64,000 nucleotides of DNA, taken from Gemmatimonadota bacterium. Lineage in GTDB: Bacteria; Gemmatimonadota; Gemmatimonadetes; Longimicrobiales; Gaopeijiaceae. Position 1 is the stretch's first letter. Each line of letters opens with the position of its first letter. The stretch spans positions 124,001-188,000 of the forward strand of contig JAJDUP010000003.1 in NCBI GenBank assembly GCA_022826565.1, given 5' to 3'. Below are positions 1 through 64,000 of this stretch, in pieces. A program made the position numbers and the translations under genes. The notes under the pieces were generated by a model. That model did not search any database, was not told the origin of the DNA, and saw only the letters and a list, made by a program, of their open reading frames with translations.

Positions 1-1
1 G

Positions 2-679
2 CAGCCCCGCGCTGAAGAGACTTCTCTTGATCTGGGTGCGTGTGCGGCAGCGGAAGTCCAGAATTCTGCGGGCGCCGGAGACTACTTCGACCGCCACGTC
101 CTCCAGGCAATTCTCGGGTTTGGCAAAGCTGCGAAGACTCTTGGAGTGCGCTACCAACTGATAGCCGAGAATCGGCCGGGGGCGGGTTTTGTCCTCGACG
201 CATCCGCCTGCCCGAGTATCAAGGAACGCCTTGACCTCATCCCTTTCGCTAAGGCGGTCGTAGTGAGCGGTCGACTCGACGAGATCGGGCACGGTTTGGG
301 TCGGTTTCGACTGTTGATGAGCGGAGGTGCGTTGCCCGGTCGACTGGATCGTAGCTGCCTCGACGTTGAGATGCTGCGCCCGCTGTGGGGCAAGCGGGCC
401 ACGGTGCAAGGCATGGTTCACTTCAAGGCCAACGGGCAACCGCGCCTCATCGAGGCGCGCCGGATAAGCACGGGCGGCGATGGCGACGCGATCTTTGAGA
501 AGATGCCTGAGGCTGAGATCCGCAGTGGAAAGATCAGCGATCTGGGAACGCCCGAGGATCGGTTCAGAGCCGTTTCCAGGACCTCGGCCACGATGCTACG
601 CCGTGTGGACCCCATGATCCTCTGGGGTGCCTGGCCTGGTGATGAGCCCGTCGAAGAACTGCTGGCCGCACTCGACTGA
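2..679 (+). CDS. Unknown protein, 5' end outside window
   Basis: The frame is open from base 2 with no stop and no convincing start. A GTG at 146 is the first usual alternative start, but in-frame codons run through it to the window edge, so the gene is most likely cut by the window; at least 225 residues are visible. No family is recognised. The product looks soluble with mixed hydrophobic and charged stretches and no membrane segment. The next gene, 12 bases downstream, is a broken PIN-domain toxin, so this could be its partner or antitoxin, but that rests on position alone. Confidence 0.55.
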   Translation, partial: QPRAEETSLDLGACAAAEVQNSAGAGDYFDRHVLQAILGFGKAAKTLGVRYQLIAENRPGAGFVLDASACPSIKERLDLIPFAKAVVVSGRLDEIGHGLGRFRLLMSGGALPGRLDRSCLDVEMLRPLWGKRATVQGMVHFKANGQPRLIEARRISTGGDGDAIFEKMPEAEIRSGKISDLGTPEDRFRAVSRTSATMLRRVDPMILWGAWPGDEPVEELLAALD

Positions 680-691
680 CCACCTGGCCAA

Positions 692-924
692 ATGCAACGA
701 TTCCTGCTCGACACGAACCTGTTGCTTGGGCGCGCCGGGCATACAAGCAGTTTGGCCTTGGAGAGCCCGACGTCATCTGGTTTACGTCCGTAGTGTGCGT
801 GGGCGAACTTCGCGCCCTTGCTGAGAAATTCGGATGGGGCCGACGGAAGAGAGTCCAGTTGGATAGGGTACTCGAGGAATTGCCCGCGCTATTGATCTGT
901 GGCAGTCGGTCGCACCATCGTTAG
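692..924 (+). pseudogene. PIN-domain (VapC-like) ribonuclease toxin remnant, frameshifted and truncated
   Basis: From the ATG at 692 the product opens with MQRFLLDTNLL, a typical PIN-domain first strand carrying the catalytic Asp of LLDTN. The match then moves to another frame at about 721 and continues as AYKQFGLGEPDVIWFTSVV and CVGELRALAEKFGW, with the second conserved acidic residue in VGEL. A stop follows at 922-924. Full PIN toxins are about 130 residues with further acidic residues near the C-terminus; these are absent. A single-base frame slip plus a lost 3' end explain the picture. Known role of the family: toxin RNase of toxin-antitoxin pairs. This copy should be inactive. Confidence 0.7.
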
Positions 925-972
925 GCTGCCGCCTGACACTCCCGGCGCCGCGCCCCTCCAGGACCGACCGAC

Positions 973-2373
973 ATGCCCCTGCGACCCCTGCGATGTGTAC
1001 TTTTCTCCGCCCTGACCTGCGCCGCCCTCGCCGCCTGCGACGAGGGGGTCCCGCTGATCGTGCAGCCCCCGGAACCGCCGGCCCCACCCACTCCGGCATC
1101 CGTCCAGGTCGTTGCCGGGGACGGGCAGCGCGCCGTTCAGGGTCTGTCGCTCGAGGAACCGATCGTCATCCGGGTCCTCGACGGCCAGGGCCAGGCCCTC
1201 GCCGGGGAAACGGTCACCTTCGCACCCGCCTCGGGCAACGGCACGGCCGATCCGGCCTCGGCCACTACCGACACCGACGGCCGGGCGGCGACGACATGGA
1301 CCCTCGGCGCCGATGCCGGCACCCAGACCCTGTCGCTCACCGCGACCGACGCCACCGGCTCCGCCACGGCGACCGCCCTGGACCTCGAGGCCGAGCTTGA
1401 CACCCTCTTCATGGCGGCAACCGACGCCGAAGTCGACGCGGTTCGCGCCGATTGGACGGCACGGGATGTGTCGGCGGCCGGCGCGCGCGTGGAGCTCGCG
1501 GAACAGCTCGATCTTGTGGGGTCGCCGGCCGAGATCCGCATCGTCTCGCACACGGTCGGCGGGGTTCGCCACTACGGCGCGATCATCGAGCCGGACGGCG
1601 CGGCCGAGCAGAGCCTGCCAATCCTGGCCTACCTGCACGGGGGCGACGGCGGCGTGTCGATCACTGACATCCAGATCGCAGCGATCGCATTGGGCGAGCT
1701 GCGCGACAGCTTCGTCTACGTCATCCCGTCCTTCCGCAGCGAGCCGCTCGAGTATGGCGACAGCACCTGGGTCTCGGAGGGGAGATCCAGCCACTGGGAC
1801 TACGACGTGGACGACCTGCTGGCCCTCCTGAACGTGGCCATCGAGACGACCCCGGCCGCCAGGCCGGACTCGATCAACCTGTTCGGGGGCAGCCGCGGGG
1901 GCGGAGTGGCCCTGCTCGCCGGCGTCCGCGACGAACGAATCGCCCGGATCGTCGCCTTCTTCGGTCCGACCTACTTCTTCGACGAATGGGTGCGCGAGAT
2001 CGTGCGGGAGGCGGCGTTGCGCATGCCTCGCCGTCTTACGGGAGTCGCGCACCTCGACTCGGTGGTCGTCCAGCCGTACATCCGCGGCGACTTGACCCGC
2101 GCCGAAACGCGGCTCGAGCTGGTCCGCCGCTCCTCGGTGCTCTTCGCGGCCGACCTTCCCTCGGTGCAGCTGCACCACGGCACGATCGACGAGACGGTGG
2201 ATGTCTCACAGGCCCTGGCCATGATCGAGGCGATGGAGGCCCTGGGGCGTGGCGCGCCCGACTTCGAGGCCTACATCTACGACGGCGGCGGCCACGACTT
2301 GTTCGGCCTCAACCAGGGCATCCCGCGCGCGGTGGAATTCCTGGCCCGGGCGTTCGGGTCAGGCGGGTCGTAG
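973..2373 (+). CDS. Lipoprotein with Ig-like domain and alpha/beta-hydrolase domain
   Basis: The 466-residue product has a signal peptide ending in a lipobox (ALAAC, Cys22), a Pro-rich linker, a bacterial Ig-like domain at about 35-135 and an esterase-like domain at about 185-460. A nucleophile elbow GGSRGGG places the candidate catalytic Ser at 307, the His of GGGHDLFG is at 441, and the Asp is probably in HGTIDETVD. It is expected to be exported and lipid-anchored, hydrolysing an ester or peptide outside the inner membrane; the substrate is not evident. A GC-rich hairpin follows the stop codon. A carboxylesterase or an S9-like peptidase domain are alternatives. Confidence 0.75.
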   Translation: MPLRPLRCVLFSALTCAALAACDEGVPLIVQPPEPPAPPTPASVQVVAGDGQRAVQGLSLEEPIVIRVLDGQGQALAGETVTFAPASGNGTADPASATTDTDGRAATTWTLGADAGTQTLSLTATDATGSATATALDLEAELDTLFMAATDAEVDAVRADWTARDVSAAGARVELAEQLDLVGSPAEIRIVSHTVGGVRHYGAIIEPDGAAEQSLPILAYLHGGDGGVSITDIQIAAIALGELRDSFVYVIPSFRSEPLEYGDSTWVSEGRSSHWDYDVDDLLALLNVAIETTPAARPDSINLFGGSRGGGVALLAGVRDERIARIVAFFGPTYFFDEWVREIVREAALRMPRRLTGVAHLDSVVVQPYIRGDLTRAETRLELVRRSSVLFAADLPSVQLHHGTIDETVDVSQALAMIEAMEALGRGAPDFEAYIYDGGGHDLFGLNQGIPRAVEFLARAFGSGGS

Positions 2374-2376
2374 CGG

Positions 2377-2396
2377 GCCCCCGGACAGCCGGGGGC
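2377..2396 (+). terminator. Terminator-like hairpin after the lipoprotein hydrolase
   Basis: An 8-bp perfect stem (GCCCCCGG and CCGGGGGC) with a 4-base loop starts 3 bases after the stop codon. There is no T-tract, so it may be a weak terminator or mRNA 3' stabiliser. It sits between two convergent genes. Confidence 0.5.
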
Positions 2397-2429
2397 GACA
2401 TGGCGTGGACGGCCTCGCGGGCCGGTGGG

Positions 2430-3914
2430 TCAGGTCGAAGCCGCCGGCGCAGCGCGCTTCGCTGACCGGCCCTCCGCGTGATCGACGATCCCCCGCAACA
2501 TCCCGCGGAAGATGATCCAGTGGACGGGATAGAGGGCGTACCAGTACAGCAGCCCGCCCAGCCCCCGCGGATCGAAGATGGCCGTTTGCGTGATCCGGCT
2601 GCCTTCGCTCGCCGCGCAGACTTCGAACTGGAGCCAGGCCCTCCCTGGCAGCTTCATCTCCGCACGCAGCCGTAGCAGACGGCCGGGCTCGAAGTCCTCG
2701 ACACACCAGAAGTCGAGGGTTTGGCCCCGGTAGAGTTCGACCGGATGCGGCCGTCCGCGCCGCATTCCGACGCCGCCGAGCTTCAGGTCGATCCAGCCGC
2801 GCAACCGCCACAGCCAGGTGGCGCAGTACCAGCCCCGTTCGCCCCCGATGCGTTGGATCGGGGCGAACGCCCGCGACGGCGACGCCGCTGTCCGAGCCTG
2901 CTGGCGATCGACAACACGTGCGCCGAGACGCCGCCCGCTACAGCGCGCCGTCCGGCCGTTCAAGGAGACGGGATCGCTCCACCGGGTGCGTGCAACCGCG
3001 CTATCCTCCTCCCTTAGTGCCGCGGCCATCGCGTGGCTGACCCCCAGCCGCCGCACCGGGAACCGTTCCAGCGCCGAGTTGTCCCGCACGATGGTCTCGT
3101 TGCGCAAGCTGTCGATGAGCTTGCGGCCGATGCGTGCGTGCAGCGGCGTGACCAGCCCGAGCCAGAGTCCGGAAATCCGGGGACTGAGCAGCGGAACGGG
3201 GATCATGAGCCGCCGCAGCCCGACCTGGCTGGCGTACTCCCGCATGAGTTGTCCATAGGACAGGTGCCGCGGTCCTCCGATCTCGAACACCGCACTTTCG
3301 TGCTCCCTCAGATCGAGGCCCAGGACGAGATAGGTGACAACGTCCCCGATGAAGATCGGCTGAGTCCTGGTGCGCACCCAGCGCGGCGTGATCATCACCG
3401 GGAGCCTGTTGACCAGGTGACGGATCAGCTCGAACGACAGCGATCCCGACCCGATGATGATTGACGCGCGGAACTCCAATGTCGGCGGTCCCTCGCCCGC
3501 GAGGATCGCGCCCACCTCCCGGCGGCTCGCCAGGTGCGGCGACAGGCGGTCGCCGCCGCCGAGTCCGCCGAGGTAGATCACGCGCCGCACCCCCCGCCGC
3601 CGGGCCGCACGGGTGAAGTTGCGTGCACCCTTGCGGTCGTGCCCTTCGAACCCGGCGCCGGATTCCATCGAATGCACGAGGTAATACGCCGTATGGACGC
3701 CTTCCAGCGCTGCGATGAGGGAGTCTGCGTCGAGGACATCGCCATGGACGATCTTCGTTGACCTCCCGAACCGCCCCGCGAGGTCACCCGGTGCTCGCGC
3801 AAGGCAGCGGAGTCGAACACCCTTCTTCTCCAGGGCCGCGACCAGGTGGCCTCCGACATATCCACTGGCCCCCGCCACGAGGACGACCGGCTGCCTGCCA
3901 TCTTCCCGCGCCAT
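2430..3914 (-). CDS. NAD(P)-binding SDR/NmrA-like oxidoreductase with DUF2867 C-terminal domain
   Basis: The N-terminal Rossmann fold shows the GxxGxxG nucleotide motif (GASGYVGG, residues 15-22), followed by an NmrA-like core to about 300. The C-terminal part of about 170 residues matches the DUF2867 type found in YbjT-like proteins, which have the same total length of about 480-500. The ATG at 3914 is preferred over an in-frame GTG at 3929 because GGAGG lies at the right distance before it. Likely a cytosolic sugar- or quinone-type dehydrogenase; the substrate cannot be told. It runs convergently with the upstream lipoprotein gene. Confidence 0.8.
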   Translation of the reverse strand: MAREDGRQPVVLVAGASGYVGGHLVAALEKKGVRLRCLARAPGDLAGRFGRSTKIVHGDVLDADSLIAALEGVHTAYYLVHSMESGAGFEGHDRKGARNFTRAARRRGVRRVIYLGGLGGGDRLSPHLASRREVGAILAGEGPPTLEFRASIIIGSGSLSFELIRHLVNRLPVMITPRWVRTRTQPIFIGDVVTYLVLGLDLREHESAVFEIGGPRHLSYGQLMREYASQVGLRRLMIPVPLLSPRISGLWLGLVTPLHARIGRKLIDSLRNETIVRDNSALERFPVRRLGVSHAMAAALREEDSAVARTRWSDPVSLNGRTARCSGRRLGARVVDRQQARTAASPSRAFAPIQRIGGERGWYCATWLWRLRGWIDLKLGGVGMRRGRPHPVELYRGQTLDFWCVEDFEPGRLLRLRAEMKLPGRAWLQFEVCAASEGSRITQTAIFDPRGLGGLLYWYALYPVHWIIFRGMLRGIVDHAEGRSAKRAAPAAST

Positions 3915-4078
3915 TGCTATCGCCTCCACACTCCTGTTGTCGCTGACGGGCTCATGTGCGATCGATACTCGGAGGAGGCATGGCGGTTCCTCGGTTCCGC
4001 CGTTCCCGCGCGACTTGCATGCAGGGCAGGTTTGTCTGAGCTTCCCGCCCTGACCGGTCAGCCCACGGGAGATGACGA

Positions 4079-4693
4079 ATGAGTGACAAGCCGGCCCGCA
4101 TATCCGCTTCGCAGGTCTCGCTGATCCTTCAGCGCGCGGCGGAGATCGACGCGAGCGGCGACTCGCTGACGGTCGAGGAACTCAGGCGCATTGCGAGCGA
4201 AGCGGGAATCGACCCGGCGGCGACCGAGGCCGCGATCGAAGAGGTGGTGGTCGGCGAGGAGCCAGCGCCGGTGCCGGCGGTGCCGGTCGAGGACGAGAAG
4301 ACGAAGCTGCCCGCCAGGACATCGAAGGTGCCGTCAGCCGTCTGGATCGTAGCGAGCGGCGCGGTGGGGACGGCCCTGGGGTTTATCACTTCGCTTCCCG
4401 GGCCGATCGGAATCCCCGCGTTCGGGGCCGCCGTCCTCTATCTGATCGTGAGAACGGTGCAGAGCATGAAGCGGGGAGCCCAACTCGACTTCCAGCTTCA
4501 GAACTTCGCGGTCTGGTTCGGGCTGTTCATTGGTGGGACTGCCATCGCAAGGTTTGCCGACCTCGAGGTTTTGAGTGTCGCGTTGCTGTTCTGGATCGTG
4601 AGTTCGGTGGTCGGCGGCCTGATCGTCCGATTCGGTCCCCGTGAGGAGGATCCGGAGGACGAAGCGCCCCGGATCGGGCCGGGACGGCGTTAG
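4079..4693 (+). CDS. Small membrane protein, unknown function
   Basis: The 204-residue product starts with a charged helical region (about 1-60), then an Ala/Pro/Val linker and two hydrophobic blocks (about 83-126 and 141-181), each long enough for two membrane helices; it ends in an acidic, Pro-rich tail. GGGAG at 4068-4072 lies 6 bases before the ATG and could serve as ribosome-binding site. No catalytic motif is visible. It converges with the next gene with only 4 bases between the stops. The family is not recognised; an envelope or regulatory role is possible. Confidence 0.65.
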   Translation: MSDKPARISASQVSLILQRAAEIDASGDSLTVEELRRIASEAGIDPAATEAAIEEVVVGEEPAPVPAVPVEDEKTKLPARTSKVPSAVWIVASGAVGTALGFITSLPGPIGIPAFGAAVLYLIVRTVQSMKRGAQLDFQLQNFAVWFGLFIGGTAIARFADLEVLSVALLFWIVSSVVGGLIVRFGPREEDPEDEAPRIGPGRR

Positions 4694-4697
4694 CGCC

Positions 4698-5216
4698 CTA
4701 TCGCGACCCCTTCACCTTCACCGTCACCAGGTCGTTCAGGTAATAGTGCCGGTGACGCACCGACGAGGCGTAGTGCTGCAGCAGCCGAAGTGAAAGGTCC
4801 TGCTCGCTGGCGGGCGCGGCGTGTTTCTCGAGAAGCTTGAGCTGTTCCTCGAAGTTCGTCCCCTGCGGCGACGCCAGGAATTCGACTATAGCGCTTCCTT
4901 TTTCGCGGCGCGCCGAAACGCGCAGGCGCCGCAGCCCGGACGCCTCCGGACCGTCCCGCTCGGCCAGGGTCAGGAGCACCTCTTCGCCGGCCGCGCGCAG
5001 CCGCCGGCTCGAATCCTGGTTCCACCCGAGCCGCCGGGAGAACTCGGTCAGGAAATCATCCAGCAGGTGCCGGACCCCCGCGTCCAGCGACATGTCGATG
5101 TTGCCGCGCCGGGACCACCGCTCCCCCCATCCGAAGAACAGTCCCACGACCACAAAGAGTACGACCAGCACGACCACGGCGGCCGACGCGATCCAGATCA
5201 GATAGGAGGTCTCCAA
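4698..5216 (-). CDS. Membrane-anchored protein with possible GHKL-like cytosolic domain
   Basis: The longest frame reaches 5420, but its first 68 residues overlap the end of the upstream LVIVD gene and look like out-of-frame translation. The TTG at 5216 gives a 172-residue protein that starts directly with a membrane helix (YLIWIASAAVVVLVVLFVVV). The remainder, with FSRRLGWNQ, LRAAGEEVLLTLAE and a C-terminal ASSVRH block, recalls the ATP-binding-like tail of some SLC23-type permeases or anti-sigma kinases. That likeness is weak and from memory. No phospho-acceptor His was found. It follows the LVIVD gene by 49 bases, so it may be co-transcribed. Confidence 0.5.
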   Translation of the reverse strand: METSYLIWIASAAVVVLVVLFVVVGLFFGWGERWSRRGNIDMSLDAGVRHLLDDFLTEFSRRLGWNQDSSRRLRAAGEEVLLTLAERDGPEASGLRRLRVSARREKGSAIVEFLASPQGTNFEEQLKLLEKHAAPASEQDLSLRLLQHYASSVRHRHYYLNDLVTVKVKGSR

Positions 5217-5265
5217 GGCGTGTTTCCGGTTGTGAGTTGTCGCGCGGCCCGCGGAGCGTCCGCCG

Positions 5266-7344
5266 TCAGCTGACGGGCCTGCTCCTGGGCACGAGCCTCG
5301 CCGACCACAGCCCCGAATTCGTGTCCGAGAAGAAGACGCGGCCCTTGAAGGGCATCGCGCTCCAGGCCATCGGCGAATTGGGAACATAACCAATCGGGTC
5401 GTAGGCCTTGAAGACGGCAATTTCGCGTCCCTGGGTGTACAGGTTGCCCATCAGTTCGCCCGACACGTCCACCATGCGCACGCCACCCTCGTAGTAGGCC
5501 TGGTAGAGGATGTCGTCCTCCACCCAGATGTTGTGGGTGCCGTACTCGGGGACCTCGTAGCGCGCCACCATCCGCGGCGCCTCGGGATCGGAAAAGTCGA
5601 CGATCTGGATGTAGCCCCGCGTCGCAAGCGGAATCCCGTTCATCCCCGTCTCGGGATCGTACGGCAGCTGGTACGACCCGCGCCCCTGCCCCGGACCCTC
5701 CCACGCCAGCCCCCGACGGCTCATGATCTCGTCGCCCAGGAAGACGTAGTGCTTCCCCGTCGATGGCGAGATGTACGGGAAAACCGCGTGCGTTGCACCT
5801 CCCGGGATCGGGTAGCTGCTCACCAGAACCGGGTTTTCGGGCGAGCCGCCCCACCTCCCGTCGCCCACGTCCACGACCACCAGCCCGTTCTCCCACTCGG
5901 CCGAATAGGCGAGCCCGTCGAGCACCCACACGTCGTGCAGACGGCTGTCGGGGTGGTTGTATTCGCCGACCAGGCGCGGGTTGTACAGGTCGCTGATGTC
6001 CAGGATCACGTACTTGTCGCCGCCCGCCAGCGCGTAGACGTACTCGGGCGTGGGAAAGGCGTTGTGCACCCCGCCCGTCAGCCCGTGGTCCGTCACCTCG
6101 GAGGCGATCACGGGATGCGCGGGGTCCGCAAGGTCGAGGATCACCACCCCGTTGCGCCGGTTCGACGCCCCCTCGCGGGTCATGGTGGCGTAGCGCGCAT
6201 CCGGCGACACCTTCATGTCGTTGATCGACCGCGCGTCCACCTGGATCGAGTCGGTCTTGAAGATGTTCCCCGGCTCGGTCACATCCCACACGAATCCGTA
6301 TCCGTCGGACCGCTTGGCCCCGGTGAGCGCGTAGTCCCGCCCGTCGCGCCCCTCGAAGACCCAGAAATCGGTGGTGCGAACCCGCTGCTCCCTCCCCTGC
6401 CCCTGGATCTCGAGCTTCTGGACGACGTCGCGGGCGACGACCCGGAACGAGGTGCGCGCGGAAAGCGGCCCCGCGTCGGCGATCACGGTGTAGACGCCGG
6501 GGACATCCGCGACGAACCGGCCGCCGGACATCTGTGCCGGAGCGGGAGGCGCGATGACTCCCTCGGGCTCCTCCCAGATGTGGGACCACTCGACGGGCAC
6601 GCCACCCAGAAGGTCGCCGCCGGCGCCGCGCACCTCAGCGCTGAAGTCGATGACGTCGCCGGTGCGCGCCCGGGCGCCGCCGCCGGTGATCGCAATCGTC
6701 TCGCCCGTGAAAGGGTCTGCGCGCACAGTGAGCGTTCCGTCCACGCCATCGACCGTCGCGGTGATGGCAGCCGTGCCGGAGGCCACGGCCGTCACGCGCC
6801 CGAAGCGGTCAACGGCCGCGATGTCGGGTGCGCCGCTGCGCCACGTCACCTCGGGTTCGCTCCGGGCGGAACCGTCTGCATGCTCGGCACGCGCGTGCAT
6901 CCGCAGGGTGGTCCCCACGAGCAACCGATGGTCGGTGGTGGGAGTGACGACCACCCTGTCGACGGCTGGCCAGCCGATGCTGACCGGCACCCTCATGGTC
7001 ACAGGTTCGCCTGCGGGATCCCCACCCTCCCGCACCAGCGTCGCGATCAGCTCGTAGTCCCCCGCCGCCAGCGCGGTGACCACGCCCTGCCGCACCCTCA
7101 TCGCGGCCCGCGGCCCCACCAGCCGTACCACCGGGTTCTCCACCCGGGCCCCCGAGCGCGTGTAGGCCGCGATCGTCACCCGCACCTCGTCCCCGACGCG
7201 CATCTCGAGTGCGTCCGGGTAGGCCCACAGCCGGACGATCGGGTCGTCCCCGGTCTGGGCCGACAGGGGAGCGGCGGCGTAACTCGCGCCGACGAGACCA
7301 CCGGCAAGCATGAGGAGTCCGGTGAGCTTTGCGTTCCTGGTCAT
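5266..7344 (-). CDS. Secreted LVIVD-repeat protein with Ig-like domains (copy 1)
   Basis: The ATG at 7344 has GGAGG 7 bases upstream and starts a clear signal peptide ending near LSAQ; the open frame extends 30 codons further but without signal-like sequence. The 692-residue product has Ig-like/BIG2-type segments at about 30-330, then LVIVD-type beta-propeller repeats (for example GVVILDLADPAHPVIA, KYVILDISDLYNPRLVGEY) to the C-terminus. It is likely periplasmic or surface-exposed, with a binding or structural role; no catalytic residues are evident. A close relative lies at 48849-50942 with whole blocks identical. Confidence 0.8.
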   Translation of the reverse strand: MTRNAKLTGLLMLAGGLVGASYAAAPLSAQTGDDPIVRLWAYPDALEMRVGDEVRVTIAAYTRSGARVENPVVRLVGPRAAMRVRQGVVTALAAGDYELIATLVREGGDPAGEPVTMRVPVSIGWPAVDRVVVTPTTDHRLLVGTTLRMHARAEHADGSARSEPEVTWRSGAPDIAAVDRFGRVTAVASGTAAITATVDGVDGTLTVRADPFTGETIAITGGGARARTGDVIDFSAEVRGAGGDLLGGVPVEWSHIWEEPEGVIAPPAPAQMSGGRFVADVPGVYTVIADAGPLSARTSFRVVARDVVQKLEIQGQGREQRVRTTDFWVFEGRDGRDYALTGAKRSDGYGFVWDVTEPGNIFKTDSIQVDARSINDMKVSPDARYATMTREGASNRRNGVVILDLADPAHPVIASEVTDHGLTGGVHNAFPTPEYVYALAGGDKYVILDISDLYNPRLVGEYNHPDSRLHDVWVLDGLAYSAEWENGLVVVDVGDGRWGGSPENPVLVSSYPIPGGATHAVFPYISPSTGKHYVFLGDEIMSRRGLAWEGPGQGRGSYQLPYDPETGMNGIPLATRGYIQIVDFSDPEAPRMVARYEVPEYGTHNIWVEDDILYQAYYEGGVRMVDVSGELMGNLYTQGREIAVFKAYDPIGYVPNSPMAWSAMPFKGRVFFSDTNSGLWSARLVPRSRPVS

Positions 7345-7529
7345 GCTGGTTCCTCCATGCGTGGTCTTCAGAGGTCGGCCGGCCGGCTTCAATCTCCTCA
7401 GAGCGAAACTGTGGCGGCAGGGTCGGCCAGGCAACGTCGCCGACGCTCAGTGAGCCCTGGCCCGGCGCCGGCGTAACGATCAGGCCCACTCGGCGGTCAC
7501 GAATGCCGATTGGGCCGTATCACCGATCC

Positions 7530-8466
7530 CTACGACACTTCGTAAACCGCAAGCGCCTCGACTCCCAGGCTGTCCCGGACCACGGCGAGCACCCAGTCGT
7601 CTCCGGCATCGAGCAGGCGCATGTGACTCGGAATCGTCACCTGGCGAGTCCGCTTTCCCGAGGGATCGAAGACGTCCCAGCGTTTTCCGGGGTGCCCCGG
7701 CAGCCGTGGAAACCACGTGATGCCGTCCCACTGCCCAACCCACAGCGTGCCGTCATCCAGGACCAGCAGGTGTGAATACGCCGGTACCGTGGAGGGCAGC
7801 ACTCTCTCGTAGTCGGGCCAGCTTTCCCTGAGAAACCGGGCCCTCTCCTCCTCTGAGGGAGTCCGGTGCGTTCAATATGGTCCTAGGAACGAGAATGACC
7901 GGCCTCCAGGCCCCGAAGGTCAAGGGAGCGCTGCCCGGCGGTCCTTCGAGCAGTTCAACCGGTCGGCGGACGCCTAGTTGTTCGACCAGGTCGCGAAGCA
8001 ATCCGCGAGCAATGGGATCTTCGAGTTGCTGGGCAAACCGCCGAAGCCCGCGCAGCTGACGCAGATCGGTGGCAAGCAGGACAAGCCGCGCCACGGCCAG
8101 CAGGAGAACGGCGACCGTTGCCGCGCCCAGGAGGACCAGAGGGAAGTCAACTCCGTGGACCGAGCCGGGATCGAGTGCTACGCCACCTGAGGAGGACGAG
8201 GCCGTTGAAGCACCGGTCGCCGACGGCACCAGACCGACGGGGGCGGCGGCGGGCGGGAACAGTCCGGGCACCCAGGGCGCCGCCACAACAGACATCGGCA
8301 GCGACAGCGACAGCGCCTGGCGGAGCCAGCAGCCCGCGATGGGATGCAGCCCGGCCAACCGCCCCAACACAAACGCCGCCATCCCTGCCAGCCCCGTCCA
8401 GACCACGACCGGAGCCCAGAACGACCATACGCTCGCGCGTCCGATTCCTTCTAGAAACTCAAGCAT
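7530..8466 (-). pseudogene. Chimeric pseudogene: M56 (BlaR1-like) N-terminus joined out of frame to beta-propeller C-terminus
   Basis: From 8466 leftward, about 205 codons encode an M56/BlaR1-type membrane region (helices, then PVELLEGPPGSAPLTFGAWR and PVILVPRTIL) that stops exactly before where the HExxH zinc motif should follow. Near 7851-7865 the match switches frame to TPSEEERARFLRESWPDYER and LLVLDDGTLWVGQWDG, ending DSLGVEALAVYEVS at 7530, the usual C-terminal blade of secreted six-bladed propellers. The simplest reading is a deletion that fused two genes. The product can be neither a working protease-receptor nor a full propeller. Its start overlaps the end of the BlaI gene by 8 bases, as in intact BlaI-BlaR pairs. 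Confidence 0.75.
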
Positions 8467-8857
8467 CCTTCTCTTCCTCGGCCGCCATGCGAGTCAGCAT
8501 TTTCCGGATAACGGCGGTATCCTCGACGGTCAGCGAGTCGCCCCGGACCAGCGTCTGCACCAGGGCGGCGGCAGAACCGTGGAAGACCTTGTCGAGGAGG
8601 TCCTGCACGAGTTCCTGCCGGACCTGGGCGGGAGCCCGCGCGGGGGTGTACAAGTACCGCGATCGGGTTGTGTCACAGTTGAGGAAGCCTTTTTGCGCCA
8701 GCTTCTTCATGACTGTCATCACCGTCGTGTAGGCGACGGACCTGTAGTCCAGCATCCTGTCATGCACATCGGCCACCGACGCCTCGCCCATCGCCCACAC
8801 CTGGTGGAGTACTTCCATCTCGGTCTCGCCCAGCTGGCTCAACGATCTGCGTTTCAT
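8459..8857 (-). CDS. blaI: BlaI/MecI-family transcriptional repressor
   Basis: The 132-residue product, from an ATG with GGAGGAAA upstream, has the winged-helix layout of the BlaI/MecI/CopY family: LGETEMEVLHQVWAMGEASV followed by VAYTTVMTVMKKLAQKGFL, the recognition-helix region. Family members act as dimers on TACA/TGTA-type dyads and are released when the partner M56 protease cleaves them. Here the partner is broken (7530-8466), so normal induction should be lost. A perfect dyad at 8926-8949 in its upstream region probably autoregulates it and may also control the divergent gene at 9063. Confidence 0.85.
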   Translation of the reverse strand: MKRRSLSQLGETEMEVLHQVWAMGEASVADVHDRMLDYRSVAYTTVMTVMKKLAQKGFLNCDTTRSRYLYTPARAPAQVRQELVQDLLDKVFHGSAAALVQTLVRGDSLTVEDTAVIRKMLTRMAAEEEKDA

Positions 8858-8925
8858 ACGGTTTCCTCCGTGGTGGTGGGGGTCAGGGACGGCCCTGGCT
8901 CGGTCCATGTATCTGTACTATTACA

Positions 8926-8949
8926 GTAATACTATTATGATAGTATTAC
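8926..8949. promoter_or_regulatory. Candidate BlaI operator (10+10 bp perfect inverted repeat)
   Basis: Arms GTAATACTAT and ATAGTATTAC are perfect reverse complements separated by 4 bases. An overlapping shorter palindrome ATTACAGTAAT lies at 8920-8930. This AT-rich island stands out in GC-rich DNA and sits between the BlaI gene and the divergent BNR-repeat gene. The TTACA/TGTAA-like cores fit the known operators of the BlaI family. Confidence 0.7.
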
Positions 8950-9062
8950 AACCGAATCGTCGCCCGAGTGCAGCGGGACTTCTTATACGGGCTTCTAGGC
9001 AACACGGCCATTCCCGGCTAAGGTTGGATCGCCTATTCGTTCACTCCAGACCGAGAACGCCG

Positions 9063-12000
9063 ATGCAATCCGCCCGTCTCCCCGTCCCGGTGGCACCCTC
9101 GCTGTGTTTCGCAGCCGCCATCTTCCTCGCAATCCCCTTCCCCTCCACCGCCCAACCCCCCGACACCACCACGCTCGGCCGCTACACCCAGGCCATGACC
9201 TGGCGGAACATCGGCCCCACCCGCGGCGGCCGCTCGGTTACGTCGACGGGGGTCGTGGGCGACGACCAGACCTACTACTTCGGCGCGACCGGCGGCGGCG
9301 TGTGGAAGACCACCGACGCCGGCATCACGTGGACCAACGTAAGCGACGGCTACTTCGGGACCGGCTCGGTGGGCGCGGTCGCTGTGGCCGAGTCGGACGC
9401 GAACGTGGTGTGGGCCGGCATGGGCGAGCACGCGGTGCGCGGCGTCACCACCTCGCACGGAGACGGCGTCTACCTCTCGACCGACGCGGGGCGCACCTGG
9501 ACGCACATGGGACTCGCGGGCACGCGCGCCATCTCCCGCATCCGCATCCACCCCCGCGACCCGGACATCGTCTACGTCGCCGCCCAGGGAGCGCCCTACG
9601 GCGAGACGGAGGACCGCGGCGTCTATCGCACCATGGACGGCGGCCGGAACTGGGAGAAGGTGCTGTACGTCTCCCCCCGCGCCGGCGCGGCCGATCTGGC
9701 CATGGACATGACCAATCCGCGCATCCTCTACGCCTCCTTCTGGGATCACCTCCGGCGCCCCTGGGTGGTGGAGTCCGGCGGCGATGGGAGCGGCCTCTGG
9801 AAGTCGATGGACAGCGGCGACACCTGGGAGCAGATCAACGGAGGACTGCCGGAGCTGGTCGGCAAGATCGGCGTCGACGTGTCGCGCGCCAATCCGGACC
9901 GGCTCTTCGCGGTCGTCGAGGCGGAGCCGGACCAGGGCGGCGTCTACCGGTCCGACGACGCGGGTGCCTCGTGGCAGCAGGTGAACGCGGATCGTATTAC
10001 CCACACGCGTTCCTGGTACTACATGAAGATCTTCGCGGACCCGCAGGACGAAGAGACGGTGTACGTCATGAACGCGCCGTTCCTCAAGTCGATCGACGGC
10101 GGCCGCACCTTCACCCCGGTCTCTGTGCCCCACGGCGACAACCACAACCTCTGGATCAACCCCGCCAACGCCGACAACATGATCAACTCCAACGACGGGG
10201 GCGCGAACGTCAGCTTCAACGGGGGAGACAGCTGGTCCACCCAGCGCAACCAGCCCACGGCGCAGTTCTACCGCGTGATCACGGACAACCAGTTCCCGTA
10301 CCACGTCTACGGCGGCCAGCAGGACAACTCGGCGATCGGTATTCCGTCCGCCTCGCTCGGCGGGATCGGCTGGGGAGACTTCTACTCGGTGGCGGGGTGC
10401 GAGAGCGCCTTTCTGGCCTTCGACGAGAACGATCCGCAGGACATCTTCGGCGGCTGCTACCAGGGGCTGATCGACCGCTGGAACCGCACGACGGGTGTCG
10501 CCAAGCCGATCATGGCCTATCCCTTCCTCGGCCTCGGCACCTACGCAGGCGAACAGCGCTACCGCTTCAACTGGAACGCCCCGATCGTGGCGTCGCCGCA
10601 CGATCCCGCAACCATCTACCACGCCGGGAACGTGGTGTTCGCCACCCGCGACCGCGGCCAGAGCTGGGAAGCCATTTCCCCCGACCTGACCCGCGACGAA
10701 GAGGACAAGCAGGGCGCCGGCGGCACTCCGATCACCAACGAGGGCGCCGGGGGCGAGAACTACAACACCATCATGGCGCTGGTCGAGTCCCCCCACGAGC
10801 CCGGCACGCTCTGGGTGGGCACTGATGACGGACTGGTTCACATCACGCGCGACGGCGGCGCCACCTGGACCAACGTTACCCCGCCCGATGTCGACCGCGC
10901 GATGATCAACTCGATCGATGTCTCGCCCCACGACCCGGCCACCGCCTACGTTGTCGCGTCGGCGTACAAGTTCAACGACTTCACGCCGATGATCTTCCGC
11001 ACCCGCGACCATGGCGCGAGCTGGGAGAGCACGACCGCCGGCATCGACGCCGAACACTGGGTGCGCGTGGTGCGCGAGGACCCGGTCACGCCGGGTCTCC
11101 TGTACGCCGGCACCGAGATGGGGCTCTTCCTGTCGCGCGACGCCGGGGACAGCTGGGAGAAGTGGCAGCTCGACCTGCCCATCGTCCCCATCACCGACCT
11201 CACCTTCCGCAACAACGACCTCGTCGCCTCCACCCAGGGCCGGGGCTTCTGGATCCTCGACGACCTGTCCCCGGTGCAGCAACTGACCGAGGTGGCCGCG
11301 ACGGCCGACATGCACCTGTTCACGCCGCGCGACGCGGTCATGGCCTCGTTCTCCGGCGGATTCGGGGGCGGGGGCGCCGCTGGAACGCCGGGGGCCAATC
11401 CCCCGAGCGGCGCGCAGATCTTCTACTCGTTCGCGGAGGCGCCGGACTCCCTGGTCACCGTCGAGATCCTGGGCGCCGGCGCAACCGCGATTCGCACCTT
11501 CGCCACCGACCCCGAGGCCGCCGGCGACGAAGACTACACGTCGCTGCCCACACCGGAAGCCGGCCTGAACCGGCTGGCCTGGGACTATCGCCACGACGCG
11601 ATCCCGGGCGTCGACGGATACCAGAACTTCGGCAGCCTGCAGGGCCGAGTGGCTGCCCCGGGCAACTACCAGGTCCGTCTCACGCACGGCGAGGAGAGCA
11701 GCACGGCAACCTTCACAGTCTCGCCCGATCCCCGCTGGAACGCGACTCAGGCCCAATACCGGACCCAGGAACGCTTCGTCGCCGACGCGCAGCAGGTCAT
11801 CCGCGACCTTTACGGTGCGGTCAACGAGCTGGCCGGGGTGTCGGAGCAGGTCAACGCGATCGTCGAGCGTACGGAGGAGCACCCCCTCGCCGACTCGATC
11901 CGCGCCTCCGGCGAATCGCTGACCAGCCGGATCACGGAGTGGGAGGAGGAGCTGATCCAGCGCCGGCAGCAGACCTTCCAGGACGTGATCAACTTCCGCA

Positions 12001-12227
12001 ACAAGCTCGACGCCCAGATTCTGGCGCTCATCGGCTCAGTCGACGGCACAGAGCCACCGCTGACCGCCGGCGCACGCGAGCGCTGGAGTGACCTGCAGGA
12101 GGAGTGGGCGGCCCACGAGAACACGCTCGGGCAGTTGATGGCGGCGGTGAACGCATTCAACGATTTCCTCACCGAGAGCGGCGTGCAGCCGATCACGGTC
12201 ATCCGACGGAGTCGTCCGGTGTCCTGA
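9063..12227 (+). CDS. Secreted BNR/VPS10-type beta-propeller protein (glycosyl-hydrolase-like)
   Basis: The ATG at 9063 begins a signal peptide (LCFAAAIFLAIPFPSTAQ); the frame is open further upstream into the operator region but without coding character. The 1054-residue product carries many Asp-box-type repeats (GGGVWKTTDAGITW, GVYLSTDAGRTW, GVYRTMDGGRNW, GLWKSMDSGDTW) in about the first 750 residues, typical of sortilin/VPS10-like or sialidase-like propellers, followed by a beta-rich segment and a helical C-terminus. Family annotation is usually 'glycosyl hydrolase', but no sialidase catalytic set was identified. It may be controlled by the BlaI dyad upstream. Confidence 0.8.
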   Translation: MQSARLPVPVAPSLCFAAAIFLAIPFPSTAQPPDTTTLGRYTQAMTWRNIGPTRGGRSVTSTGVVGDDQTYYFGATGGGVWKTTDAGITWTNVSDGYFGTGSVGAVAVAESDANVVWAGMGEHAVRGVTTSHGDGVYLSTDAGRTWTHMGLAGTRAISRIRIHPRDPDIVYVAAQGAPYGETEDRGVYRTMDGGRNWEKVLYVSPRAGAADLAMDMTNPRILYASFWDHLRRPWVVESGGDGSGLWKSMDSGDTWEQINGGLPELVGKIGVDVSRANPDRLFAVVEAEPDQGGVYRSDDAGASWQQVNADRITHTRSWYYMKIFADPQDEETVYVMNAPFLKSIDGGRTFTPVSVPHGDNHNLWINPANADNMINSNDGGANVSFNGGDSWSTQRNQPTAQFYRVITDNQFPYHVYGGQQDNSAIGIPSASLGGIGWGDFYSVAGCESAFLAFDENDPQDIFGGCYQGLIDRWNRTTGVAKPIMAYPFLGLGTYAGEQRYRFNWNAPIVASPHDPATIYHAGNVVFATRDRGQSWEAISPDLTRDEEDKQGAGGTPITNEGAGGENYNTIMALVESPHEPGTLWVGTDDGLVHITRDGGATWTNVTPPDVDRAMINSIDVSPHDPATAYVVASAYKFNDFTPMIFRTRDHGASWESTTAGIDAEHWVRVVREDPVTPGLLYAGTEMGLFLSRDAGDSWEKWQLDLPIVPITDLTFRNNDLVASTQGRGFWILDDLSPVQQLTEVAATADMHLFTPRDAVMASFSGGFGGGGAAGTPGANPPSGAQIFYSFAEAPDSLVTVEILGAGATAIRTFATDPEAAGDEDYTSLPTPEAGLNRLAWDYRHDAIPGVDGYQNFGSLQGRVAAPGNYQVRLTHGEESSTATFTVSPDPRWNATQAQYRTQERFVADAQQVIRDLYGAVNELAGVSEQVNAIVERTEEHPLADSIRASGESLTSRITEWEEELIQRRQQTFQDVINFRNKLDAQILALIGSVDGTEPPLTAGARERWSDLQEEWAAHENTLGQLMAAVNAFNDFLTESGVQPITVIRRSRPVS

Positions 12228-12400
12228 ACGAACGGTGCCAGCAGCGGGTCGTTCGCTCATCTCCGCGCTGGCTCGGCCGAGGCGCCCGGTAGCGTAGGGA
12301 CCCCTGGAACCGTGTCTCCAATCCCGTGTAGACGGACGCGATCCACGCAAATGAGTGCGTTGAGATCTCCTCAAACAAGTACACGATTTGGAGGCAACCA

Positions 12401-12772
12401 ATGAGAGACTCTCGATTGTTCCTGGCAACCGCGACCGCGCTCGCTCTGGGTGCGTTCGCAGCGTGCGATGACGACACCACCCAGCCCGGAGCCACCCCCG
12501 AGGCGGTGGGAGAAACCCTGGCGCAGGTGGTGCCCGAAGGAGCAACGGCAATGTTCGACGCGCTGTCGTACTTCAACGACCCCGACGGCGGAATCCTCAT
12601 CTTCACCGTGCGAAGCCTGGACACCGATGTGGCCACCGCCACCGTCGATCAGCATCTGGTTACCATCCACGGCATCGCATTCGGCACGACGACGCTGATC
12701 GTCACCGCGATGGACCCGGACGGTTTGGACACGAGCCTCGACTTCGAGGTAATCGTCGTCCCGACATCGTAA
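12401..12772 (+). CDS. Small lipoprotein with one Ig/cadherin-like domain
   Basis: The 123-residue product begins with a signal peptide and lipobox (LGAFAAC, Cys22), followed by a single beta-sandwich-like domain ([26 protein letters not shown]) of the putative Ig/cadherin type. GGAGG lies 8 bases before the ATG. Likely a surface or periplasmic binding or adhesion module. A large terminator-like hairpin begins 9 bases after the stop codon, so this looks like a single-gene unit. Confidence 0.75.
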
Positions 12773-12780
12773 CATCCGCA

Positions 12781-12823
12781 CTCCCGCCGGCGGGTCGCGA
12801 CGTTTGGCCCCCGCCGGCGGGAG
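12781..12823 (+). terminator. Strong 14-bp hairpin after the Ig lipoprotein gene
   Basis: Arms CTCCCGCCGGCGGG (12781-12794) and CCCGCCGGCGGGAG (12810-12823) are perfect reverse complements around a 15-base loop. No T-run follows, so it may be a factor-assisted terminator or a stabilising 3' end. Confidence 0.65.
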
Positions 12824-12948
12824 CTCACGAACGACCCGGCTTTCCCGCCAGGGTTCCCAAGTTGCTGGCCAGGCGGTACAGTTACGCGAAGAGGAGCATC
12901 GACCCCTCATCCGCCCACTGCAACCGACCGATCACCGCCTGGAGAACG

Positions 12949-14010
12949 ATGCCTGCATCAAGCCGAATCGAAGACCTTCTGGGAGCCGAAGCCGAAGACC
13001 TCCTCACCTACCGCGCCAGGGGCTTCCCCCGGGATCAGCTCCACCTCCCCGGCCCCGATTTCGTGGACCGCGTGGTGGCCGACACCGACCGCAATCCCCA
13101 GGTCATGCGCAGCCTTAACCAGATTCTCGGCCACGGGCGCCTGGCCGGGACCGGGTACGTCTCGATCCTGCCCGTCGACCAGGGCATCGAGCACTCGGCC
13201 GGGGCGTCGTTCGCGCCCAATCCGCCCTTCTTCGACCCGGGCAACATCGTCGAGCTCGCCATCGAGGGAGGCTGCAACGCGGTCGCGTCCACGCTGGGCG
13301 TGCTGGGCTCGGTCTCGCGCAAGTACGCGCACCGGATCCCCTTCCTGGTCAAGCTGAACCACAACGAGCTGCTCACGTACCCCAACCGCTACGACCAGGT
13401 CATGTTCGCGAGCGTCCAGCAGGCGTGGGAGCTCGGGGCGGTCGCGGTCGGCTCCACGATCTACTTCGGCTCCGACCAGGGTATGCGCCAGCTGCAGGAG
13501 ACATCCGAAGCCTTCCAGATGGCGCACGAGCTGGGCATGGTCACGGTGCTGTGGTGCTACCTGCGCCAGTCCGCCTTCAACACCGGCGGGGTCAACTACC
13601 ACGCCGCCGCCGACCTCACCGGTCAGGCCAACCACCTCGGCGTCACGATCGAGGCCGACATCGTCAAGCAGAAGCAGGCGACCAACAACCGCGGCTACAC
13701 GGCGGTCGGCTTTGGCCGCACGCACGACAAGGTCTACTCGGAGTTGGTCCCCGGCGATCACCCGATCGAGCTGACGCGCTATCAGGTGGCCAACTGCTAC
13801 ATGGGCCGCGTAGGGCTGATCAATTCAGGAGGGTCCAGCGGGGCAAACGATTTCGCGCAGGCAGCGCGCACCGCGGTGATCAACAAGCGGGCCGGGGGGA
13901 TGGGACTGATCTCCGGGCGCAAGGCGTTCCAGCGCCCAATGGCCGACGGCGTCAAGCTGCTGAACCTGATCCAGGACGTGTTCCTCGACGAGTCGATCGA
14001 GGTGGCGTAG
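12949..14010 (+). CDS. fbaB: Class I fructose-bisphosphate aldolase (archaeal/DhnA type)
   Basis: From the ATG at 12949, preceded by GGAG, the 353-residue product matches the FbaB/DhnA family in length and motifs ([51 protein letters not shown]). Members cleave fructose 1,6-bisphosphate to two triose phosphates through a Schiff-base Lys on a TIM barrel, in glycolysis or gluconeogenesis in the cytosol. It stands alone, followed by a convergent acetyltransferase gene. The upstream in-frame extension to 12862 lacks aldolase-like sequence. Confidence 0.9.
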
Positions 14011-14076
14011 CCCGGGATCGGCGGCACTCGGCCGGGCGCTGTGCAGCCCCCGATTGATGCCCGTCAGGGGTGGCCG

Positions 14077-14577
14077 TCAGTCCACCCCGGCGACTTCGCT
14101 CCGCCGCTCCATCAGCACCACGTCGCGCCAGCGGCCGTCGTGAAAACGGCCCAGGCGTTCATGCGTTCCCAGAATCTTGAAGCCCGCCTTCTCGAAGATC
14201 CTGACCGAGGCCTTGTTTTCGGGAAAGATCCCCGCCTGCAGGGTCCAGATGCCGAGGGCCTCGGTCCCGGTCACGAGGTGCCGGAGCAGCTTGCCCCCCA
14301 CTCCCTTCCCCCGAGCCGACGCCGCGATGTAGATCATGACCTCGCACACCCCCCCGTACACGCACCGGCCCGAAACCGGGCTGAGCCCCGCGTATCCGGC
14401 GACCTCGCCGTCGAGTTCCGCGACGATGCGGCAGTCCGGGTGGCGCGCGGCGTCCCAGCTTTCCCAATCCGGCACCTCTGTCTCGAAGGTGGCGTTGCCC
14501 GACTCGATTCCCTGACGGTAGATCTCCGCCACGGCGGGCCAGTCCGAGCCGACAAGTGGGCGGAAAGTGACTTCCAT
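14077..14577 (-). CDS. GNAT N-acetyltransferase, phosphinothricin-acetyltransferase-like
   Basis: The product of about 166 residues has the GNAT fold: FRPLVGSDWPAVAEIYRQGI at the start, the acetyl-CoA loop RGKGVGGKLL, and NKASVRIFEKAGF near the end. The set matches the PAT/MddA subfamily, which acetylates phosphinothricin, methionine sulfoximine or similar amino-acid analogues. An in-frame GTG at 14586 overlapping the upstream stop codon is an alternative start. It is read in the same direction as the amidohydrolase gene and abuts it, so it may be co-transcribed. Confidence 0.8.
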   Translation of the reverse strand: MEVTFRPLVGSDWPAVAEIYRQGIESGNATFETEVPDWESWDAARHPDCRIVAELDGEVAGYAGLSPVSGRCVYGGVCEVMIYIAASARGKGVGGKLLRHLVTGTEALGIWTLQAGIFPENKASVRIFEKAGFKILGTHERLGRFHDGRWRDVVLMERRSEVAGVD

Positions 14578-14585
14578 CCGCGCCA

Positions 14586-16253
14586 CTAGCGCCCCGCTCC
14601 GGACTCGCGCCTCACGATCTCGCCCGGCGCCGCGCCCGTCATGGCTCCGTCGCGAAGCACCGGGATGCCGTTGACGAGAACGTGGACCACACCGTCGGCG
14701 AAGCGCTGCGGGTAGTCCCAGTCCGAGCGGTCGGTGATCGTCGCCGGATCGAAGACCGCAATGTCGGCGCGCATCCCCGCGCCCAGGCGGCCCCGGTCGC
14801 TGATGCCGTGGAAGTCCGCGGGCAGCGATGTGATCTTGCGCACCGCCTCCTGGAGCGACAGCACGCCCTCGTCCCGGGCGTAGTGGCCCAGCAGGCGCGG
14901 GAATGTGCCGGCGCTGCGCGGGTGTCCGCCGGGGGCATCGGAGCCGTCGGCGTAGCCGCCGTCGCTGGCGATCATGTTCCAGGGCTGGACCATGAGGCGC
15001 CGGACGTCGTGCTCCTTGATCGCACCCAAGGTCAGGTTGACGGGCGATGACGCGCCGGCGAGCAGGTCGGCGACCGCGTCGAAGGGGTGCTGGCCGCGCT
15101 GCTCCGCGATCTCGCTCAGGTACATCCCCACGAGTTCCGGGTAGTCCGGCGAACTGGTGATCCGCATGCTCGTATACCCGGTGGCCTTCAGCCAGGCGAA
15201 GCCGCCGTCCACGCCGTTTTCGCTGGCCTGCCTGATCAGGGCCCGCGACCCGGGGTCCGCAAGCGCCGCCTTCAGCTCGGCCATTCCCGCCTCCGTGCGC
15301 CCCTGCCGCGCCATCTGGCGGAAGGCGTCCATCCCCTCCACATCGGGGGGCGCCACCACGATCCCCGTCAGGCTGGCGGTCGCCGCCCCGTCGTAGGGGT
15401 ACTGGTCGGAGACGATCACGATCCCGCGCCGCCGCGCCGCCTCCACCAGCTCCACGATGTCCGCGATCACGCCCTCGTTGTGCAGTCCCACCGCCTTCAG
15501 GTGGCCGATCTTCCCGGCTAGCCCCGCCGCCTCCGCGACCTCCACCACCTCACGGTCCGACCCCACGAAATCGTGCACCGGATTGCGCACGTGCGAGTCG
15601 TAGACGCCCCCCTGCGCCGCAGCCTCCTGCGCAAGCGCGATCACCTCGGCCGTTTCCGAGAACATGCCCGGCTCGTACATCAGCCCGGTCGAGAGTCCGA
15701 AGGCGCCGAGTTCCATCCCTTCGCGGACCAGCGCGCGCATCGCCTGCAGCTCCTCGTCCGTCGGCGCCCGCCGCTGGTCGTCCCCCATGACCTCGTTGCG
15801 TATGCCGTTGTGGCCGACATAGAAGGCCACGTTGGTCCCGATTCCGTGCGTCGCGTACAACTCCGAGAAGCGCCGGATGTGCGCCGGGGCGAACGCGCCA
15901 TCGGGGCCGCCGAAGACCGTCGTCACGCCCTGCCGGATGAACCCCTCGTTGAGGTGGTTGCCAGGCAGTACGATGGCCGGCGGAGTGTGGTTGTGCACGT
16001 CGATGAAGCCGGGCGCGACCACCAGGCCGGTCGCATCGATGGTGTCGAAGGCCTGCACGCCGCCGCCGTCGGCCGCGGCACCCCCGACCGTGACGATGCT
16101 GTTGCCCGCGATCACGACCGTTCCGCTGCGCGGCCCGTCCCCGGAGCCGTCCACGACCACGCCCCCGACGATGAGGAGATCGGCCACCTCGCCGCCCCGT
16201 GCGCATGCGCCGCACAGCAGCGCGGCCAGCAACAGGCTCGCCCGGTACCTCAT
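14586..16253 (-). CDS. Secreted D-aminoacylase / N-acyl-D-amino-acid deacylase family amidohydrolase (copy 1)
   Basis: The 555-residue product has a lipobox-like signal (AALLCGAC), then an amidohydrolase beta-sandwich, the metal-binding motif FIDVHNH at about 90-100, and TIM-barrel motifs (YVGHNGIRNEVMG, GLSTGLMYEPGMFSET, IGHLKAVG) to about 490. Family members remove acyl groups from N-acyl-D-amino acids or dipeptides; the lipoprotein signal suggests action outside the inner membrane. A second family member is at 55118-56725. The stop abuts the acetyltransferase gene and the start is 2 bases from the VOC gene stop, so the three form a likely operon. Confidence 0.85.
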   Translation of the reverse strand: MRYRASLLLAALLCGACARGGEVADLLIVGGVVVDGSGDGPRSGTVVIAGNSIVTVGGAAADGGGVQAFDTIDATGLVVAPGFIDVHNHTPPAIVLPGNHLNEGFIRQGVTTVFGGPDGAFAPAHIRRFSELYATHGIGTNVAFYVGHNGIRNEVMGDDQRRAPTDEELQAMRALVREGMELGAFGLSTGLMYEPGMFSETAEVIALAQEAAAQGGVYDSHVRNPVHDFVGSDREVVEVAEAAGLAGKIGHLKAVGLHNEGVIADIVELVEAARRRGIVIVSDQYPYDGAATASLTGIVVAPPDVEGMDAFRQMARQGRTEAGMAELKAALADPGSRALIRQASENGVDGGFAWLKATGYTSMRITSSPDYPELVGMYLSEIAEQRGQHPFDAVADLLAGASSPVNLTLGAIKEHDVRRLMVQPWNMIASDGGYADGSDAPGGHPRSAGTFPRLLGHYARDEGVLSLQEAVRKITSLPADFHGISDRGRLGAGMRADIAVFDPATITDRSDWDYPQRFADGVVHVLVNGIPVLRDGAMTGAAPGEIVRRESGAGR

Positions 16254-16255
16254 GG

Positions 16256-17032
16256 CTACCCTTCTTCCTCTCCGTCACTGGCGGTGGCATGCACCGCGAA
16301 GGCAACTCCCTGCGGATCCATGCAATGCGCGATGAAGTCGCCTCCAGGAACCTCCATGGGACCCTGCAGGATCTTGCCGCCCAAGGCCTTGACCGCTTCC
16401 GCCGCCGCGTGCGCGTCGGGCACCATGACGTACGGCAGCCACCCGACCGCGGGCATCTCCGGCGGGCCGTTGAAGATGCCGCCGAGCGGGCGGGCACCCC
16501 GGCCGAACATCTGGTAGAACCCCATTTCCCCCATGTCCATCCGGCTCGTCGCCTCCCACCCGAAGACGGCGGAGTAGAAGGCCCACGCGCCGTCGGCGTC
16601 GGTGGTCGCCAGTTCGTGCCACGAGAATTCGCCGATGTTCGGCGCCCCGTCGTGGCCGGGCGTCTCGCCCTCGGGTTCGAGTACCGCGATCACGCCGCTC
16701 TGCGGGTCGGCGATCACCGCAAAGCGTCCCACCTCGGGGACCGCCATCTCCTTCAGCACCGCGCCGCCATGTGTGCGGACCCTGTCAAGCGTCTCGTCCA
16801 GATCCGGCGTGGTGAGATAGGCCAGCCAGCACGGGGGAACTTCCGGAGCGGGCAGGTGCATCAGCCCTCCGACGGGCATCTCGCCGTTCATCCACATCTC
16901 GTACGGCTCGCCGCCGCCATTCCACACGCTGGTGCCCCAGCCGGTGATCTTCGGATAGAAATCGCGGGCCGCATCGGTATCCGTCGTCATCACTTCGTGC
17001 CAGCCGAAACGGCCCAGGGGTTTGTTCGACAT
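16256..17032 (-). CDS. Two-domain VOC (glyoxalase-like) protein
   Basis: The 258-residue product contains two tandem VOC modules beginning FGWHEVMTTDTDAARDFYPK and FSWHELATTDADGAWAFYSA, each with the FYxxxxGW signature. Overall it resembles the CFP30B/27-kDa antigen group, usually annotated as glyoxalase-like or bleomycin-resistance-like. Cytosolic; the ligand is unknown. It lies at the head of a probable three-gene operon with the D-aminoacylase and GNAT genes; the 220 bases upstream show no clear operator. Confidence 0.8.
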   Translation of the reverse strand: MSNKPLGRFGWHEVMTTDTDAARDFYPKITGWGTSVWNGGGEPYEMWMNGEMPVGGLMHLPAPEVPPCWLAYLTTPDLDETLDRVRTHGGAVLKEMAVPEVGRFAVIADPQSGVIAVLEPEGETPGHDGAPNIGEFSWHELATTDADGAWAFYSAVFGWEATSRMDMGEMGFYQMFGRGARPLGGIFNGPPEMPAVGWLPYVMVPDAHAAAEAVKALGGKILQGPMEVPGGDFIAHCMDPQGVAFAVHATASDGEEEG

Positions 17033-17254
17033 GTCGTCTCCAGGTTGATCTGAGGGGGTTGAGGAATCGTGTCCAAAGGCGCCAGAATACTAATCCCGCC
17101 CGATCCATCGGCCAATCGAGGATAATGGCGAGGGCGGCGGCCGCCCGTCCACCACGGGAATTCCGGAAAAGCGCTGCCGGTCAGGCCGCCCAGAGGTTGA
17201 CCGGCCCGCGGCTCGACCGCTACCTGTGCCCCACGGCAGGCGGGGTCGAGTCCC

Positions 17255-18568
17255 TCACCCCCACCGCACCCACACCGCTGGCGGCGTCCGAAACTCGTGC
17301 CCGTAGGGCCGCGTGGGCCGTTCCGGATCCAGCCTCAACCCGGGCAGCCGACCGAACACGCTCCTCAGCGCCTGCTCGGCCTCGATCCGCGCCAGCGACG
17401 CCCCGAGACAGAAATGGCGTCCCGCCCCAAAGGCCAGGTGGTCCCGCACATTGCCGCGATCGGGATCGAAGCGGTCCGGGTCTGGGAAGTGAGCCGGATC
17501 GCGGTTCGCCGCGCCGAGAAAACAGTGGACCGTCTCGCCCCTCGCGATCGGCACGCCCCGGATCTCGACGTCCTCGGTCGTGAACCGCATGCATGACTGC
17601 ACGGCCGGTTCCCACCGCATCGACTCCTCGATGGCAGCGAGCAGCACCGGGTTTGCGGTGCGGCGTCGCTCGCCTGGTGCGCCCGCCGCCGGATCCCCTC
17701 CGCCGGAGCACGCCGCCGCCACCCGCTCCGCCACCTCGGGATGCGACAGCACCGCCCACAGCGCATTGCCGATCATCGACTCCGTGGTCTCGATGCCGCC
17801 GAAGAGCACCACCAGCAGATTCGCCACCATCTCCGTCTCGGAAAGCGGATCTCCCCCGCCCCGCTCCCCGTGACGTCCGGGCCGATGCGGGTCCGAGTCA
17901 CCCTGCAGGGCGGCGATCATCGACCCCTCCGGCACCTCCCGCTCCGCGCGCAGGAACGGGGTCACGTATTCCCTGAACTCCCGCGCCGCCGCCTTCCCCC
18001 GCGCCCGCACCGCCGGATCGCCTGCAAAGTTCTCCAGCGCGGCCGCGAAGTGATCGTACCACCCGAGCAGCGTGTCCCCGTCCCCGTCCGGCAGCCCGAG
18101 CACACGGCAGATGCTCCGCACCGAAAGCGGCCGAGCGAGCCGGCGCCGCAGATCAGCGCGCTTCGGCCCCGCCATGTCGGGCACCGCACGCCGCAGGTCG
18201 CCCATCAGCCCGTCGAGCACCCCCTGCACCGTCGCCAGAAGGTTCTCCTCGAGTCTCCCCCGCCTGAACGGGCCGATGAAGCGCCGCTTGTACCGGATCT
18301 GCGTGTCGCCGTCGGTGGTGAGCATGTGCGATCCGAAGATGTCGCGGATCGTCGACCTGGGTGAGTCGGTCGTAAAGCGTTCCCAGTCGGCCAGCACCCG
18401 CACGATGTCGTCGCGCCGCGTGAGCAGCCACATCCCGAGCTGCGGCGCCCACGTCACCGGTTCCGCCGCACGCAACTCGTGGAAGAGCGGATAGGGATCG
18501 TCCGCGAGCGCCTCGAAGGTGACCGTGGCGCCCAGAGGGTATCGCTGCCGCCGGTCAGCCACGGTCAT
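17255..18568 (-). CDS. Cytochrome P450
   Basis: The 437-residue product has the P450 landmarks: oxygen-binding I-helix LFGGIETTES, the ExxR of EESMRWEP, and the heme loop FGAGRHFCLG with the thiolate ligand at Cys387. It is soluble and of bacterial class I type, needing a separate ferredoxin and reductase that are not nearby. The ATG at 18568 is chosen because the 40 extra residues of the longest frame are translated from a repeat element (18578-18662). The substrate is unknown. It lies downstream of the serine-hydrolase gene in the same direction, 79 bases apart. Confidence 0.9.
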   Translation of the reverse strand: MTVADRRQRYPLGATVTFEALADDPYPLFHELRAAEPVTWAPQLGMWLLTRRDDIVRVLADWERFTTDSPRSTIRDIFGSHMLTTDGDTQIRYKRRFIGPFRRGRLEENLLATVQGVLDGLMGDLRRAVPDMAGPKRADLRRRLARPLSVRSICRVLGLPDGDGDTLLGWYDHFAAALENFAGDPAVRARGKAAAREFREYVTPFLRAEREVPEGSMIAALQGDSDPHRPGRHGERGGGDPLSETEMVANLLVVLFGGIETTESMIGNALWAVLSHPEVAERVAAACSGGGDPAAGAPGERRRTANPVLLAAIEESMRWEPAVQSCMRFTTEDVEIRGVPIARGETVHCFLGAANRDPAHFPDPDRFDPDRGNVRDHLAFGAGRHFCLGASLARIEAEQALRSVFGRLPGLRLDPERPTRPYGHEFRTPPAVWVRWG

Positions 18569-18577
18569 TGGCCCGAC

Positions 18578-18611
18578 TTGTCCGCCAAAAAACGCCGAAA
18601 GTGGCCGACAA
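18578..18611. repeat. 34-bp inverted element, unit A1
   Basis: Left arm TTGTCCGCCAA, 12-base core, right arm GTGGCCGACAA. It starts 10 bases upstream of the P450 start codon. See unit A2 for the tandem partner. Confidence 0.7.
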
Positions 18612-18628
18612 CGACGGGTTGGTGGGGT

Positions 18629-18662
18629 TTGTCCGCCAATAATACCCTCAATTGGCCGACAA
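18629..18662. repeat. 34-bp inverted element, unit A2
   Basis: Left arm TTGTCCGCCAA, 12-base core unlike that of A1, right arm TTGGCCGACAA. It starts exactly 51 bases after A1 (34-bp unit plus 17-base spacer) and covers the last codons and stop of the serine-hydrolase gene. Confidence 0.75.
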
Positions 18663-19838
18663 ACCCGCCAGAAGCTCCCTCGCGGCACCCCCGAGGTTGG
18701 TCCGTCCCCGGTTGTAGTTCCTCAATAGAACCACCGTCAGCCCCGTCGCCGGCTCGAAGACCAGGTAGGCCGTGTACCCCGCCACGGACCCCCCGTGACC
18801 CGCGAATACGCGCCCATCCGCGTCGCCGACGCTGAACCCGAGTCCGTACCCCTGCTCCGGGTCCTCGGGCGTCTGCACGCTCAGCACCTCCGCTCGCACC
18901 TCTTCACTCAGCAGCGAGACGCCGTCCCGGCCCATCACCCCCGCCGCAAACCGCGCCAGGTCATCGACCGTCGAATACACCCCGCCGTTCGGCACCTTGT
19001 ACCCGCGCCCCGCGTGCTCGCGGGCCGGCTGCTCCGTATTCACCTCGCTGTCGCCGCCGTTGGCGTGCCCCCGCGAGAGCGCCGGCCTCAGTGCATCATC
19101 GATCACGAAAGTGCTACTCGTCATCTCCAGCGGCTCGAAGATCCGCGCCTCGACCTGGGCCATGAACGGCTCGCCGGCCGCGCGCTCCAGCCCGAACCCC
19201 AGAATCCCGAAGCCGATGTTCGAGTACGAATACTCTGTCCCCGGCGGCGTCTGGTAGCGGGTGGTGGGGATGGACTCCAGGATGCGCGATGTCCACCCCT
19301 CGATGGGGCCTGTCGCAGCACCGTCGAGATCCGGTTCGCGCGCGAAGCCTGCGGTATGACTGGCGACCTGCCGCAGGTCCGGACTCGCGTCCGGCGGCCT
19401 GTCCGCCATCTCCACGACCTCGGGGACCAGGTCCTCGAGCGCCGTGTCCAGCGACACGACGCCGTCGTCGACCAGGATCGCCATCAGCACCGCCGTAACC
19501 GATTTCGAGATCGACCCGGTGCGGTAGATCGTCTCACGCGCGGCGGGAACTTCGGCCTCGGGATCGGCCCACCCGAAGGCGTCCCACCACAGGACCTCGC
19601 CGTCGCGGGCCAGCGCCACCGTCATGCCGCCGACCGCATCGGCCTCCACACCGGCGGCGACGGTCTCCGCAAAGGTCGACAGCGCCGGGTGCCACTCGGC
19701 GGGAAGCTGCGTAGTCTCGGGCGCGGCGCACGCCCACGACGCGGCCGCCCCCGCCACGGCCAGCACCGCGGCTCCGCGAAGGCGGTCGATGGCGAAGCGC
19801 CGCGCTGCGGCAAACCGCCAGGTGTTCGTCCCACGCAT
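18648..19838 (-). CDS. Serine hydrolase, class C beta-lactamase/D-Ala-D-Ala peptidase family
   Basis: The 396-residue product has the catalytic SxxK (Ser108-Ile-Ser-Lys111), the YxN motif YSN, and HGG in place of the KTG box, all typical of the beta-lactamase-related serine hydrolase family (PF00144). An N-terminal hydrophobic stretch ending ASWAC suggests export, possibly as a lipoprotein with a non-standard lipobox. The role may be peptidoglycan or D-peptide hydrolysis or esterase activity. Its 3' end is built from one of the 34-bp repeats (the last residues, GLSAN, come from it), so the C-terminus has probably been reshaped by that element. Confidence 0.85.
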   Translation of the reverse strand: MRGTNTWRFAAARRFAIDRLRGAAVLAVAGAAASWACAAPETTQLPAEWHPALSTFAETVAAGVEADAVGGMTVALARDGEVLWWDAFGWADPEAEVPAARETIYRTGSISKSVTAVLMAILVDDGVVSLDTALEDLVPEVVEMADRPPDASPDLRQVASHTAGFAREPDLDGAATGPIEGWTSRILESIPTTRYQTPPGTEYSYSNIGFGILGFGLERAAGEPFMAQVEARIFEPLEMTSSTFVIDDALRPALSRGHANGGDSEVNTEQPAREHAGRGYKVPNGGVYSTVDDLARFAAGVMGRDGVSLLSEEVRAEVLSVQTPEDPEQGYGLGFSVGDADGRVFAGHGGSVAGYTAYLVFEPATGLTVVLLRNYNRGRTNLGGAARELLAGLSAN

Positions 19839-19979
19839 GAATGCCTCCTTCTTCCGGCCAGATCCGCGCTTCGCGCTTCAACCTGCCTCTGGCGCCTCTC
19901 ATCTGCAACACTCTACCCTGCTGTGGTGTCGCACTCTACGACCGCCGGACATCGACACCAGGACACCACGGACGAACTC

Positions 19980-20492
19980 ATGAGGCGCCTTTTGCTGGCA
20001 CGGCACGCAAAGTCGAGCTGGGGCAACCCTGCCCTCACGGACCACGACCGTCCGCTGAACGCACGGGGATATCGCGCGGCGCAGCTGGTGGGTGCGGCCC
20101 TCAACGAACTCGATTGCGTGCCGGATGTCGTGCTTTCCAGCACCGCAGCCCGCACCCGCGAGACCTGGGACCGGATGGAGTCCCACTTCGGCGGCCACCC
20201 CCGCATCGAATATCACCGTGAACTGTATCTCGCAGCGCCCCGCACGGTGCTGGCTGCCATCGCCGACGCCCCGGCCGATGCCGAAACACTCATGGTTCTC
20301 GGCCACAATCCCTCGACGCATGCCCTGGCGGCCTACCTGTCGCGCAAGGGGGATCCCCGCGAGATCGACCTGGTCCGCACCAAGTTCCCGACGGGCGCCG
20401 TCGCGGTGGTGCATCTGTCCTCGAACAACTGGGCCGACGCCGACGAGGGCGGCGAGCTGAAGCATTTCATCCTGCCGAGAAGACTGGAGTAG
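19980..20492 (+). CDS. SixA-like histidine phosphatase
   Basis: The 170-residue product begins MRRLLLARHAKSSW, the RHG-type phosphatase motif with the phospho-accepting His at residue 9. It ends its core with LVLGHNPSTH-type sequence (MVLGHNPSTHALAAYLS) supplying the second His. Length and motifs fit SixA, which dephosphorylates phosphohistidine proteins. The longer upstream frame is an antisense extension over the serine-hydrolase gene and is not used. It is followed 120 bases later by PPK2, so phosphate metabolism may link the two. Confidence 0.85.
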   Translation: MRRLLLARHAKSSWGNPALTDHDRPLNARGYRAAQLVGAALNELDCVPDVVLSSTAARTRETWDRMESHFGGHPRIEYHRELYLAAPRTVLAAIADAPADAETLMVLGHNPSTHALAAYLSRKGDPREIDLVRTKFPTGAVAVVHLSSNNWADADEGGELKHFILPRRLE

Positions 20493-20611
20493 CCGCCCCG
20501 ACTGCCGCGCCGACGACCGCCCGGGCAGACCGGCCCCGCATTGATCGCGCGGCCCCTGCTCCGACGTTAGGTTGATCCTTTCGACCCAACCGGCAGGTAC
20601 CGGAGGCGGCA

Positions 20612-21487
20612 GTGGCCAGCAAGGCGACGCAGCGGAAAGACCAACTCGGCGGCGAAGTGCTGGCCCGGGTCTTCCGGGAAGGCGTCTACCCCTATGACTA
20701 CAAGATGAAACGGCGCGAGTACGAGCGGCAGAAAGCGGGTCTGCAGGTCGAACTGCTGAAGGTCCAGCGCTGGGTGAAGAGCTCGGGAAAGCGGATCGTC
20801 ATTCTCTTCGAAGGGCGTGACGCGGCGGGCAAGGGCGGCACGATCAAACGGTTCATGGAGCACCTCAACCCCCGCGGCGCGCGCGTCGTCGCCCTCGACA
20901 AGCCCAGCGACGTCGAGCGGGGCCAGTGGTACTTCCAGCGCTACGTCCAGCACCTGCCGACCGCCGGGGAGATGGTCTTCTTCGATCGCTCCTGGTACAA
21001 CCGGGCGGGGGTGGAGCGCGTGATGGGGTTCTGCACGGGGCAGGAGTACCTCGAGTTCCTGCGCCAGTGCCCCGAACTCGAACGCATGCTGGTCAACAGC
21101 GGGATCATCCTCTTCAAGTTCTGGTTTTCGGTCTCGCAGGACGAGCAGCTGCACCGTTTCGACCGGCGCAAGACCGACCCGCTCAAGCAGTGGAAGATCT
21201 CTCCCATCGACCTGGCGTCGCTCGACAAGTGGCCCGACTACACGGAGGCCAAGGAGGCGATGTTCTTCTACACCGACACCGCCGACGCGCCCTGGACCGT
21301 CATCATGTCCGACGACAAGAAGCGGGCGCGGATCGCCGCGATGCAGCACTTCCTGTCCAGACTCGAGTACCCCGACAAGGACACCGAGGCCGTGACCGGA
21401 CCCGATCCCCTCATCGCCGGCCCGGCCACGCGCGTCGTCAGCCGCGACCAGCCCATGGCGGACGCTCCCGGTTCCGCCGTCCGGTAG
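20612..21487 (+). CDS. ppk2: Polyphosphate kinase 2
   Basis: The 291-residue product starts at a GTG with GGAGGC 4 bases upstream. It carries Walker A GRDAAGKGG (68-76), the PPK2 lid and Walker B block FFDRSWYNRAGVERVMGFC (Asp125), and WKISPIDLASLDKWPDYT. Family role: reversible phosphate transfer between polyphosphate and ADP or GDP in the cytosol. The single-domain size fits class I PPK2. It lies after the SixA-like gene and 35 bases before an M20 peptidase gene. Confidence 0.9.
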   Translation: MASKATQRKDQLGGEVLARVFREGVYPYDYKMKRREYERQKAGLQVELLKVQRWVKSSGKRIVILFEGRDAAGKGGTIKRFMEHLNPRGARVVALDKPSDVERGQWYFQRYVQHLPTAGEMVFFDRSWYNRAGVERVMGFCTGQEYLEFLRQCPELERMLVNSGIILFKFWFSVSQDEQLHRFDRRKTDPLKQWKISPIDLASLDKWPDYTEAKEAMFFYTDTADAPWTVIMSDDKKRARIAAMQHFLSRLEYPDKDTEAVTGPDPLIAGPATRVVSRDQPMADAPGSAVR

Positions 21488-21522
21488 TCGCACTTGCCGA
21501 CATCCCCCCGATCGGTAGCGCC

Positions 21523-22845
21523 ATGGTGCCCCGAATGTCCTCAACGGGCCTGGCTCGCGCCGCCCTCGTCCTCGTGTGCTGCGTGATGCCCTTACTTGCC
21601 AGACCTTCAATCCCCCAGACCGCTTCTGCCGAGTACGCCCGCGAAGCACGCGAGCTCGCTGACAATACCCGGATCCGCAGTGCCTTCCGGATCGTCGAGG
21701 AGCTGGACGCGTGGGCGCTGGAGACGCTCATCGAGCTCACCGAGATCCCCGCGCCGCCATTCATGGAGGAGGCCCGGGGACGCCGCTTCGCCGAACTGCT
21801 CATGGAACTCGGCGCCGACTCGGTGTGGACCGACGGGGAGGGGAACGTGATCGGGCTGCGCAAGGGACGGCGCGGCGGACGCACCATCGGGTTCGGCGGC
21901 CACCTCGACACGGTTTTCCCGGAAGGCACCGACGTGACGGTGCGGCAGCGCGGCGACACTCTGTTCGCCCCCGGCGTGGGGGACGACACGCGCGGCCTGG
22001 TGGTGTTGCTGGCGGTGCTGCGCGCGATGGAGGAGGCCGGGATCGAGACGAACGACGACGTGCACTTCGTCGGGGTCGTCGGCGAGGAGGGCCTGGGCGA
22101 CCTGCGCGGCATGAAGCACATCTACAGCGACCCGGAGACCGCGCCGGACGCCTGGATCGAAGTCGACGGGGGCGGACTGACCCGCCTCGTCACCGACGGC
22201 CTCGGATCGGTGCGCTACCGGGTGACCTTCGTGGGCCCGGGCGGCCATTCCTGGGGAGCCTTCGGTCTCGTCAACCCGGCCCACGCGCTGAGCCGCGCGG
22301 TGCGCCACTTCCAGGACGCGGCCGACACGCTCACGCGGAACGGCCCGCGCACCAGCTACAATGTGGGACGCATCGGTGGCGGCACCTCCGTCAACGCCAT
22401 CCCCCTCGAGAGCTGGATGGAGGTCGACATGCGCTCGGTGAGCCCCGAGAGCCTGGCCCGCATCGAGTCGGTCTTTCTCGAGGCCATGGACCGGGCGCTG
22501 GAGGAGGAGAACGGGCTGCGACGCGACGGCCCGCCCCTCACGATGGAGAAGCTCAAGATCGGCGACCGCCCATCCGGCGAGGGTGACCGGAGCGCGCCGC
22601 TGCTTCAGCGTGCGCTGGCGACAACGGCCGTATTCGGCGTCCACGGAGAGTTCGGCCGCTCGTCCACCGATTCGAACATTCCGATCGCCCTGGGCGTCCC
22701 CGCGGTGACGATCGGACGGGGCGGGGTCGGCGTCGGCGGGCACTCGCCGGGGGAGTACTGGATCAACGTGAACGGACATCTGGCGATCCAGCGAGCGCTG
22801 CTGCTGGTGGTGGCCGAAGCGGGGATGGCCGGGATGATTCCGTAG
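21523..22845 (+). CDS. Secreted M20 family metallopeptidase (copy 1)
   Basis: From the ATG at 21523 (or 21535), a hydrophobic leader (ALVLVCCVMPLLARPSI) precedes a full M20 fold. Zinc-site residues are in GHLDTV, GVGDDTRG, the catalytic GEEGLGD, IEVDGGG and the final GGHSPGEY; the dimerisation domain lies in the middle (VGPGGHSWG, GGTSVNAIP). All key residues look intact. The family comprises aminopeptidase- or carboxypeptidase-like enzymes such as tripeptidase T; the exact specificity is unknown. Export suggests use in peptide scavenging. Confidence 0.85.
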   Translation: MVPRMSSTGLARAALVLVCCVMPLLARPSIPQTASAEYAREARELADNTRIRSAFRIVEELDAWALETLIELTEIPAPPFMEEARGRRFAELLMELGADSVWTDGEGNVIGLRKGRRGGRTIGFGGHLDTVFPEGTDVTVRQRGDTLFAPGVGDDTRGLVVLLAVLRAMEEAGIETNDDVHFVGVVGEEGLGDLRGMKHIYSDPETAPDAWIEVDGGGLTRLVTDGLGSVRYRVTFVGPGGHSWGAFGLVNPAHALSRAVRHFQDAADTLTRNGPRTSYNVGRIGGGTSVNAIPLESWMEVDMRSVSPESLARIESVFLEAMDRALEEENGLRRDGPPLTMEKLKIGDRPSGEGDRSAPLLQRALATTAVFGVHGEFGRSSTDSNIPIALGVPAVTIGRGGVGVGGHSPGEYWINVNGHLAIQRALLLVVAEAGMAGMIP

Positions 22846-22912
22846 CATCGGCACGATTTCTGCAATCCCTGCACTCAATCACAAACTGGGGCGTACCCTG
22901 TGTATGATTCCT

Positions 22913-22946
22913 TTGTCGGCCAAAAACCTTTCAATTCGACGAACAA
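22913..22946. repeat. Degenerate 34-bp element (unit D)
   Basis: A perfect left arm TTGTCGGCCAA (22913-22923) is followed at the usual 12-base distance by TCGACGAACAA, which matches the right-arm consensus at 7 of 11 positions. It lies in the upstream region of the Fic gene. Confidence 0.4.
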
Positions 22947-22951
22947 ATAGA

Positions 22952-22957
22952 TATACT
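22952..22957 (+). promoter_or_regulatory. Candidate -10 box for the Fic gene
   Basis: TATACT lies 17 bases after a poor -35-like TTTCAA in an AT-rich patch 46 bases before the Fic start codon, overlapping the degenerate repeat unit. Sigma-70-like by eye only. Confidence 0.35.
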
Positions 22958-23003
22958 GTGCCTGTACGTCAATTCCCCCCGTTCCAGACTGGCCGCAGCG
23001 CCC

Positions 23004-24212
23004 ATGCCACCCGTCCACTACCACGAAGGCCGCTTTCCACCGGATGCACGGCTGGACTGGCGGCGTCTGGCTCCGCTGATCGGCCCCGCCGCCGCGGCGG
23101 TTGCGCGATACGACGCGGTCCTGGGGGCCCTTCCCGATCCTCGGTCGCTCCTCGCAGTGCCGCGCATCCAGGAGGCCGCACATTCGTCGCGGATAGAGAA
23201 CATCTACGCCAGCGTCACATCCGTGCTGGAAACGGCAGCGGGCATCGAGCCCGAAAACCGCTACGCGCTCGACGACATCCGCGATGTGCAGAACCATCTC
23301 GCCGCCCAGGACCTCCTGGCCGGGCGGGCCGGAGCGAAGCCATTGTCTCTCGGGCTGGTTCGGGAAGTCCATGCCCTGTTGCTCGACACGCCCCGTGGAC
23401 AGAAGAAGTCACCGGGCGAATTCCGGAAGGAGCCCGTCTGGATCGGGCGGGCCGGGTCCACTGCGGAAACTGCCAGCTTCGTTGGCGCCCAGGCGCCCCG
23501 GATCGCCGACGCGATGAGTGCGTGGGAACGCTACATACATTCGGACGTCCGTGATCGCCTTGTGCAGATCGCGGTTCAGCATGCCGAGTTCGAGGCGGTG
23601 CATCCGTTCATGGACGGGAACGGCCCCCTGGGCCGAATGCTTATTCCACACCTGATGTGGCGACACGGCCTCATTCGGATGCCGGTCTTCTGCCTCAGCG
23701 TCATGATGGCGTCGAGGCAGGGCATCTACTTCGATCGCCTGCTCGGTGTATCCCGTAACGATGACTGGACCGGTCTCTGTCTGTACTTCCTCGACGCCAT
23801 ACGCACGCAGGCGGATCACGGGGTCCAGGTTCTGACGGCAATCCTGGACCTCTACCGCAGCACCGAGGTACGGGTGCGAGAACTTTCGGGCGACCGCGAT
23901 CTCCCCGCGGCCCTGGGAGCACTCTTCTCCCGGCCGATCTTCCCCGCAAGCGATTTCATCGCCGCAACCGGCATCCCCGCGCGGTCGGGACGCAGGCTGC
24001 TCGCGGGTCTGGAGGAATCGGAAACGGTCGTGGAGATCACGCCGCCGCGGGGACGACGGCCCGCCGTGATGCGGTTTCCGCGGCTCCTGAAGATCGTGGA
24101 GGGCCAGGATGGCCTGGGTCGCTGGCCGCGACGGGCCGCGCCGGTCGCAGGCGTCGTTTCGCCAGTTGCGCTGCCCGCCTCGGGTATGCCGAGCCAGATC
24201 TCCTCCCGGTAG
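23004..24212 (+). CDS. Fic family protein, class II (N-terminal inhibitory helix)
   Basis: The 402-residue product shows a class II inhibitory motif SSRIEN (61-66, Glu65) in its N-terminal helices and a Fic core loop HPFMDGNGPLGR at 200-211. Catalytic His200 is kept, but the usual first Arg of GNGRxGR is Pro208; the final Arg211 remains. A C-terminal winged-helix-like region (about 310-375) is present. Fic enzymes transfer AMP or other nucleotides to protein hydroxyls. The Pro replacement may change nucleotide handling. No antitoxin gene is adjacent; control is probably through the inhibitory helix. Confidence 0.85.
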   Translation: MPPVHYHEGRFPPDARLDWRRLAPLIGPAAAAVARYDAVLGALPDPRSLLAVPRIQEAAHSSRIENIYASVTSVLETAAGIEPENRYALDDIRDVQNHLAAQDLLAGRAGAKPLSLGLVREVHALLLDTPRGQKKSPGEFRKEPVWIGRAGSTAETASFVGAQAPRIADAMSAWERYIHSDVRDRLVQIAVQHAEFEAVHPFMDGNGPLGRMLIPHLMWRHGLIRMPVFCLSVMMASRQGIYFDRLLGVSRNDDWTGLCLYFLDAIRTQADHGVQVLTAILDLYRSTEVRVRELSGDRDLPAALGALFSRPIFPASDFIAATGIPARSGRRLLAGLEESETVVEITPPRGRRPAVMRFPRLLKIVEGQDGLGRWPRRAAPVAGVVSPVALPASGMPSQISSR

Positions 24213-24275
24213 AAGCCGGCCGGTGCTCCAGTTGTCGCCCGGGGCGTCCCCATGTAACTCGGCATATAGACTTGT

Positions 24276-24298
24276 GATATATAGATAATCTGTATATC
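24276..24298. promoter_or_regulatory. Candidate PadR operator (11+1+11 dyad)
   Basis: Arms GATATATAGAT and ATCTGTATATC are reverse complements with one mismatch, around one central base. It lies 51 bases before the PadR start codon in a strongly AT-rich patch, as expected for autoregulation. Confidence 0.65.
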
Positions 24299-24349
24299 GT
24301 GATTCCATTCGATTCACGTGGCCGACACCCCTACCTGGAGGAACCCGTC

Positions 24350-24676
24350 GTGCAGATCACGCTTTCCAGGAGAATCAACGAGCTCCTCGTGCTGGCGGTT
24401 CTTGAGGCCGCCCCCGCGCACGGCTACCAGATCGCCCTGTCGGTCGAGGAGCGGTCCGGCGGGCTTTTCGTTTTTCAGCACGGCACGCTGTATCCCATCC
24501 TCCACCGCCTCGAGGCGGAGGCTAAGCTGCGGGGCGAGTGGCACGGCGAAGGACGCCGCCGCAAGACCTACCACATCACCGCCGCAGGGCGAGCCACCCT
24601 GCAGGCGGGGGCGGCGGAGCTGGAGGAGCAGTTCAGGGTGCTCCTCCAGCTGCTGGGACCGAACCGTGTGGCGTGA
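24350..24676 (+). CDS. PadR family transcriptional regulator
   Basis: The GTG at 24350 has GGAGG 8 bases upstream and gives 108 residues, the normal size for short PadR proteins. The winged helix is clear: ELLVLAVLEAAPAHGYQIAL, then FQHGTLYPILHRLEAEAKLR and RRRKTYHITAAGRATL. It very likely binds the dyad at 24276-24298 and represses its own operon. Translation is coupled to the next gene, whose start overlaps or closely follows this stop codon. This PadR-membrane protein pairing is common in Acidobacteria- and Gemmatimonadota-like genomes. Confidence 0.9.
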   Translation: MQITLSRRINELLVLAVLEAAPAHGYQIALSVEERSGGLFVFQHGTLYPILHRLEAEAKLRGEWHGEGRRRKTYHITAAGRATLQAGAAELEEQFRVLLQLLGPNRVA

Positions 24677-24680
24677 GAGC

Positions 24681-25421
24681 ATGCTGGAGGCGCTCGCGCG
24701 GAAGCTGAAGGCACCTCCCCGGCGGCGGCTGGAGCTGATCGAGGAGTTGGGCGCGGACGCCGAGGCCCTGCAGGAGGAGCTGGAGCGGCGCGGATACGAT
24801 GCGGGGACCGCGCGACGGATTGCGGTGGGCCGGGTGGTGCCGTCGGGTGAAGTGCTGGCCGAGCTGGAGGCACGGCACGCGCCGCGGCTGGGGCGGTGGA
24901 CCCGAAGAACCGGTGTGGCGAACGGGATCGAGCGGATGGGAGCCGCTGTGACGGCCGTTTTGGCCGGGGCGGCCATGCTGGCCGTGCTCTGGCGGCAGGA
25001 TCCGGGGGCGGCCGGGGGTTTGCTGGGATGGTCCCTGGTCGGGGTGGTCGCCCTCCTCTCCTCGAACTGGGCGCGGGCGGCGAAGGGGTTGTGGATCGAT
25101 GGGGACCTGCCCGTGGAGAAGCGCCGAACTCTCTGGACGCGCCAGTCCGGCCTGATGGTAACAGCGGCGGCACTGGGCGGGCTGGGCGCCGCGTGGGAAG
25201 GATACCTCGCCCTCGGGGCACTCGAAGAAGCTCCCGGCGCGGCGTGGATCTCGATTCAGGGCGCTGTCTTCTACGGAGCAGTTGGGCTGGGAGCCGCGGC
25301 GTTCGGTGCACTTGGGTGGCTCGCTTTCGTCCCCCGCCTGATCAGCGACGAGACCCTGGAGGGTCGGATTGCGATCGCTCTCAGGCAACTGCGGTCGATC
25401 CGTATCCTCCACAACCGATAG
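24681..25421 (+). CDS. Membrane protein of PadR operon, unknown function
   Basis: The 246-residue product begins with a soluble helical domain (ALARKLKAPPRRRLELIEEL, about 1-75) of the permease-prefix/HAAS style often paired with PadR, followed by four predicted membrane helices. The ATG at 24681 is used; a GTG at 24666 overlapping the PadR stop codon is an alternative, and either implies translational coupling. It sits between the PadR gene and the large fusion gene, 9 bases apart. It may be the regulated envelope component or sense the signal for PadR; no catalytic residue is seen. Confidence 0.65.
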   Translation: MLEALARKLKAPPRRRLELIEELGADAEALQEELERRGYDAGTARRIAVGRVVPSGEVLAELEARHAPRLGRWTRRTGVANGIERMGAAVTAVLAGAAMLAVLWRQDPGAAGGLLGWSLVGVVALLSSNWARAAKGLWIDGDLPVEKRRTLWTRQSGLMVTAAALGGLGAAWEGYLALGALEEAPGAAWISIQGAVFYGAVGLGAAAFGALGWLAFVPRLISDETLEGRIAIALRQLRSIRILHNR

Positions 25422-25430
25422 GAGACGACA

Positions 25431-27953
25431 ATGACGGGAATCGTCGATACCCTGCGAGCTCTTTTTCACGAGTCCGGTATCACCGGGATTCCGCACTTCG
25501 CGCTTCTGCTGTTGGTCCTCGCCCAGGTGGGGCGCGTGATCCACGCGAAGGCGCGCCGCCCTGGCAAGCGCATCGCCGATACGCAGTTCGCCGCCATCCT
25601 CGTGTTGGGCGTTCTAGCCGCATGCGTGGGGATCATCGGAACGCTCGTCGGGATATGGCAGACCTCCGGCCTGGTTGCCGCGGCGGGAGAGGTCGGCACA
25701 GTTCTGGTGTGGAGCATGATGCGAGTGGCCATGACCCCCTCGATCATCGGATTCTCCATCCTGACCATCGCCTCGGTGGCTTGGCTCGTCCTCCACTACT
25801 GGAACGGCCGCGGATCGAGATCGAAGGGTCGGGGCCCGGTAGCATCACTCGTCCTGGCCTCGCTGCCGACGGGGATGGGTTGCACCGGCGAGACGACCCT
25901 GGACGGAGACGTTTTCACAGCCCGTGACTCGGCTGGCATTGTGATCGTCGAGAACCAGGCAGAGGACTACTCCCTTGACGATCAGTTGGTTGGACTGACC
26001 GATCTGATGACGCCGGATGGTTCGCTCAATCCCCTCCCGTGGGGAATTGTGGCCGATCCGGCAGCCGAGCGCGTCTACATTGCGGACGGGATGGGAAAAC
26101 GGGTCGCCGTCTTCGACGCCGCGGGCCGATTCTTGCGAACACTGGGTCGGGCGGGTGAGGGTCCCGGCGAATTCCAGGCCCCAGGCGCACTCGCGCTGGA
26201 GGAATGCAGCGCCGATTCCTGCTACGGCCTCCCAGGGCCAACTCGTGTCCTGGTTGTCCTCGACTCGCGGCGGTCCGTCCTGAGCCGTTGGTCCAGCGAC
26301 GGAGACTTTCTGGAAGAGGCGCCGATACCGGGCGACTATTGGGGTCCCGGCTTCGCCATCGGCCCCGATTGGTTCGCTACAACGGCCTCGCACACGATGG
26401 GCAGGCGGGTGGACCAGCGGCTAGAGATCCAGACTCCCGAAGTCCGTCGCTCCGTGCACGAAGTGGCAATTGAGACAAACATGGTGGAGCTTCCGTGCGT
26501 GACCATGCCCGCTCGCAGAATCTTCGCGCCGGACGTGGTCTGGACCAGCAACGGCGGCACTCTTCATTACCTGAACGGCACCGGCTATCGGATCGATGCG
26601 TATGCGGAGGGGGTGCTGGTCCGGAGCGTTCGCCGCCCGGTGCGGTCTGTCGCGGTCTCGCGCGCCCTGGCCGTGTCGTCGCTGGCGTTGCCCGGCCCAT
26701 ACGAGGGACTCATGCGGCAGTGCGGCGTCTCGGCCGAAAACCTGGTGGACGCCGTTGGCTACGAGAACGAACTGGCGCCGGTGGTGTGGCTGGCGGTGGA
26801 TCCCGGCGGACGGCTGTGGGTCGCTCGCAGGATGTCCGGCCTGGCTCCGGAAGCCATTGACGTTATCGACGCCGAAGGCAAGTACCTGGGGACGCTCGCT
26901 GCGGCGGTGCTGCCTATCGCGTTCCTCTCGCAGTCGAGGTTCGTCGGGGTGAGGATCGAGATGTCAACGGGGCGGCTCGTCGCGTCAATCTACGAGGTTG
27001 AAGGTGAATCGGCAGGAGGCCCCGGCGGCACTCCGAGTATTGCGGCACCACGGATGTCACCACCGAATCCGGCTGAAATCCGTGTGGTCGATCCCGAGCC
27101 GGCAGCCGAGCCCGCTCCCAATCCGGCTGGGCTGCGCGAATTCCGTGACTGTGCGGCCTGCCCGCTGATGGTCGAACTCCCCCCGGGGCGCTACCTCATG
27201 GGAAGGGCGGAGGGGGAAGATGAGCGAACGGGATTGAACCGGGACCCCAACTGGCCACAGCATGCGCGCGACGGCGAGAGACCGCAGGTGGAGGTCACAA
27301 TCGCCTACCCCTTCGCATTGGGCAAGTACGAAGTCACCTTCGACGAATGGGACCGTTGCGTCCACGCCGGCGGCTGCATCCATCGGCCCGGCGACCGGGG
27401 CTGGGGGCGCGGCACCCGACCGGTCATTCATGTCTCCCGTGTCGATGCCGAAGGCTACCTGGCGTGGCTGAGCCGCACCACCGGGCAGACTTACCGGTTG
27501 CCGAGCAGCGCCGAGTGGGAGTACGCCGCGCGCGCCGGCACGACCACCGCCCGCTGGTGGGGCGATGAACTGGGGACTGGAAGGGCCGTCTGCGATGGGT
27601 GCGGCAGCCGCTGGGACGACGTGTCATCCGTGCCGGTGGGCTCCTTTCCACCCAACCCCTGGGGCCTGCACGATATGCTCTCGAACGTGTCCGAAGTGGT
27701 CGCCGACTGCTGGCACGACAACTACGAAGGCCACCCGGCCGACGGGTCCGCACGGCTGAAGGCACCCGCGGGTTGGCCCGACGGCGAATGCAGGCGAGCG
27801 ACCTGGCGAGGCGGCGGCTGGGGCTACTTCACCTGGACCGTTCGCGCCGCAACCCGCAGCGGTGGGAACATGTCCCTCGAATTCCGTAACGATCATCAAC
27901 TGGTCGGCGGGGGCCACGGCTTTCGTGTGGCGCGGGCCGTGGAGCCGGGGTGA
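25431..27953 (+). CDS. Three-part fusion: ExbB/TolQ-like membrane domain, beta-propeller, FGE-like domain
   Basis: One uninterrupted 840-codon frame holds three modules. Residues about 20-125 form membrane helices with MotA/TolQ/ExbB-like sequence (VGIIGTLVGIWQ, AMTPSIIGFSILTIASVAWL). Residues about 138-151 look like a second, internal lipoprotein signal (SLVLASLPTGMGC). Residues 160-540 are a six-bladed propeller of the DSAGIVIVEN type (YIADGMGKRVAVFDAAGRFL). Residues 565-838 are a formylglycine-generating-enzyme/SUMF1-like domain (VELPPGRYLMG, RLPSSAEWEYAARAGTT, HGFRVAR). The active-site Cys pair of true FGE is absent in the WRGGGWGYFTWTVRAATR segment. Ribosome-binding site GGAG is at 25422. 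It is the third gene of the PadR operon. Confidence 0.75.
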   Translation: MTGIVDTLRALFHESGITGIPHFALLLLVLAQVGRVIHAKARRPGKRIADTQFAAILVLGVLAACVGIIGTLVGIWQTSGLVAAAGEVGTVLVWSMMRVAMTPSIIGFSILTIASVAWLVLHYWNGRGSRSKGRGPVASLVLASLPTGMGCTGETTLDGDVFTARDSAGIVIVENQAEDYSLDDQLVGLTDLMTPDGSLNPLPWGIVADPAAERVYIADGMGKRVAVFDAAGRFLRTLGRAGEGPGEFQAPGALALEECSADSCYGLPGPTRVLVVLDSRRSVLSRWSSDGDFLEEAPIPGDYWGPGFAIGPDWFATTASHTMGRRVDQRLEIQTPEVRRSVHEVAIETNMVELPCVTMPARRIFAPDVVWTSNGGTLHYLNGTGYRIDAYAEGVLVRSVRRPVRSVAVSRALAVSSLALPGPYEGLMRQCGVSAENLVDAVGYENELAPVVWLAVDPGGRLWVARRMSGLAPEAIDVIDAEGKYLGTLAAAVLPIAFLSQSRFVGVRIEMSTGRLVASIYEVEGESAGGPGGTPSIAAPRMSPPNPAEIRVVDPEPAAEPAPNPAGLREFRDCAACPLMVELPPGRYLMGRAEGEDERTGLNRDPNWPQHARDGERPQVEVTIAYPFALGKYEVTFDEWDRCVHAGGCIHRPGDRGWGRGTRPVIHVSRVDAEGYLAWLSRTTGQTYRLPSSAEWEYAARAGTTTARWWGDELGTGRAVCDGCGSRWDDVSSVPVGSFPPNPWGLHDMLSNVSEVVADCWHDNYEGHPADGSARLKAPAGWPDGECRRATWRGGGWGYFTWTVRAATRSGGNMSLEFRNDHQLVGGGHGFRVARAVEPG

Positions 27954-28028
27954 ACCATTTGGCCCGCTACAGGGCTCCCGGAAGCCCGCTGGTCGTCACT
28001 TTCGGCCCGAAATGGCGCGCAACGAATC

Positions 28029-28946
28029 TCATCCCCGCCAAACCGGCAACGTCAAACACGTCGGACCCCCCTCGCACGGAATGCACAGCGCGTCCGCGTC
28101 GAAGCACGTGACCTCGCAACCCGCGTCCTGCATCAGTCTCACCGTCTCCGGAAACCCGCCAACCGCGATACACCGGCGGGGCCCCAGCGCCAGCACATTC
28201 AGGGTCAGGCCTCCCGACGCCTCGAACTCGGCGTCGGGCGCCGCCAGGCACTGGACCCCGCGCTCTTGCATCAGCCGATGCAGCGCCACCGGTACCAGCC
28301 GCGGGTAGACGAGCACCAGATCCCGGTCCAGCGGGCTGACGACCGACAGCAGGTGCAGGCAGGCCGATGCGCCGTGCCACATGGGAAGGTCGAAGGTATG
28401 GACCTCTACACCCATGGGGGCCACGATGGCCTGCAGTTGCTCGATGCCCTCCTGGTTGGTGCGAAAGGTGCGTCCCGCGGCAAGCGTCCGGTCGTCGAGC
28501 CAGATGAGGTCGCCGCCCTCGGCCGTGCCCGGCGGCTCGATTGCGCCGACGACGGGCACGCGCAGCCGTTCGTACAGCGCTGCGTGCAGCGCAACCTCCG
28601 GCCGCCGCAGGGCCTTGCCGGGCCGGAGGAGAATCGCCCCCGCCGGCGTCATGAAAGAGGGATCGAAGACGAAGATGGAGTCGGCGAGGCCGTCGTCGTT
28701 GCCTGGGATCCATTCGATGTGGGCACCGAAGTCGGCGACGCGCAGGGCGAAGGTGTCGTACTGCGCCGCCATTCGCGCCGCGTCGGGCGGTCCCGTGAAG
28801 TGCCAGCGGGCCGGATCGGCGTGGAAGGTGGATGAGCCCGGGCGCCGCATCGCGACCCGGCGCAGGGGCGCCACCATGCTTCCCACACCGAACCGGGCGG
28901 TCCGCGCGGCATCCTCCGTGGGCGGGACCGGGGGGTTGCCGCTCAT
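28029..28946 (-). CDS. Dimethylarginine dimethylaminohydrolase/amidinotransferase-family enzyme
   Basis: The 305-residue product matches the DDAH/arginine-deiminase-like guanidine hydrolases: AMRRPGS near the N-terminus, NDDGLADSIFVFDPSF, GTAEGGDLIW, LPMWHGASACLH and a C-terminal GGPTCLTLP whose Cys (about 297) is the expected nucleophile. Family reaction: methylated arginine to citrulline plus dimethylamine. Its start overlaps the stop of the amino-acid permease gene by 4 bases (ATGA), so uptake and breakdown of arginine-type compounds are probably coupled. Ornithine- or glycine-type amidino-group enzymes are alternatives. Confidence 0.8.
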   Translation of the reverse strand: MSGNPPVPPTEDAARTARFGVGSMVAPLRRVAMRRPGSSTFHADPARWHFTGPPDAARMAAQYDTFALRVADFGAHIEWIPGNDDGLADSIFVFDPSFMTPAGAILLRPGKALRRPEVALHAALYERLRVPVVGAIEPPGTAEGGDLIWLDDRTLAAGRTFRTNQEGIEQLQAIVAPMGVEVHTFDLPMWHGASACLHLLSVVSPLDRDLVLVYPRLVPVALHRLMQERGVQCLAAPDAEFEASGGLTLNVLALGPRRCIAVGGFPETVRLMQDAGCEVTCFDADALCIPCEGGPTCLTLPVWRG

Positions 28947-30313
28947 TGCGGACCTCGCTCCGCGCCGGCCGACGCCGCCCTCTTCCATCGCATCAACGCG
29001 AACACCGGGATACCGGCCACCAGGAGCAGGAAGCCCCAGTACACCGTCTCGGTACCGGCACCCGCGATCGCCCATACGGAGAACCCGAACGCGAGGACGG
29101 CCGCCGCCGCCCCACGAATTGCGGCCGGCGGCGTAGCGCTGCCCGTCGCGGAACGCGTGCGCAGCGCAAGGATCAGTCCCGTCATGCTCGCAAAGACGTA
29201 CGGCACGAGGGTCGCCAGGGTGGCGAGCCGGATTAGGAAGGTGAAGGCGTCCACCAGGCCGCGGGTGTAGTTCATTGCGATCAGCAGCGACACCAGGATG
29301 CTGGAGAGGTAGAGGCCGGCGGTCGGGGTGCGGCGCGGGCTCAGGCGCGCGAACCGGGCCGGCAGGAGACCGTCGAGCGCAGCGGCGCGCGGGATCTGGC
29401 CGGTGAGCAGGACCCAGCCGTTGAGCGCGCCGAAACACGAGATCGTGGCGCCGGCGCCGATGAGCCACCGACCCCACGAGCCCCAGATCGACCCGGCCGC
29501 GTCCGCGAAGGGTGCCGTCGTAACGGCGAGCTCCTCCGGCGCGATGATCCCCATCACGGCGAGGGTGCAGGTCATGTAGACCACGGCCGCCACAGTCGTT
29601 CCGAGGACCGTTGCGCGCGGGATGGTCCGCTGTGGATCGCGTACGCCGTCCGCGGGGATCGTCGCGACCTCCAGCCCCAGGAACGCCCACAGGGTGAGCG
29701 TGACGGTCGCCGTCACCGCGCTGATGGCTGTGCCGCCCGTCGGGATGAAGGGCTCGAAGTGACCGGGCTCGAAGTACAGAAAGCCAACGGTGCCGATCGC
29801 GGCCAGCGGCAGCAGCTTGAGAACGGTGGTGACGAGTTGCACACGCCCCGCTGTGCGCAGACCATGGGCGTTGACGAGCGTCAGGGTCCAGAGCGCGGCC
29901 AGCGCCGCAACCAGCCCCGCCGCCGGCGCGCCGCCGATGCCCGGCAGGAACACCGACGCGTAGCTCGCGGTGGCGACGGCCAGCGCCGCATTGCCCGTGA
30001 GTAGCGAGATCCAGTAGGACCACGCGATCCAGAAGCCGACGAAGTCCCCGAACCCCTCGCGACCGTACGCGTAGGGCCCGCCGACGCGGGGCATCGCTGC
30101 ACTCAGCTGCGCCAGGACGAATGCCAGGCACAGGGCTCCCCCGGCGCTCACGAGCCATCCGACGACGCTGATTCCGCCGAAGGGCGCCAGCGAGGCCGGC
30201 AGCAGGAACACACCTGCGCCGATCATGCTCCCTGCGACCAGCGAGGTACAGGTCCACAGCCCGAGCGTGGCGGGGCGTCGGCCGGCCTCCGTGGTGGTTC
30301 TGTCGCCGGTCAT
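28943..30313 (-). CDS. APC-superfamily amino-acid permease
   Basis: The 456-residue product starts at the ATG at 30313; codons further upstream are translated from the 34-bp repeats and are excluded. Twelve membrane helices are likely, with the APC first-helix signature TSLVAGSMIGAGVFLLPASL. Similarity is to the basic amino-acid/polyamine antiporter (APA) branch, such as arginine/agmatine exchangers. The 4-base overlap with the downstream dimethylarginine hydrolase-like gene supports a substrate of the arginine family. It probably acts in the inner membrane as importer or exchanger. Confidence 0.85.
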   Translation of the reverse strand: MTGDRTTTEAGRRPATLGLWTCTSLVAGSMIGAGVFLLPASLAPFGGISVVGWLVSAGGALCLAFVLAQLSAAMPRVGGPYAYGREGFGDFVGFWIAWSYWISLLTGNAALAVATASYASVFLPGIGGAPAAGLVAALAALWTLTLVNAHGLRTAGRVQLVTTVLKLLPLAAIGTVGFLYFEPGHFEPFIPTGGTAISAVTATVTLTLWAFLGLEVATIPADGVRDPQRTIPRATVLGTTVAAVVYMTCTLAVMGIIAPEELAVTTAPFADAAGSIWGSWGRWLIGAGATISCFGALNGWVLLTGQIPRAAALDGLLPARFARLSPRRTPTAGLYLSSILVSLLIAMNYTRGLVDAFTFLIRLATLATLVPYVFASMTGLILALRTRSATGSATPPAAIRGAAAAVLAFGFSVWAIAGAGTETVYWGFLLLVAGIPVFALMRWKRAASAGAERGPQ

Positions 30314-30341
30314 CTGCCTGTTTGGGTCCGGTTGGGCACTC

Positions 30342-30375
30342 TTGTCGGCCAATTGGCCCCATTCTTGGCCGACAA
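30342..30375. repeat. 34-bp inverted element, unit B1
   Basis: Left arm TTGTCGGCCAA, 12-base core, right arm TTGGCCGACAA: a perfect 11-bp inverted repeat. It lies 28 bases upstream of the permease start codon. Confidence 0.8.
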
Positions 30376-30392
30376 AGTCCGTTTGGCGCCCG

Positions 30393-30426
30393 TTGTCCGC
30401 CAATTCATCCCGCTTTTGGCCGACAA
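30393..30426. repeat. 34-bp inverted element, unit B2
   Basis: Left arm TTGTCCGCCAA, different 12-base core, right arm TTGGCCGACAA. It starts exactly 51 bases after B1, as in the A pair, with an unrelated 17-base spacer. Confidence 0.8.
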
Positions 30427-30509
30427 TCCGGCCTCGCCGGCGACTCCGGGTTGCGCCACACTAGCCATCAGTCGAAGTCGCCGCAACCGCGGCCCCGGCA
30501 GACCCGCGG

Positions 30510-30941
30510 CTAAGCGCGGCGCCGGTAAATCAAGCGCCTCACCTCGTGGTACCACTCGGCCCCGAATTCGTCGATGAGCCGCGCGCGGCCGCGGGAAATC
30601 ATGCTGCGCTGGAGGTCGTCCATGTAGTCGGGCGAATAGGTTTCCTGCGTCATCAGCTGCGGGCCCCGCGGCGTCACCCGGAACGTCCTCACGGTCAGGG
30701 GGCCGTCATACGCCGCCAGTTCGTGTAACTCCCGGCTGCTCCTCACGATCGCCACGCTCTCGCCCTCGGCGGTCACCCCCGTGATCACATCGAACAGGAG
30801 ATCTCCGGCCTCCTCCCCCGGTGGAATGAACTCCTCCAGGGACAATCCCCGAACGTCGAGCACCCGCTTCAACTCATCGGGTATCCCCTCCGGTGCAACG
30901 TCCAGGCTGTCGCGTCCCGTCAGTGCCAGTAGTATCGCCAT
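30510..30941 (-). CDS. Hypothetical cytosolic protein
   Basis: From the ATG at 30941, preceded by GGAGGAGG, the product is 143 residues. It begins MAILLALTGRDSLDVAPEGI and has an alternating beta/alpha pattern with an acidic middle and a basic end (YHEVRRLIYRRRA). No signal, membrane segment or known motif is visible. It is separated by 196 bases, containing two repeat elements, from the permease gene and is divergent from gamma-glutamyltransferase. Family unknown; the good ribosome-binding site and GC-biased codons support it as real. Confidence 0.6.
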   Translation of the reverse strand: MAILLALTGRDSLDVAPEGIPDELKRVLDVRGLSLEEFIPPGEEAGDLLFDVITGVTAEGESVAIVRSSRELHELAAYDGPLTVRTFRVTPRGPQLMTQETYSPDYMDDLQRSMISRGRARLIDEFGAEWYHEVRRLIYRRRA

Positions 30942-31198
30942 CCCATCCTCCTCCCCTCCCCTGCCCACGCATGGAGGTACATTGCTTGCTGTTGCTCCGG
31001 AGACGCAGGACTCGTCCTCCAGTGTGGGGATCATTCCCCTGCCCGCTTCAATTCACGCCCCGTCCGGATCTGTTCCCTCGTTCCTGCGATTGGTGCCTGG
31101 CGGCGCGGTCTGGCGCGGACGAACGGAACGCGGCATCGTCCAGTCGGCCCCGAGGTGACTGGGGCGCGGCATCCCAACCGACCGAGGAGCAACAGTCC

Positions 31199-32974
31199 AT
31201 GCGGGAAGTATCGAGTGGTGTGAGGCCGACCCTTCCGAGCGCGGCCTTGGCGGCGCTTCTGTCGGCGACGTTTCTCTTTTCGGCTGGCTGTGGGCCTGCC
31301 GCGGAGGCGGCACGGCCGGACGGCCCTGAGACGGAGTCTGGCGAGATGACTTTCCCTGCGACCAATCGGCCGGACGTGCGCGGAACTTCCGGGGCGGTGT
31401 CAGCCGGCCACCCGCTCGCCGCGGCGGCGGGCCACGACGTGCTGCGCAGGGGCGGAAACGCGATGGACGCCGCGATTGCGATGGCCGGGGTGCTGGCCGT
31501 GGTTCGCCCCCACATGAACGGGATCGGCGGCGATGCCTTCGCCCTCTACTACGAGGCGGAAACCGGCCAGGTCCATGCCTTGAACGGCAGCGGCCGCGCC
31601 GGAGCCCTGGCCACTCCCGCCCTGTTCGCCGAGCGCGGGCTCGACGAGATGCCCGGCAACGGCCCCCTCTCGGTGTCGGTACCCGGGGCGGTCGCGGCCT
31701 GGGTGGACGCCCTGGACCGCTTCGGCACCCTGCCGCGCGAGGAACTGCTCGCACCTGCAATCGGCTACGCCCGCGACGGCTTTCCGGTCTCGACCCGGCT
31801 CGCCAGCGACATCGTGGCTTCGTCCGGCGCACTCAACGACCCTGCGCGCGCGCTCTACACTCCCGGCGGGGAGCCGCCGCCGGTCGGCAGCCTGCTGCGC
31901 AATCCCGCGCTGGCGGCCACCATCGAGCGGATCGCCGCCGACGGCAAGGACGGCTTTTACCAAGGTTGGGTCGCCGAACGGCTTTCCTCGTTCCTTGAAG
32001 CGGAGGGCGGGTATGTCCGCGCGCCCGACCTGGCCGCGCACACCACGACCTGGGTCGAGCCGCTGCGAGCCGGCTATCGGGACTACACCATGCTGGTGCT
32101 TCCGCCCAATACCCAGGGGATCGCCCAGCTCCAGCTCTTCGAGATGGCGAAGTCCTTCGACCTGACGGTAATGGGCCACAACAGCGCGAGCTACCTGCAC
32201 ACGCTCGTCGAGATGAAGAAGCTCGCCTTCGCGGACCGCGACCAGTGGGCGGCCGATCCCGACTTCACCGACCTGCCGCTGGATGATCTGCTCGATCCCG
32301 ACTACCTGGCGGCGCGGGCGGCGATGGTGGACCCCGCCGCCGCGACCGCCGCGCGGACGCCCGGGGTCCCGGCTGGCATGGCAGCGGCAGCGGGAGGATC
32401 CGCGAGCGACGACTCGGGCGACACGGTGTATCTCACGGCGGTGGACCGGTGGGGCAACGCGGTGAGCTGGATCCAGAGCCTGTTCGCCGGTTTCGGCTCC
32501 GGACTGCTCGAACCCGAAACGGGGATCGTCCTGCACAACCGGGGGGCGCTCTTCAACCTCGATCCGGGCCATCCGAACATCATCGCGCCCGGGAAGCGTC
32601 CCTATCACACCCTGACCCCCATGATGGCGCTCCACGGCGACGGCAGCTTCGCCTTCACCCTGGGCACGCCCGGCGGCGACAGTCAGCCGCAGAGCCTGCT
32701 CCAGATCGTCAACAACTTCACCCTCTTCGGCATGACGCCCCAGGCGGCGATCGAAGCGCCCCGCTTCCGCAGCTACGGCGGGCTGCGGATCGCCTTCGAG
32801 GACCGGGTGACGGGCGCGGTGCTGGCCGAACTGGGAGCGCTCGGCCATGAGGTCGAGGTCGTGCACGGCTGGACCGCCACCTTCGGCGGGGCACACATGA
32901 TCCTGCGCGACCGCGACGGCACGCTCACCGCCGCATCGGACCCGCGCCGGGAAGCGTATGCGATCGCGCATTGA
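31199..32974 (+). CDS. ggt: Gamma-glutamyltransferase family protein
   Basis: From the ATG at 31199 the 591-residue product has a lipobox (FLFSAGC, Cys31), the GGT N-terminal block GHPLAAAAGHDVLRRGGNAMDA, and the autocleavage site at GDTVYLTAVDRWGNAVS with Thr409 as the expected new N-terminal nucleophile, followed by GTPGGDSQPQ. GGTs mature into two chains and hydrolyse or transfer gamma-glutamyl groups of glutathione and related peptides, usually in the periplasm. The lipoprotein signal suggests membrane anchoring. It is divergent from the small hypothetical gene at 30510. Confidence 0.9.
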   Translation: MREVSSGVRPTLPSAALAALLSATFLFSAGCGPAAEAARPDGPETESGEMTFPATNRPDVRGTSGAVSAGHPLAAAAGHDVLRRGGNAMDAAIAMAGVLAVVRPHMNGIGGDAFALYYEAETGQVHALNGSGRAGALATPALFAERGLDEMPGNGPLSVSVPGAVAAWVDALDRFGTLPREELLAPAIGYARDGFPVSTRLASDIVASSGALNDPARALYTPGGEPPPVGSLLRNPALAATIERIAADGKDGFYQGWVAERLSSFLEAEGGYVRAPDLAAHTTTWVEPLRAGYRDYTMLVLPPNTQGIAQLQLFEMAKSFDLTVMGHNSASYLHTLVEMKKLAFADRDQWAADPDFTDLPLDDLLDPDYLAARAAMVDPAAATAARTPGVPAGMAAAAGGSASDDSGDTVYLTAVDRWGNAVSWIQSLFAGFGSGLLEPETGIVLHNRGALFNLDPGHPNIIAPGKRPYHTLTPMMALHGDGSFAFTLGTPGGDSQPQSLLQIVNNFTLFGMTPQAAIEAPRFRSYGGLRIAFEDRVTGAVLAELGALGHEVEVVHGWTATFGGAHMILRDRDGTLTAASDPRREAYAIAH

Positions 32975-33019
32975 GCGAGCAGTGGCCCGTGCGTTCCCCC
33001 ACCCGTCCGGGCTTGGCAG

Positions 33020-33412
33020 ATGACTGAATCAGCGCGGAGACTGGCCGCCAGCGGTGCGGGTCTGGCACTGTTGGGCGTGGCGCTGGGAGCCTTCGGTGCC
33101 CATGGGCTGGAGTCACGGCTCTCGCCCGCCGATCTCGGCGCCTTCGAGACGGCCGTCCGATACCAGATGTACCATGCGCTGGGTCTCTTCGGCGTAGCCT
33201 GGCTGGCCGACGGGACCGGCCATGCACTGGTCGTCCGCGGAGGATTGCTCCTCGTTGCGGGGACGGCTGTGTTTTCCGGCACCCTGTATCTGCTGGTCCT
33301 CTCCGGCGCGAGCTGGCTGGGGGCGGTCACGCCGGTTGGGGGCGTTATGCAGCTGGCCGGGTGGCTCCTGGTGCTCCTGGGATCGGTGCAACGGCCAGCC
33401 GACACTCCATAA
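33020..33412 (+). CDS. DUF423 membrane protein (YgdD-like)
   Basis: The 130-residue product has four hydrophobic helices and DUF423 signatures (GALGAFGAHGLE-like start LGAFGAHGLESRL, FETAVRYQMYHALGL, VFSGTLYLLVLSG, VTPVGGVMQLAGWLLV). Function of the family is unknown. It is 45 bases downstream of the gamma-glutamyltransferase gene in the same direction, so read-through is plausible. Confidence 0.85.
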   Translation: MTESARRLAASGAGLALLGVALGAFGAHGLESRLSPADLGAFETAVRYQMYHALGLFGVAWLADGTGHALVVRGGLLLVAGTAVFSGTLYLLVLSGASWLGAVTPVGGVMQLAGWLLVLLGSVQRPADTP

Positions 33413-33450
33413 GCACTCCCCGCGGTGCTATCCGGGGGGCGAAGAAGGAG

Positions 33451-33484
33451 TGGTCGGCCAGTCCCGGCTCGGAATGGCCGACAA
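33451..33484. repeat. 34-bp inverted element, unit C (single copy)
   Basis: Arms TGGTCGGCCAG and ATGGCCGACAA around a 12-base core keep the 11-12-11 layout. No partner is found 51 bases to either side. It lies in the gap between the DUF423 gene and the coiled-coil membrane protein gene. Confidence 0.65.
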
Positions 33485-33588
33485 GACCGGGGGCTCGCCA
33501 AGTGGAGCACAAATAGTCCCATCCGGACATGGAAGCGCCCCGCCATCCCTGATACCGTACCACCAAACGCGTGGAGGGAGAACAGGAC

Positions 33589-33933
33589 ATGCAGTGGTGG
33601 CAGCCGGTCAGCATGGTGGGCAGCGTCGTGGTGATGATGACGGCGTTGGCTACCCTGGGCTGGCGAGTACTCGAACGAATGCGCATCGAGAACCAGATCG
33701 CGCACGACAAGATCGGCGAGAGCATCGTCAAGCCAAGAGAGGACCCGAGCGGCGACACCGCAGGTCTGCGAAGCGACATGGACGCCAATTTCGCGAAGGT
33801 GCGCGACGACATCGGCGAGGTCCGTGAAGGGCTCGCCGAGTTGCGAGGCGAATTCAAGGGCGTGAACCGCTCGCTGCAGGATTTCAGGGAGGACTTTCGC
33901 GTGCACGTCTACGGAGGAACGGCCTCCGCGTAG
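33589..33933 (+). CDS. Membrane-anchored coiled-coil protein
   Basis: The ATG at 33589 has GGAGGGAG upstream and gives 114 residues: one N-terminal membrane helix (VSMVGSVVVMMTALATLGW), then a charged region that becomes a heptad-like coiled coil (MDANFAKVRDDIGEVREGLA, ELRGEFKGVNRSLQDF). It resembles small membrane-tethered coiled-coil proteins of unknown function. It ends one base before the convergent nitrile-hydratase accessory gene. Confidence 0.65.
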   Translation: MQWWQPVSMVGSVVVMMTALATLGWRVLERMRIENQIAHDKIGESIVKPREDPSGDTAGLRSDMDANFAKVRDDIGEVREGLAELRGEFKGVNRSLQDFREDFRVHVYGGTASA

Positions 33934-33934
33934 C

Positions 33935-34342
33935 TCACCCGTGCCGCTTCAGTTCGACGGGCTGACCGTGCGGGGTGTGGCGGTACGCATCCGCCCAGGC
34001 TTCCTTCCTGTCTTCGAGTGCGGCCGCATCGCTGAGTCCCCGCTCGACAACCAGTCGCTCCAGCGCCGATACCCAGTGGTGATAGTAGTTGGAGCCGTCG
34101 TCCGGGTCGCCGCGTGCTTCGGCGGCCGCCAGTTCTTCGGCCAGCGCCTGCGCCCAGGTCGACCAGGTGAAATGTCCCTGCTCGGACAACTTGACCGCGA
34201 GCGCGAAGGCCTGGGCCTGCCAGGGCTCGTCGAACACCGGGCCATCCTCGTCGCGCGGCACCGGGGGGAGGGCGGCCAGACGACCGGCATCGACCTCCGG
34301 CGGAGCCGCTCCGGCGGGGCGCAAGGGGCCGGGTTCCGTCAC
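33935..34342 (-). CDS. Nitrile hydratase accessory protein (cobalt insertion, P14K-like)
   Basis: The GTG at 34342 overlaps the beta-subunit stop codon (GTGA) and gives 135 residues. The product has VFDEPWQAQAFALAVKLSEQ, GHFTWSTWAQALAEEL and YYHHWVSALERLVVERGL, the signature of nitrile hydratase activators, which resemble the beta-subunit N-terminus and deliver cobalt to the alpha subunit. Being the last gene of an alpha-beta-accessory order, it fits cobalt-type nitrile hydratase operons. Confidence 0.85.
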   Translation of the reverse strand: MTEPGPLRPAGAAPPEVDAGRLAALPPVPRDEDGPVFDEPWQAQAFALAVKLSEQGHFTWSTWAQALAEELAAAEARGDPDDGSNYYHHWVSALERLVVERGLSDAAALEDRKEAWADAYRHTPHGQPVELKRHG

Positions 34343-34992
34343 GCCGGCTCCAGGTACTCTTCCCACAGGTCGACGTACACCGAATCGCCCGCGGCCGCCC
34401 GGTCGCCCCACAGCTCCCGGGCCTCGAAGCGCACCGAGTAGACATGCTGCGGTTGGTCGGCCGGTTGCTGGCCGGCCGCATCGCTGTCCTGCAGGGCGTA
34501 GACGCCGTAGTCCTCGACGACGGCTCCGACCCGGCCGCGTACGTAACGCGGCTGGCGGGTGTGGCCGCGCGGGTGAAGGTTCCGGGCACGCACCCGGTCG
34601 CCGGCGCGAAAACGCGCGGGAACATCGAGGTCGAGCAAGCCGAATCCAAGCGACCCGGAGCGGGACGCGGGCAGGACCTCGGGCGGCGACGCGCCGGAGT
34701 CGGCGTAGCCGGTCTCGAGTTCGGTCTCCGTGACGAGGCCGCTGCCGAGGAGTCGGCTGGCCACCATGTGGAACCAGCGCTCGTAGTACGACATCCGCAG
34801 GTACTCTTCGGGCGGGATGCTCTCGAGGGTGAAGCGGAACCCCGGCCAATTGCGTCCGCGGCCCCATCGTCCGACGGCCCGTGTCAGTGCGAAGACCCGG
34901 CCTTCCCAGCGGTGGTGGAAGACCGGCTCGTTCTCTTCGGGCCCGACGGGGCCGAAACCGTCCATGCCGCCCATGTCGTGGATCGTGTTCAT
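34339..34992 (-). CDS. nthB: Nitrile hydratase beta subunit
   Basis: The 217-residue product starts [16 protein letters not shown], the hallmark beta-subunit N-terminus, and includes [20 protein letters not shown] and a C-terminal SH3-like barrel ([53 protein letters not shown]). It pairs with the alpha subunit in hydrating nitriles to amides. The start overlaps the alpha stop by 4 bases and the end overlaps the accessory gene start, so all three are translationally coupled. Confidence 0.92.
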
Positions 34993-35774
34993 GCTCCGCC
35001 TCCCGGCGGTGGCGTGACCCTGGCCGTACCGATCATCGAGTCGCGGGTCACCAGCTCCGCCAGCTCCTCTTCCGTCATGTCTTCGGTACCAGGAGGCCGC
35101 TGGGGCAGCACCAGGTAGCGGATTTCCGCCGTGCTGTCCCAGACACGCACTTCGACATCCCCGGACAGGTCAAGTCCGAACTCCCGCAACACCTCGCGCG
35201 GCTCGATCACCGCCCTTGCGCGATACGCCGACGACTTGTACCAGACCGGCGGCAGACCCAGCGTCGGCCAGGGATAGCAGGAGCAGAGAGTGCATACGAT
35301 GAGATTGTGCACGGTGTCGGTGTTCGCGACCACCTTCATGTGTTCGCCCTGCCCGCCCAGGTAGTCCAGTTCGCCGACTGCCGAGGTGCCATCGGCGAGC
35401 AAGCGATCCCGGAAGTCGGGGTCGACCCAGGCGCGCGCCACCACCCGCGCCCCGTTCTGCGGCCCGATCCGGTTCTCGAAGTTGTCGACGATCTCGTCGA
35501 GCGCGGCCGGATCCACCATCTCCTTCTCGATCAGCACCGACTCGAGCGCCCTCACCCGTAGCGCGATATCGGACGGCACGTCCTGGTGGTCATGTTCGTG
35601 GTCGTGACCGTGGCCATGGCCATGACCGTGCTCGTGTCCGTGCGCGTCGTGCACCTCGGCCTCCTCCGTCCGCTCGGTCATCATCTTCCCCGGGGCCGTA
35701 AACGCCGCCGCCCCGACCGCCGAGTCCCTGATGAACCCGCGCCGGTCGACCGGTCGCCCTCCCGATTCGTTCAT
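34989..35774 (-). CDS. nthA: Nitrile hydratase alpha subunit, cobalt type, with His-rich leader
   Basis: The 261-residue product (start ATG 35774) has the metal-binding loop [11 protein letters not shown] with Cys161, Cys164, Ser165 and Cys166; Thr162 marks the cobalt class rather than the iron class. The N-terminal 65 residues are unusual: a twin-arginine-like stretch ([16 protein letters not shown], residues 10-25) then a run at 42-63 with 11 His alternating with Gly, Asp and Glu. Known alpha subunits are cytosolic and lack this. The His run could store or bind cobalt. First gene of the coupled operon. Confidence 0.92.
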
Positions 35775-35900
35775 GGAACACCCCCCTGTTTCGCCGAGTA
35801 TCCTGCGCATGTGCGCATGGGTGGCGCAAGTCCGTGCCGGCGGGATCAATTACCCGCTACCTTTGCGACGACACCGGCAACCTCCACAGGCACGGATACC

Positions 35901-38420
35901 ATGACGCATGCAAACCCCTCAAAGCAGGCGCGGGTGGCCGCGATCCTCCTGGGCATCCCCATCTTCCTCGCCTCAGCCTGCGGCGGGTCGGCCACCATGG
36001 GGACCGCCGCGGCCCCGGAGCCTGCGCCCGGCGAACCGGACCCGCCGGCACCGGACGCGGGCGAGCCCACATACGCGGACATCACCGAGGGCGCCGCGTC
36101 CGACGAAGGCCTCTTCATCGTTCACCACAAGGACGACGACTTCCTTTTCGAGATTCCCGACTCGCTGCTGGGGCGCGACATGCTTCTCATCAGCCGCATC
36201 GCCGGCAAGATGGATGGGCTGGGAGGATTCGCTCCGGCCGGTGTGGCCACCAACCGCCAGATGGTGCGCTTCGAGCGGCACGGAGAGCGCATTCTCCTGC
36301 GCAAGTACTCCGAAGAAGCCGTCGCGGACGACACGCTGGCGATCGCGGCGTCGGTCAGGGCCAACTACTTCGCTCCCATCCTCGCATCATGGGCAATCGA
36401 GGCGCGCGGCCCCGATTCGACGGGTTCCGTCGTGGACGTGACCGATTTCTTCGGAGGTGACACGCCCGCGCTCTCGGGACTCAGCCCGGACCAGCGGCGG
36501 ACCTACCAGGTTCGCCGCCTCGATGCCGACCGGAGCTTCATCGGGAGTGTGCGCAGCTATCCGCTGAACGTGAACGTGCGCCATACTCTCACCTATGACG
36601 CGGGAGCGCCCCCCACCGATACGCGGGCCAACACCGTGTCGCTGGAGATGAACCAGTCGCTGGTGTTGCTGCCTGCCGAACCCATGCGCCCCCGCTACGC
36701 GGATCCGCGCGTCGGCTACTTCACCGTCGACCGCATCAACTACGGCCTCGATGAGCAGAAGGCCGCCACCGAGACCTTCATCCGCCGCTGGCGCCTGGAG
36801 CCGTCCGACCCGGAGGCGTATGCGCGGGGAGAGGTTGTCGACCCCGTCGAGCCGATCACCTACTACGTGGATCCGGCGACTCCGGAGCGCTATGTGGACG
36901 CTGTCAGGCGCGGGATCGAGAACTGGCAGCCCGCATTCGAGACGGCGGGATTCAGCAACGCGATCATCGCACTCGAGGCGCCTTCCCCGGCCGAGGATCC
37001 CGATTGGGATCCCGAGGATGTGCGCTATTCGGTCGCGCGCTGGTCGGCGAGCGAGACGCGGAACGCGCAGGGTCCCAGCACCTCCGACCCCCGCACCGGC
37101 GAGATCATCGAGTCGGACATCGTGTGGTACCACAACCACATGCGCTCCTACCGCAACTGGATGATGGTGCAGACCGGTGCTGCAAACCCGGACGCGCGCC
37201 AGTTGCCGCTGACCGACCAACTGATGGAAGAAGCGATGGAACAGGTCATCACCCACGAGATCGGCCACGCGATCGGGCTGCCGCACAACATGGTGGCAAG
37301 CTCGTCCTACCCCGTGGACTCGCTGCGCTCGCAGAGCTTCGCGAGCCGCATGGGTGTCGCGCCGGCGATCATGGACTACGCCCGGCAGAACTACATCGCC
37401 CAGCCCGAGGACGGCCTGAGGCCGGAGGACTTCCTCAGGCGCATCGGCGTGTACGACCACTACTCGGTCAACTGGGGGTACCGCGTGCTGCCGGGCGCCT
37501 CTACGCCCCAGGACGAGATTCCGACCCTGAACCGATGGATCGTGGAGCGCGCGGGCGACCGCATGTACAAGTACCTGCCGCAGGGAGGACTGGGCGTGAC
37601 GGATCCGCGGGCCCAGACCGAGGACATGGGCGACGATCTGGTGCGCGCCAACACCTACGGAATGGACAATCTCCGGCGGATCGTGCCCAACCTGGTCGCG
37701 TGGACGACGCAGCCGGGCGAGGACTACACCGATCTGGCCGAGATCTACGGCGAGGCGGTCAGCCAGTGGTCTCGTTACGTGCGCCACATCGTCACGCTCG
37801 TGGGCGGGGTCCACGTCGACCTCAAGACCGCCGACCAGGACGGGCCGGTCTTCGACGGGCTCCCGCGCGCCGAACAGAAGCGGGCCATGGAGTGGCTTTC
37901 GCGTGAAGCGTTCACCGCACCCACCTGGCTGAACGATCCCGCGATCCTGGAACGCATCGGTCCCAACGGACCCGGCGTCGCCAACCTCGCCAGGCTCCAG
38001 TCCTCGATCCTCAACCAGCTTCTGACGCCGCGCCGTCTGGCCATTCTCGCGGAACTGGAAGCCGCTGCGGACGAAGACCCCTATCCCCTGGTCGAGTTCC
38101 TGGACGACGTGCGCGGCGCGGTGTGGCCGGATCTGGACGAGGTCTCCGAGATCGGTCCCTACCGCCGGGCCCTGCAACGCGCACATCTGGAGCGGATGCA
38201 GTATCTCATGACCGAGGAGCCGGCCGGCAACCCCTTCCAGGGCGCCGCCCCGGACGTGAGCAACTCGGACATCCGTCCGCTGGTCAGGGAACAGCTGCAG
38301 ATCCTGCGCCGGGGCGTCTCGGAGCGGCTGAACCGGCAGATCACCGACCGTGTGACCGAGGCCCACCTGCGCGACGTCGTGGCGCGGATCGACGCCATCT
38401 TCGACCCCGGTCCGCCGTGA
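35901..38420 (+). CDS. Zinc-dependent metalloprotease lipoprotein (DUF5117/DUF5118-like)
   Basis: From the ATG at 35901 the 839-residue product has a lipobox (FLASAC), a Pro-rich linker, a beta-rich N-terminal half, and a metzincin zinc site HEIGHAIGLPH (His452, Glu453, His456, His462) with a downstream Met-turn-like APAIMDYARQNY. Layout and length match the large secreted metalloprotease group with DUF5117 and DUF5118 domains seen in Bacteroidota, Acidobacteria and Gemmatimonadota. Expected to degrade proteins or peptides outside the inner membrane. Divergent from the nitrile hydratase operon. Confidence 0.85.
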   Translation: MTHANPSKQARVAAILLGIPIFLASACGGSATMGTAAAPEPAPGEPDPPAPDAGEPTYADITEGAASDEGLFIVHHKDDDFLFEIPDSLLGRDMLLISRIAGKMDGLGGFAPAGVATNRQMVRFERHGERILLRKYSEEAVADDTLAIAASVRANYFAPILASWAIEARGPDSTGSVVDVTDFFGGDTPALSGLSPDQRRTYQVRRLDADRSFIGSVRSYPLNVNVRHTLTYDAGAPPTDTRANTVSLEMNQSLVLLPAEPMRPRYADPRVGYFTVDRINYGLDEQKAATETFIRRWRLEPSDPEAYARGEVVDPVEPITYYVDPATPERYVDAVRRGIENWQPAFETAGFSNAIIALEAPSPAEDPDWDPEDVRYSVARWSASETRNAQGPSTSDPRTGEIIESDIVWYHNHMRSYRNWMMVQTGAANPDARQLPLTDQLMEEAMEQVITHEIGHAIGLPHNMVASSSYPVDSLRSQSFASRMGVAPAIMDYARQNYIAQPEDGLRPEDFLRRIGVYDHYSVNWGYRVLPGASTPQDEIPTLNRWIVERAGDRMYKYLPQGGLGVTDPRAQTEDMGDDLVRANTYGMDNLRRIVPNLVAWTTQPGEDYTDLAEIYGEAVSQWSRYVRHIVTLVGGVHVDLKTADQDGPVFDGLPRAEQKRAMEWLSREAFTAPTWLNDPAILERIGPNGPGVANLARLQSSILNQLLTPRRLAILAELEAAADEDPYPLVEFLDDVRGAVWPDLDEVSEIGPYRRALQRAHLERMQYLMTEEPAGNPFQGAAPDVSNSDIRPLVREQLQILRRGVSERLNRQITDRVTEAHLRDVVARIDAIFDPGPP

Positions 38421-38442
38421 TCCTTGCGTGGGTTGTCCGGTC

Positions 38443-38967
38443 CTACTTCAACTCCACCAGCTGCTCCGGATCGACCCGCACCACGATATAGGTGATCGTC
38501 TCGGTGATCGCGCTGAACCCGTGCGGAGCGTTCGCCGGCACGATCACCATGTCGCCCGGCCCCACGTCCCGGCTGACGCCGCCCTCGATGCCCCCGACCG
38601 AACTCGGCCCGGTGAGCCTCCGCACGGTCCCGCCGTCGGGATCGAGCGCGCGCCGGTTGGTGAGTTCGCCGCCGGTCACCATCGTCCCCCGCCCGGAAAC
38701 CACGTAGTACACCTCAGTCTGGTTGTGGTGCTGGATCGCACCCAGCGACGTGGTGGGCGGCCGCTGCACGAGCCCGACGCCGACGTTGTGCCCGCCCGCG
38801 TCGATGTGCCGGATCTGCTGGTCGCTCACCCGTCCCTCGGGCGCGCTTTCGATCGTGGCGAGGATGTCGGCAGCGGAGATGTGGGTCCCCACCGGATTCT
38901 CCTGATGCCGAGGCCCGGAGGTCCACAGGAGCGAGACGGCGAGGAGAATGAAAACTGATTTTGTCAT
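38443..38967 (-). CDS. Secreted cupin-domain protein
   Basis: The ATG at 38967 has GGAG upstream and starts a short signal peptide (KSVFILLAVSLLWTSG). The 174-residue product carries a cupin fold with metal-type motifs (AIQHHNQTEVYYVVSGRGTM and GDMVIVPANAPHGF). Substrate unknown; exported cupins may be dioxygenase- or isomerase-like or simply bind ligands. A three-part half-site array lies 26-68 bases upstream of the start codon (38993-39035). Confidence 0.75.
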   Translation of the reverse strand: MTKSVFILLAVSLLWTSGPRHQENPVGTHISAADILATIESAPEGRVSDQQIRHIDAGGHNVGVGLVQRPPTTSLGAIQHHNQTEVYYVVSGRGTMVTGGELTNRRALDPDGGTVRRLTGPSSVGGIEGGVSRDVGPGDMVIVPANAPHGFSAITETITYIVVRVDPEQLVELK

Positions 38968-38992
38968 GGCGGATCTCCGTTGCCAGCCAAGA

Positions 38993-39035
38993 GATGTGAA
39001 GACAACCTTACATTCTGCTATTCTGTGTTTACAGT
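38993..39035. promoter_or_regulatory. 43-bp TGTAA/TTACA array, site 3 (degenerate)
   Basis: Elements GATGTGA, N8, TTACATTCTGCTA, N8 and TTACAGT keep exactly the spacing of the two better sites at 47518 and 56759. It lies directly upstream of the secreted cupin gene and overlaps the last codons of the SulP gene. Confidence 0.5.
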
Positions 39036-40573
39036 GATTTCCGCGGAAGCATCCCGAATACGTTGTCGATGAGTTCCTGGGCCTGTGGCGGCACGCCCTT
39101 GAGCGATGCGGCGATCCCGGACTGACCAACTTCCTCCACCAGGCGCTTCAGGACCAGAGCGCCCGTCAGGTCGATCCTGCCCAGCCCCTCGAGGTGGATC
39201 ACAACCTCACTGATGTTCTCCGCACGCGCCAACCGCGCCGTGATCGTCTCCTCGAGCCTGGGTGCAGAGGCGAACCAGAGGATGCCGATCACCTCCAGGT
39301 GGAGCACATCCTCCTTCACCCAGCTGTGGAAGCCGGCCCGCCGTTCACGCCACACATGAATCGCCAGCGAAACGAGGATCCCCAGCAGCAGCGCCTGCTC
39401 GATCCGCGGAGCCAGCAGCAGACACATGGCCAGGGTGAACCAGACCACCAGGGCCTGGATGCGGGACAGCCTCCAGACGCTGACCAGCAGCCGCGGCTTG
39501 ACCAGGCTCGCCACGGCCGCGATCACGATCCCTGCCAGTACAGCCCTCGGCAGTGACGAGAGCACCCCCGCAAAGGGCAGGAATACCAGCACGGCCAGAC
39601 CCGTCACGGCCCCCGACCAGCGCGACTGCGCGCCCGAGAGGTGGTTCAGGCTGCTGCGCGAAAACGATCCGTCCACCGGCATGCCGCCGAACAGGCCCGA
39701 CGCGACGTTCGCCGCCCCCTGCGCCACGAATTCGCGGTCCGGGTTCCACGTCACCCGGTCCTGCGTGGCGAAGCTGCGCGAGATGGCCGTCGACTCGGCA
39801 AAGCCCACGAAGGCGATGACCGCACCCGGCACCACCAGCTGCGGCACCAACTCCCAGGGCAGCGCCACGCTGAAGGGAGGGAACGAACCGGGAATCTCTC
39901 CCACGACCGGCCCCGTGTAGCCGAACAGGGCGGCGAACAGGACGCCCCCGACCACCGCGACCAGCGCACCGGGAAAGAGAACGTGAATCCGGCGGGCCAG
40001 CAGCGTCGCCGCCACCGTGAGCGTGGTGAGCACGGCCGCAGCCAGGCTCCACGACCCCGGGCTGCTCAGAACCTGCAGCGTCCTTCCCACCAGCCCGCTC
40101 TCGGAAGCACCGGTCATCCCGAGCGTGGACGGGAACTGCGAAAGCAGGATCAGGATCGAAGCGCCCGAGGTGAACCCCCTCAGCACCGGCTGCGACATCA
40201 GGTAGGTGACCTTGCCGGCCGCGATGAATCCGATCAACAGCCGCGCGAGCCCGACGATCAAAGCAAGCAGCGCCGCCGCTCCGACGTACCGTGGGCTGCC
40301 CGGCGCGGCGATCGTGACGAGCGCACCGTGGGTCAGCAGCGCGGTAAGCGCGACCGGCCCCGTTTGCAGATAGGGACACGACGCCAGCAGCCCCGCAGCC
40401 AGCAGCGGCACCGCCGAAGCGTAGAGTCCGTGCACGCTCGGCAGCCCCGCCAGTTCGGCGTAGGCCATGCTCTGGGGGATGATGAGGAGCGCGACACTCA
40501 GCCCGGCGACCACATCGCGCGACGTGCCGCGCCGGTCCCTCCACCCCTGCGAAGACGACGACGCCCCGGTCAC
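39029..40573 (-). CDS. SulP family anion transporter with STAS domain
   Basis: The GTG at 40573 overlaps the stop of the chaperone gene (GTGA), giving 514 residues. It has the SulP opening GLSVALLIIPQSMAYAELAGLPSVHGLY, about 10-12 membrane helices, and a C-terminal STAS domain (about 420-514, VIHLEGLGRIDLTGALVLKRL). SulP proteins move sulfate or other anions across the inner membrane. As the last gene of a molybdoenzyme operon it may import substrate or export product, for example sulfate. Confidence 0.88.
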   Translation of the reverse strand: MTGASSSSQGWRDRRGTSRDVVAGLSVALLIIPQSMAYAELAGLPSVHGLYASAVPLLAAGLLASCPYLQTGPVALTALLTHGALVTIAAPGSPRYVGAAALLALIVGLARLLIGFIAAGKVTYLMSQPVLRGFTSGASILILLSQFPSTLGMTGASESGLVGRTLQVLSSPGSWSLAAAVLTTLTVAATLLARRIHVLFPGALVAVVGGVLFAALFGYTGPVVGEIPGSFPPFSVALPWELVPQLVVPGAVIAFVGFAESTAISRSFATQDRVTWNPDREFVAQGAANVASGLFGGMPVDGSFSRSSLNHLSGAQSRWSGAVTGLAVLVFLPFAGVLSSLPRAVLAGIVIAAVASLVKPRLLVSVWRLSRIQALVVWFTLAMCLLLAPRIEQALLLGILVSLAIHVWRERRAGFHSWVKEDVLHLEVIGILWFASAPRLEETITARLARAENISEVVIHLEGLGRIDLTGALVLKRLVEEVGQSGIAASLKGVPPQAQELIDNVFGMLPRKSL

Positions 40574-41517
40574 GGTACACTGACCGCGCTCACAACCGTA
40601 CCCGCGCCGTCTGCCAACCGCGACAGCAGCACTGCCGACTCCGCCGCGCGATCGGCCCACCACCGCGCGACCGGCGCCGGACCCCGCCCCACCATCCTCC
40701 CGCTCCACTCGCGCGCATGACCTGCCAGCCACTGCAGCGCCGCCCCCGGATCCTGCGCCAGGAACGAGCCGAGCACGTACCGGCGCTCTCCCGCGCGGCA
40801 TGCAAGCCCGGCCTCCTCGCCAAGACGCACCAGGTCGTCGCGCAGCAGGATCACACCCGAGCGGACCGGCGCGAGCAGCGTGGCCAGGAAGGCGGCACCT
40901 CCTTCGTCGCGCGGGTCGGCCAGTGCGGGAGCCGTTCGGAACGCGGCTGGCAGGTAGTCCGGGAAAGGCGTCTCGGCCTCGAGCCGCGCCAGAGCCTCGG
41001 AGAGCAGCGCCGCCCACGCCTCATGGAACGGTGAGCCGCACCGCTCGAAGGACGCCAGGTATGGCCCCGTCCACGAGACGATGTGCTCCCAGACCAGGGT
41101 GACGCGTGCCTCGGCCATGAGGGCCGCGCGCGCCGGGTCAGATTCATCGCGCTGCCAGCGATCGAGCGCGCACAGGAGCGCCAGCAGCGCGGCAAGGTGA
41201 TCGGATTCCGCGACGCCCGCAGATCGGCCTGGCCCGGGATCGTCTCCCGTCACGGCCGCGTCCCCCGGGCCCCCGCCTGCCTGACCGTCTCCGATGCCCA
41301 GCGCCCTTCGAAACCCCGCGATCCGGTCCCTGGCCTCGCCTCCCATCATCCCTTCCGCACCCAGATACACGGATGCGTATGGATACCGCTGGGATGCGAC
41401 CACCGCGCCGTGCACCGACGGGTCCGGGACGGACGGGAGACCGAGCGCTTCCGCAATCCTCCGGTGTTCCGGGGCGGGGACCTCGATCAGGGAGCCGAGG
41501 GCTCGGAAGAGTTCCAT
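40570..41517 (-). CDS. TorD/DmsD-like molybdoenzyme assembly chaperone
   Basis: The 315-residue product is all-helical, begins MELFRALGSLIEVP, and has the chaperone-type WEHIVSWTGPYLASFERCGS segment similar to the TorD/DmsD/NarJ fold; it is longer than typical (about 200), with a Gly-rich insert near 80-100. Role: binds the Mo catalytic subunit before cofactor insertion. It overlaps the catalytic gene end by 31 bases and the SulP gene start by 4, so coexpression is certain. The fold assignment rests partly on context. Confidence 0.75.
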   Translation of the reverse strand: MELFRALGSLIEVPAPEHRRIAEALGLPSVPDPSVHGAVVASQRYPYASVYLGAEGMMGGEARDRIAGFRRALGIGDGQAGGGPGDAAVTGDDPGPGRSAGVAESDHLAALLALLCALDRWQRDESDPARAALMAEARVTLVWEHIVSWTGPYLASFERCGSPFHEAWAALLSEALARLEAETPFPDYLPAAFRTAPALADPRDEGGAAFLATLLAPVRSGVILLRDDLVRLGEEAGLACRAGERRYVLGSFLAQDPGAALQWLAGHAREWSGRMVGRGPAPVARWWADRAAESAVLLSRLADGAGTVVSAVSVP

Positions 41518-44417
41518 GGAAGTCTGTAGGCGTCACGCACCGGGCGCACCGGGCGCAAAAGCCACCAGGGGCGCCGGGTCCCGTCGGGTGAATGCCGAGC
41601 CGCGTGGCGGGTCAGCTTCAGCCACTGCCGGAACGCCTCGCGGGACCGGGCCGTGTCGACCGAGATGTCGCCGTAGCGGTCGCCCGGTCCCGCTTTCGTC
41701 ACCCGCACGGCCTGATGCCAGCAGTGCGCGCCCGAGATCGGGTCGGGCTGGACCGGGAAGGTCATGTTCTGGTGAACGCCGACATCCGTCCACCAGATGC
41801 GGGCCGTGTCGGGATCATCGGACCGGAAAGGGCCCGTGCCGTTCTTGCGGGAGATACCCCAATCGGTCCCTTCACGGTCGAGCGACACGGTCGCCATCGT
41901 CTGCCGCGGCCCGTCTCCCGTCTTCCACCGCCCCATGTGATGCGAGCACGCGACGACCCCGGGGTGGATGCCCTCGGTCACCCACGCCTTGACGACGAAG
42001 TGGCCGATCTGCGTCTCGACCCTCACCAGGTCGCCCGTCCCCACACCGATCCGCGCCGCATCGCCCGGGTTGAGCCACAGCGGATTGGTGTGCGCGATTT
42101 CGTTGAGCCACTTCGCGTTCGCACTGCGGGTGTGGATCTGGACGGGCAGACGGAATGTCGAGATGAGACACATCTGCCCGGGCTCCAGCGTGTCGCGGTG
42201 CACATGGCTGCGCACGTATCCGGGCACGGCCATCTCCGGCCATCCCCACTCGGCGAGCGTCCGGGACCAGAACTCGAGCCGGCCCGACGGCGTCGGAAAG
42301 CCCCGCCGCACCTCGCCGTTCACCGCGACGCCCACATGGCGGCGCCCCTCGCCGTCGCCGTCGAGCGGCGGGATCGGCACCACATTCGGCGACGGCGGCG
42401 GCGCGGCCCGCGTGTAGGCCCGCCCCGCCGCATCGACCTGCACATCCTCCAGCTCGGCTTCCGGCACGCGCTGCTCGTAGACGGGCCCCACCGCCGTGCC
42501 GACCTCGAAGGCGCCGTAGCGCCGCATGTACTCGAGCGGCGACAACCCTTCCCGTGCGGCGCGTTCCGGCAGACCCGGGACGGAGTTCTCGAAGATCCAC
42601 CCGTAATACTCGTCCACGGTCATCTTCTCCCCCGGCCGCTCCCGCGACTCGAAGAAGCGCCGGATGCCCCGTGAGCCGTCCGGATCGATCCTCCACGTCA
42701 GTTCAATCCAGAACTCGTTCTCTTCCCAAACCTCGCCAGGCGTGACATCGCGGGTGGACGACACCTTCTCGCCGAGGCGTTCACGCGCCGCCCGCAGGAC
42801 CGGCTGGCGGAATCCGATCCAGAGGCCGTCGTACTGCTCGTACGAGGTCAGGTCGTGGCGCTCCGACGAATGGCCCATCGGGAGCACGTAGTCGGCGAAG
42901 AAGGCGGTCTCGTTCCAGGTCGGGGTGAGCGCGACGTGGAGCCCGATGCGCTCGGGATCGGTCAGCATCTCGAGCCACGAGAAGCCGTCGGGATTGGTCC
43001 AGACGGGGTTGTAGACGCGGGTGAAATAGACGTCCAGACGACCGTCGCGCTCGGCGGTCAGGTGCGGCAGGAGGAACGACATCTCCATCAGGCTCAGCGG
43101 GTAGTCGGCGGGCCAGGTGAGCTCGTTCCAGCTTTCGGGATGGCGCGGGGGCATGCGGATCGGACGCGGCACGAACTTGTTCCAGGCGTTCGGGTAGGTT
43201 CCGCCGGGCACTGCCACCGCGCCCAGCAGCGCGTTGAGCAGGAAAAGCGTCCGCGCCACCTGCCAGCCGCCGAGGTTGCCAGCGGCCGCGCTCCGCCAGT
43301 TGTGGGTCGAGAGCCGGGTGCCCGCGCCGGCGACGATCTCGGCCGCCGCCTCGATGGTTTCGGCCGGGACCCCGCTCTCGGCGCCGGCAAACTCGAAGGT
43401 GTAGCCCTCGTAGAGGTCGTGCAGCACACGCTGGAAGGCCTCGAAGGTGGCGGGCTTGCCCGGGTGGTTTTCGGCCATGTAATCGCCCCAATTCCACCAC
43501 CGCTCCACGAATCCGGCGTTGTAGCAGCCCGTCCGGATCAGGTGGTTGGCGATCGCGAGCAGCACCGCCGCCTCGGAGCCCGGGTAGGTGGACAGCCAGT
43601 GGTCCGCGTGGGTGGCCGTGTTGGAGAGCCGCGTGTCGAAGACGATCAGCTTCGCGCCCCGCGCCTTGCCTTCCATGACCCGCTGGGCGTGCGGGTTGAA
43701 GTAGTGGCCGGCCTCCAGGTGACTGCTCACGAGCAGGATGACGTCGGCGTTCTCGTGGTCGGGACTGGGACGGTCCATCCCCATCCACAGGTGATAGCCG
43801 GCGCGCGCGCCCGAGGAGCAGATGTTGGTGTGCGAGTTGTGGCCATCCACGCCCCAGGCGGCGAGCGTGCGCTCGGTGAACCCGTCCTCGCCGGGACGTC
43901 CGACGTGGTACATGATCTCGCGGTGGCGGTCCTCGTCGATCGCCGCGCGGATCCGACCGGCGATGTCGTCGAGCGCCTCGTCCCAGCCGACCGGCTCCCA
44001 CTTCCCCTCCCCGCGGCCGCCCGCGCGCTTCAGCGGCGTAAGGATGCGGTCGGGATCGGTAAGCTGCGTGACGGTGGCCGGCCCCTTCGCGCAGTTGCGC
44101 CCGCGCGACCCCGGGTGCTCGGGATTGCCCTCGAACTTGCGCACCTCGAGGGTGTCGCGGTCGACGTAGGCCAGCAGCCCGCACGCCGACTCGCAGTTGA
44201 AGCAGGTCGTCGGTACCAGCATGTAGCGGCGCTCGACCCGCTCGGGCCACGCCTTCGAGTCGAGCTCGACCCAGTCGCTCCAGCGCTCCTTCGGCGGGAA
44301 GGCGGCCAGGTGGACGCGGCTGGCGCCCGGGTAGAAGGTCTCTCCGCGGGATTCGACGTCGGCGCGGGCCGCGGAGACGCGACGGTTGAGGTCGTCGAGG
44401 CTGCGGCGCGGGTTCAT
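41487..44417 (-). CDS. Molybdopterin (bis-MGD) oxidoreductase catalytic subunit
   Basis: The 976-residue product has an N-terminal [4Fe-4S] motif (Cys72, Cys75, Cys79, Cys109 followed by Lys111), a candidate Mo ligand Cys200 in TNICSSGARAGYH, and a C-terminal molybdopterin-binding domain (NPLWLNPGDAARIG). The N-terminus lacks a Tat signal, so the enzyme is likely cytosol-facing, as in SoeA-type sulfite dehydrogenases; polysulfide, thiosulfate and tetrathionate reductases are relatives. Partnered by an FeS-NrfD fusion (4-base overlap), a chaperone and a SulP transporter. The substrate is inferred from context only. Confidence 0.85.
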   Translation of the reverse strand: MNPRRSLDDLNRRVSAARADVESRGETFYPGASRVHLAAFPPKERWSDWVELDSKAWPERVERRYMLVPTTCFNCESACGLLAYVDRDTLEVRKFEGNPEHPGSRGRNCAKGPATVTQLTDPDRILTPLKRAGGRGEGKWEPVGWDEALDDIAGRIRAAIDEDRHREIMYHVGRPGEDGFTERTLAAWGVDGHNSHTNICSSGARAGYHLWMGMDRPSPDHENADVILLVSSHLEAGHYFNPHAQRVMEGKARGAKLIVFDTRLSNTATHADHWLSTYPGSEAAVLLAIANHLIRTGCYNAGFVERWWNWGDYMAENHPGKPATFEAFQRVLHDLYEGYTFEFAGAESGVPAETIEAAAEIVAGAGTRLSTHNWRSAAAGNLGGWQVARTLFLLNALLGAVAVPGGTYPNAWNKFVPRPIRMPPRHPESWNELTWPADYPLSLMEMSFLLPHLTAERDGRLDVYFTRVYNPVWTNPDGFSWLEMLTDPERIGLHVALTPTWNETAFFADYVLPMGHSSERHDLTSYEQYDGLWIGFRQPVLRAARERLGEKVSSTRDVTPGEVWEENEFWIELTWRIDPDGSRGIRRFFESRERPGEKMTVDEYYGWIFENSVPGLPERAAREGLSPLEYMRRYGAFEVGTAVGPVYEQRVPEAELEDVQVDAAGRAYTRAAPPPSPNVVPIPPLDGDGEGRRHVGVAVNGEVRRGFPTPSGRLEFWSRTLAEWGWPEMAVPGYVRSHVHRDTLEPGQMCLISTFRLPVQIHTRSANAKWLNEIAHTNPLWLNPGDAARIGVGTGDLVRVETQIGHFVVKAWVTEGIHPGVVACSHHMGRWKTGDGPRQTMATVSLDREGTDWGISRKNGTGPFRSDDPDTARIWWTDVGVHQNMTFPVQPDPISGAHCWHQAVRVTKAGPGDRYGDISVDTARSREAFRQWLKLTRHAARHSPDGTRRPWWLLRPVRPVRDAYRLPWNSSEPSAP

Positions 44418-45994
44418 GCGAGCGGCACCGACTGGCCGGCCTGCACGTAGGCGTGCTCGTACGCCAGAAGCGAGACGAGGCCGATGGGGACGACGATCCA
44501 GCCGAGCCAGGGCGCGGCCGCGCCGATCAGCGCACCGGCCAGCCCCAGCCGGAACCAGCCCCGGAAACGGCCGTGGGTCATCTCGCGTTCGGCGAGGCGG
44601 GCGTGGGCGGTGGGCGGCGGCATGAGGACCTCGCCGAGGATCATCAGGGCGTGGGCGCCGCTACCGAGAGCGAAGAGCTGCAGGGCGGCGGTGGTGGTGG
44701 TGCCGGTGGAAACCGTGGCTGCGCCGGCCCCCGCGGCACCGCTCAGGACGGGCAGAGCCATCGCCGCCAGCACGATCGCGCCGGACCCCGCCATGAGCGC
44801 CTGGACCAGGAAATGCGCCGGAAGCAGCGGGTTCTGCCACATGTCCCGCGCCTTGGCCTGACCGAAGAGGAAGGCGGTGTACACGGCAGTGAGGATCGCG
44901 AGGGCGCCGCCGGTCAGCCCGAGCCAGAGCGGCGGCGATGTACCCGTCCAGGCCACCGCGAAGTGGGCCGCCAGCACGGCGCCGTAGCCGCCGATGATGA
45001 AGCCGCCCCGCACCAGCCAACTGCGCCACTGCGGGCGCCGGAAGATGAGGTGGAAGCGCGTGGGGTGTTCGAGGTCCCAGATCAGGATCGCGCCGGTCAG
45101 CGCCAGGAAGACACCGGCCACAATCGGCGCGGTGAAGGTCCAGAGCGGACTCGCCGGGCCTATCACTCCGGCAAGCAACAACAGCAGCGGCGCCAGGTAC
45201 GCTCCCGCGCCGATGGATTTGGTCCAGGTGTAGAGCGACACGCGAAAGTCCCATGGCGCCCGGTGCGGGATGTCGTAGCTGAGCACCGCCGCCGCGGACG
45301 AGTTCCACGGCCCCGGATGCCCGGCCTTCACGCCGTGGTCCACCTCGCCCTGTTCGCTCCACATGAAAAGGCCGCCGGGCGGGCGCTGCGCCGCGATCGG
45401 ATCGAGGGTAACCTGGTCCCCACCCTTGTAGTACAGCTTCGGCCGCGTCTCCTTCTCGGGCCGCCGCACCGCCACCGGGTCGCGGTTGATGATCTGCGCG
45501 ACCCGCGACGACGGGTCGTTCATGTCGCCCACGAGCAGCGCCTCAGTCGGGCACACCACCACGCACGCCGGCTCCAGACCGATGTCGAGCCGATGCGCGC
45601 AGAAATTGCACTTCTCGGCCGAATGGTCGTCCGGATTGATGAAGATCGCGTCGTACGGACACGCCGCGATGCACGCCTTGCACCCGATGCACGCGTCCTT
45701 GTCGAAATCGACGATCCCGTCCTCCCGCTTGAACATGGCCGAGGTCGGACAGGCGGAGACGCACGGCGGTGCCTCGCACTGGTTGCAGCGGGTAACCTGG
45801 AACGAGCGCCGCGCCTGCGGGAAGGCGCCGGTGTCGACGTACTTCACGTACGTGCGCGTGACCGAGAGGGGCACCTCGTTCTCCGACTTGCAGGCGGTGG
45901 TGCAGGCGTGGCAGCCGATGCAGCGGGTCTGATCGACCACCTTCGCCCACGCGGGGCGGCGGGTCGGGGTTGCGGGTTCGGGTTCGACGGACAC
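44414..45994 (-). CDS. Fused four-cluster ferredoxin and NrfD membrane subunit
   Basis: The 526-residue product (GTG at 45994) has 16 Cys in four [4Fe-4S] motifs within about the first 175 residues (CIGCHACTTACK, CNQCEAPPCVSACP, CIGCKACIAACP, CNFCAHRLDIGLEPACVVVC). A NrfD/PsrC-like region of 8-9 membrane helices follows from about 250. These are normally two genes (B and C subunits); here they are one. Role: pass electrons between the Mo subunit and the quinone pool. The frame extends to 46507 but the added residues lack coding character. Confidence 0.88.
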   Translation of the reverse strand: MSVEPEPATPTRRPAWAKVVDQTRCIGCHACTTACKSENEVPLSVTRTYVKYVDTGAFPQARRSFQVTRCNQCEAPPCVSACPTSAMFKREDGIVDFDKDACIGCKACIAACPYDAIFINPDDHSAEKCNFCAHRLDIGLEPACVVVCPTEALLVGDMNDPSSRVAQIINRDPVAVRRPEKETRPKLYYKGGDQVTLDPIAAQRPPGGLFMWSEQGEVDHGVKAGHPGPWNSSAAAVLSYDIPHRAPWDFRVSLYTWTKSIGAGAYLAPLLLLLAGVIGPASPLWTFTAPIVAGVFLALTGAILIWDLEHPTRFHLIFRRPQWRSWLVRGGFIIGGYGAVLAAHFAVAWTGTSPPLWLGLTGGALAILTAVYTAFLFGQAKARDMWQNPLLPAHFLVQALMAGSGAIVLAAMALPVLSGAAGAGAATVSTGTTTTAALQLFALGSGAHALMILGEVLMPPPTAHARLAEREMTHGRFRGWFRLGLAGALIGAAAPWLGWIVVPIGLVSLLAYEHAYVQAGQSVPLA

Positions 45995-46259
45995 GTGAAG
46001 TGTTCGGCCTCGGTCGTTTGGTCGCGGTTGCCAGCGTCCCTTCACAATAGACGCAGGCGCGGAATGTGAACAGGTGACCCGCCGGGGAACCGGGAACGAT
46101 AACCGGTCCGCCCCGCGGCGAGACGTCCGATGCACGCTGACGGACAGACGCCGGTCGTCCCGGATTTCGGATTCGACGATTTGGGGTATCTTGGTGCAAC
46201 GCCTGGAATGAGGTGTCGTTTCCGGCATTGCTCCCGATACGGAGGTCTCTGCCCGAACC

Positions 46260-47066
46260 ATGAAGGCTTGTCTGTTCGCGGGCGACCGCCTCGTCCTGGC
46301 CGAAGGGGCTGCGGACCTCCCATCCCTGGAGGAAGCGAAGCGCTGGGCAGCCGGGGATGGCGACTGGTTCCGGGTCGATGCGGGCGCGACGTCGGTAATG
46401 GCCGCGCAGACGAGTGGACGATGGGATGCCAAACCGGGCGTCGCGGCGATTGGTCTTCGGGCCGTTCTGGCGTTGTTGCCCGAGCCGTCCCTCACCCTGG
46501 CCCTCACCGCGGCGCACCTCGCACGATGGCGGCGAACCTCGCGGTATTGCGGCGTGTGCGGATCGCGGACCGCCCGATCGCCGCGACACCGGGCGATGGT
46601 GTGCGGGTCGTGCGGTCATCTCTCCTTCCCGAAGGTGTCGCCGGCCGTGATCGTTCAGGTCACGCGGGGGCGGGAGATCCTCCTTGGACGGTCACACCGC
46701 CATCCGCAGGGCTCGTATTCGGTTCTGGCGGGGTTCGTCGATCCGGGAGAGAGCCTGGAGGACGCCGTGCGGCGGGAAATCGAGGAGGAATCGGGGGTCC
46801 GCGTACGCGACATCCGGTACTTCGGAAGCCAGCCGTGGCCGTTTCCGGACTCGCTGATGGTCGGCTTCACGGCCGTGTACGCGGGTGGTGACTTGCGGAA
46901 CGAGGACGATGAACTGGAAGACGTAGACTGGTTCACAGCCGATGCGCTGCCGCCGGTGCCGCCGTCGTACAGCATCGCCCGGGCGCTCATCGACGACTTC
47001 GCCAGGCACAACGGGATCGATCCGGCGACGGTCCCGACCTGGCAGAGGACCACACGCCCCCGGTAA
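46260..47066 (+). CDS. nudC: NAD(+) diphosphatase (NADH pyrophosphatase)
   Basis: The 268-residue product has a four-Cys zinc ribbon (YCGVCG and VCGSCG), a Nudix box GFVDPGESLEDAVRREIEEE, and the NudC-specific SQPWPFPDSLM motif after it. NudC hydrolyses NADH to NMNH and AMP and removes NAD caps from RNA in the cytosol. The divergent 265-base gap to the molybdoenzyme operon has no evident operator. Start ATG at 46260. Confidence 0.92.
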   Translation: MKACLFAGDRLVLAEGAADLPSLEEAKRWAAGDGDWFRVDAGATSVMAAQTSGRWDAKPGVAAIGLRAVLALLPEPSLTLALTAAHLARWRRTSRYCGVCGSRTARSPRHRAMVCGSCGHLSFPKVSPAVIVQVTRGREILLGRSHRHPQGSYSVLAGFVDPGESLEDAVRREIEEESGVRVRDIRYFGSQPWPFPDSLMVGFTAVYAGGDLRNEDDELEDVDWFTADALPPVPPSYSIARALIDDFARHNGIDPATVPTWQRTTRPR

Positions 47067-47125
47067 CCCCGGTCCCGTTACCATTGTTCGGTCGCAGATC
47101 GTCACTCCAACAGTTGACGCAGCCC

Positions 47126-47497
47126 ATGACCAGATCGATCCTGACCGCCATCGCCGCCGCTGCATTCACCGCCGGCTGCGCCACCACGCCCGCCGGCCCG
47201 CCGCCCTTCGACCCGATCGGCAGCTACACCTACACGGCCTACATGGAGGGACAGCCCCTCCCCGGGACGATGACCATCGTGCAAGGGGAAGACGGATACG
47301 AGGGCACGATCCAAAGCGACGTGTTCCCGCCAATCTCCATCACGTCCGTAGTCGTGGAGGGGCAGACCGGGCTGATCGAGGCCGCCGGGCCCGCCGGCCC
47401 CATCGTCATCGAGTTCGTAGCCACGGAGGCCATGATCGAGGGGACATGGGTGATGGGGGAGGAGGGCGGCGGCTTCAGCGCCATCAAGATCGGCTGA
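47126..47497 (+). CDS. Small lipoprotein, unknown function
   Basis: The ATG at 47126 starts a signal peptide with lipobox (AAFTAGC, Cys18); an in-frame ATG at 47084 would bury it. The mature 106 residues have a beta-strand-rich pattern (GSYTYTAYMEGQPLPGTMTI, VVEGQTGLIEAAGPAGP, IEFVATEAMIEGTWVMGEE), resembling small lipocalin-like or DUF-type lipoproteins. It follows NudC by 59 bases. A regulatory array (47518-47560) lies just after its stop codon. Confidence 0.65.
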   Translation: MTRSILTAIAAAAFTAGCATTPAGPPPFDPIGSYTYTAYMEGQPLPGTMTIVQGEDGYEGTIQSDVFPPISITSVVVEGQTGLIEAAGPAGPIVIEFVATEAMIEGTWVMGEEGGGFSAIKIG

Positions 47498-47517
47498 CGG
47501 TACACGGCCGTGTTCGC

Positions 47518-47560
47518 ACTGTAAAGCAAATATTACATTATGTAATGTTTGTTTTACATT
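47518..47560. promoter_or_regulatory. 43-bp TGTAA/TTACA array, site 1
   Basis: Elements ACTGTAA, N8, TTACATTATGTAA (perfect 13-bp palindrome), N8 and TTACATT, arranged symmetrically around 47539. Each flank reads as a TGTAAW-N6-WTTACA dyad. The region is the most AT-rich of the area. It lies between two convergent genes, which is odd for an operator. Confidence 0.65.
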
Positions 47561-47569
47561 GGGAGCCGG

Positions 47570-48844
47570 TCAACCCAGGTAGCGCAGCACCGACAACGCA
47601 ACCGCCCGCGCTCCGTCAACCAGGTCGCGGAGGGCGATGGACTCGTTCTCGCGGTGGGCGCCGCACACATCCCCCGGGCCGAAGAGCACGCCGGGAGTCC
47701 GTCCCGCGTTGACCAGGTGGCGGAGGTCGGAGCCGTAGGGCACCCCCACGGGGTCGCTGCCGCCCAGTCCCAGATCGCGGGCCGCTCCCCGCACCGCCGT
47801 CACGATGGCGGCGTCGGCGGGCGTGTCGCAGGGAGCAAACTGCCCGCCCCACCAGTCGACCCGGGCAGGGCGTTCGCGCAGGAAATCGTGCCCCTCGCAA
47901 CACGCGGCGACCCGCGCCTCGAATGCCGTTCGGGCGGCCGTGACATCTTCGTGCACCGCCACTCCGAACCGCCCCTCCGCCCGCACCGTCTCCGGCACCG
48001 ACGAAGCCCACTCCCCGCCTCGCACCGTCCCGATGCAGATGGGATAGGGGGATGGATAGCCGGCCAGGCGCGCCTCCGTCACGGCCGCGTTGCGCTCGGC
48101 CTCGAAGTCCATGAGGTCGTGGTAGAGGAGCATGAAGTTCTCGAGTGCGCTCACGCCCTCATGGCGCATCGCTCCATGCGCGGCGCGACCCGGGACGGTG
48201 AGTCGGAAGTTGAGCGCCCCCGCCTGCGCCGTCGCGACCTCCAGCCGGGTCGGTTCGAGCACGATCGCCCCGTCGCCCACGTGGCCCCGCAGCACGGCCG
48301 CGAGCGTGCCGAGACCGCCATCCTCCTCCCCGATCACCGACTGGACCAGAAGCGACCCGCGCAGCGCGGCGCCCGAATCGAGGACGGCCCTGACCCCCGC
48401 CAGGCCGGCGACGAGCGGCCCCTTCATGTCCAGCACACCGCGCCCGTAGACCCGTCCTCCCCTGACGTCCATCTCGAAGGGCGGCGAGGTCCACCGTCCC
48501 CGGTCGCCGGGCGGGACCACGTCGACGTGCCCGTTCAGGACCAGCACCGGGCCCGCATCGGCGCTCTTCATCATCCCCACCACCCCCAGTGGATCCGTCC
48601 TGGCGATCTCGGTCGTGTAGTCGGGATGGCGGCTCAATGCGGCCTCGTCGATCTCCCAGACGTCGAGATCGAGGCCCAGTTGGGCCAGAACATCGGCGAC
48701 GTATTCCTGTGCGGGCCGTTCCCGGCCGTCCCAGCTCGGAATCGCCACCAAGCCGGCCAGCGTGGCGAGCAGCCAGTCCTCGTCGACCAGGGACAGCGCC
48801 ACCCTCTCGCGCGCGTCCAGCGACCCCGCCCGACTCGCCTTCAC
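47570..48844 (-). CDS. M20 family deacylase (ArgE/DapE-like, copy 2)
   Basis: The 424-residue product has all M20 zinc and catalytic sites: GHVDVV, GVLDMKG, the catalytic GEEDGG, LEPT and the final GAHRENE, with a central dimerisation domain (VPGRAAHGAMRHEG). It belongs to the acetylornithine deacetylase / succinyl-diaminopimelate desuccinylase group and has no signal peptide, so it is probably cytosolic. It starts 4 bases after the stop of the LVIVD gene, implying one transcript. Confidence 0.88.
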   Translation of the reverse strand: MKASRAGSLDARERVALSLVDEDWLLATLAGLVAIPSWDGRERPAQEYVADVLAQLGLDLDVWEIDEAALSRHPDYTTEIARTDPLGVVGMMKSADAGPVLVLNGHVDVVPPGDRGRWTSPPFEMDVRGGRVYGRGVLDMKGPLVAGLAGVRAVLDSGAALRGSLLVQSVIGEEDGGLGTLAAVLRGHVGDGAIVLEPTRLEVATAQAGALNFRLTVPGRAAHGAMRHEGVSALENFMLLYHDLMDFEAERNAAVTEARLAGYPSPYPICIGTVRGGEWASSVPETVRAEGRFGVAVHEDVTAARTAFEARVAACCEGHDFLRERPARVDWWGGQFAPCDTPADAAIVTAVRGAARDLGLGGSDPVGVPYGSDLRHLVNAGRTPGVLFGPGDVCGAHRENESIALRDLVDGARAVALSVLRYLG

Positions 48845-48848
48845 GCTG

Positions 48849-50942
48849 CTACGGCGACTCCGAGAACCTCATCGCCCACAGGCCCGAGTTGATGTCGGCG
48901 AACCACACGAGATCACCGTGCGGCATCACGCTCCACGCGCCCGGCGAGTTGGGAATGAACCCGACCGGGTCGAACGCCTTGTAGACCGAGATCTCGCGGC
49001 CCTGCGTGTACAGGTTGCCCATCAGCTCGCCGGAAACGTCGACCAGCCGCATTCCGCCCTCGTAGTAGGCCTGGTAGAGGATGTCGTTCTCGACCCAGAT
49101 GTTGTGCGTACCGAACTCCGAGACCTCGTAGCGCGCGACCATCCTGGGACTGGCGGGATCGTCGAAGTCGATCACCTGGATGTAGCCCCAGCTGGCCCGC
49201 GGGTAGCCGCCCCGCCCCGTCTCGGGATCGTACTTCTGGCGGAAGTCGGGGCCGACGCCTTCCCACGCCATTCCCTCGCGCGTCAGGATCTCGTCGCCGA
49301 TGAAGACGTAGAACTTGCCCGCCGACTCGGAGTAGTACGGGAAGACCGCGTGCGTGGCGCCGGTAGGGACGGGGTAGTTGGTCACGAAAACGGGGTTTTC
49401 GATCGTGCCTCCCCAGCGACCGTTCCCCACGTCGACGACGACCAGGCCGGTTCCCCACTCGGCCGAATACGCAATCCCGTCGTGCACCCACACATCGTGC
49501 ACGCGGCTGTTCGGGTGATCGTATTCGGAGACGTACCTCGGGTTGTAGAGGTCGCGCACGTCGAGGATCACATACTTGTCGCCGTTGGCGAGGGCGAAGA
49601 GGTAGTCGTTGGTGGGGAAGGCGTTGTGGACGCCGCCGGTCAGCCCCTCCGTGTATTCGGCGGCGATGACGGGGTGGGCCGGATCGGCCAGGTCGAGGAT
49701 CACCACACCGTTTCTCCGGTTCGACGCACCCTCGCGCGTGAGAGACGCGTAGCTCCCGTCGGGGGACACCTTCACGTCGTTGATGGACCGCGCGTCGACC
49801 TGAATGGAGTCGGTCTTGACGACGTTGTCGGGATCGGTCACGTCGAAGACGAAGCCGTGCCCGTCGGACTGCTTGGCGCCGACCAGGGCGTAGTCGCGCC
49901 CGTCCATCCCCGTGAAGACCCAGAAATCGGTGCTGTAGACGCGCTCCTGGCGGCCGCGTCCCACGATCTCCATCGAACGAGCCGCCTCGCGCGGCACGGC
50001 CTCGAAGGTGCTGGCCGCGCGCAGGTGCCCGGAGCGCGCCACCACGGTGAACTCGCCCGGCACATCGGCCACAATCTTGCCGTCCAGCATCTGACCGGGC
50101 GCGGCTGGCGCGATCACCCCCGGCGCGGGTACGTAGGAATGGCTCCACTCGATCGGCGCGTCCCCGAGCACGTCGCCGGCCGCGTCGCGCACGACCGCCG
50201 TGAAGGTCTGCACGTCGCCGGCTCGCACGACCTCGTTGCCGGGCCCGCCGACGACCTCCAGCGTGGCACCGGTGAACTCGCGCACCGCCCCGTCGAGCGC
50301 CCCCGTCACACCCTCGAAGGCGGCTTCGATGCGCACCTCCCCCGGGGCCACGCCCCGAACGTGCCCGAAGGCGTCGGCCACCGCCCGCGTCGGGTCGCTG
50401 GTCGTCCATGCGAACTCGGCGCCCGGGCGCTCGGTGCCGTCGGCGTGCAGCGCGACCGCGGTGTGCGTCACCGTGCTGCCCTCGAAGATCGGGCCCGGCC
50501 GCTCCACTTCGACCCGCACGACCGGCGGCCACTCCACCACGACCGGCACGGCGCGCTGCAGCGGCGTGCCATCGGGCCCGGGGCGCACCGTCGTGACGAC
50601 GACCTCCCACTCGCCCACTTCCAGCGCGGTGACGGTGGACCGCTGCACCTCCCCGCCTCCACCGCCCCCGCCGCCGTCGATCGACAGGCTGCGGCGCGCT
50701 CCAACCACGCGGACAGGTTCGGCCACGGCCCGTCCGGCGTCGTCCACGACCCGGATGGTCAGGGTGGCGCTCCCACCGCGCTCGAGGACCAGGCCAGGCG
50801 GGTCCACTTCGATCCGCAATGCGGTTTGCGCGTGCAGGACGCCGACGGCTTGATCGCCCATCGCGGGCAGGGCGACCGTGCATACGAGCACTCCGAGAAC
50901 GGCGGCGGCAGACCGGGCGGGGCAGGCGGGCGAACGGGGCAT
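48849..50942 (-). CDS. Secreted LVIVD-repeat protein with Ig-like domains (copy 2)
   Basis: From the ATG at 50942, with AGGAAGG upstream, the 697-residue product has a signal peptide (AAVLGVLVCTVALPAMG), Ig-like segments (about 40-330, with a Gly run near 105) and LVIVD-type propeller repeats. It shares whole blocks with copy 1 at 5266-7344 (TKTDSIQVDARSIND-type, EGASNRRNGVVILDLADPAHP). It is likely periplasmic or surface-exposed; function unknown. The longer frame to 51233 crosses the regulatory gap and is not used. It forms an operon with the M20 gene. Confidence 0.82.
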   Translation of the reverse strand: MPRSPACPARSAAAVLGVLVCTVALPAMGDQAVGVLHAQTALRIEVDPPGLVLERGGSATLTIRVVDDAGRAVAEPVRVVGARRSLSIDGGGGGGGGEVQRSTVTALEVGEWEVVVTTVRPGPDGTPLQRAVPVVVEWPPVVRVEVERPGPIFEGSTVTHTAVALHADGTERPGAEFAWTTSDPTRAVADAFGHVRGVAPGEVRIEAAFEGVTGALDGAVREFTGATLEVVGGPGNEVVRAGDVQTFTAVVRDAAGDVLGDAPIEWSHSYVPAPGVIAPAAPGQMLDGKIVADVPGEFTVVARSGHLRAASTFEAVPREAARSMEIVGRGRQERVYSTDFWVFTGMDGRDYALVGAKQSDGHGFVFDVTDPDNVVKTDSIQVDARSINDVKVSPDGSYASLTREGASNRRNGVVILDLADPAHPVIAAEYTEGLTGGVHNAFPTNDYLFALANGDKYVILDVRDLYNPRYVSEYDHPNSRVHDVWVHDGIAYSAEWGTGLVVVDVGNGRWGGTIENPVFVTNYPVPTGATHAVFPYYSESAGKFYVFIGDEILTREGMAWEGVGPDFRQKYDPETGRGGYPRASWGYIQVIDFDDPASPRMVARYEVSEFGTHNIWVENDILYQAYYEGGMRLVDVSGELMGNLYTQGREISVYKAFDPVGFIPNSPGAWSVMPHGDLVWFADINSGLWAMRFSESP

Positions 50943-51084
50943 GGCTGGCAATCCTTCCTGGGGCGCGGACAAGTCAGCTGAAATAATGCGGCGGCAGGAC
51001 ACTCCGAGCCAGCCATTCACCGGGGCGGCCCGCGACCCCCGCGCCCGTGTGCAGCGGCGACCCGAAGGTGATAGCGACCTATCG

Positions 51085-51114
51085 CGACATGTCTCTTTAC
51101 TTCTCGATATGTCG
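51085..51114. promoter_or_regulatory. Candidate PadR-type operator between LVIVD and PadR genes
   Basis: Arms CGACATGTC (51085-51093) and GATATGTCG (51106-51114) are reverse complements with one mismatch. A second small dyad GATAG-CGAC-CTATC lies at 51070-51083, and an AT-rich GATATATC follows near 51128. It sits in the divergent promoter region, so it could control both the PadR gene and the LVIVD-M20 operon. Confidence 0.45.
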
Positions 51115-51231
51115 TTATTACCGTTAAGATATATCACATAACATCGGGCTACCGGCGGACCGCGCGACTTCACCAGCCAACCCCGCCCTGAAATCCGAAA
51201 ACACTCAACCCCAATGTTAAGGATCAATACC

Positions 51232-51852
51232 ATGCGCTTCGAAGACTATTTCGATTTCGACAACCTTCCCTGGCCCTTCGGTTCCTCCCAGCGCCGACGC
51301 CCCGGCCGTCCCCATCGACGGCGGCGGCGCTGGCGGTGGTTCGAGCGGGGCGACCTCAAGTTCGCCATCCTCGCGCTGGTCGCCGAGAAGCCCATGCACG
51401 GCTACGAAGTCATGCAGGCGCTGGAGGAGGAATCGGCCGGCAGCTACAAGGCGAGCCCCGGATCCGTCTACCCGACCCTGCAGCTGCTCGAGGACCAGGG
51501 TCACCTCACCTCCGAGGACTACGGCGGCAAGAAGGTGTACTCCATCACGGACAGCGGCCGCGAGTACCTGAACGACAACCGGGACCACGTCAAGAGGATC
51601 TTCGACCGCGTCGCGCAGTTCGGGGACCGCCTGGGCAGGGACATGAGCGCGCTCACGCGGAGGCTCGCCCGGCTGAGCCGAACCACCTTCCAGGGCGCGG
51701 TCAGCTGGTTCGAGGACGAGGAGCTGTTCAGCGACATGAAGGCCGTGCTGGACCGGGCCGTCAAGGACATGGACGCGGCCTGGGACGCGGCGCGCGAGCG
51801 GCGGCGTGCGGCCAAGGCCGAGGCCGAGGCGCCCCCCGACGAAACCGGCTGA
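51232..51852 (+). CDS. PadR family regulator with extended C-terminus
   Basis: The ATG at 51232 has AAGGA 9 bases upstream. The 206-residue product has a basic N-terminal tail with an Arg run (about 20-36), a PadR winged helix (FAILALVAEKPMHGYEVMQA, SPGSVYPTLQLLEDQGHL, KKVYSITDSGREYL), and a C-terminal dimerisation helix of the long PadR (PadR-s2) type. It probably regulates itself and the divergent LVIVD/M20 pair through the dyads in the 289-base gap. Confidence 0.9.
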   Translation: MRFEDYFDFDNLPWPFGSSQRRRPGRPHRRRRRWRWFERGDLKFAILALVAEKPMHGYEVMQALEEESAGSYKASPGSVYPTLQLLEDQGHLTSEDYGGKKVYSITDSGREYLNDNRDHVKRIFDRVAQFGDRLGRDMSALTRRLARLSRTTFQGAVSWFEDEELFSDMKAVLDRAVKDMDAAWDAARERRRAAKAEAEAPPDETG

Positions 51853-51909
51853 CGCCGTTCAGGAGCCCCTGGCCCCCCGTACTCGAACCGGCGGCGGTGC
51901 CGAGGACAC

Positions 51910-52641
51910 CTATCCCGGCTCCTCCCACAGCCGGCGCATATACCGCTCCGGCGCCGCCAGGAAGCTCCGGAGCAGGGTGACGCCATCGAGCGCGTCGAAT
52001 TCGACCTCATGGAGCGGGGTCGCGTCGAAGCTGTAGATCGTCGCCCCGGGAACGGCCATCAGCACCGGTGAGTGCGTGGCGATGATGAACTGGGCACCTT
52101 GCCTGACCATGTCACCCATCATCGCGACGAACCCCAGCTGGCTCTGGGGCGAGAGCGCCGCCTCCGGCTCATCGAGGAGGTAGAGCCCGTCCGGTACGAA
52201 ACGCGCGCGGAAGAGGCGCAGGAAGCTCTCGCCGTGCGAATTCGCGTCCAGGTCGCGCCCGTAGGTGGCCTCCATCGCCCCCAGCGATGCGGCCGCGGGG
52301 CCCTTTGCGAGCTGTTTCGCGAGCGCTGAGCGGCCCGCGTACTCACGCTCCACCTCTTCGATCCGCGCCTCCATTTCGGCTCGCGTCTTCTGCAGGCGCT
52401 GTACGAACCCGAAGAAGTCCTCGGCCCGCAGGAAGAAGCCGCGGTGGGTCCGCCGGCGCCAGACGCCCTTCAGCGTCGCGGCCAGCCTGCGCTGGCTGAC
52501 GAGCGAGTCATCGGCGGATGTGTCGGCACGGCCCACCGCCGGCAGCTCCGCCGCGATCGCCAGCGCCTCCAGGAGGGTGGATTTGCCGGACCCGTTCTCT
52601 CCGGCGAAGAAGGTCACCGGTCCGGGGAAGGCCAACTCCAC
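51910..52641 (-). CDS. AAA family ATPase (RecF/SMC-like)
   Basis: The GTG at 52641 gives 243 residues with Walker A GENGSGKST, Walker B LYLLDEPEAALSP and a switch His in ATHSPVL, typical of single-chain SMC-like ATPases. The reading frame stays open upstream to a TGA at 52770 and encodes family-like sequence (DRFPFTIPALQGL), yet no ATG, GTG or TTG lies between the TGA and the GTG. The real N-terminus is therefore unclear: a non-standard start, or loss of the 5' end. Function unknown. Confidence 0.75.
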   Translation of the reverse strand: MELAFPGPVTFFAGENGSGKSTLLEALAIAAELPAVGRADTSADDSLVSQRRLAATLKGVWRRRTHRGFFLRAEDFFGFVQRLQKTRAEMEARIEEVEREYAGRSALAKQLAKGPAAASLGAMEATYGRDLDANSHGESFLRLFRARFVPDGLYLLDEPEAALSPQSQLGFVAMMGDMVRQGAQFIIATHSPVLMAVPGATIYSFDATPLHEVEFDALDGVTLLRSFLAAPERYMRRLWEEPG

Positions 52642-52996
52642 CAGTCCCTGGAGCGCCGGGATGGTGAAGGGGAACCGGTCCCGCTCCGAGGCGTCGGGAT
52701 CTCCGAGACGGATTGAGGAGAGGATGCGGGCAGACAGGTCGGACGTCTCCTGACAACGGGTGGGATGTCATCCGGGAAGGATACCGGCCTGAATTGTTGT
52801 GGGGCCGGCACCGGGCGACAAGCAGGTTCCACCTCCCGCAGTCCGTGGAACGGGTCCCCCCGCTGCATTCGGACTTCGATGCATCCGCACTGGCCGCAGC
52901 GCTCTCGCGACTTGTCCGCCGCAGGATCACGCCGCATCATGGCACTCCAACCCGCGCTCGCTCGCCTGATTCCGCACACCGACCGGAAGGCCAGTC

Positions 52997-55081
52997 ATGA
53001 CAACACCGAAAGGCTCCCCATTCGCATCCGACCTGCTGCTTCGCACCCTCGTCGCGGCAGGCATGGCCCTGTGCTGGATCGCTCCGCCGATCACGGCCCA
53101 GGAGGCCACCGCCGACTCCGAGGTCACCGTCGACGACCGCTGGAGCCCCGCCCTGAGCATGCGGTACCACCAGGTCGGCGCAGTGGCGATCTCCCCGGAC
53201 GGCTCCCGTGTCGCCTACACGGTGAGGGAACCCCTCATGGAGGGCGAGAAGTCCGAATACCTGACCCACATCTGGCTGGCGAACGCGGACGGGAGCCGCA
53301 ACGCGCAGTTCACGCGGGGGGCGTCGTCCGCATCCGGCCCCGCGTTTTCCCCCGACGGCCGGTGGCTGGCCTTCACAACCTCGCGTTCCGGCAGCAACCA
53401 GATCTGGGTCCTTCCCATGGACGGCGGAGAGGCGCGCCAGGTAACGGACGCGGAGCCGGGAGTGGGCCAGTTCCGGTGGTCGCCCGCCGGCGACGCGTTC
53501 GCCTTCGTCATGCGGGACCCGCAGACGGAGGAGGAGGAGACGGCCGCCAGGGAAAAGCGCGATGTGATTCTGGTCGACCAGAACTTCAAGTACGGTCACA
53601 TCTACTCGGTCGCATTCGATCCCCTGGCGACCGAAACCGCCGAGGCGACGCGCCTGACCGAGGGCGACTTTCACGTGACCGGCTTCGACTGGTCGCCGGA
53701 CGGTGAGCGCATCGTCTTCGGGCACCAGGCGGACCCGCGCATCAACACCGGGCGGCTGTCCGGGGATATTGCGCTCGTCGGCAGTGCGGGCGGCGAGGTC
53801 ACCCAGCTCGTGACCGGGGGCGGCATCGAGTCGTCGCCGCGCTGGTCGCCGGACGGGTCTCTGATCGCCTACGCATCGACCGGCAGCCAGCCGGAACCGG
53901 TCGGCCTCGCGGACCTCTACGTCGTGGATCCCGAGAGCGGCGAGTCGCGGATGCTGGCGGAGACGCCGAACCGCAGCGTGTTCATTCTGGGGTGGTCGGT
54001 GGGCTCCGACATGGTGTACCTCAACGAGTCGCTCGGGACGACTCGCCACGTGATCGGCGTGCCGGTCGAGGGCGAGTCGATCACCCAGGTGACGGAGGGC
54101 GCCGGCGTAGTCGGATCGACCGCGCTCGCGGCCGAGGGGGGGATGCTGGCACTGACCTGGCAGACCAGCGATGACCCCGCGGAGGTCTACATCACCGGCA
54201 TGGGGGCTTTCGAGCCCGCGCAGCTGAGCTCCGTGACCGCCGACGCGCCCCGGCCGCCCATGGGCCGCACCGAGCTCCTGGCCTGGACCGCGCCGGACGG
54301 CACCCCGGTCGAGGGGCTGCTGACCTACCCGGTGGACTACGAGGAAGGCACGCGCGTGCCGTTGATCCTGAATGTGCACGGCGGTCCTGCCGGGGTCTTC
54401 AGCCAGTCCTTCACCGGCGCCCCGAGCATCTACATGATCCAGTACTTCGCGCAGGAAGGGTTCGCGGTCCTCCGCCCCAATCCGCGCGGAAGCACGGGCT
54501 ACGGGAAGGAGTTCCGCTACGCCAACATCATGGATTGGGGCTACGGGGACCTGTCCGACCTGCTCTCCGGCGTCGACGAAGTCATCGAGATGGGGGTGGC
54601 CCACGCCGACAGCCTGCTCCTGATGGGGTGGAGCTACGGCGGCTACATGACCTCCTTCGCGGTCACCCAGACCGACCGGTTCCGCGCAGCGTCGATGGGA
54701 GCAGGGCTGCCCAATCTGGTCAGCATGGTGACGACCACCGACATCGGCGACTACCTGGCCGGACACATGGGCGGCGAGTACTTCGACGACTACGAGACCT
54801 ACGAGAAGCATTCCGCCGTGTATCACATCAGGAACGTGACGACCCCGACGCAGGTGATCCATGGTGCACAGGATCTGCGGGTCCCCTTCACTCAGGGTCA
54901 GGAGTTCTACACGTCGCTCGTGCGTATGGGCGTGGACACGGAATTCGTCGTCTACCCGCGTACCCCGCACGGCCCGACCGAGCCCAAGTTCCTGATGGAC
55001 GTGTCGGAACGGATCCTGGTGTGGTTCAACAAGTACCTGAAGGGGCCGCGGCCGACGGCGGAGGAGGGTGGCGACCGGTAG
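52997..55081 (+). CDS. S9 family peptidase (prolyl-oligopeptidase/acylaminoacyl type)
   Basis: The 694-residue product has a signal peptide (TLVAAGMALCWIAPPITAQ), a beta-propeller (about 50-420, repeated SPDG motifs) and a C-terminal alpha/beta-hydrolase domain with nucleophile GWSYGGYM, Asp in HGAQDLRVP, and His in RTPHGPTEP. Family members cut short peptides from the N- or C-terminus. Export suggests periplasmic peptide digestion. GGAAGG is 7 bases before the ATG. Divergent from the ATPase gene and convergent with the second D-aminoacylase. Confidence 0.9.
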   Translation: MTTPKGSPFASDLLLRTLVAAGMALCWIAPPITAQEATADSEVTVDDRWSPALSMRYHQVGAVAISPDGSRVAYTVREPLMEGEKSEYLTHIWLANADGSRNAQFTRGASSASGPAFSPDGRWLAFTTSRSGSNQIWVLPMDGGEARQVTDAEPGVGQFRWSPAGDAFAFVMRDPQTEEEETAAREKRDVILVDQNFKYGHIYSVAFDPLATETAEATRLTEGDFHVTGFDWSPDGERIVFGHQADPRINTGRLSGDIALVGSAGGEVTQLVTGGGIESSPRWSPDGSLIAYASTGSQPEPVGLADLYVVDPESGESRMLAETPNRSVFILGWSVGSDMVYLNESLGTTRHVIGVPVEGESITQVTEGAGVVGSTALAAEGGMLALTWQTSDDPAEVYITGMGAFEPAQLSSVTADAPRPPMGRTELLAWTAPDGTPVEGLLTYPVDYEEGTRVPLILNVHGGPAGVFSQSFTGAPSIYMIQYFAQEGFAVLRPNPRGSTGYGKEFRYANIMDWGYGDLSDLLSGVDEVIEMGVAHADSLLLMGWSYGGYMTSFAVTQTDRFRAASMGAGLPNLVSMVTTTDIGDYLAGHMGGEYFDDYETYEKHSAVYHIRNVTTPTQVIHGAQDLRVPFTQGQEFYTSLVRMGVDTEFVVYPRTPHGPTEPKFLMDVSERILVWFNKYLKGPRPTAEEGGDR

Positions 55082-55117
55082 CGGGCGCCCGAACCGACCC
55101 CCGCGGCTGGAGCCGGA

Positions 55118-56725
55118 CTAGCTCACCGGCCTCCGCACCGGCCCTCGCAGCCAACGCCCCGGCTTCTCGCCGGTCAGGCCGCCGGCCCGGATCACCGGCA
55201 CGCCGTTCACCAGCAGGTCGTTGATCCCGACGCTGTACTGGTGCGGGTCCGAAAACGTCGCGCGGTCGGCGATCACGTCCGGGTCGAAGACCGCGATGTC
55301 GGCGCGCATCCCCTCGGCGATCACGCCCATGTCCTCGCGGCCGAGCCACTGCGCCGGCATCGAGGTCATCTTCCTGACGGCCTCCTCCAGGGTGATCACG
55401 CCCAGTTCGCGCACATACCTGGCCAGCACGCGCGGGAACGCGCCGTAGCTGCGCGGGTGCGGGTAGCCGATCCCGTACCCGACCGCGTCGCCGTCCGTCT
55501 CGATCATCGCCAGCGGGTGCTGCATGATGCGGATGACGTCGCCTTCGTCCATGGCGTGGTAGATCGCGCTGAAGCCGCCCTGGAACTGCAGCTCGATCGC
55601 GAGCTGGATGCCGGTTTCGAGGTCGTTGGGAAGGCCCCGGTCGGCGGCGTAGTCGGCAAGCGTCCTGCCGTTGTACGACTCGTCCGAGCCGAGCACCCGG
55701 AACTGGATCCGCGACATGTCCGCGCCCACCCGGTCGGTCATGAAGATGCGCCGCATGTCGTCTTCCATGCGCGCCCGCGTCTCGGGGTCGGCAACCCTGG
55801 CAGCGAAGTCGTCCGGGCCCCCGGCAAGCGCCCACTGCGGGAACAGGATGGCCGAACTCGTACTCGAAGCCGCGTACGGGTACAGGTCGTGCGTGACCGT
55901 CAGCCCCGCCGCGTTGGCCGAGTCGATCATCGCCAGACTCCTCTCGCTCCAGCCCCACTGCCCCGCTCCCGACGCCTTGTGGTGATTGATCTGGGCCGGG
56001 ATGTCCGCCTCCTCCGCGATGCGGATCAGTTCCGCCACCGACTCCAGCAGCCCGCTCGCCTCGTTGCGCATGTGGCTCACGTAGATGCCGCCGTGGGCCG
56101 CCGCAACCTTGGCCAGCTCGATGACCTCCTCGGTCTCGGCAAAGTTGGCCGGCACGTACAGGAGCCCCGTCGAAAACCCCAGCGCCCCCTCGCGCATGGA
56201 CTGGTCGACGAGCGCCCGCATCTCGTCCAGCTCGGCGGGCGTGGGCGCGCGGTTCTCCAGCCCCATCACCTGCTTGCGCGTCCACGTATGGCCGGAGAAG
56301 AACCCCACGTTGGGCGCCACCTCCAGCCCGGACGCGAACTCCTCCAGCGGCCAGGGCTGGTCGCCCGAGTGCAGCGACACGATCAACGAGGTGATCCCCT
56401 GCCGCAGGAAGTTCTCGGCCAGCGGGTAGTCGACGATCGTCTGCTGGACGTGGGAGTGGTTGTCGATGAATCCCGGCGTGACGACCTGACCGGCGGCGTC
56501 GATCACCGTGCGCGCCAGCGAGGGGTCGATGGGTTCCCGTGAAACAAGCGCGATGCGCCCGTCCACAACAGCGACATCGGCGCGGAAGCGGTCGGCCCCG
56601 GTGCCGTCGACGACGGTGCCGCCGGTGATGAGCACGTCGTAGCTCTGCGCTGCGATCGAGGCGTCCGGCGCGGGGGCGAGGGTCAGGGCGATGGCGAAGG
56701 CGAGCGGTGCCAGTGCGGATCGCAT
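55118..56725 (-). CDS. Secreted D-aminoacylase / N-acyl-D-amino-acid deacylase family amidohydrolase (copy 2)
   Basis: The 535-residue product has a signal peptide (AFAIALTLAPAPDASIAAQ), the metal motif FIDNHSH at about 90, and family motifs GFSTGLLYVPANFAETEEVI and INHHKASGAGQWG. It is about 40% alike by eye to copy 1 at 14586-16253, but has a cleavable rather than lipoprotein signal. Expected role: hydrolysis of N-acyl-D-amino acids or D-peptides in the periplasm. A conserved half-site array (56759-56801) lies 34 bases upstream of the start codon. Confidence 0.85.
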   Translation of the reverse strand: MRSALAPLAFAIALTLAPAPDASIAAQSYDVLITGGTVVDGTGADRFRADVAVVDGRIALVSREPIDPSLARTVIDAAGQVVTPGFIDNHSHVQQTIVDYPLAENFLRQGITSLIVSLHSGDQPWPLEEFASGLEVAPNVGFFSGHTWTRKQVMGLENRAPTPAELDEMRALVDQSMREGALGFSTGLLYVPANFAETEEVIELAKVAAAHGGIYVSHMRNEASGLLESVAELIRIAEEADIPAQINHHKASGAGQWGWSERSLAMIDSANAAGLTVTHDLYPYAASSTSSAILFPQWALAGGPDDFAARVADPETRARMEDDMRRIFMTDRVGADMSRIQFRVLGSDESYNGRTLADYAADRGLPNDLETGIQLAIELQFQGGFSAIYHAMDEGDVIRIMQHPLAMIETDGDAVGYGIGYPHPRSYGAFPRVLARYVRELGVITLEEAVRKMTSMPAQWLGREDMGVIAEGMRADIAVFDPDVIADRATFSDPHQYSVGINDLLVNGVPVIRAGGLTGEKPGRWLRGPVRRPVS

Positions 56726-56758
56726 GGGTTCTCCGGTGGTTCTGGTCGGCAGGGAAAC

Positions 56759-56801
56759 CGCGTAATCTCGACGTTACATAATGTAAATCCGGGTTTACAT
56801 T
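56759..56801. promoter_or_regulatory. 43-bp TGTAA/TTACA array, site 2
   Basis: A left half (…GTAA), N8, the 13-bp palindrome TTACATAATGTAA (56774-56786), N8 and TTACATT. The right pair reads TGTAAATCCGGGTTTACA, a perfect TGTAAA-N6-TTTACA dyad. It is placed between the second D-aminoacylase gene and the divergent exonuclease III gene. Confidence 0.65.
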
Positions 56802-56891
56802 TGTGCCGTCGGTGAACGGCGACCCCGGCCCCGGCAGCGCGCAAACCCGCGGCGTGCGGCCGGGCATTATCCCGCGGGGCTCCAGGCAGTC

Positions 56892-57665
56892 ATGAGAATC
56901 GCAACCTGGAACGTGAACTCGGTCAAGGCGCGGGAGGCGCGGGTCCTCGGGTGGCTTCGCAATCACCGCCCCGATGCGCTGTGCCTGCAGGAGTTGAAGA
57001 CCACTGACGAGGCCTACCCGGCGGAGGCGGTCCGGGGTGAGGGCTACGACTCGGCCGTGTACGGCCAGAAGGCCTTCAACGGGGTCGCGCTCATCAGTCC
57101 GCATCCGATCGACTCGGTCCAGCGGGGGCTGGGTGACGACGATCCGCAGGCTCGCCTGATCGGGGGAGTCGTGGGTGGCGTGACCGTCTACTCCGCGTAT
57201 TTCCCCAATGGCCGTTCCGTCGGATCCGATGCCTGGGAGTACAAGCTGGCGTGGATGGGACGCCTTCTGGACCTGCTGGAGAGCCGCCACGATCCCGCCG
57301 ACCCCGTGGTGCTGACCGGCGACTTCAACGTGGCGCCGGACGATCTCGACGCGGCGGACCCCGAGAAGTGGGCGCCGAGCGTCCTCTGCCATCCGCTGGC
57401 GCGGGAGGCGCTGGAGAGGATTCGGGACTGGGGATTCGTCGATGTGGTGCGCAAGCACAACCCCGAGGGGCGGCTCTACAGCTGGTGGGACTATCGGCGG
57501 CTGGCCTTCCCCCGCAACGACGGTCTGCGGATCGACCATGTCTTCGCGACGGCGGCGGTGGCGGCAACATCGGCCGGCGCCTGGGTCGACCGGGACCAGA
57601 GGAAGGGACGGAAGACGGACGTTCCGTCGGACCATGCTCCCGTAGTGGCGGATTTCGCTCTCTGA
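56892..57665 (+). CDS. xthA: Exodeoxyribonuclease III
   Basis: The 257-residue product begins MRIATWNVNSVKAR and has the family motifs CLQELKT (metal Glu), GDFNVAPDDLD (catalytic Asp and Asn), WWDYR and a final SDHAPV (catalytic His). It is an AP endonuclease and 3'-5' exonuclease of base-excision repair. Two other base-excision genes lie within 7 kb (58449 and 63582). A perfect 10-bp inverted repeat begins 33 bases after the stop. Confidence 0.93.
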   Translation: MRIATWNVNSVKAREARVLGWLRNHRPDALCLQELKTTDEAYPAEAVRGEGYDSAVYGQKAFNGVALISPHPIDSVQRGLGDDDPQARLIGGVVGGVTVYSAYFPNGRSVGSDAWEYKLAWMGRLLDLLESRHDPADPVVLTGDFNVAPDDLDAADPEKWAPSVLCHPLAREALERIRDWGFVDVVRKHNPEGRLYSWWDYRRLAFPRNDGLRIDHVFATAAVAATSAGAWVDRDQRKGRKTDVPSDHAPVVADFAL

Positions 57666-57698
57666 CGGAACCATGACTGGCGATTGGAACTCTGAGGT

Positions 57699-57736
57699 GC
57701 CACTATGGTATACAACAGTTGAGCGGCCATAGTGGC
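57699..57736. promoter_or_regulatory. Perfect 10-bp inverted repeat between exonuclease III and TonB-like genes
   Basis: Arms GCCACTATGG (57699-57708) and CCATAGTGGC (57727-57736) with an 18-base loop. There is no T-run, so it is either an operator for the next gene or a terminator for the previous one. Confidence 0.5.
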
Positions 57737-57758
57737 TCGAACAACGCGGGGGGATGAC

Positions 57759-58340
57759 ATGGATCCGAGAAAGGCCAGGGAAAAAGGGCAACGGCGGGTG
57801 CTGCTCATGGGCGTTGGCGCCTCGATTGTCCTGCACGGCATGGTCTTCGGAGCTCTCAGCTTTCAGACCGCCGATTCGCCAGGATCCACCGCAGCCGAAG
57901 CGGGGCGGCCGGCCGCGCCCTTCGAGGTAGTGGCGCTGGAAATCGTAGACGTTCGGGAGGTCCCCGAGGTCAAGCCCCCGGATGTCGCGGCGACTGACCG
58001 CCCTGTTGTCGTTTCGCCCGCCCCCGAGGATCTGCCCGAACCGACGTCGAGCAGCATGGCCGCGGCCGCCTCGGCGGCCGAGGTCGCGACCCTCACGGTA
58101 GCCGATCTCATGGGCTCTACGTTGTCGTCCTCCAGCCTGGCCATGCGGCCCGCGGCCCAGCGGAACATCCCCGGCGCGTTCACGGGCCTGGCCATGGTGG
58201 ACCCGCACGCCGGGCACGACCACGGCGACGAAGAGGAAGAGGGCGAAGGCTTCTGGAGCGCCCTCGGGAACGCCTGGGGCAAGGTCGGAATGGGGACCGG
58301 GGGCGGGAAGGTTTGCCGTCCCCCTGTGGTGATCCGCTAG
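57759..58340 (+). CDS. TonB-like N-terminal domain protein lacking the TonB C-terminal domain
   Basis: The ATG at 57759 has GGGGGATG just upstream (an in-frame GTG at 57732 is less likely). The 193-residue product has a basic start, one membrane helix (GVGASIVLHGMVFGAL) that resembles TonB with its SxxxH arrangement, and a Pro/Val/Glu-rich periplasmic part (VREVPEVKPPDVAATDRPVV). No C-terminal TonB domain follows; instead there is a His/Asp/Glu-rich stretch and a Gly-rich tail ending CRPPVVIR. No ExbB or ExbD gene is next to it. Confidence 0.6.
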   Translation: MDPRKAREKGQRRVLLMGVGASIVLHGMVFGALSFQTADSPGSTAAEAGRPAAPFEVVALEIVDVREVPEVKPPDVAATDRPVVVSPAPEDLPEPTSSSMAAAASAAEVATLTVADLMGSTLSSSSLAMRPAAQRNIPGAFTGLAMVDPHAGHDHGDEEEEGEGFWSALGNAWGKVGMGTGGGKVCRPPVVIR

Positions 58341-58448
58341 CCGGCGTTCAGATACCTCACGGCGCCCGGCGCGTGGGCACGGTCGGGGCATGAGCGCCGG
58401 CCCGCCCGGGCATCAGCCACCGTCCAGCGCCCTCGCTTGATCGGCACA

Positions 58449-59360
58449 TCAGCCGCCCTCCGGAGCGCGCTTCAGCGCCTCCAGATCCTCCAGCTTCCGC
58501 GGCCAGTCGCGCCGCAGCAGCCTTGAAAGGGCACGATCGGCCAGCAACCGCCCCCCTGTCTGGCATTCCGGGCAGTAGTTGGTCTCGCGCGTGGCGTAGA
58601 CGATGCGTTGTATGGGGGTGCCGCACTGCGTGCAGGGGTCGCCGTACTTCCCGTGGGCGCTCATGGCCGGGTGAAAGGCGGTGATCCTGGCCGGGAAGGA
58701 GTCGCCGGCCTCCTCGATCAGCCGCTGCGACCATTCGGTGAGCGATGACAGCGTGGCCGCGTGGAGGCGGTCGATGTCGCGGTCGGTCAGCCGCGAGGTG
58801 AGCTTGACGGGCGACAGGCGTGCCCGCAGGAGGATTTCGTCCGAATGGGCGTTGCCGATCCCGGACAGGATGCGGGGGTCGGTGAGGGCGCGTTTCAGGG
58901 TGCGGTTCTCGCGCCGGATCGCCGCCGCGAAGGCCGCGCGCGTCGCGTCGAGCGGATCGATCCCGCCCGGGTCGTGATCGTGCAGCGCCGCGGCGCCCCG
59001 CACCAGATGAAGGGACGCGCGCTTGTGGCTGCTCGCCTCGGTGAGGAGGAGTGTGCCGCGTGCGAAGTCGAAGGCCGCGTGGCCGAGCTTGCGGGGGATC
59101 GGCGCGGCGGGCTTCCTCCACTGGAAGCGGCCCGCGATCATGAGGTGGATGACGAGGAAGAGGTCTCCTTCGAGACCGATCACGACGCGCTTGCCGAGCC
59201 GCTCCAGGGACTCGACCACACGGCCGTGAGCGTGCGCAATCGGCGGATCGAAGCTCTTGAGGAGAGAGGGCGAACGGATCCGCACCGCTTGCAGTTCCTC
59301 GCCGAGGATGCGCGCGCGCAGTGCGTGAAGGTAAAGGGTGACCTCGGGGAGTTCAGGCAC
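58449..59360 (-). CDS. Fpg/Nei family DNA glycosylase
   Basis: The 303-residue product begins MPELPEV with catalytic Pro2 and Glu3, has the helix-two-turn-helix region (GIGNAHSDEILLRARLSP) and a C-terminal zinc finger (CTQCG and YCPEC). It removes oxidised bases and nicks the site in base-excision repair. The H2TH loop has AHSDE in place of the usual IYANE, and the protein extends about 35 residues past the zinc finger, so it is a divergent branch, not classical MutM. It overlaps the aldo/keto reductase gene by 8 bases. Confidence 0.85.
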   Translation of the reverse strand: MPELPEVTLYLHALRARILGEELQAVRIRSPSLLKSFDPPIAHAHGRVVESLERLGKRVVIGLEGDLFLVIHLMIAGRFQWRKPAAPIPRKLGHAAFDFARGTLLLTEASSHKRASLHLVRGAAALHDHDPGGIDPLDATRAAFAAAIRRENRTLKRALTDPRILSGIGNAHSDEILLRARLSPVKLTSRLTDRDIDRLHAATLSSLTEWSQRLIEEAGDSFPARITAFHPAMSAHGKYGDPCTQCGTPIQRIVYATRETNYCPECQTGGRLLADRALSRLLRRDWPRKLEDLEALKRAPEGG

Positions 59361-60363
59361 GGCGCGCGTCCCCGTCCCGGTTGAGGTCGTACCGCATGAT
59401 TCTGCCGTGCGGGCCGGCGCGGTCTCGTTCGGCTTCGTAGACGGAGCCGGGAACGGTGCCGGGGACCGCCGCCTCGAGGCGGGCGATGTTGGCCGGGGTG
59501 AGCGTCACCGCACGCGGATCGGGCGCAAGGCCGCGACGGCTGAGACCGACGATCGCGGCGCCGGCCGCCGGGCGGCTCAGGGCGTAGGCAACCGCCACGT
59601 CGGCCATGGTGGCGCCCTCCCGGACGGCGATCTCCTCCAGAGCCGCACGGCCCCGCTCGAGCACGAGCGGCCCACCGACCTCGCCGACAATCGCACGATA
59701 CTTGTCGAGCGAGCGGGATTCCCGTGAAGGGCCGTTTGTCAGCAGGCCGCCGGCCAGCGTGCCGTAGCAGAGGAGCGTCACGCCCCGTTCGAGGCACATC
59801 TCCGCGAGTCCGTCCAGTGGGCGGCGATCCAGCAGCGACAGCTGGACCTGATTGGAGACGACCGGGATCCCTGCGTCCAGGAGGACATGCAGGCTGCGCT
59901 GGTCGAAGTTGGTCACCCCGACCTGGCGAATCAGCCCCGCCTCACGCAGCTCCGCCAGCCATTCCGCAGCCTGCACCCACCCCGGCACGGCAAGATCCCA
60001 CCAGTGAAACTGGACCAGGTCGAGTGCGTTCACTCCCAGCCGGCGGCGCGATCGCTGCACGATGCGGCGCATGTACCCCCGGTCGACGCCGTCCAGCACC
60101 CCCAGGTCCGGCACGAACTTGGTGTGAACGACCACCCTCCCGGCCGCATCCCCCCGGCTCGCGATCCACTCTCCCAGCAGCTTTTCGACGCCTACGTAGA
60201 TATCGGCGCAGTCCAGCACGAGCGGACCGGGCCGCGCGGCGGCGGCGTCCAGCGCGGCGAATGCAAGATCGCGGCTCCAACCGGGGCCATGGCCGCGGGA
60301 CAGCTGCCAGCACCCCCTGATCAGCCTGGAAGGAGACCGCCATGGGCGGGGCGGCCGGTTCAC
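59353..60363 (-). CDS. Aldo/keto reductase family oxidoreductase
   Basis: The GTG at 60363 overlaps the stop of the TIGR04076 gene (GTGA) and gives 336 residues. TIM-barrel AKR motifs are present: DCADIY (Asp and Tyr of the tetrad), VHTKF (Lys), FHWWD (His) and IVGLSRRGL-type cofactor-end sequence. NADPH-dependent carbonyl reduction is expected; substrate unknown. It lies between the TIGR04076 and DNA glycosylase genes in a tightly coupled operon. Confidence 0.85.
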   Translation of the reverse strand: MNRPPRPWRSPSRLIRGCWQLSRGHGPGWSRDLAFAALDAAAARPGPLVLDCADIYVGVEKLLGEWIASRGDAAGRVVVHTKFVPDLGVLDGVDRGYMRRIVQRSRRRLGVNALDLVQFHWWDLAVPGWVQAAEWLAELREAGLIRQVGVTNFDQRSLHVLLDAGIPVVSNQVQLSLLDRRPLDGLAEMCLERGVTLLCYGTLAGGLLTNGPSRESRSLDKYRAIVGEVGGPLVLERGRAALEEIAVREGATMADVAVAYALSRPAAGAAIVGLSRRGLAPDPRAVTLTPANIARLEAAVPGTVPGSVYEAERDRAGPHGRIMRYDLNRDGDARRA

Positions 60364-60707
60364 GGCGATGCCGGCCCGAGCGGAACCCGCGTCACGTCGC
60401 CGTGGCGGAACGTGGTGACGCCGGTGCGCGTGATCCGGAAGCGGCCTCCGCAGTGCGGATCGGGGCAGGCGATTTCGGCGTCGGTGGTCATCCAGTCGCT
60501 GGGTTCGGTCTTGCGCTGCTTGGCCGGCAGGAGCGGGAGGAGCGCGGCCAGCGGGTAGATGGGGAAGCTCTGCCCGGGTGGGAGCGAGAGATTCTCGCCA
60601 CTCAGTTCGAAGTAGTCGCCTTCGCGGTGATTGCAGACCATCTCCTTGTCTCCGGCCACGACTTCCACGCGAAGGTCGTAGAGTTGGAAGGCGTCGGAAT
60701 CGGCCAT
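60360..60707 (-). CDS. TIGR04076 family protein
   Basis: The 115-residue product matches this small family closely: YDLRVEVV, CNHREGDYFELSGENLSLPP, PLAALLPLLPAKQR and DWMTTDAEIACPDPHCGGRFRI. Conserved Cys residues (about 45 and 91-96) may bind metal. Function of the family is not established. It is the first gene of the coupled run with the aldo/keto reductase and Fpg genes. Confidence 0.85.
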   Translation of the reverse strand: MADSDAFQLYDLRVEVVAGDKEMVCNHREGDYFELSGENLSLPPGQSFPIYPLAALLPLLPAKQRKTEPSDWMTTDAEIACPDPHCGGRFRITRTGVTTFRHGDVTRVPLGPASP

Positions 60708-60839
60708 CTGTCAGCTCCTCGGTCGAATTGTCCGCGTGCGCGGTCGGCAGGCAGGCTGGACCAGCCGGAGCCGACACCCGATCATACACCGTCCCGCGCC
60801 GCCGCGCGCTCTTCGTTACCTCGCAACGCAACCGCCGCC

Positions 60840-62378
60840 TTGGCCGACCTCACCCCACCGCCCCCCACCCGCGAACCGAGGCAGGATACGCGGCTCGACT
60901 TCCACTTCGGCCTCGCCGGCGCTTCCGTCCCAATCCTCCTGTTCGCCGCCGGGGCAGCGTGGCTCGGCTTTTCGGGCGCGCCGGACGAGCGCGGGCTCTG
61001 GCCGATCCTCATCGCGGCGCTCGGCGCGGGGCTCCTCCTGGCCCGCCGCGCCTCGGCGTACAGCGCGGCCGCGATCCGCGGGATGTCCCAGCCCATCGTC
61101 ATGCTGATGGTGATGGCGTGGCTGCTGGCGGGCATCCTCTCGGTGCTCCTGCGCGAGTCCGGGCTCGTCGGCGCGCTCGTGTGGGGCGGCGGCGAACTGG
61201 GACTGCGCGGCGGCGGGTTCGTGCTGATGGCCTTCCTGATCACGGTCCTCTTCTCTACCGCGACCGGCACCAGCCTCGGGACCATCCTGATATGCGCGCC
61301 CCTCCTCTACCCCGCAGCCGGGATCCTCGAAGCCGATCCGGCCATGCTCATCGGCGCGATTCTGGCCGGGGCCACCTTCGGCGACAACGTCTCGCCCGTC
61401 TCCGATACGACCATCGCCTCGGCCACCACCCAGCGCGCGCCCATGGGGGGCGTGGTGCGCTCGCGGCTGCGGTACGCGGTGCCCGCGGCGCTCGTCGCGG
61501 CGCTGGTCGTGCTGCTGTTCGGCGGCGAGGAGAGTTTCGGCGCGGCTGCCGAGGCCGTCGGTTCGGGAGCGGGCTCCACAGGTCCGGGCGTCGACCCGAC
61601 CGGGGCGGCGGCTGGCACGGCCGCAGCCGGTCAAGCGCGCGCGGCTGCCGCGATCTCCGGTGACCCCGGCGCCTTCCCCATGCTGCTGGCGCCCCTGGCG
61701 ACCTTCTTCATGCTCTGGCGGGGCAAGGGCCTGGTGGAAAGCCTCTTCGCCGGGGTCGTCGCGGCGGTGGCCGTCGCGATCGCGGCCGGCCTCATCGCCC
61801 CGGCCGATCTCATCCACATCGACCCGGCCGCCTTCCGCGCCCAGGGGCTGATCCTCGACGGCATGGAGGGCGCGGTCGGGATCGTCGTCTTCACCGTCCT
61901 GCTGATGGGCGTGGTGGGAGCCGTGCAGGACGCCGGCATGCTCGATCGGCTGCTCCGGGAAAACGCCGATGCACCGCAGTCGCCACGCCGCACGGAACTG
62001 CGAATCTTCGGCGTCACGAGCGCCGCCGTCGTCGTCACCACGCACTCGGTCATGGCCATTCTGGCAGTCGGCGATCTGGTGTGCAGGGCCGGGCGCAGCG
62101 CGGGCATCGGCCGCTTCCGCCGCGCCAACCTGCTCGACATGACCGTCTGCACCTACCCCTTCCTGCTGCCCTTCTTCATCCCTACCATTCTGGCGTCTTC
62201 GGCCACCGGCTCGGGGGAACCGTACGGAATCCCGCGGGTGACGGCGCTCGAGGCCGGGCTTGCGAACCCCTATTCGTGGGCCCTCCTTTGCGTCCTCCTC
62301 ATCGCGATCCTGACGGGGCTGGGCCGGCCCGAGGCGGACTCGACCCAGGATTCAACCGACCCGGACCCCCGGATATGA
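60840..62378 (+). CDS. NhaC-family Na+/H+ antiporter-like transporter
   Basis: A TTG at 60840 gives 512 residues; no ATG lies near the likely N-terminus. About 12 membrane helices are predicted, with the NhaC-type motif SPVSDTTIASATTQRAPMG in the middle and FSTATGTSLGTILICAPLLYP before it. The C-terminal half repeats the pattern (TTHSVMAILAVGDLVCRAG). It probably exchanges Na+ or an organic anion for H+ in the inner membrane. An Ala/Gly-rich loop near 230-260 is an insertion. It overlaps fabV by 4 bases. Confidence 0.85.
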   Translation: MADLTPPPPTREPRQDTRLDFHFGLAGASVPILLFAAGAAWLGFSGAPDERGLWPILIAALGAGLLLARRASAYSAAAIRGMSQPIVMLMVMAWLLAGILSVLLRESGLVGALVWGGGELGLRGGGFVLMAFLITVLFSTATGTSLGTILICAPLLYPAAGILEADPAMLIGAILAGATFGDNVSPVSDTTIASATTQRAPMGGVVRSRLRYAVPAALVAALVVLLFGGEESFGAAAEAVGSGAGSTGPGVDPTGAAAGTAAAGQARAAAAISGDPGAFPMLLAPLATFFMLWRGKGLVESLFAGVVAAVAVAIAAGLIAPADLIHIDPAAFRAQGLILDGMEGAVGIVVFTVLLMGVVGAVQDAGMLDRLLRENADAPQSPRRTELRIFGVTSAAVVVTTHSVMAILAVGDLVCRAGRSAGIGRFRRANLLDMTVCTYPFLLPFFIPTILASSATGSGEPYGIPRVTALEAGLANPYSWALLCVLLIAILTGLGRPEADSTQDSTDPDPRI

Positions 62379-63568
62379 TCATTCGCCCCCGAGTGCGCGG
62401 CTTCGTCTGCGTCACCACACACCTCACCGGCTGCGCGCGCAACGTCGAGGCGCAGATCGCCCACGCCGACGCCAACCCGGTGGCCAATCCTCCCCGTTCC
62501 GTTCTGGTGCTTGGATCTTCCACCAGCTACGGGCTGGGATCGCGCATCGCACTGTCGTTCGGCGGAGGCGCCGCCAGCTTCGGCGTCTTCTTCGACCGTC
62601 CGCCCAGACCCAGAAAGCCGGGCACGGCTGGCTGGTACAACACCGCCGCCTTCGAATCCGCCGCCGCCGAGCGCGGACTCCAGTCGGCGTGCTACAACGG
62701 CGACGCCTTCTCCAACGAGGCGAAGGAAACGGTCGTCGCCGCGCTACGGGACTTTCCGCCGGTGGACTGTGTCGTCAATTCACTGGCCGCCCCGCGGCGG
62801 ACCGACCCCGACACCGGACAGACCTTCACGTCCGTCCTCAAACCGATCGGCGCGCCCTACCGCTCGAAGACGCTGAACACGGACCGCGCGGAAGTGACCG
62901 ACGTGGAGCTGCCCCCCGCCACACCCGAAGAGGTCGACGCCACCGTCGCCGTCATGGGCGGAGACGACTGGCGCCGCTGGATGAACGCGCTGCGTGAAGG
63001 CGGCGTCCTCGCGCCCGACTGCCGCACCTTCGCCTACAGCTACATCGGCCCCGAGCTCACCTGGCCGATCTACCGCGACGGCGCAATCGGCCAGGCCAAG
63101 GCGGACCTGCACCGCACCGCGCGCGACCTCGACGCCGCGCTGTCCCGCACGGGCGGCGGCGCGCACATCGCGGTCATGAAGGCGGTGGTCACGCAGGCAA
63201 GCGCGGCGATCCCGGTCGTCCCCCTCTACATGTCCATCCTGTTCAGAATCATGAAGGAGAAGGGCGACCACGAGGGCCCCATGGAGCAGGCCGCGCGCCT
63301 CTACGGCCAGAAGGTGTACGGTGCGGAGGGAGTCGTGACCGACCCGCACGGCTTCATCCGTCTCGACGATCTCGAGATGAAGCCCGGCACCCAGGCCGCC
63401 GTGCTGCGCGCGTGGGAATCGATCTCGACGGAGACGCTCCGCGCCGAGACCGACTTCGACGGCTACCGCACCGCGTTCCTGCGCCTGTTCGGCTTTGAGG
63501 TGCCCGGCGTCGACTACGGCGCCGATGTCGATCCGATGGTCGAAATCCCGTCGCTGGTCGGGGGCTGA
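62375..63568 (+). CDS. fabV: Trans-2-enoyl-CoA/ACP reductase
   Basis: The 397-residue product has the FabV start MIIRPRVRGFVCVTTHLTGC, the cofactor motif GSSTSYGLGSRIALSFG, and the catalytic Tyr-x8-Lys pair (Tyr233, Lys242) spaced as in FabV and unlike FabI. It reduces enoyl-ACP or enoyl-CoA with NADH in fatty-acid elongation and is naturally poorly sensitive to triclosan-type inhibitors. The start overlaps the NhaC stop by 4 bases (ATGA). Confidence 0.93.
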   Translation: MIIRPRVRGFVCVTTHLTGCARNVEAQIAHADANPVANPPRSVLVLGSSTSYGLGSRIALSFGGGAASFGVFFDRPPRPRKPGTAGWYNTAAFESAAAERGLQSACYNGDAFSNEAKETVVAALRDFPPVDCVVNSLAAPRRTDPDTGQTFTSVLKPIGAPYRSKTLNTDRAEVTDVELPPATPEEVDATVAVMGGDDWRRWMNALREGGVLAPDCRTFAYSYIGPELTWPIYRDGAIGQAKADLHRTARDLDAALSRTGGGAHIAVMKAVVTQASAAIPVVPLYMSILFRIMKEKGDHEGPMEQAARLYGQKVYGAEGVVTDPHGFIRLDDLEMKPGTQAAVLRAWESISTETLRAETDFDGYRTAFLRLFGFEVPGVDYGADVDPMVEIPSLVGG

Positions 63569-63581
63569 GCAGCCGCGCGCC

Positions 63582-64000
63582 ATGCCGAAGCGCATCCTTC
63601 CTACCCGGTCGCAACTCGACGCGCTGGCCGAGCGCGACCCCGTGCTCGGCGCCGCCATGGCCCGCGTCACCCCCTACCCCGGCTTCCCCACCGGCCCCCT
63701 GGCGCGCGGTTCGCACTTTCAGGCGATCGCGCGGTCGATCACCTTCCAGCAGCTTGCCGGCGCGGCCGCCCGCACCATCTACGGGCGGGTCGCCGCGCTG
63801 ACTCCCGGGCCGCGCTTCCCGACGGCCATCGAGTGCCTGGAGATGCCCGACGAGGCCTTCCGGGGTGCGGGTCTCTCGGCCGCGAAGACGCGGGCGATCA
63901 AGGACCTCGCCGCAAAGTCCCGCAACGGAACGGTGCGGCTGCGCGCGGTCGGCCGCATGAGCGACGCCGAGATCGTGGAGATGCTGTCCTCGGTGTGGGG
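63582..64000 (+). CDS. HhH-GPD DNA glycosylase (AlkA-like), 3' end outside window
   Basis: The ATG at 63582 begins a frame open to the last base (139 codons). The product has FQAIARSITFQQLAGAAART, the HhH-GPD core start, and LSAAKTRAIKDLAAK, typical of 3-methyladenine glycosylase II. The catalytic Asp region lies beyond the window. It follows fabV by 13 bases and adds to the three base-excision genes in this part of the window. Confidence 0.85.
   Translation, partial: MPKRILPTRSQLDALAERDPVLGAAMARVTPYPGFPTGPLARGSHFQAIARSITFQQLAGAAARTIYGRVAALTPGPRFPTAIECLEMPDEAFRGAGLSAAKTRAIKDLAAKSRNGTVRLRAVGRMSDAEIVEMLSSVW

What the first reader, a model, noticed from the sequence alone, without database searches (positions are those of the whole stretch)
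25431..27953. Single protein joining an ExbB-like channel domain, beta-propeller and FGE-like domain
An 840-codon frame without interruption joins a MotA/TolQ/ExbB-like membrane unit, an internal lipoprotein-signal-like segment ending in Cys151, a six-bladed propeller that is normally a separate lipoprotein, and a SUMF1/FGE-like domain. No start codon fits immediately before the internal signal, so it reads as a true fusion. The combination suggests an envelope sensor or scaffold. I know of no described protein with this order.
Basis: partly seen in the sequence, partly recalled or inferred. Interest (0 to 1): 0.75.

Follow-up and report, generated by a model that had tools for sequence, protein, structure and literature searches.

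The report
Membrane channel-lipoprotein fusion with internal signal
In uncultured Gemmatimonadota bacteria two genes that lie side by side in relatives, one for a small channel-like membrane protein and one for a lipoprotein predicted to be propeller-shaped, are joined into one gene that still carries the lipoprotein's export signal in its middle, and the cell's lipoprotein peptidase would likely cut the product there into two proteins.

Summary
The 840-codon gene is real and intact: 4 of 23 genus genomes carry the same in-frame fusion, and protein searches gave 25 further fused clusters. It fuses gene 3 of a PadR / HAAS-like operon, a compact ExbB/TolQ-like three-helix protein, to gene 4, a propeller plus PvdO-like lipoprotein. 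In 8 of 8 relatives read codon by codon these are separate neighbours.

Fused proteins are not one clade (AU p 2e-85), so fusion and/or loss recurred. All 26 keep a hydrophobic run ending in a lipobox Cys at the joint. The three modules are under purifying selection while the joint drifts. Lgt and LspA are in the genome.

I conclude: probably a gene fusion without a lasting protein fusion, a pre-protein that LspA would split at Cys151. Cleavage is untested, and the window's own hydrophobic run is short. Placement as envelope input to PadR-HAAS is inferred from the operon and from a sharp 2.9-kb divergence against a close relative that starts inside the HAAS-like gene. The FGE-like domain is closest to PvdO and lacks both FGE catalytic cysteines.

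The parts
24350..24676 (+). PadR-family regulator, first gene of the operon (GTG start chosen from the ribosome-binding site GGAGG and from homologues beginning MQITLS)
   Evidence: Pfam PadR 80.3 bits against cut-off 27; start context; upstream of ExbB in relatives
24681..25421 (+). Membrane protein with an N-terminal HAAS/permease-prefix-like domain, likely partner of PadR
   Evidence: NCBIfam perm_prefix_1 E 0.0014, 18.4 bits against cut-off 30; Pfam HAAS in 5 of 14 aligned members at E<=1, best 0.00048, none in the window's own protein
25420..25425 (+). Ribosome-binding site AGGAGA of the fused gene, overlapping the stop of the upstream gene
   Evidence: sequence
25431..27953 (+). Fused gene: ExbB/TolQ-like + internal lipoprotein signal + propeller + PvdO/FGE-like domain (840 aa)
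25431..25802 (+). ExbB/TolQ-like module, residues 1-124; modelled helices 16-42, 50-85, 90-125; T71 and S104 align with TolQ proton-path Thr145 and Thr178
   Evidence: TolQ residues from PMC12965293 (passages)
25803..25880 (+). Junction, residues 125-150: positively charged segment, then a short uncharged hydrophobic run = retained signal peptide of the lipoprotein, without the stop and start codons seen between the separate genes of relatives
25881..25883 (+). Codon of lipobox Cys151, predicted Lgt/LspA site
   Evidence: lipobox in 26 of 26 fused proteins
25884..27014 (+). Stalk and beta-propeller (NHL/DUF5128 type), to about residue 528
27015..27104 (+). Low-confidence linker, residues 529-558
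   Evidence: dN/dS of 1.09-1.59 for the overlapping segment 531-562 in the three close pairs
27105..27950 (+). PvdO-like FGE-fold domain, residues 559-840, without the two FGE catalytic cysteines
25100..28028 (.). Segment that differs sharply from close relative G006: in 50-base windows identity is 94-100% from 24351 to 25100, 82% in 25101-25150 and 50-78% from there to the end of the alignment at 25802; the next alignment starts at 28028 (94.2% over 28028-33571)

Best explanation
The gene fuses two neighbouring operon genes, an ExbB/TolQ-like three-helix membrane protein and a propeller plus PvdO-like lipoprotein, around the lipoprotein's own retained signal peptide, and its product is likely a pre-protein that the cell's lipoprotein peptidase (LspA) would cut at Cys151 into an inner-membrane protein and a free lipoprotein. 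Shown: the fusion, the interleaving of fused and unfused forms, the retained lipobox and selection on all modules. Predicted: N-outside three-helix topology with the charged joint in the cytoplasm, so that the fourth hydrophobic segment crosses outward as a signal peptide with its Cys at the periplasmic face. Inferred: Lgt lipidates Cys151, LspA cleaves before it, residues 1-150 stay in the inner membrane and the 690-residue lipoprotein is anchored by lipid. Also inferred: the two products, made in equal amounts, form the extracytoplasmic input of the co-encoded PadR-HAAS-like pair, which would adjust transcription to an envelope signal or ligand bound by the propeller/PvdO-like part.
For: Separate adjacent genes in other frames in 8 of 8 relatives read codon by codon, ExbB stop a few bases before the lipoprotein ATG in the Palauibacter-type loci. 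Same joint in 4 of 23 genus genomes. Lipobox pattern at the joint in 17 of 17 fused proteins and 9 of 9 more; a Cys 12-18 residues before the conserved D-S-A in 26 of 26, no charge in the 14 residues before it in 25 of 26. In the aligned joint the Cys column is 25 of 26, the next best column 23 of 26; all 26 show the Cys without alignment, so the odd row is presumably an alignment slip. dN/dS over six pairs: ExbB 0.15-0.21, propeller 0.16-0.23, FGE-like 0.15-0.36, joint 0.38-2.64. No start-type codon after GTG93 is shared by the four fused genus genes. One LspA and one Lgt hit in the genome. P0028, P0038 and P0034 begin with scraps of ExbB (P0034 also of PadR) joined to the signal, so the lipoprotein can be kept while the channel part goes. 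PadR plus HAAS-like gene beside ExbB and propeller in genus g1, in g12 and in Palauibacter-type genomes; HAAS-PadR proposed as an alternative to two-component systems (PMC11237479, passages). Divergence breakpoint inside the HAAS-like gene.
Against: Cleavage of an internal lipobox was not tested, and the listings of my searches showed no described case. In the window's own protein the joint's hydrophobic run is short: of 19 fused proteins scanned for hydropathy, 18 have a flagged segment at the joint and the window's P0001 has not, and the first structure model gives only a low-confidence short helix there (137-144). The same simple scan flags extra or overlapping segments in several rows, so the three-plus-one helix count rests on the model and on P0055-type rows. 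The lipobox is weak at -3 (G, S or A in 20 of 26 rows), and the ExbB-helix Cys65 also fits the loose pattern, so the pattern alone proves little. 8 of 41 unfused proteins fail the pattern, six of them by a Pro at -2. The window itself has a GTG at codon 116. The HAAS assignment is below cut-off. G273, a P0055-type fusion, has PadR directly upstream without a HAAS-like match and its frame is broken. In G021, G007, G018, G003 and G009 the propeller gene stands without PadR or ExbB within the 18 kb fetched, so the partnership in cis is not obligatory, and G003 has no compact ExbB match at all.
Confidence: 0.55

Rival explanations
1. Single-chain protein: the retained signal acts as an uncleaved fourth membrane helix, and propeller and FGE-like domains stay tethered to the ExbB-like bundle in the inner membrane as one sensor or scaffold.
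For: One open frame; in 18 of 19 fused proteins scanned the joint is hydrophobic enough to be flagged; all modules under selection; the -3 lipobox residue is often poor.
Against: Nothing in an uncleaved anchor requires Cys, yet all 26 fused proteins keep it where unfused lipoproteins have theirs, while the rest of the joint drifts. In the window's own protein the run is short for a membrane helix.
Confidence: 0.3
2. The Cys is lipidated but not cut, giving one protein anchored both by helices and by lipid.
For: The Cys is conserved; Lgt is present.
Against: LspA is also present; established knowledge is that lipidated prolipoproteins are cut.
Confidence: 0.07
3. A second translation start inside the gene makes the lipoprotein separately.
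For: GTG116 in the window; a GTG at codon 93 is shared by the four fused genus genes; the two genes nearly touch in relatives.
Against: GTG93 lies before the third helix, so its product would still carry the signal internally; no in-frame ATG/GTG/TTG between codon 92 and the Cys in the three fused genus relatives; no stop codon ends the first part.
Confidence: 0.05
4. Assembly or sequencing artefact.
For: The related records named are metagenome assemblies; G273 shows a broken frame.
Against: Same joint at 59-96% identity in other genomes and database clusters, purifying selection across the gene.
Confidence: 0.01

Closest known systems
TolQ / ExbB / MotA channel family (PF01618)
   Same: Helix 2-3 signature; T71 and S104 align with TolQ Thr145 and Thr178 (PMC12965293, passages). 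Among PDB sequences TolQ heads the list, but only at E 0.098
   Different: Only about 120 aa, no long cytoplasmic domain, window protein below the Pfam cut-off, no ExbD/TolR match on this contig, fused to a lipoprotein
PvdO and formylglycine-generating enzyme (PF03781)
   Different: Neither FGE catalytic cysteine (336, 341) is present; 140 bits against the PvdO equivalog cut-off of 500; pyoverdine genes were not looked for
6-bladed propeller lipoproteins (DUF5128, NHL-like)
   Same: Propeller and lipobox; standalone in relatives
   Different: Here preceded by an ExbB-like module and followed by a PvdO-like domain
HAAS-PadR envelope signalling pairs (PMC11237479, passages read)
   Same: PadR followed by a membrane protein with a HAAS-like N-terminus and further membrane genes
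   Different: HAAS match weak; partner here is an ExbB-like plus propeller pre-protein, which I did not see among the partners in the passages read
Cytochrome b/c1 pre-protein FbcH of Bradyrhizobium (recalled; three paper searches, did not bring it up)
   Same: Membrane protein and exported protein encoded as one chain with an internal signal (recalled)
   Different: There signal peptidase I type cleavage (recalled); here a lipobox, predicted for LspA, and a lipoprotein product
Tol-Pal: TolQ plus propeller protein TolB
   Same: A TolQ-like membrane part and a 6-bladed propeller protein in one system (PMC12204202, passages)
   Different: Different propeller family, separate genes there; no ExbD/TolR match near the fusion

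Membership tests
MotA/TolQ/ExbB (PF01618) | Score above the curated cut-off | tested here: not met
   16.9 bits against 22.9 for the window's N-terminus; 12 of 17 members of the ExbB alignment match at E<=1, best 4.3e-6; P0061 27.0 bits
MotA/TolQ/ExbB (PF01618) | Hydroxyl residues of the proton path (TolQ Thr145, Thr178) | tested here: met
   T71 and S104 in the window; position 71 S or T in 25 of 25 fused and 120 of 120 compact; position 104 S or T in 116 of 120 compact but only 10 of 25 fused rows (residues from PMC12965293)
MotA/TolQ/ExbB (PF01618) | Large cytoplasmic domain and an ExbD/TolR partner gene | tested here: not met
   Loop of under 20 residues between helices 1 and 2 in the window; the three ExbD matches of the genome lie on contigs C1 and C8, none on the window's C14
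Formylglycine-generating enzyme | Fold | tested here: met
Formylglycine-generating enzyme | Catalytic cysteine pair (human 336 and 341) | tested here: not met
   The aligned stretch RGGGWGYFTWTVRAATRS has no Cys; none there in any of the 22 rows of the family alignment, window included (numbering from PDB titles)
PvdO | Equivalog cut-off | tested here: not met
   140 bits against 500, although PvdO is the best match by sequence and fold
6-bladed propeller DUF5128 | Curated cut-off | tested here: met
   24.3 bits against 22.9
Bacterial lipoprotein | n-region, h-region and lipobox Cys | tested here: met
   Present but internal, at residues 125-151; the h-region is short in the window protein
Bacterial lipoprotein | Lipidation and LspA cleavage | not testable with these tools
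   Needs cells; Lgt and LspA genes present
HAAS-PadR pair | PadR gene beside a HAAS-domain membrane protein | tested here: inconclusive
   PadR met; HAAS in 5 of 14 members at E<=1, none in the window protein; NCBIfam perm_prefix_1 below cut-off

The most novel reading that the evidence does not exclude
A recurrently evolved bacterial pre-protein class in which lipoprotein signal peptidase serves as the splitter of a gene fusion: one translation product delivers an ExbB/TolQ-like membrane subunit and its propeller lipoprotein in equal amounts, as an exchangeable sensor cassette for a PadR-HAAS switch.
Probability: 0.42. Interest if true: 0.78.

Novelty: new variant of a known kind. Interest (0 to 1): 0.6.

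Why it matters
If the joint is cut, a genome annotated with one 840-aa 'enzyme' actually makes two proteins, and lipoprotein export tolerates, and keeps selecting, a signal behind three membrane helices; signal prediction that looks only at N-termini would miss such proteins. The series of separate genes, fusion and scarred loss is also a natural test of when co-translation of partners pays. And it gives the poorly studied ExbB-like small proteins of PadR operons a physical partner to test.

Tried and rejected
Assembly error: rejected by conserved joints. Catalytic FGE: rejected, no cysteine pair. Canonical proton motor: not supported, no ExbD match on this contig and a shortened fold, although pore hydroxyls are kept in the window. 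One clade of all fused proteins: rejected by the AU test on columns that exclude the ExbB part. Gain and loss cannot be told apart by the count of changes (8, 7); separate neat genes in Palauibacter-type loci and in the outlying L066 make separate genes the likely older state (inference). P0060, whose long start is unclear, was counted as unfused.

The first whole-protein AlphaFold2 model was poor in the FGE-like part and at the joint (pLDDT 66.5), so the mature part was refolded with 76 rows (pLDDT 88.2). The fold searches rest on that second model. Literature for an internal-signal precedent and for PvdO chemistry gave little; no held paper on FbcH surfaced. The listing showed no ExbB-propeller fusion; I read passages of one listed paper.

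Rows dropped before counts: the tree left out P0035, P0036, P0037, P0040, P0049 (short) and P0061-P0064 (not among the rows taken); the tree used 33 chosen rows; the lipobox count left out P0036 and P0040 (no head), and P0062-P0064 were not in its list; the hydropathy scan used 19 of the 26 fused proteins; the residue count left out P0007 (starts inside the ExbB part). One search scored only the 7996 candidates sharing most words, 7997, 7993; all can miss relatives. One search listed 12 of 116 papers. In one search, L067 and L073 were left out because their matched stretch holds a stop codon, and only some of the FGE-like loci were used.

Full report

Ancestry. Of 23 genus genomes (59 relatives searched), four have the full fusion (G000, G002, G013, G015); seven have propeller plus FGE-like domain without the ExbB part (G003, G007, G009, G016, G018, G019, G021; G019 is cut by contig ends); G017 has the ExbB part in one frame and a propeller scrap in another. 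For the other eleven no comparable match heads their list; that table was cut at its end. In one search, 18 of the 23 genomes hold one strong match to the compact ExbB; in the four fused genomes that match is the fusion itself. In 8 of 8 relatives read codon by codon (L056, L058-L061, L063, L065, L066) ExbB and lipoprotein are separate neighbouring genes in different frames, behind PadR and the HAAS-like gene. In genus g12 genomes the same families lie together in another order. So the fusion most likely joined operon neighbours and lost the stop and start between them (inference).

Recurrence. One search found 62 relatives at E<=0.001; 16 of them are fused by their N-termini (P0007 starts inside the ExbB part). 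One search, with the ExbB part of P0055 as bait, found 12 proteins, the query among them, all 12 with a propeller, 6 of them without the FGE-like domain, 9 of them new. With the window's own protein this makes 26 fused proteins. On a tree of the part behind the joint the fused rows are not one clade (AU p 1.8e-85, 15 against 18 rows) and need 7 changes (8 on the 55-row tree). P0028 and P0038 start with the first residues of a fused ExbB joined straight to the signal, and P0034 with scraps of PadR and ExbB: scarred losses of the channel part with the lipoprotein kept. Start sites there are as predicted by the databases.

Why I think it is cut. A retained signal without a role should decay. Instead, 26 of 26 fused proteins have a Cys 12-18 residues before the conserved D-S-A, 17 of 17 and 9 of 9 fit the lipobox pattern there (pattern recalled from PROSITE), and no charged residue lies in the 14 positions before the Cys in 25 of 26. 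In an alignment of the 26, the Cys column is the best of the joint (25 of 26, the next 23). Meanwhile the joint drifts: dN/dS 0.38-2.64 over about 20 codons, against 0.15-0.21 for the ExbB part, 0.16-0.23 for the propeller and 0.15-0.36 for the FGE-like domain over six pairs, with dS near or beyond saturation in pairs with the window. Charge and helix placement fit N-outside, three helices, a cytoplasmic charged stretch, then an outward signal; the positive-inside rule is recalled knowledge. The genome has one Lgt and one LspA match. The only start-type codon after codon 88 shared by the four fused genus genes is the GTG at window codon 93, before the third helix.

What speaks against it. Cleavage itself is not shown. 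That also tells against an uncleaved membrane anchor in the window protein. The scan flags extra or overlapping segments in several rows. The lipobox is poor at -3 in 20 of 26 rows, and a Cys in the second ExbB helix fits the loose pattern too.

What it may do. PMC11237479 (passages) proposes that HAAS-PadR pairs replace two-component systems, with HAAS relaying a membrane-linked signal to PadR. Here the membrane and periplasmic partners would be the ExbB-like and propeller/PvdO-like products. One comparison fits: against close relative G006, identity in 50-base windows is 94-100% from 24351 to 25100, then 82%, then 50-78% to the end of the alignment at 25802; it is 94.2% again over 28028-33571. 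In between G006 has a separate, 47% identical ExbB and no propeller match. The breakpoint lies inside the HAAS-like gene, near its codon 140 of 246, so PadR and the HAAS-like start stay while the later membrane part and everything behind it differ. Which genome received the segment is not known. The FGE-like domain is closest to PvdO and lacks the FGE cysteine pair, so I expect a binding or other redox role, not formylglycine formation. The ExbB part keeps hydroxyls at the two TolQ proton-path positions in the window (PMC12965293, passages), but position 104 is S or T in only 10 of 25 fused rows, and no ExbD match lies on this contig, so I do not call it a proton motor.

Limits. The related records named are mostly metagenome-assembled; names of G handles are withheld, though contig lengths suggest that G002, G015 and G021 are the records VXQO01000014.1, VXMI01000009.1 and OX639991.1, and some of the 25 database clusters may be the same species as genus genomes. 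Protein searches drew on word-sharing candidates only. The absence of a described ExbB-propeller or internal-lipobox pre-protein rests on the listings in an open-access library.

Noticed in passing
25100-28028: Sharp divergence between the window genome and close relative G006: 94-100% identity in 50-base windows just before, 50-82% in the aligned stretch after the breakpoint inside the HAAS-like gene, 94.2% from 28028 on; direction of the exchange unknown.
   Followed up: partly
L161 (G273:C82), about 4544-6562: A P0055-type ExbB-propeller fusion directly behind PadR, with no HAAS-like match between, whose frame is broken.
   Followed up: partly
L042 (G017:C62), 3455-4690: Compact ExbB followed by a propeller scrap in another frame: probably a decayed fusion.
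   Followed up: partly
G000-G022: Many FGE-like and propeller paralogues in every genus genome (13-19 matches each, with the scored candidates capped at 16).
   Followed up: no
L018, L021, L173, L174 (G008, G022, G011): A second, distant kind of propeller plus FGE-like stretch (34-40% identical) with a stop codon reported inside the match.
   Followed up: no
23004-24212: Fic/DOC-family protein directly upstream of PadR in the window and in G006, with no match in the fetched loci of fused relatives G002, G013, G015.
   Followed up: no
L058 (JAPPHB010000009.1): Record titled Gammaproteobacteria carries a Palauibacter-like locus; perhaps a mislabelled bin.
   Followed up: no
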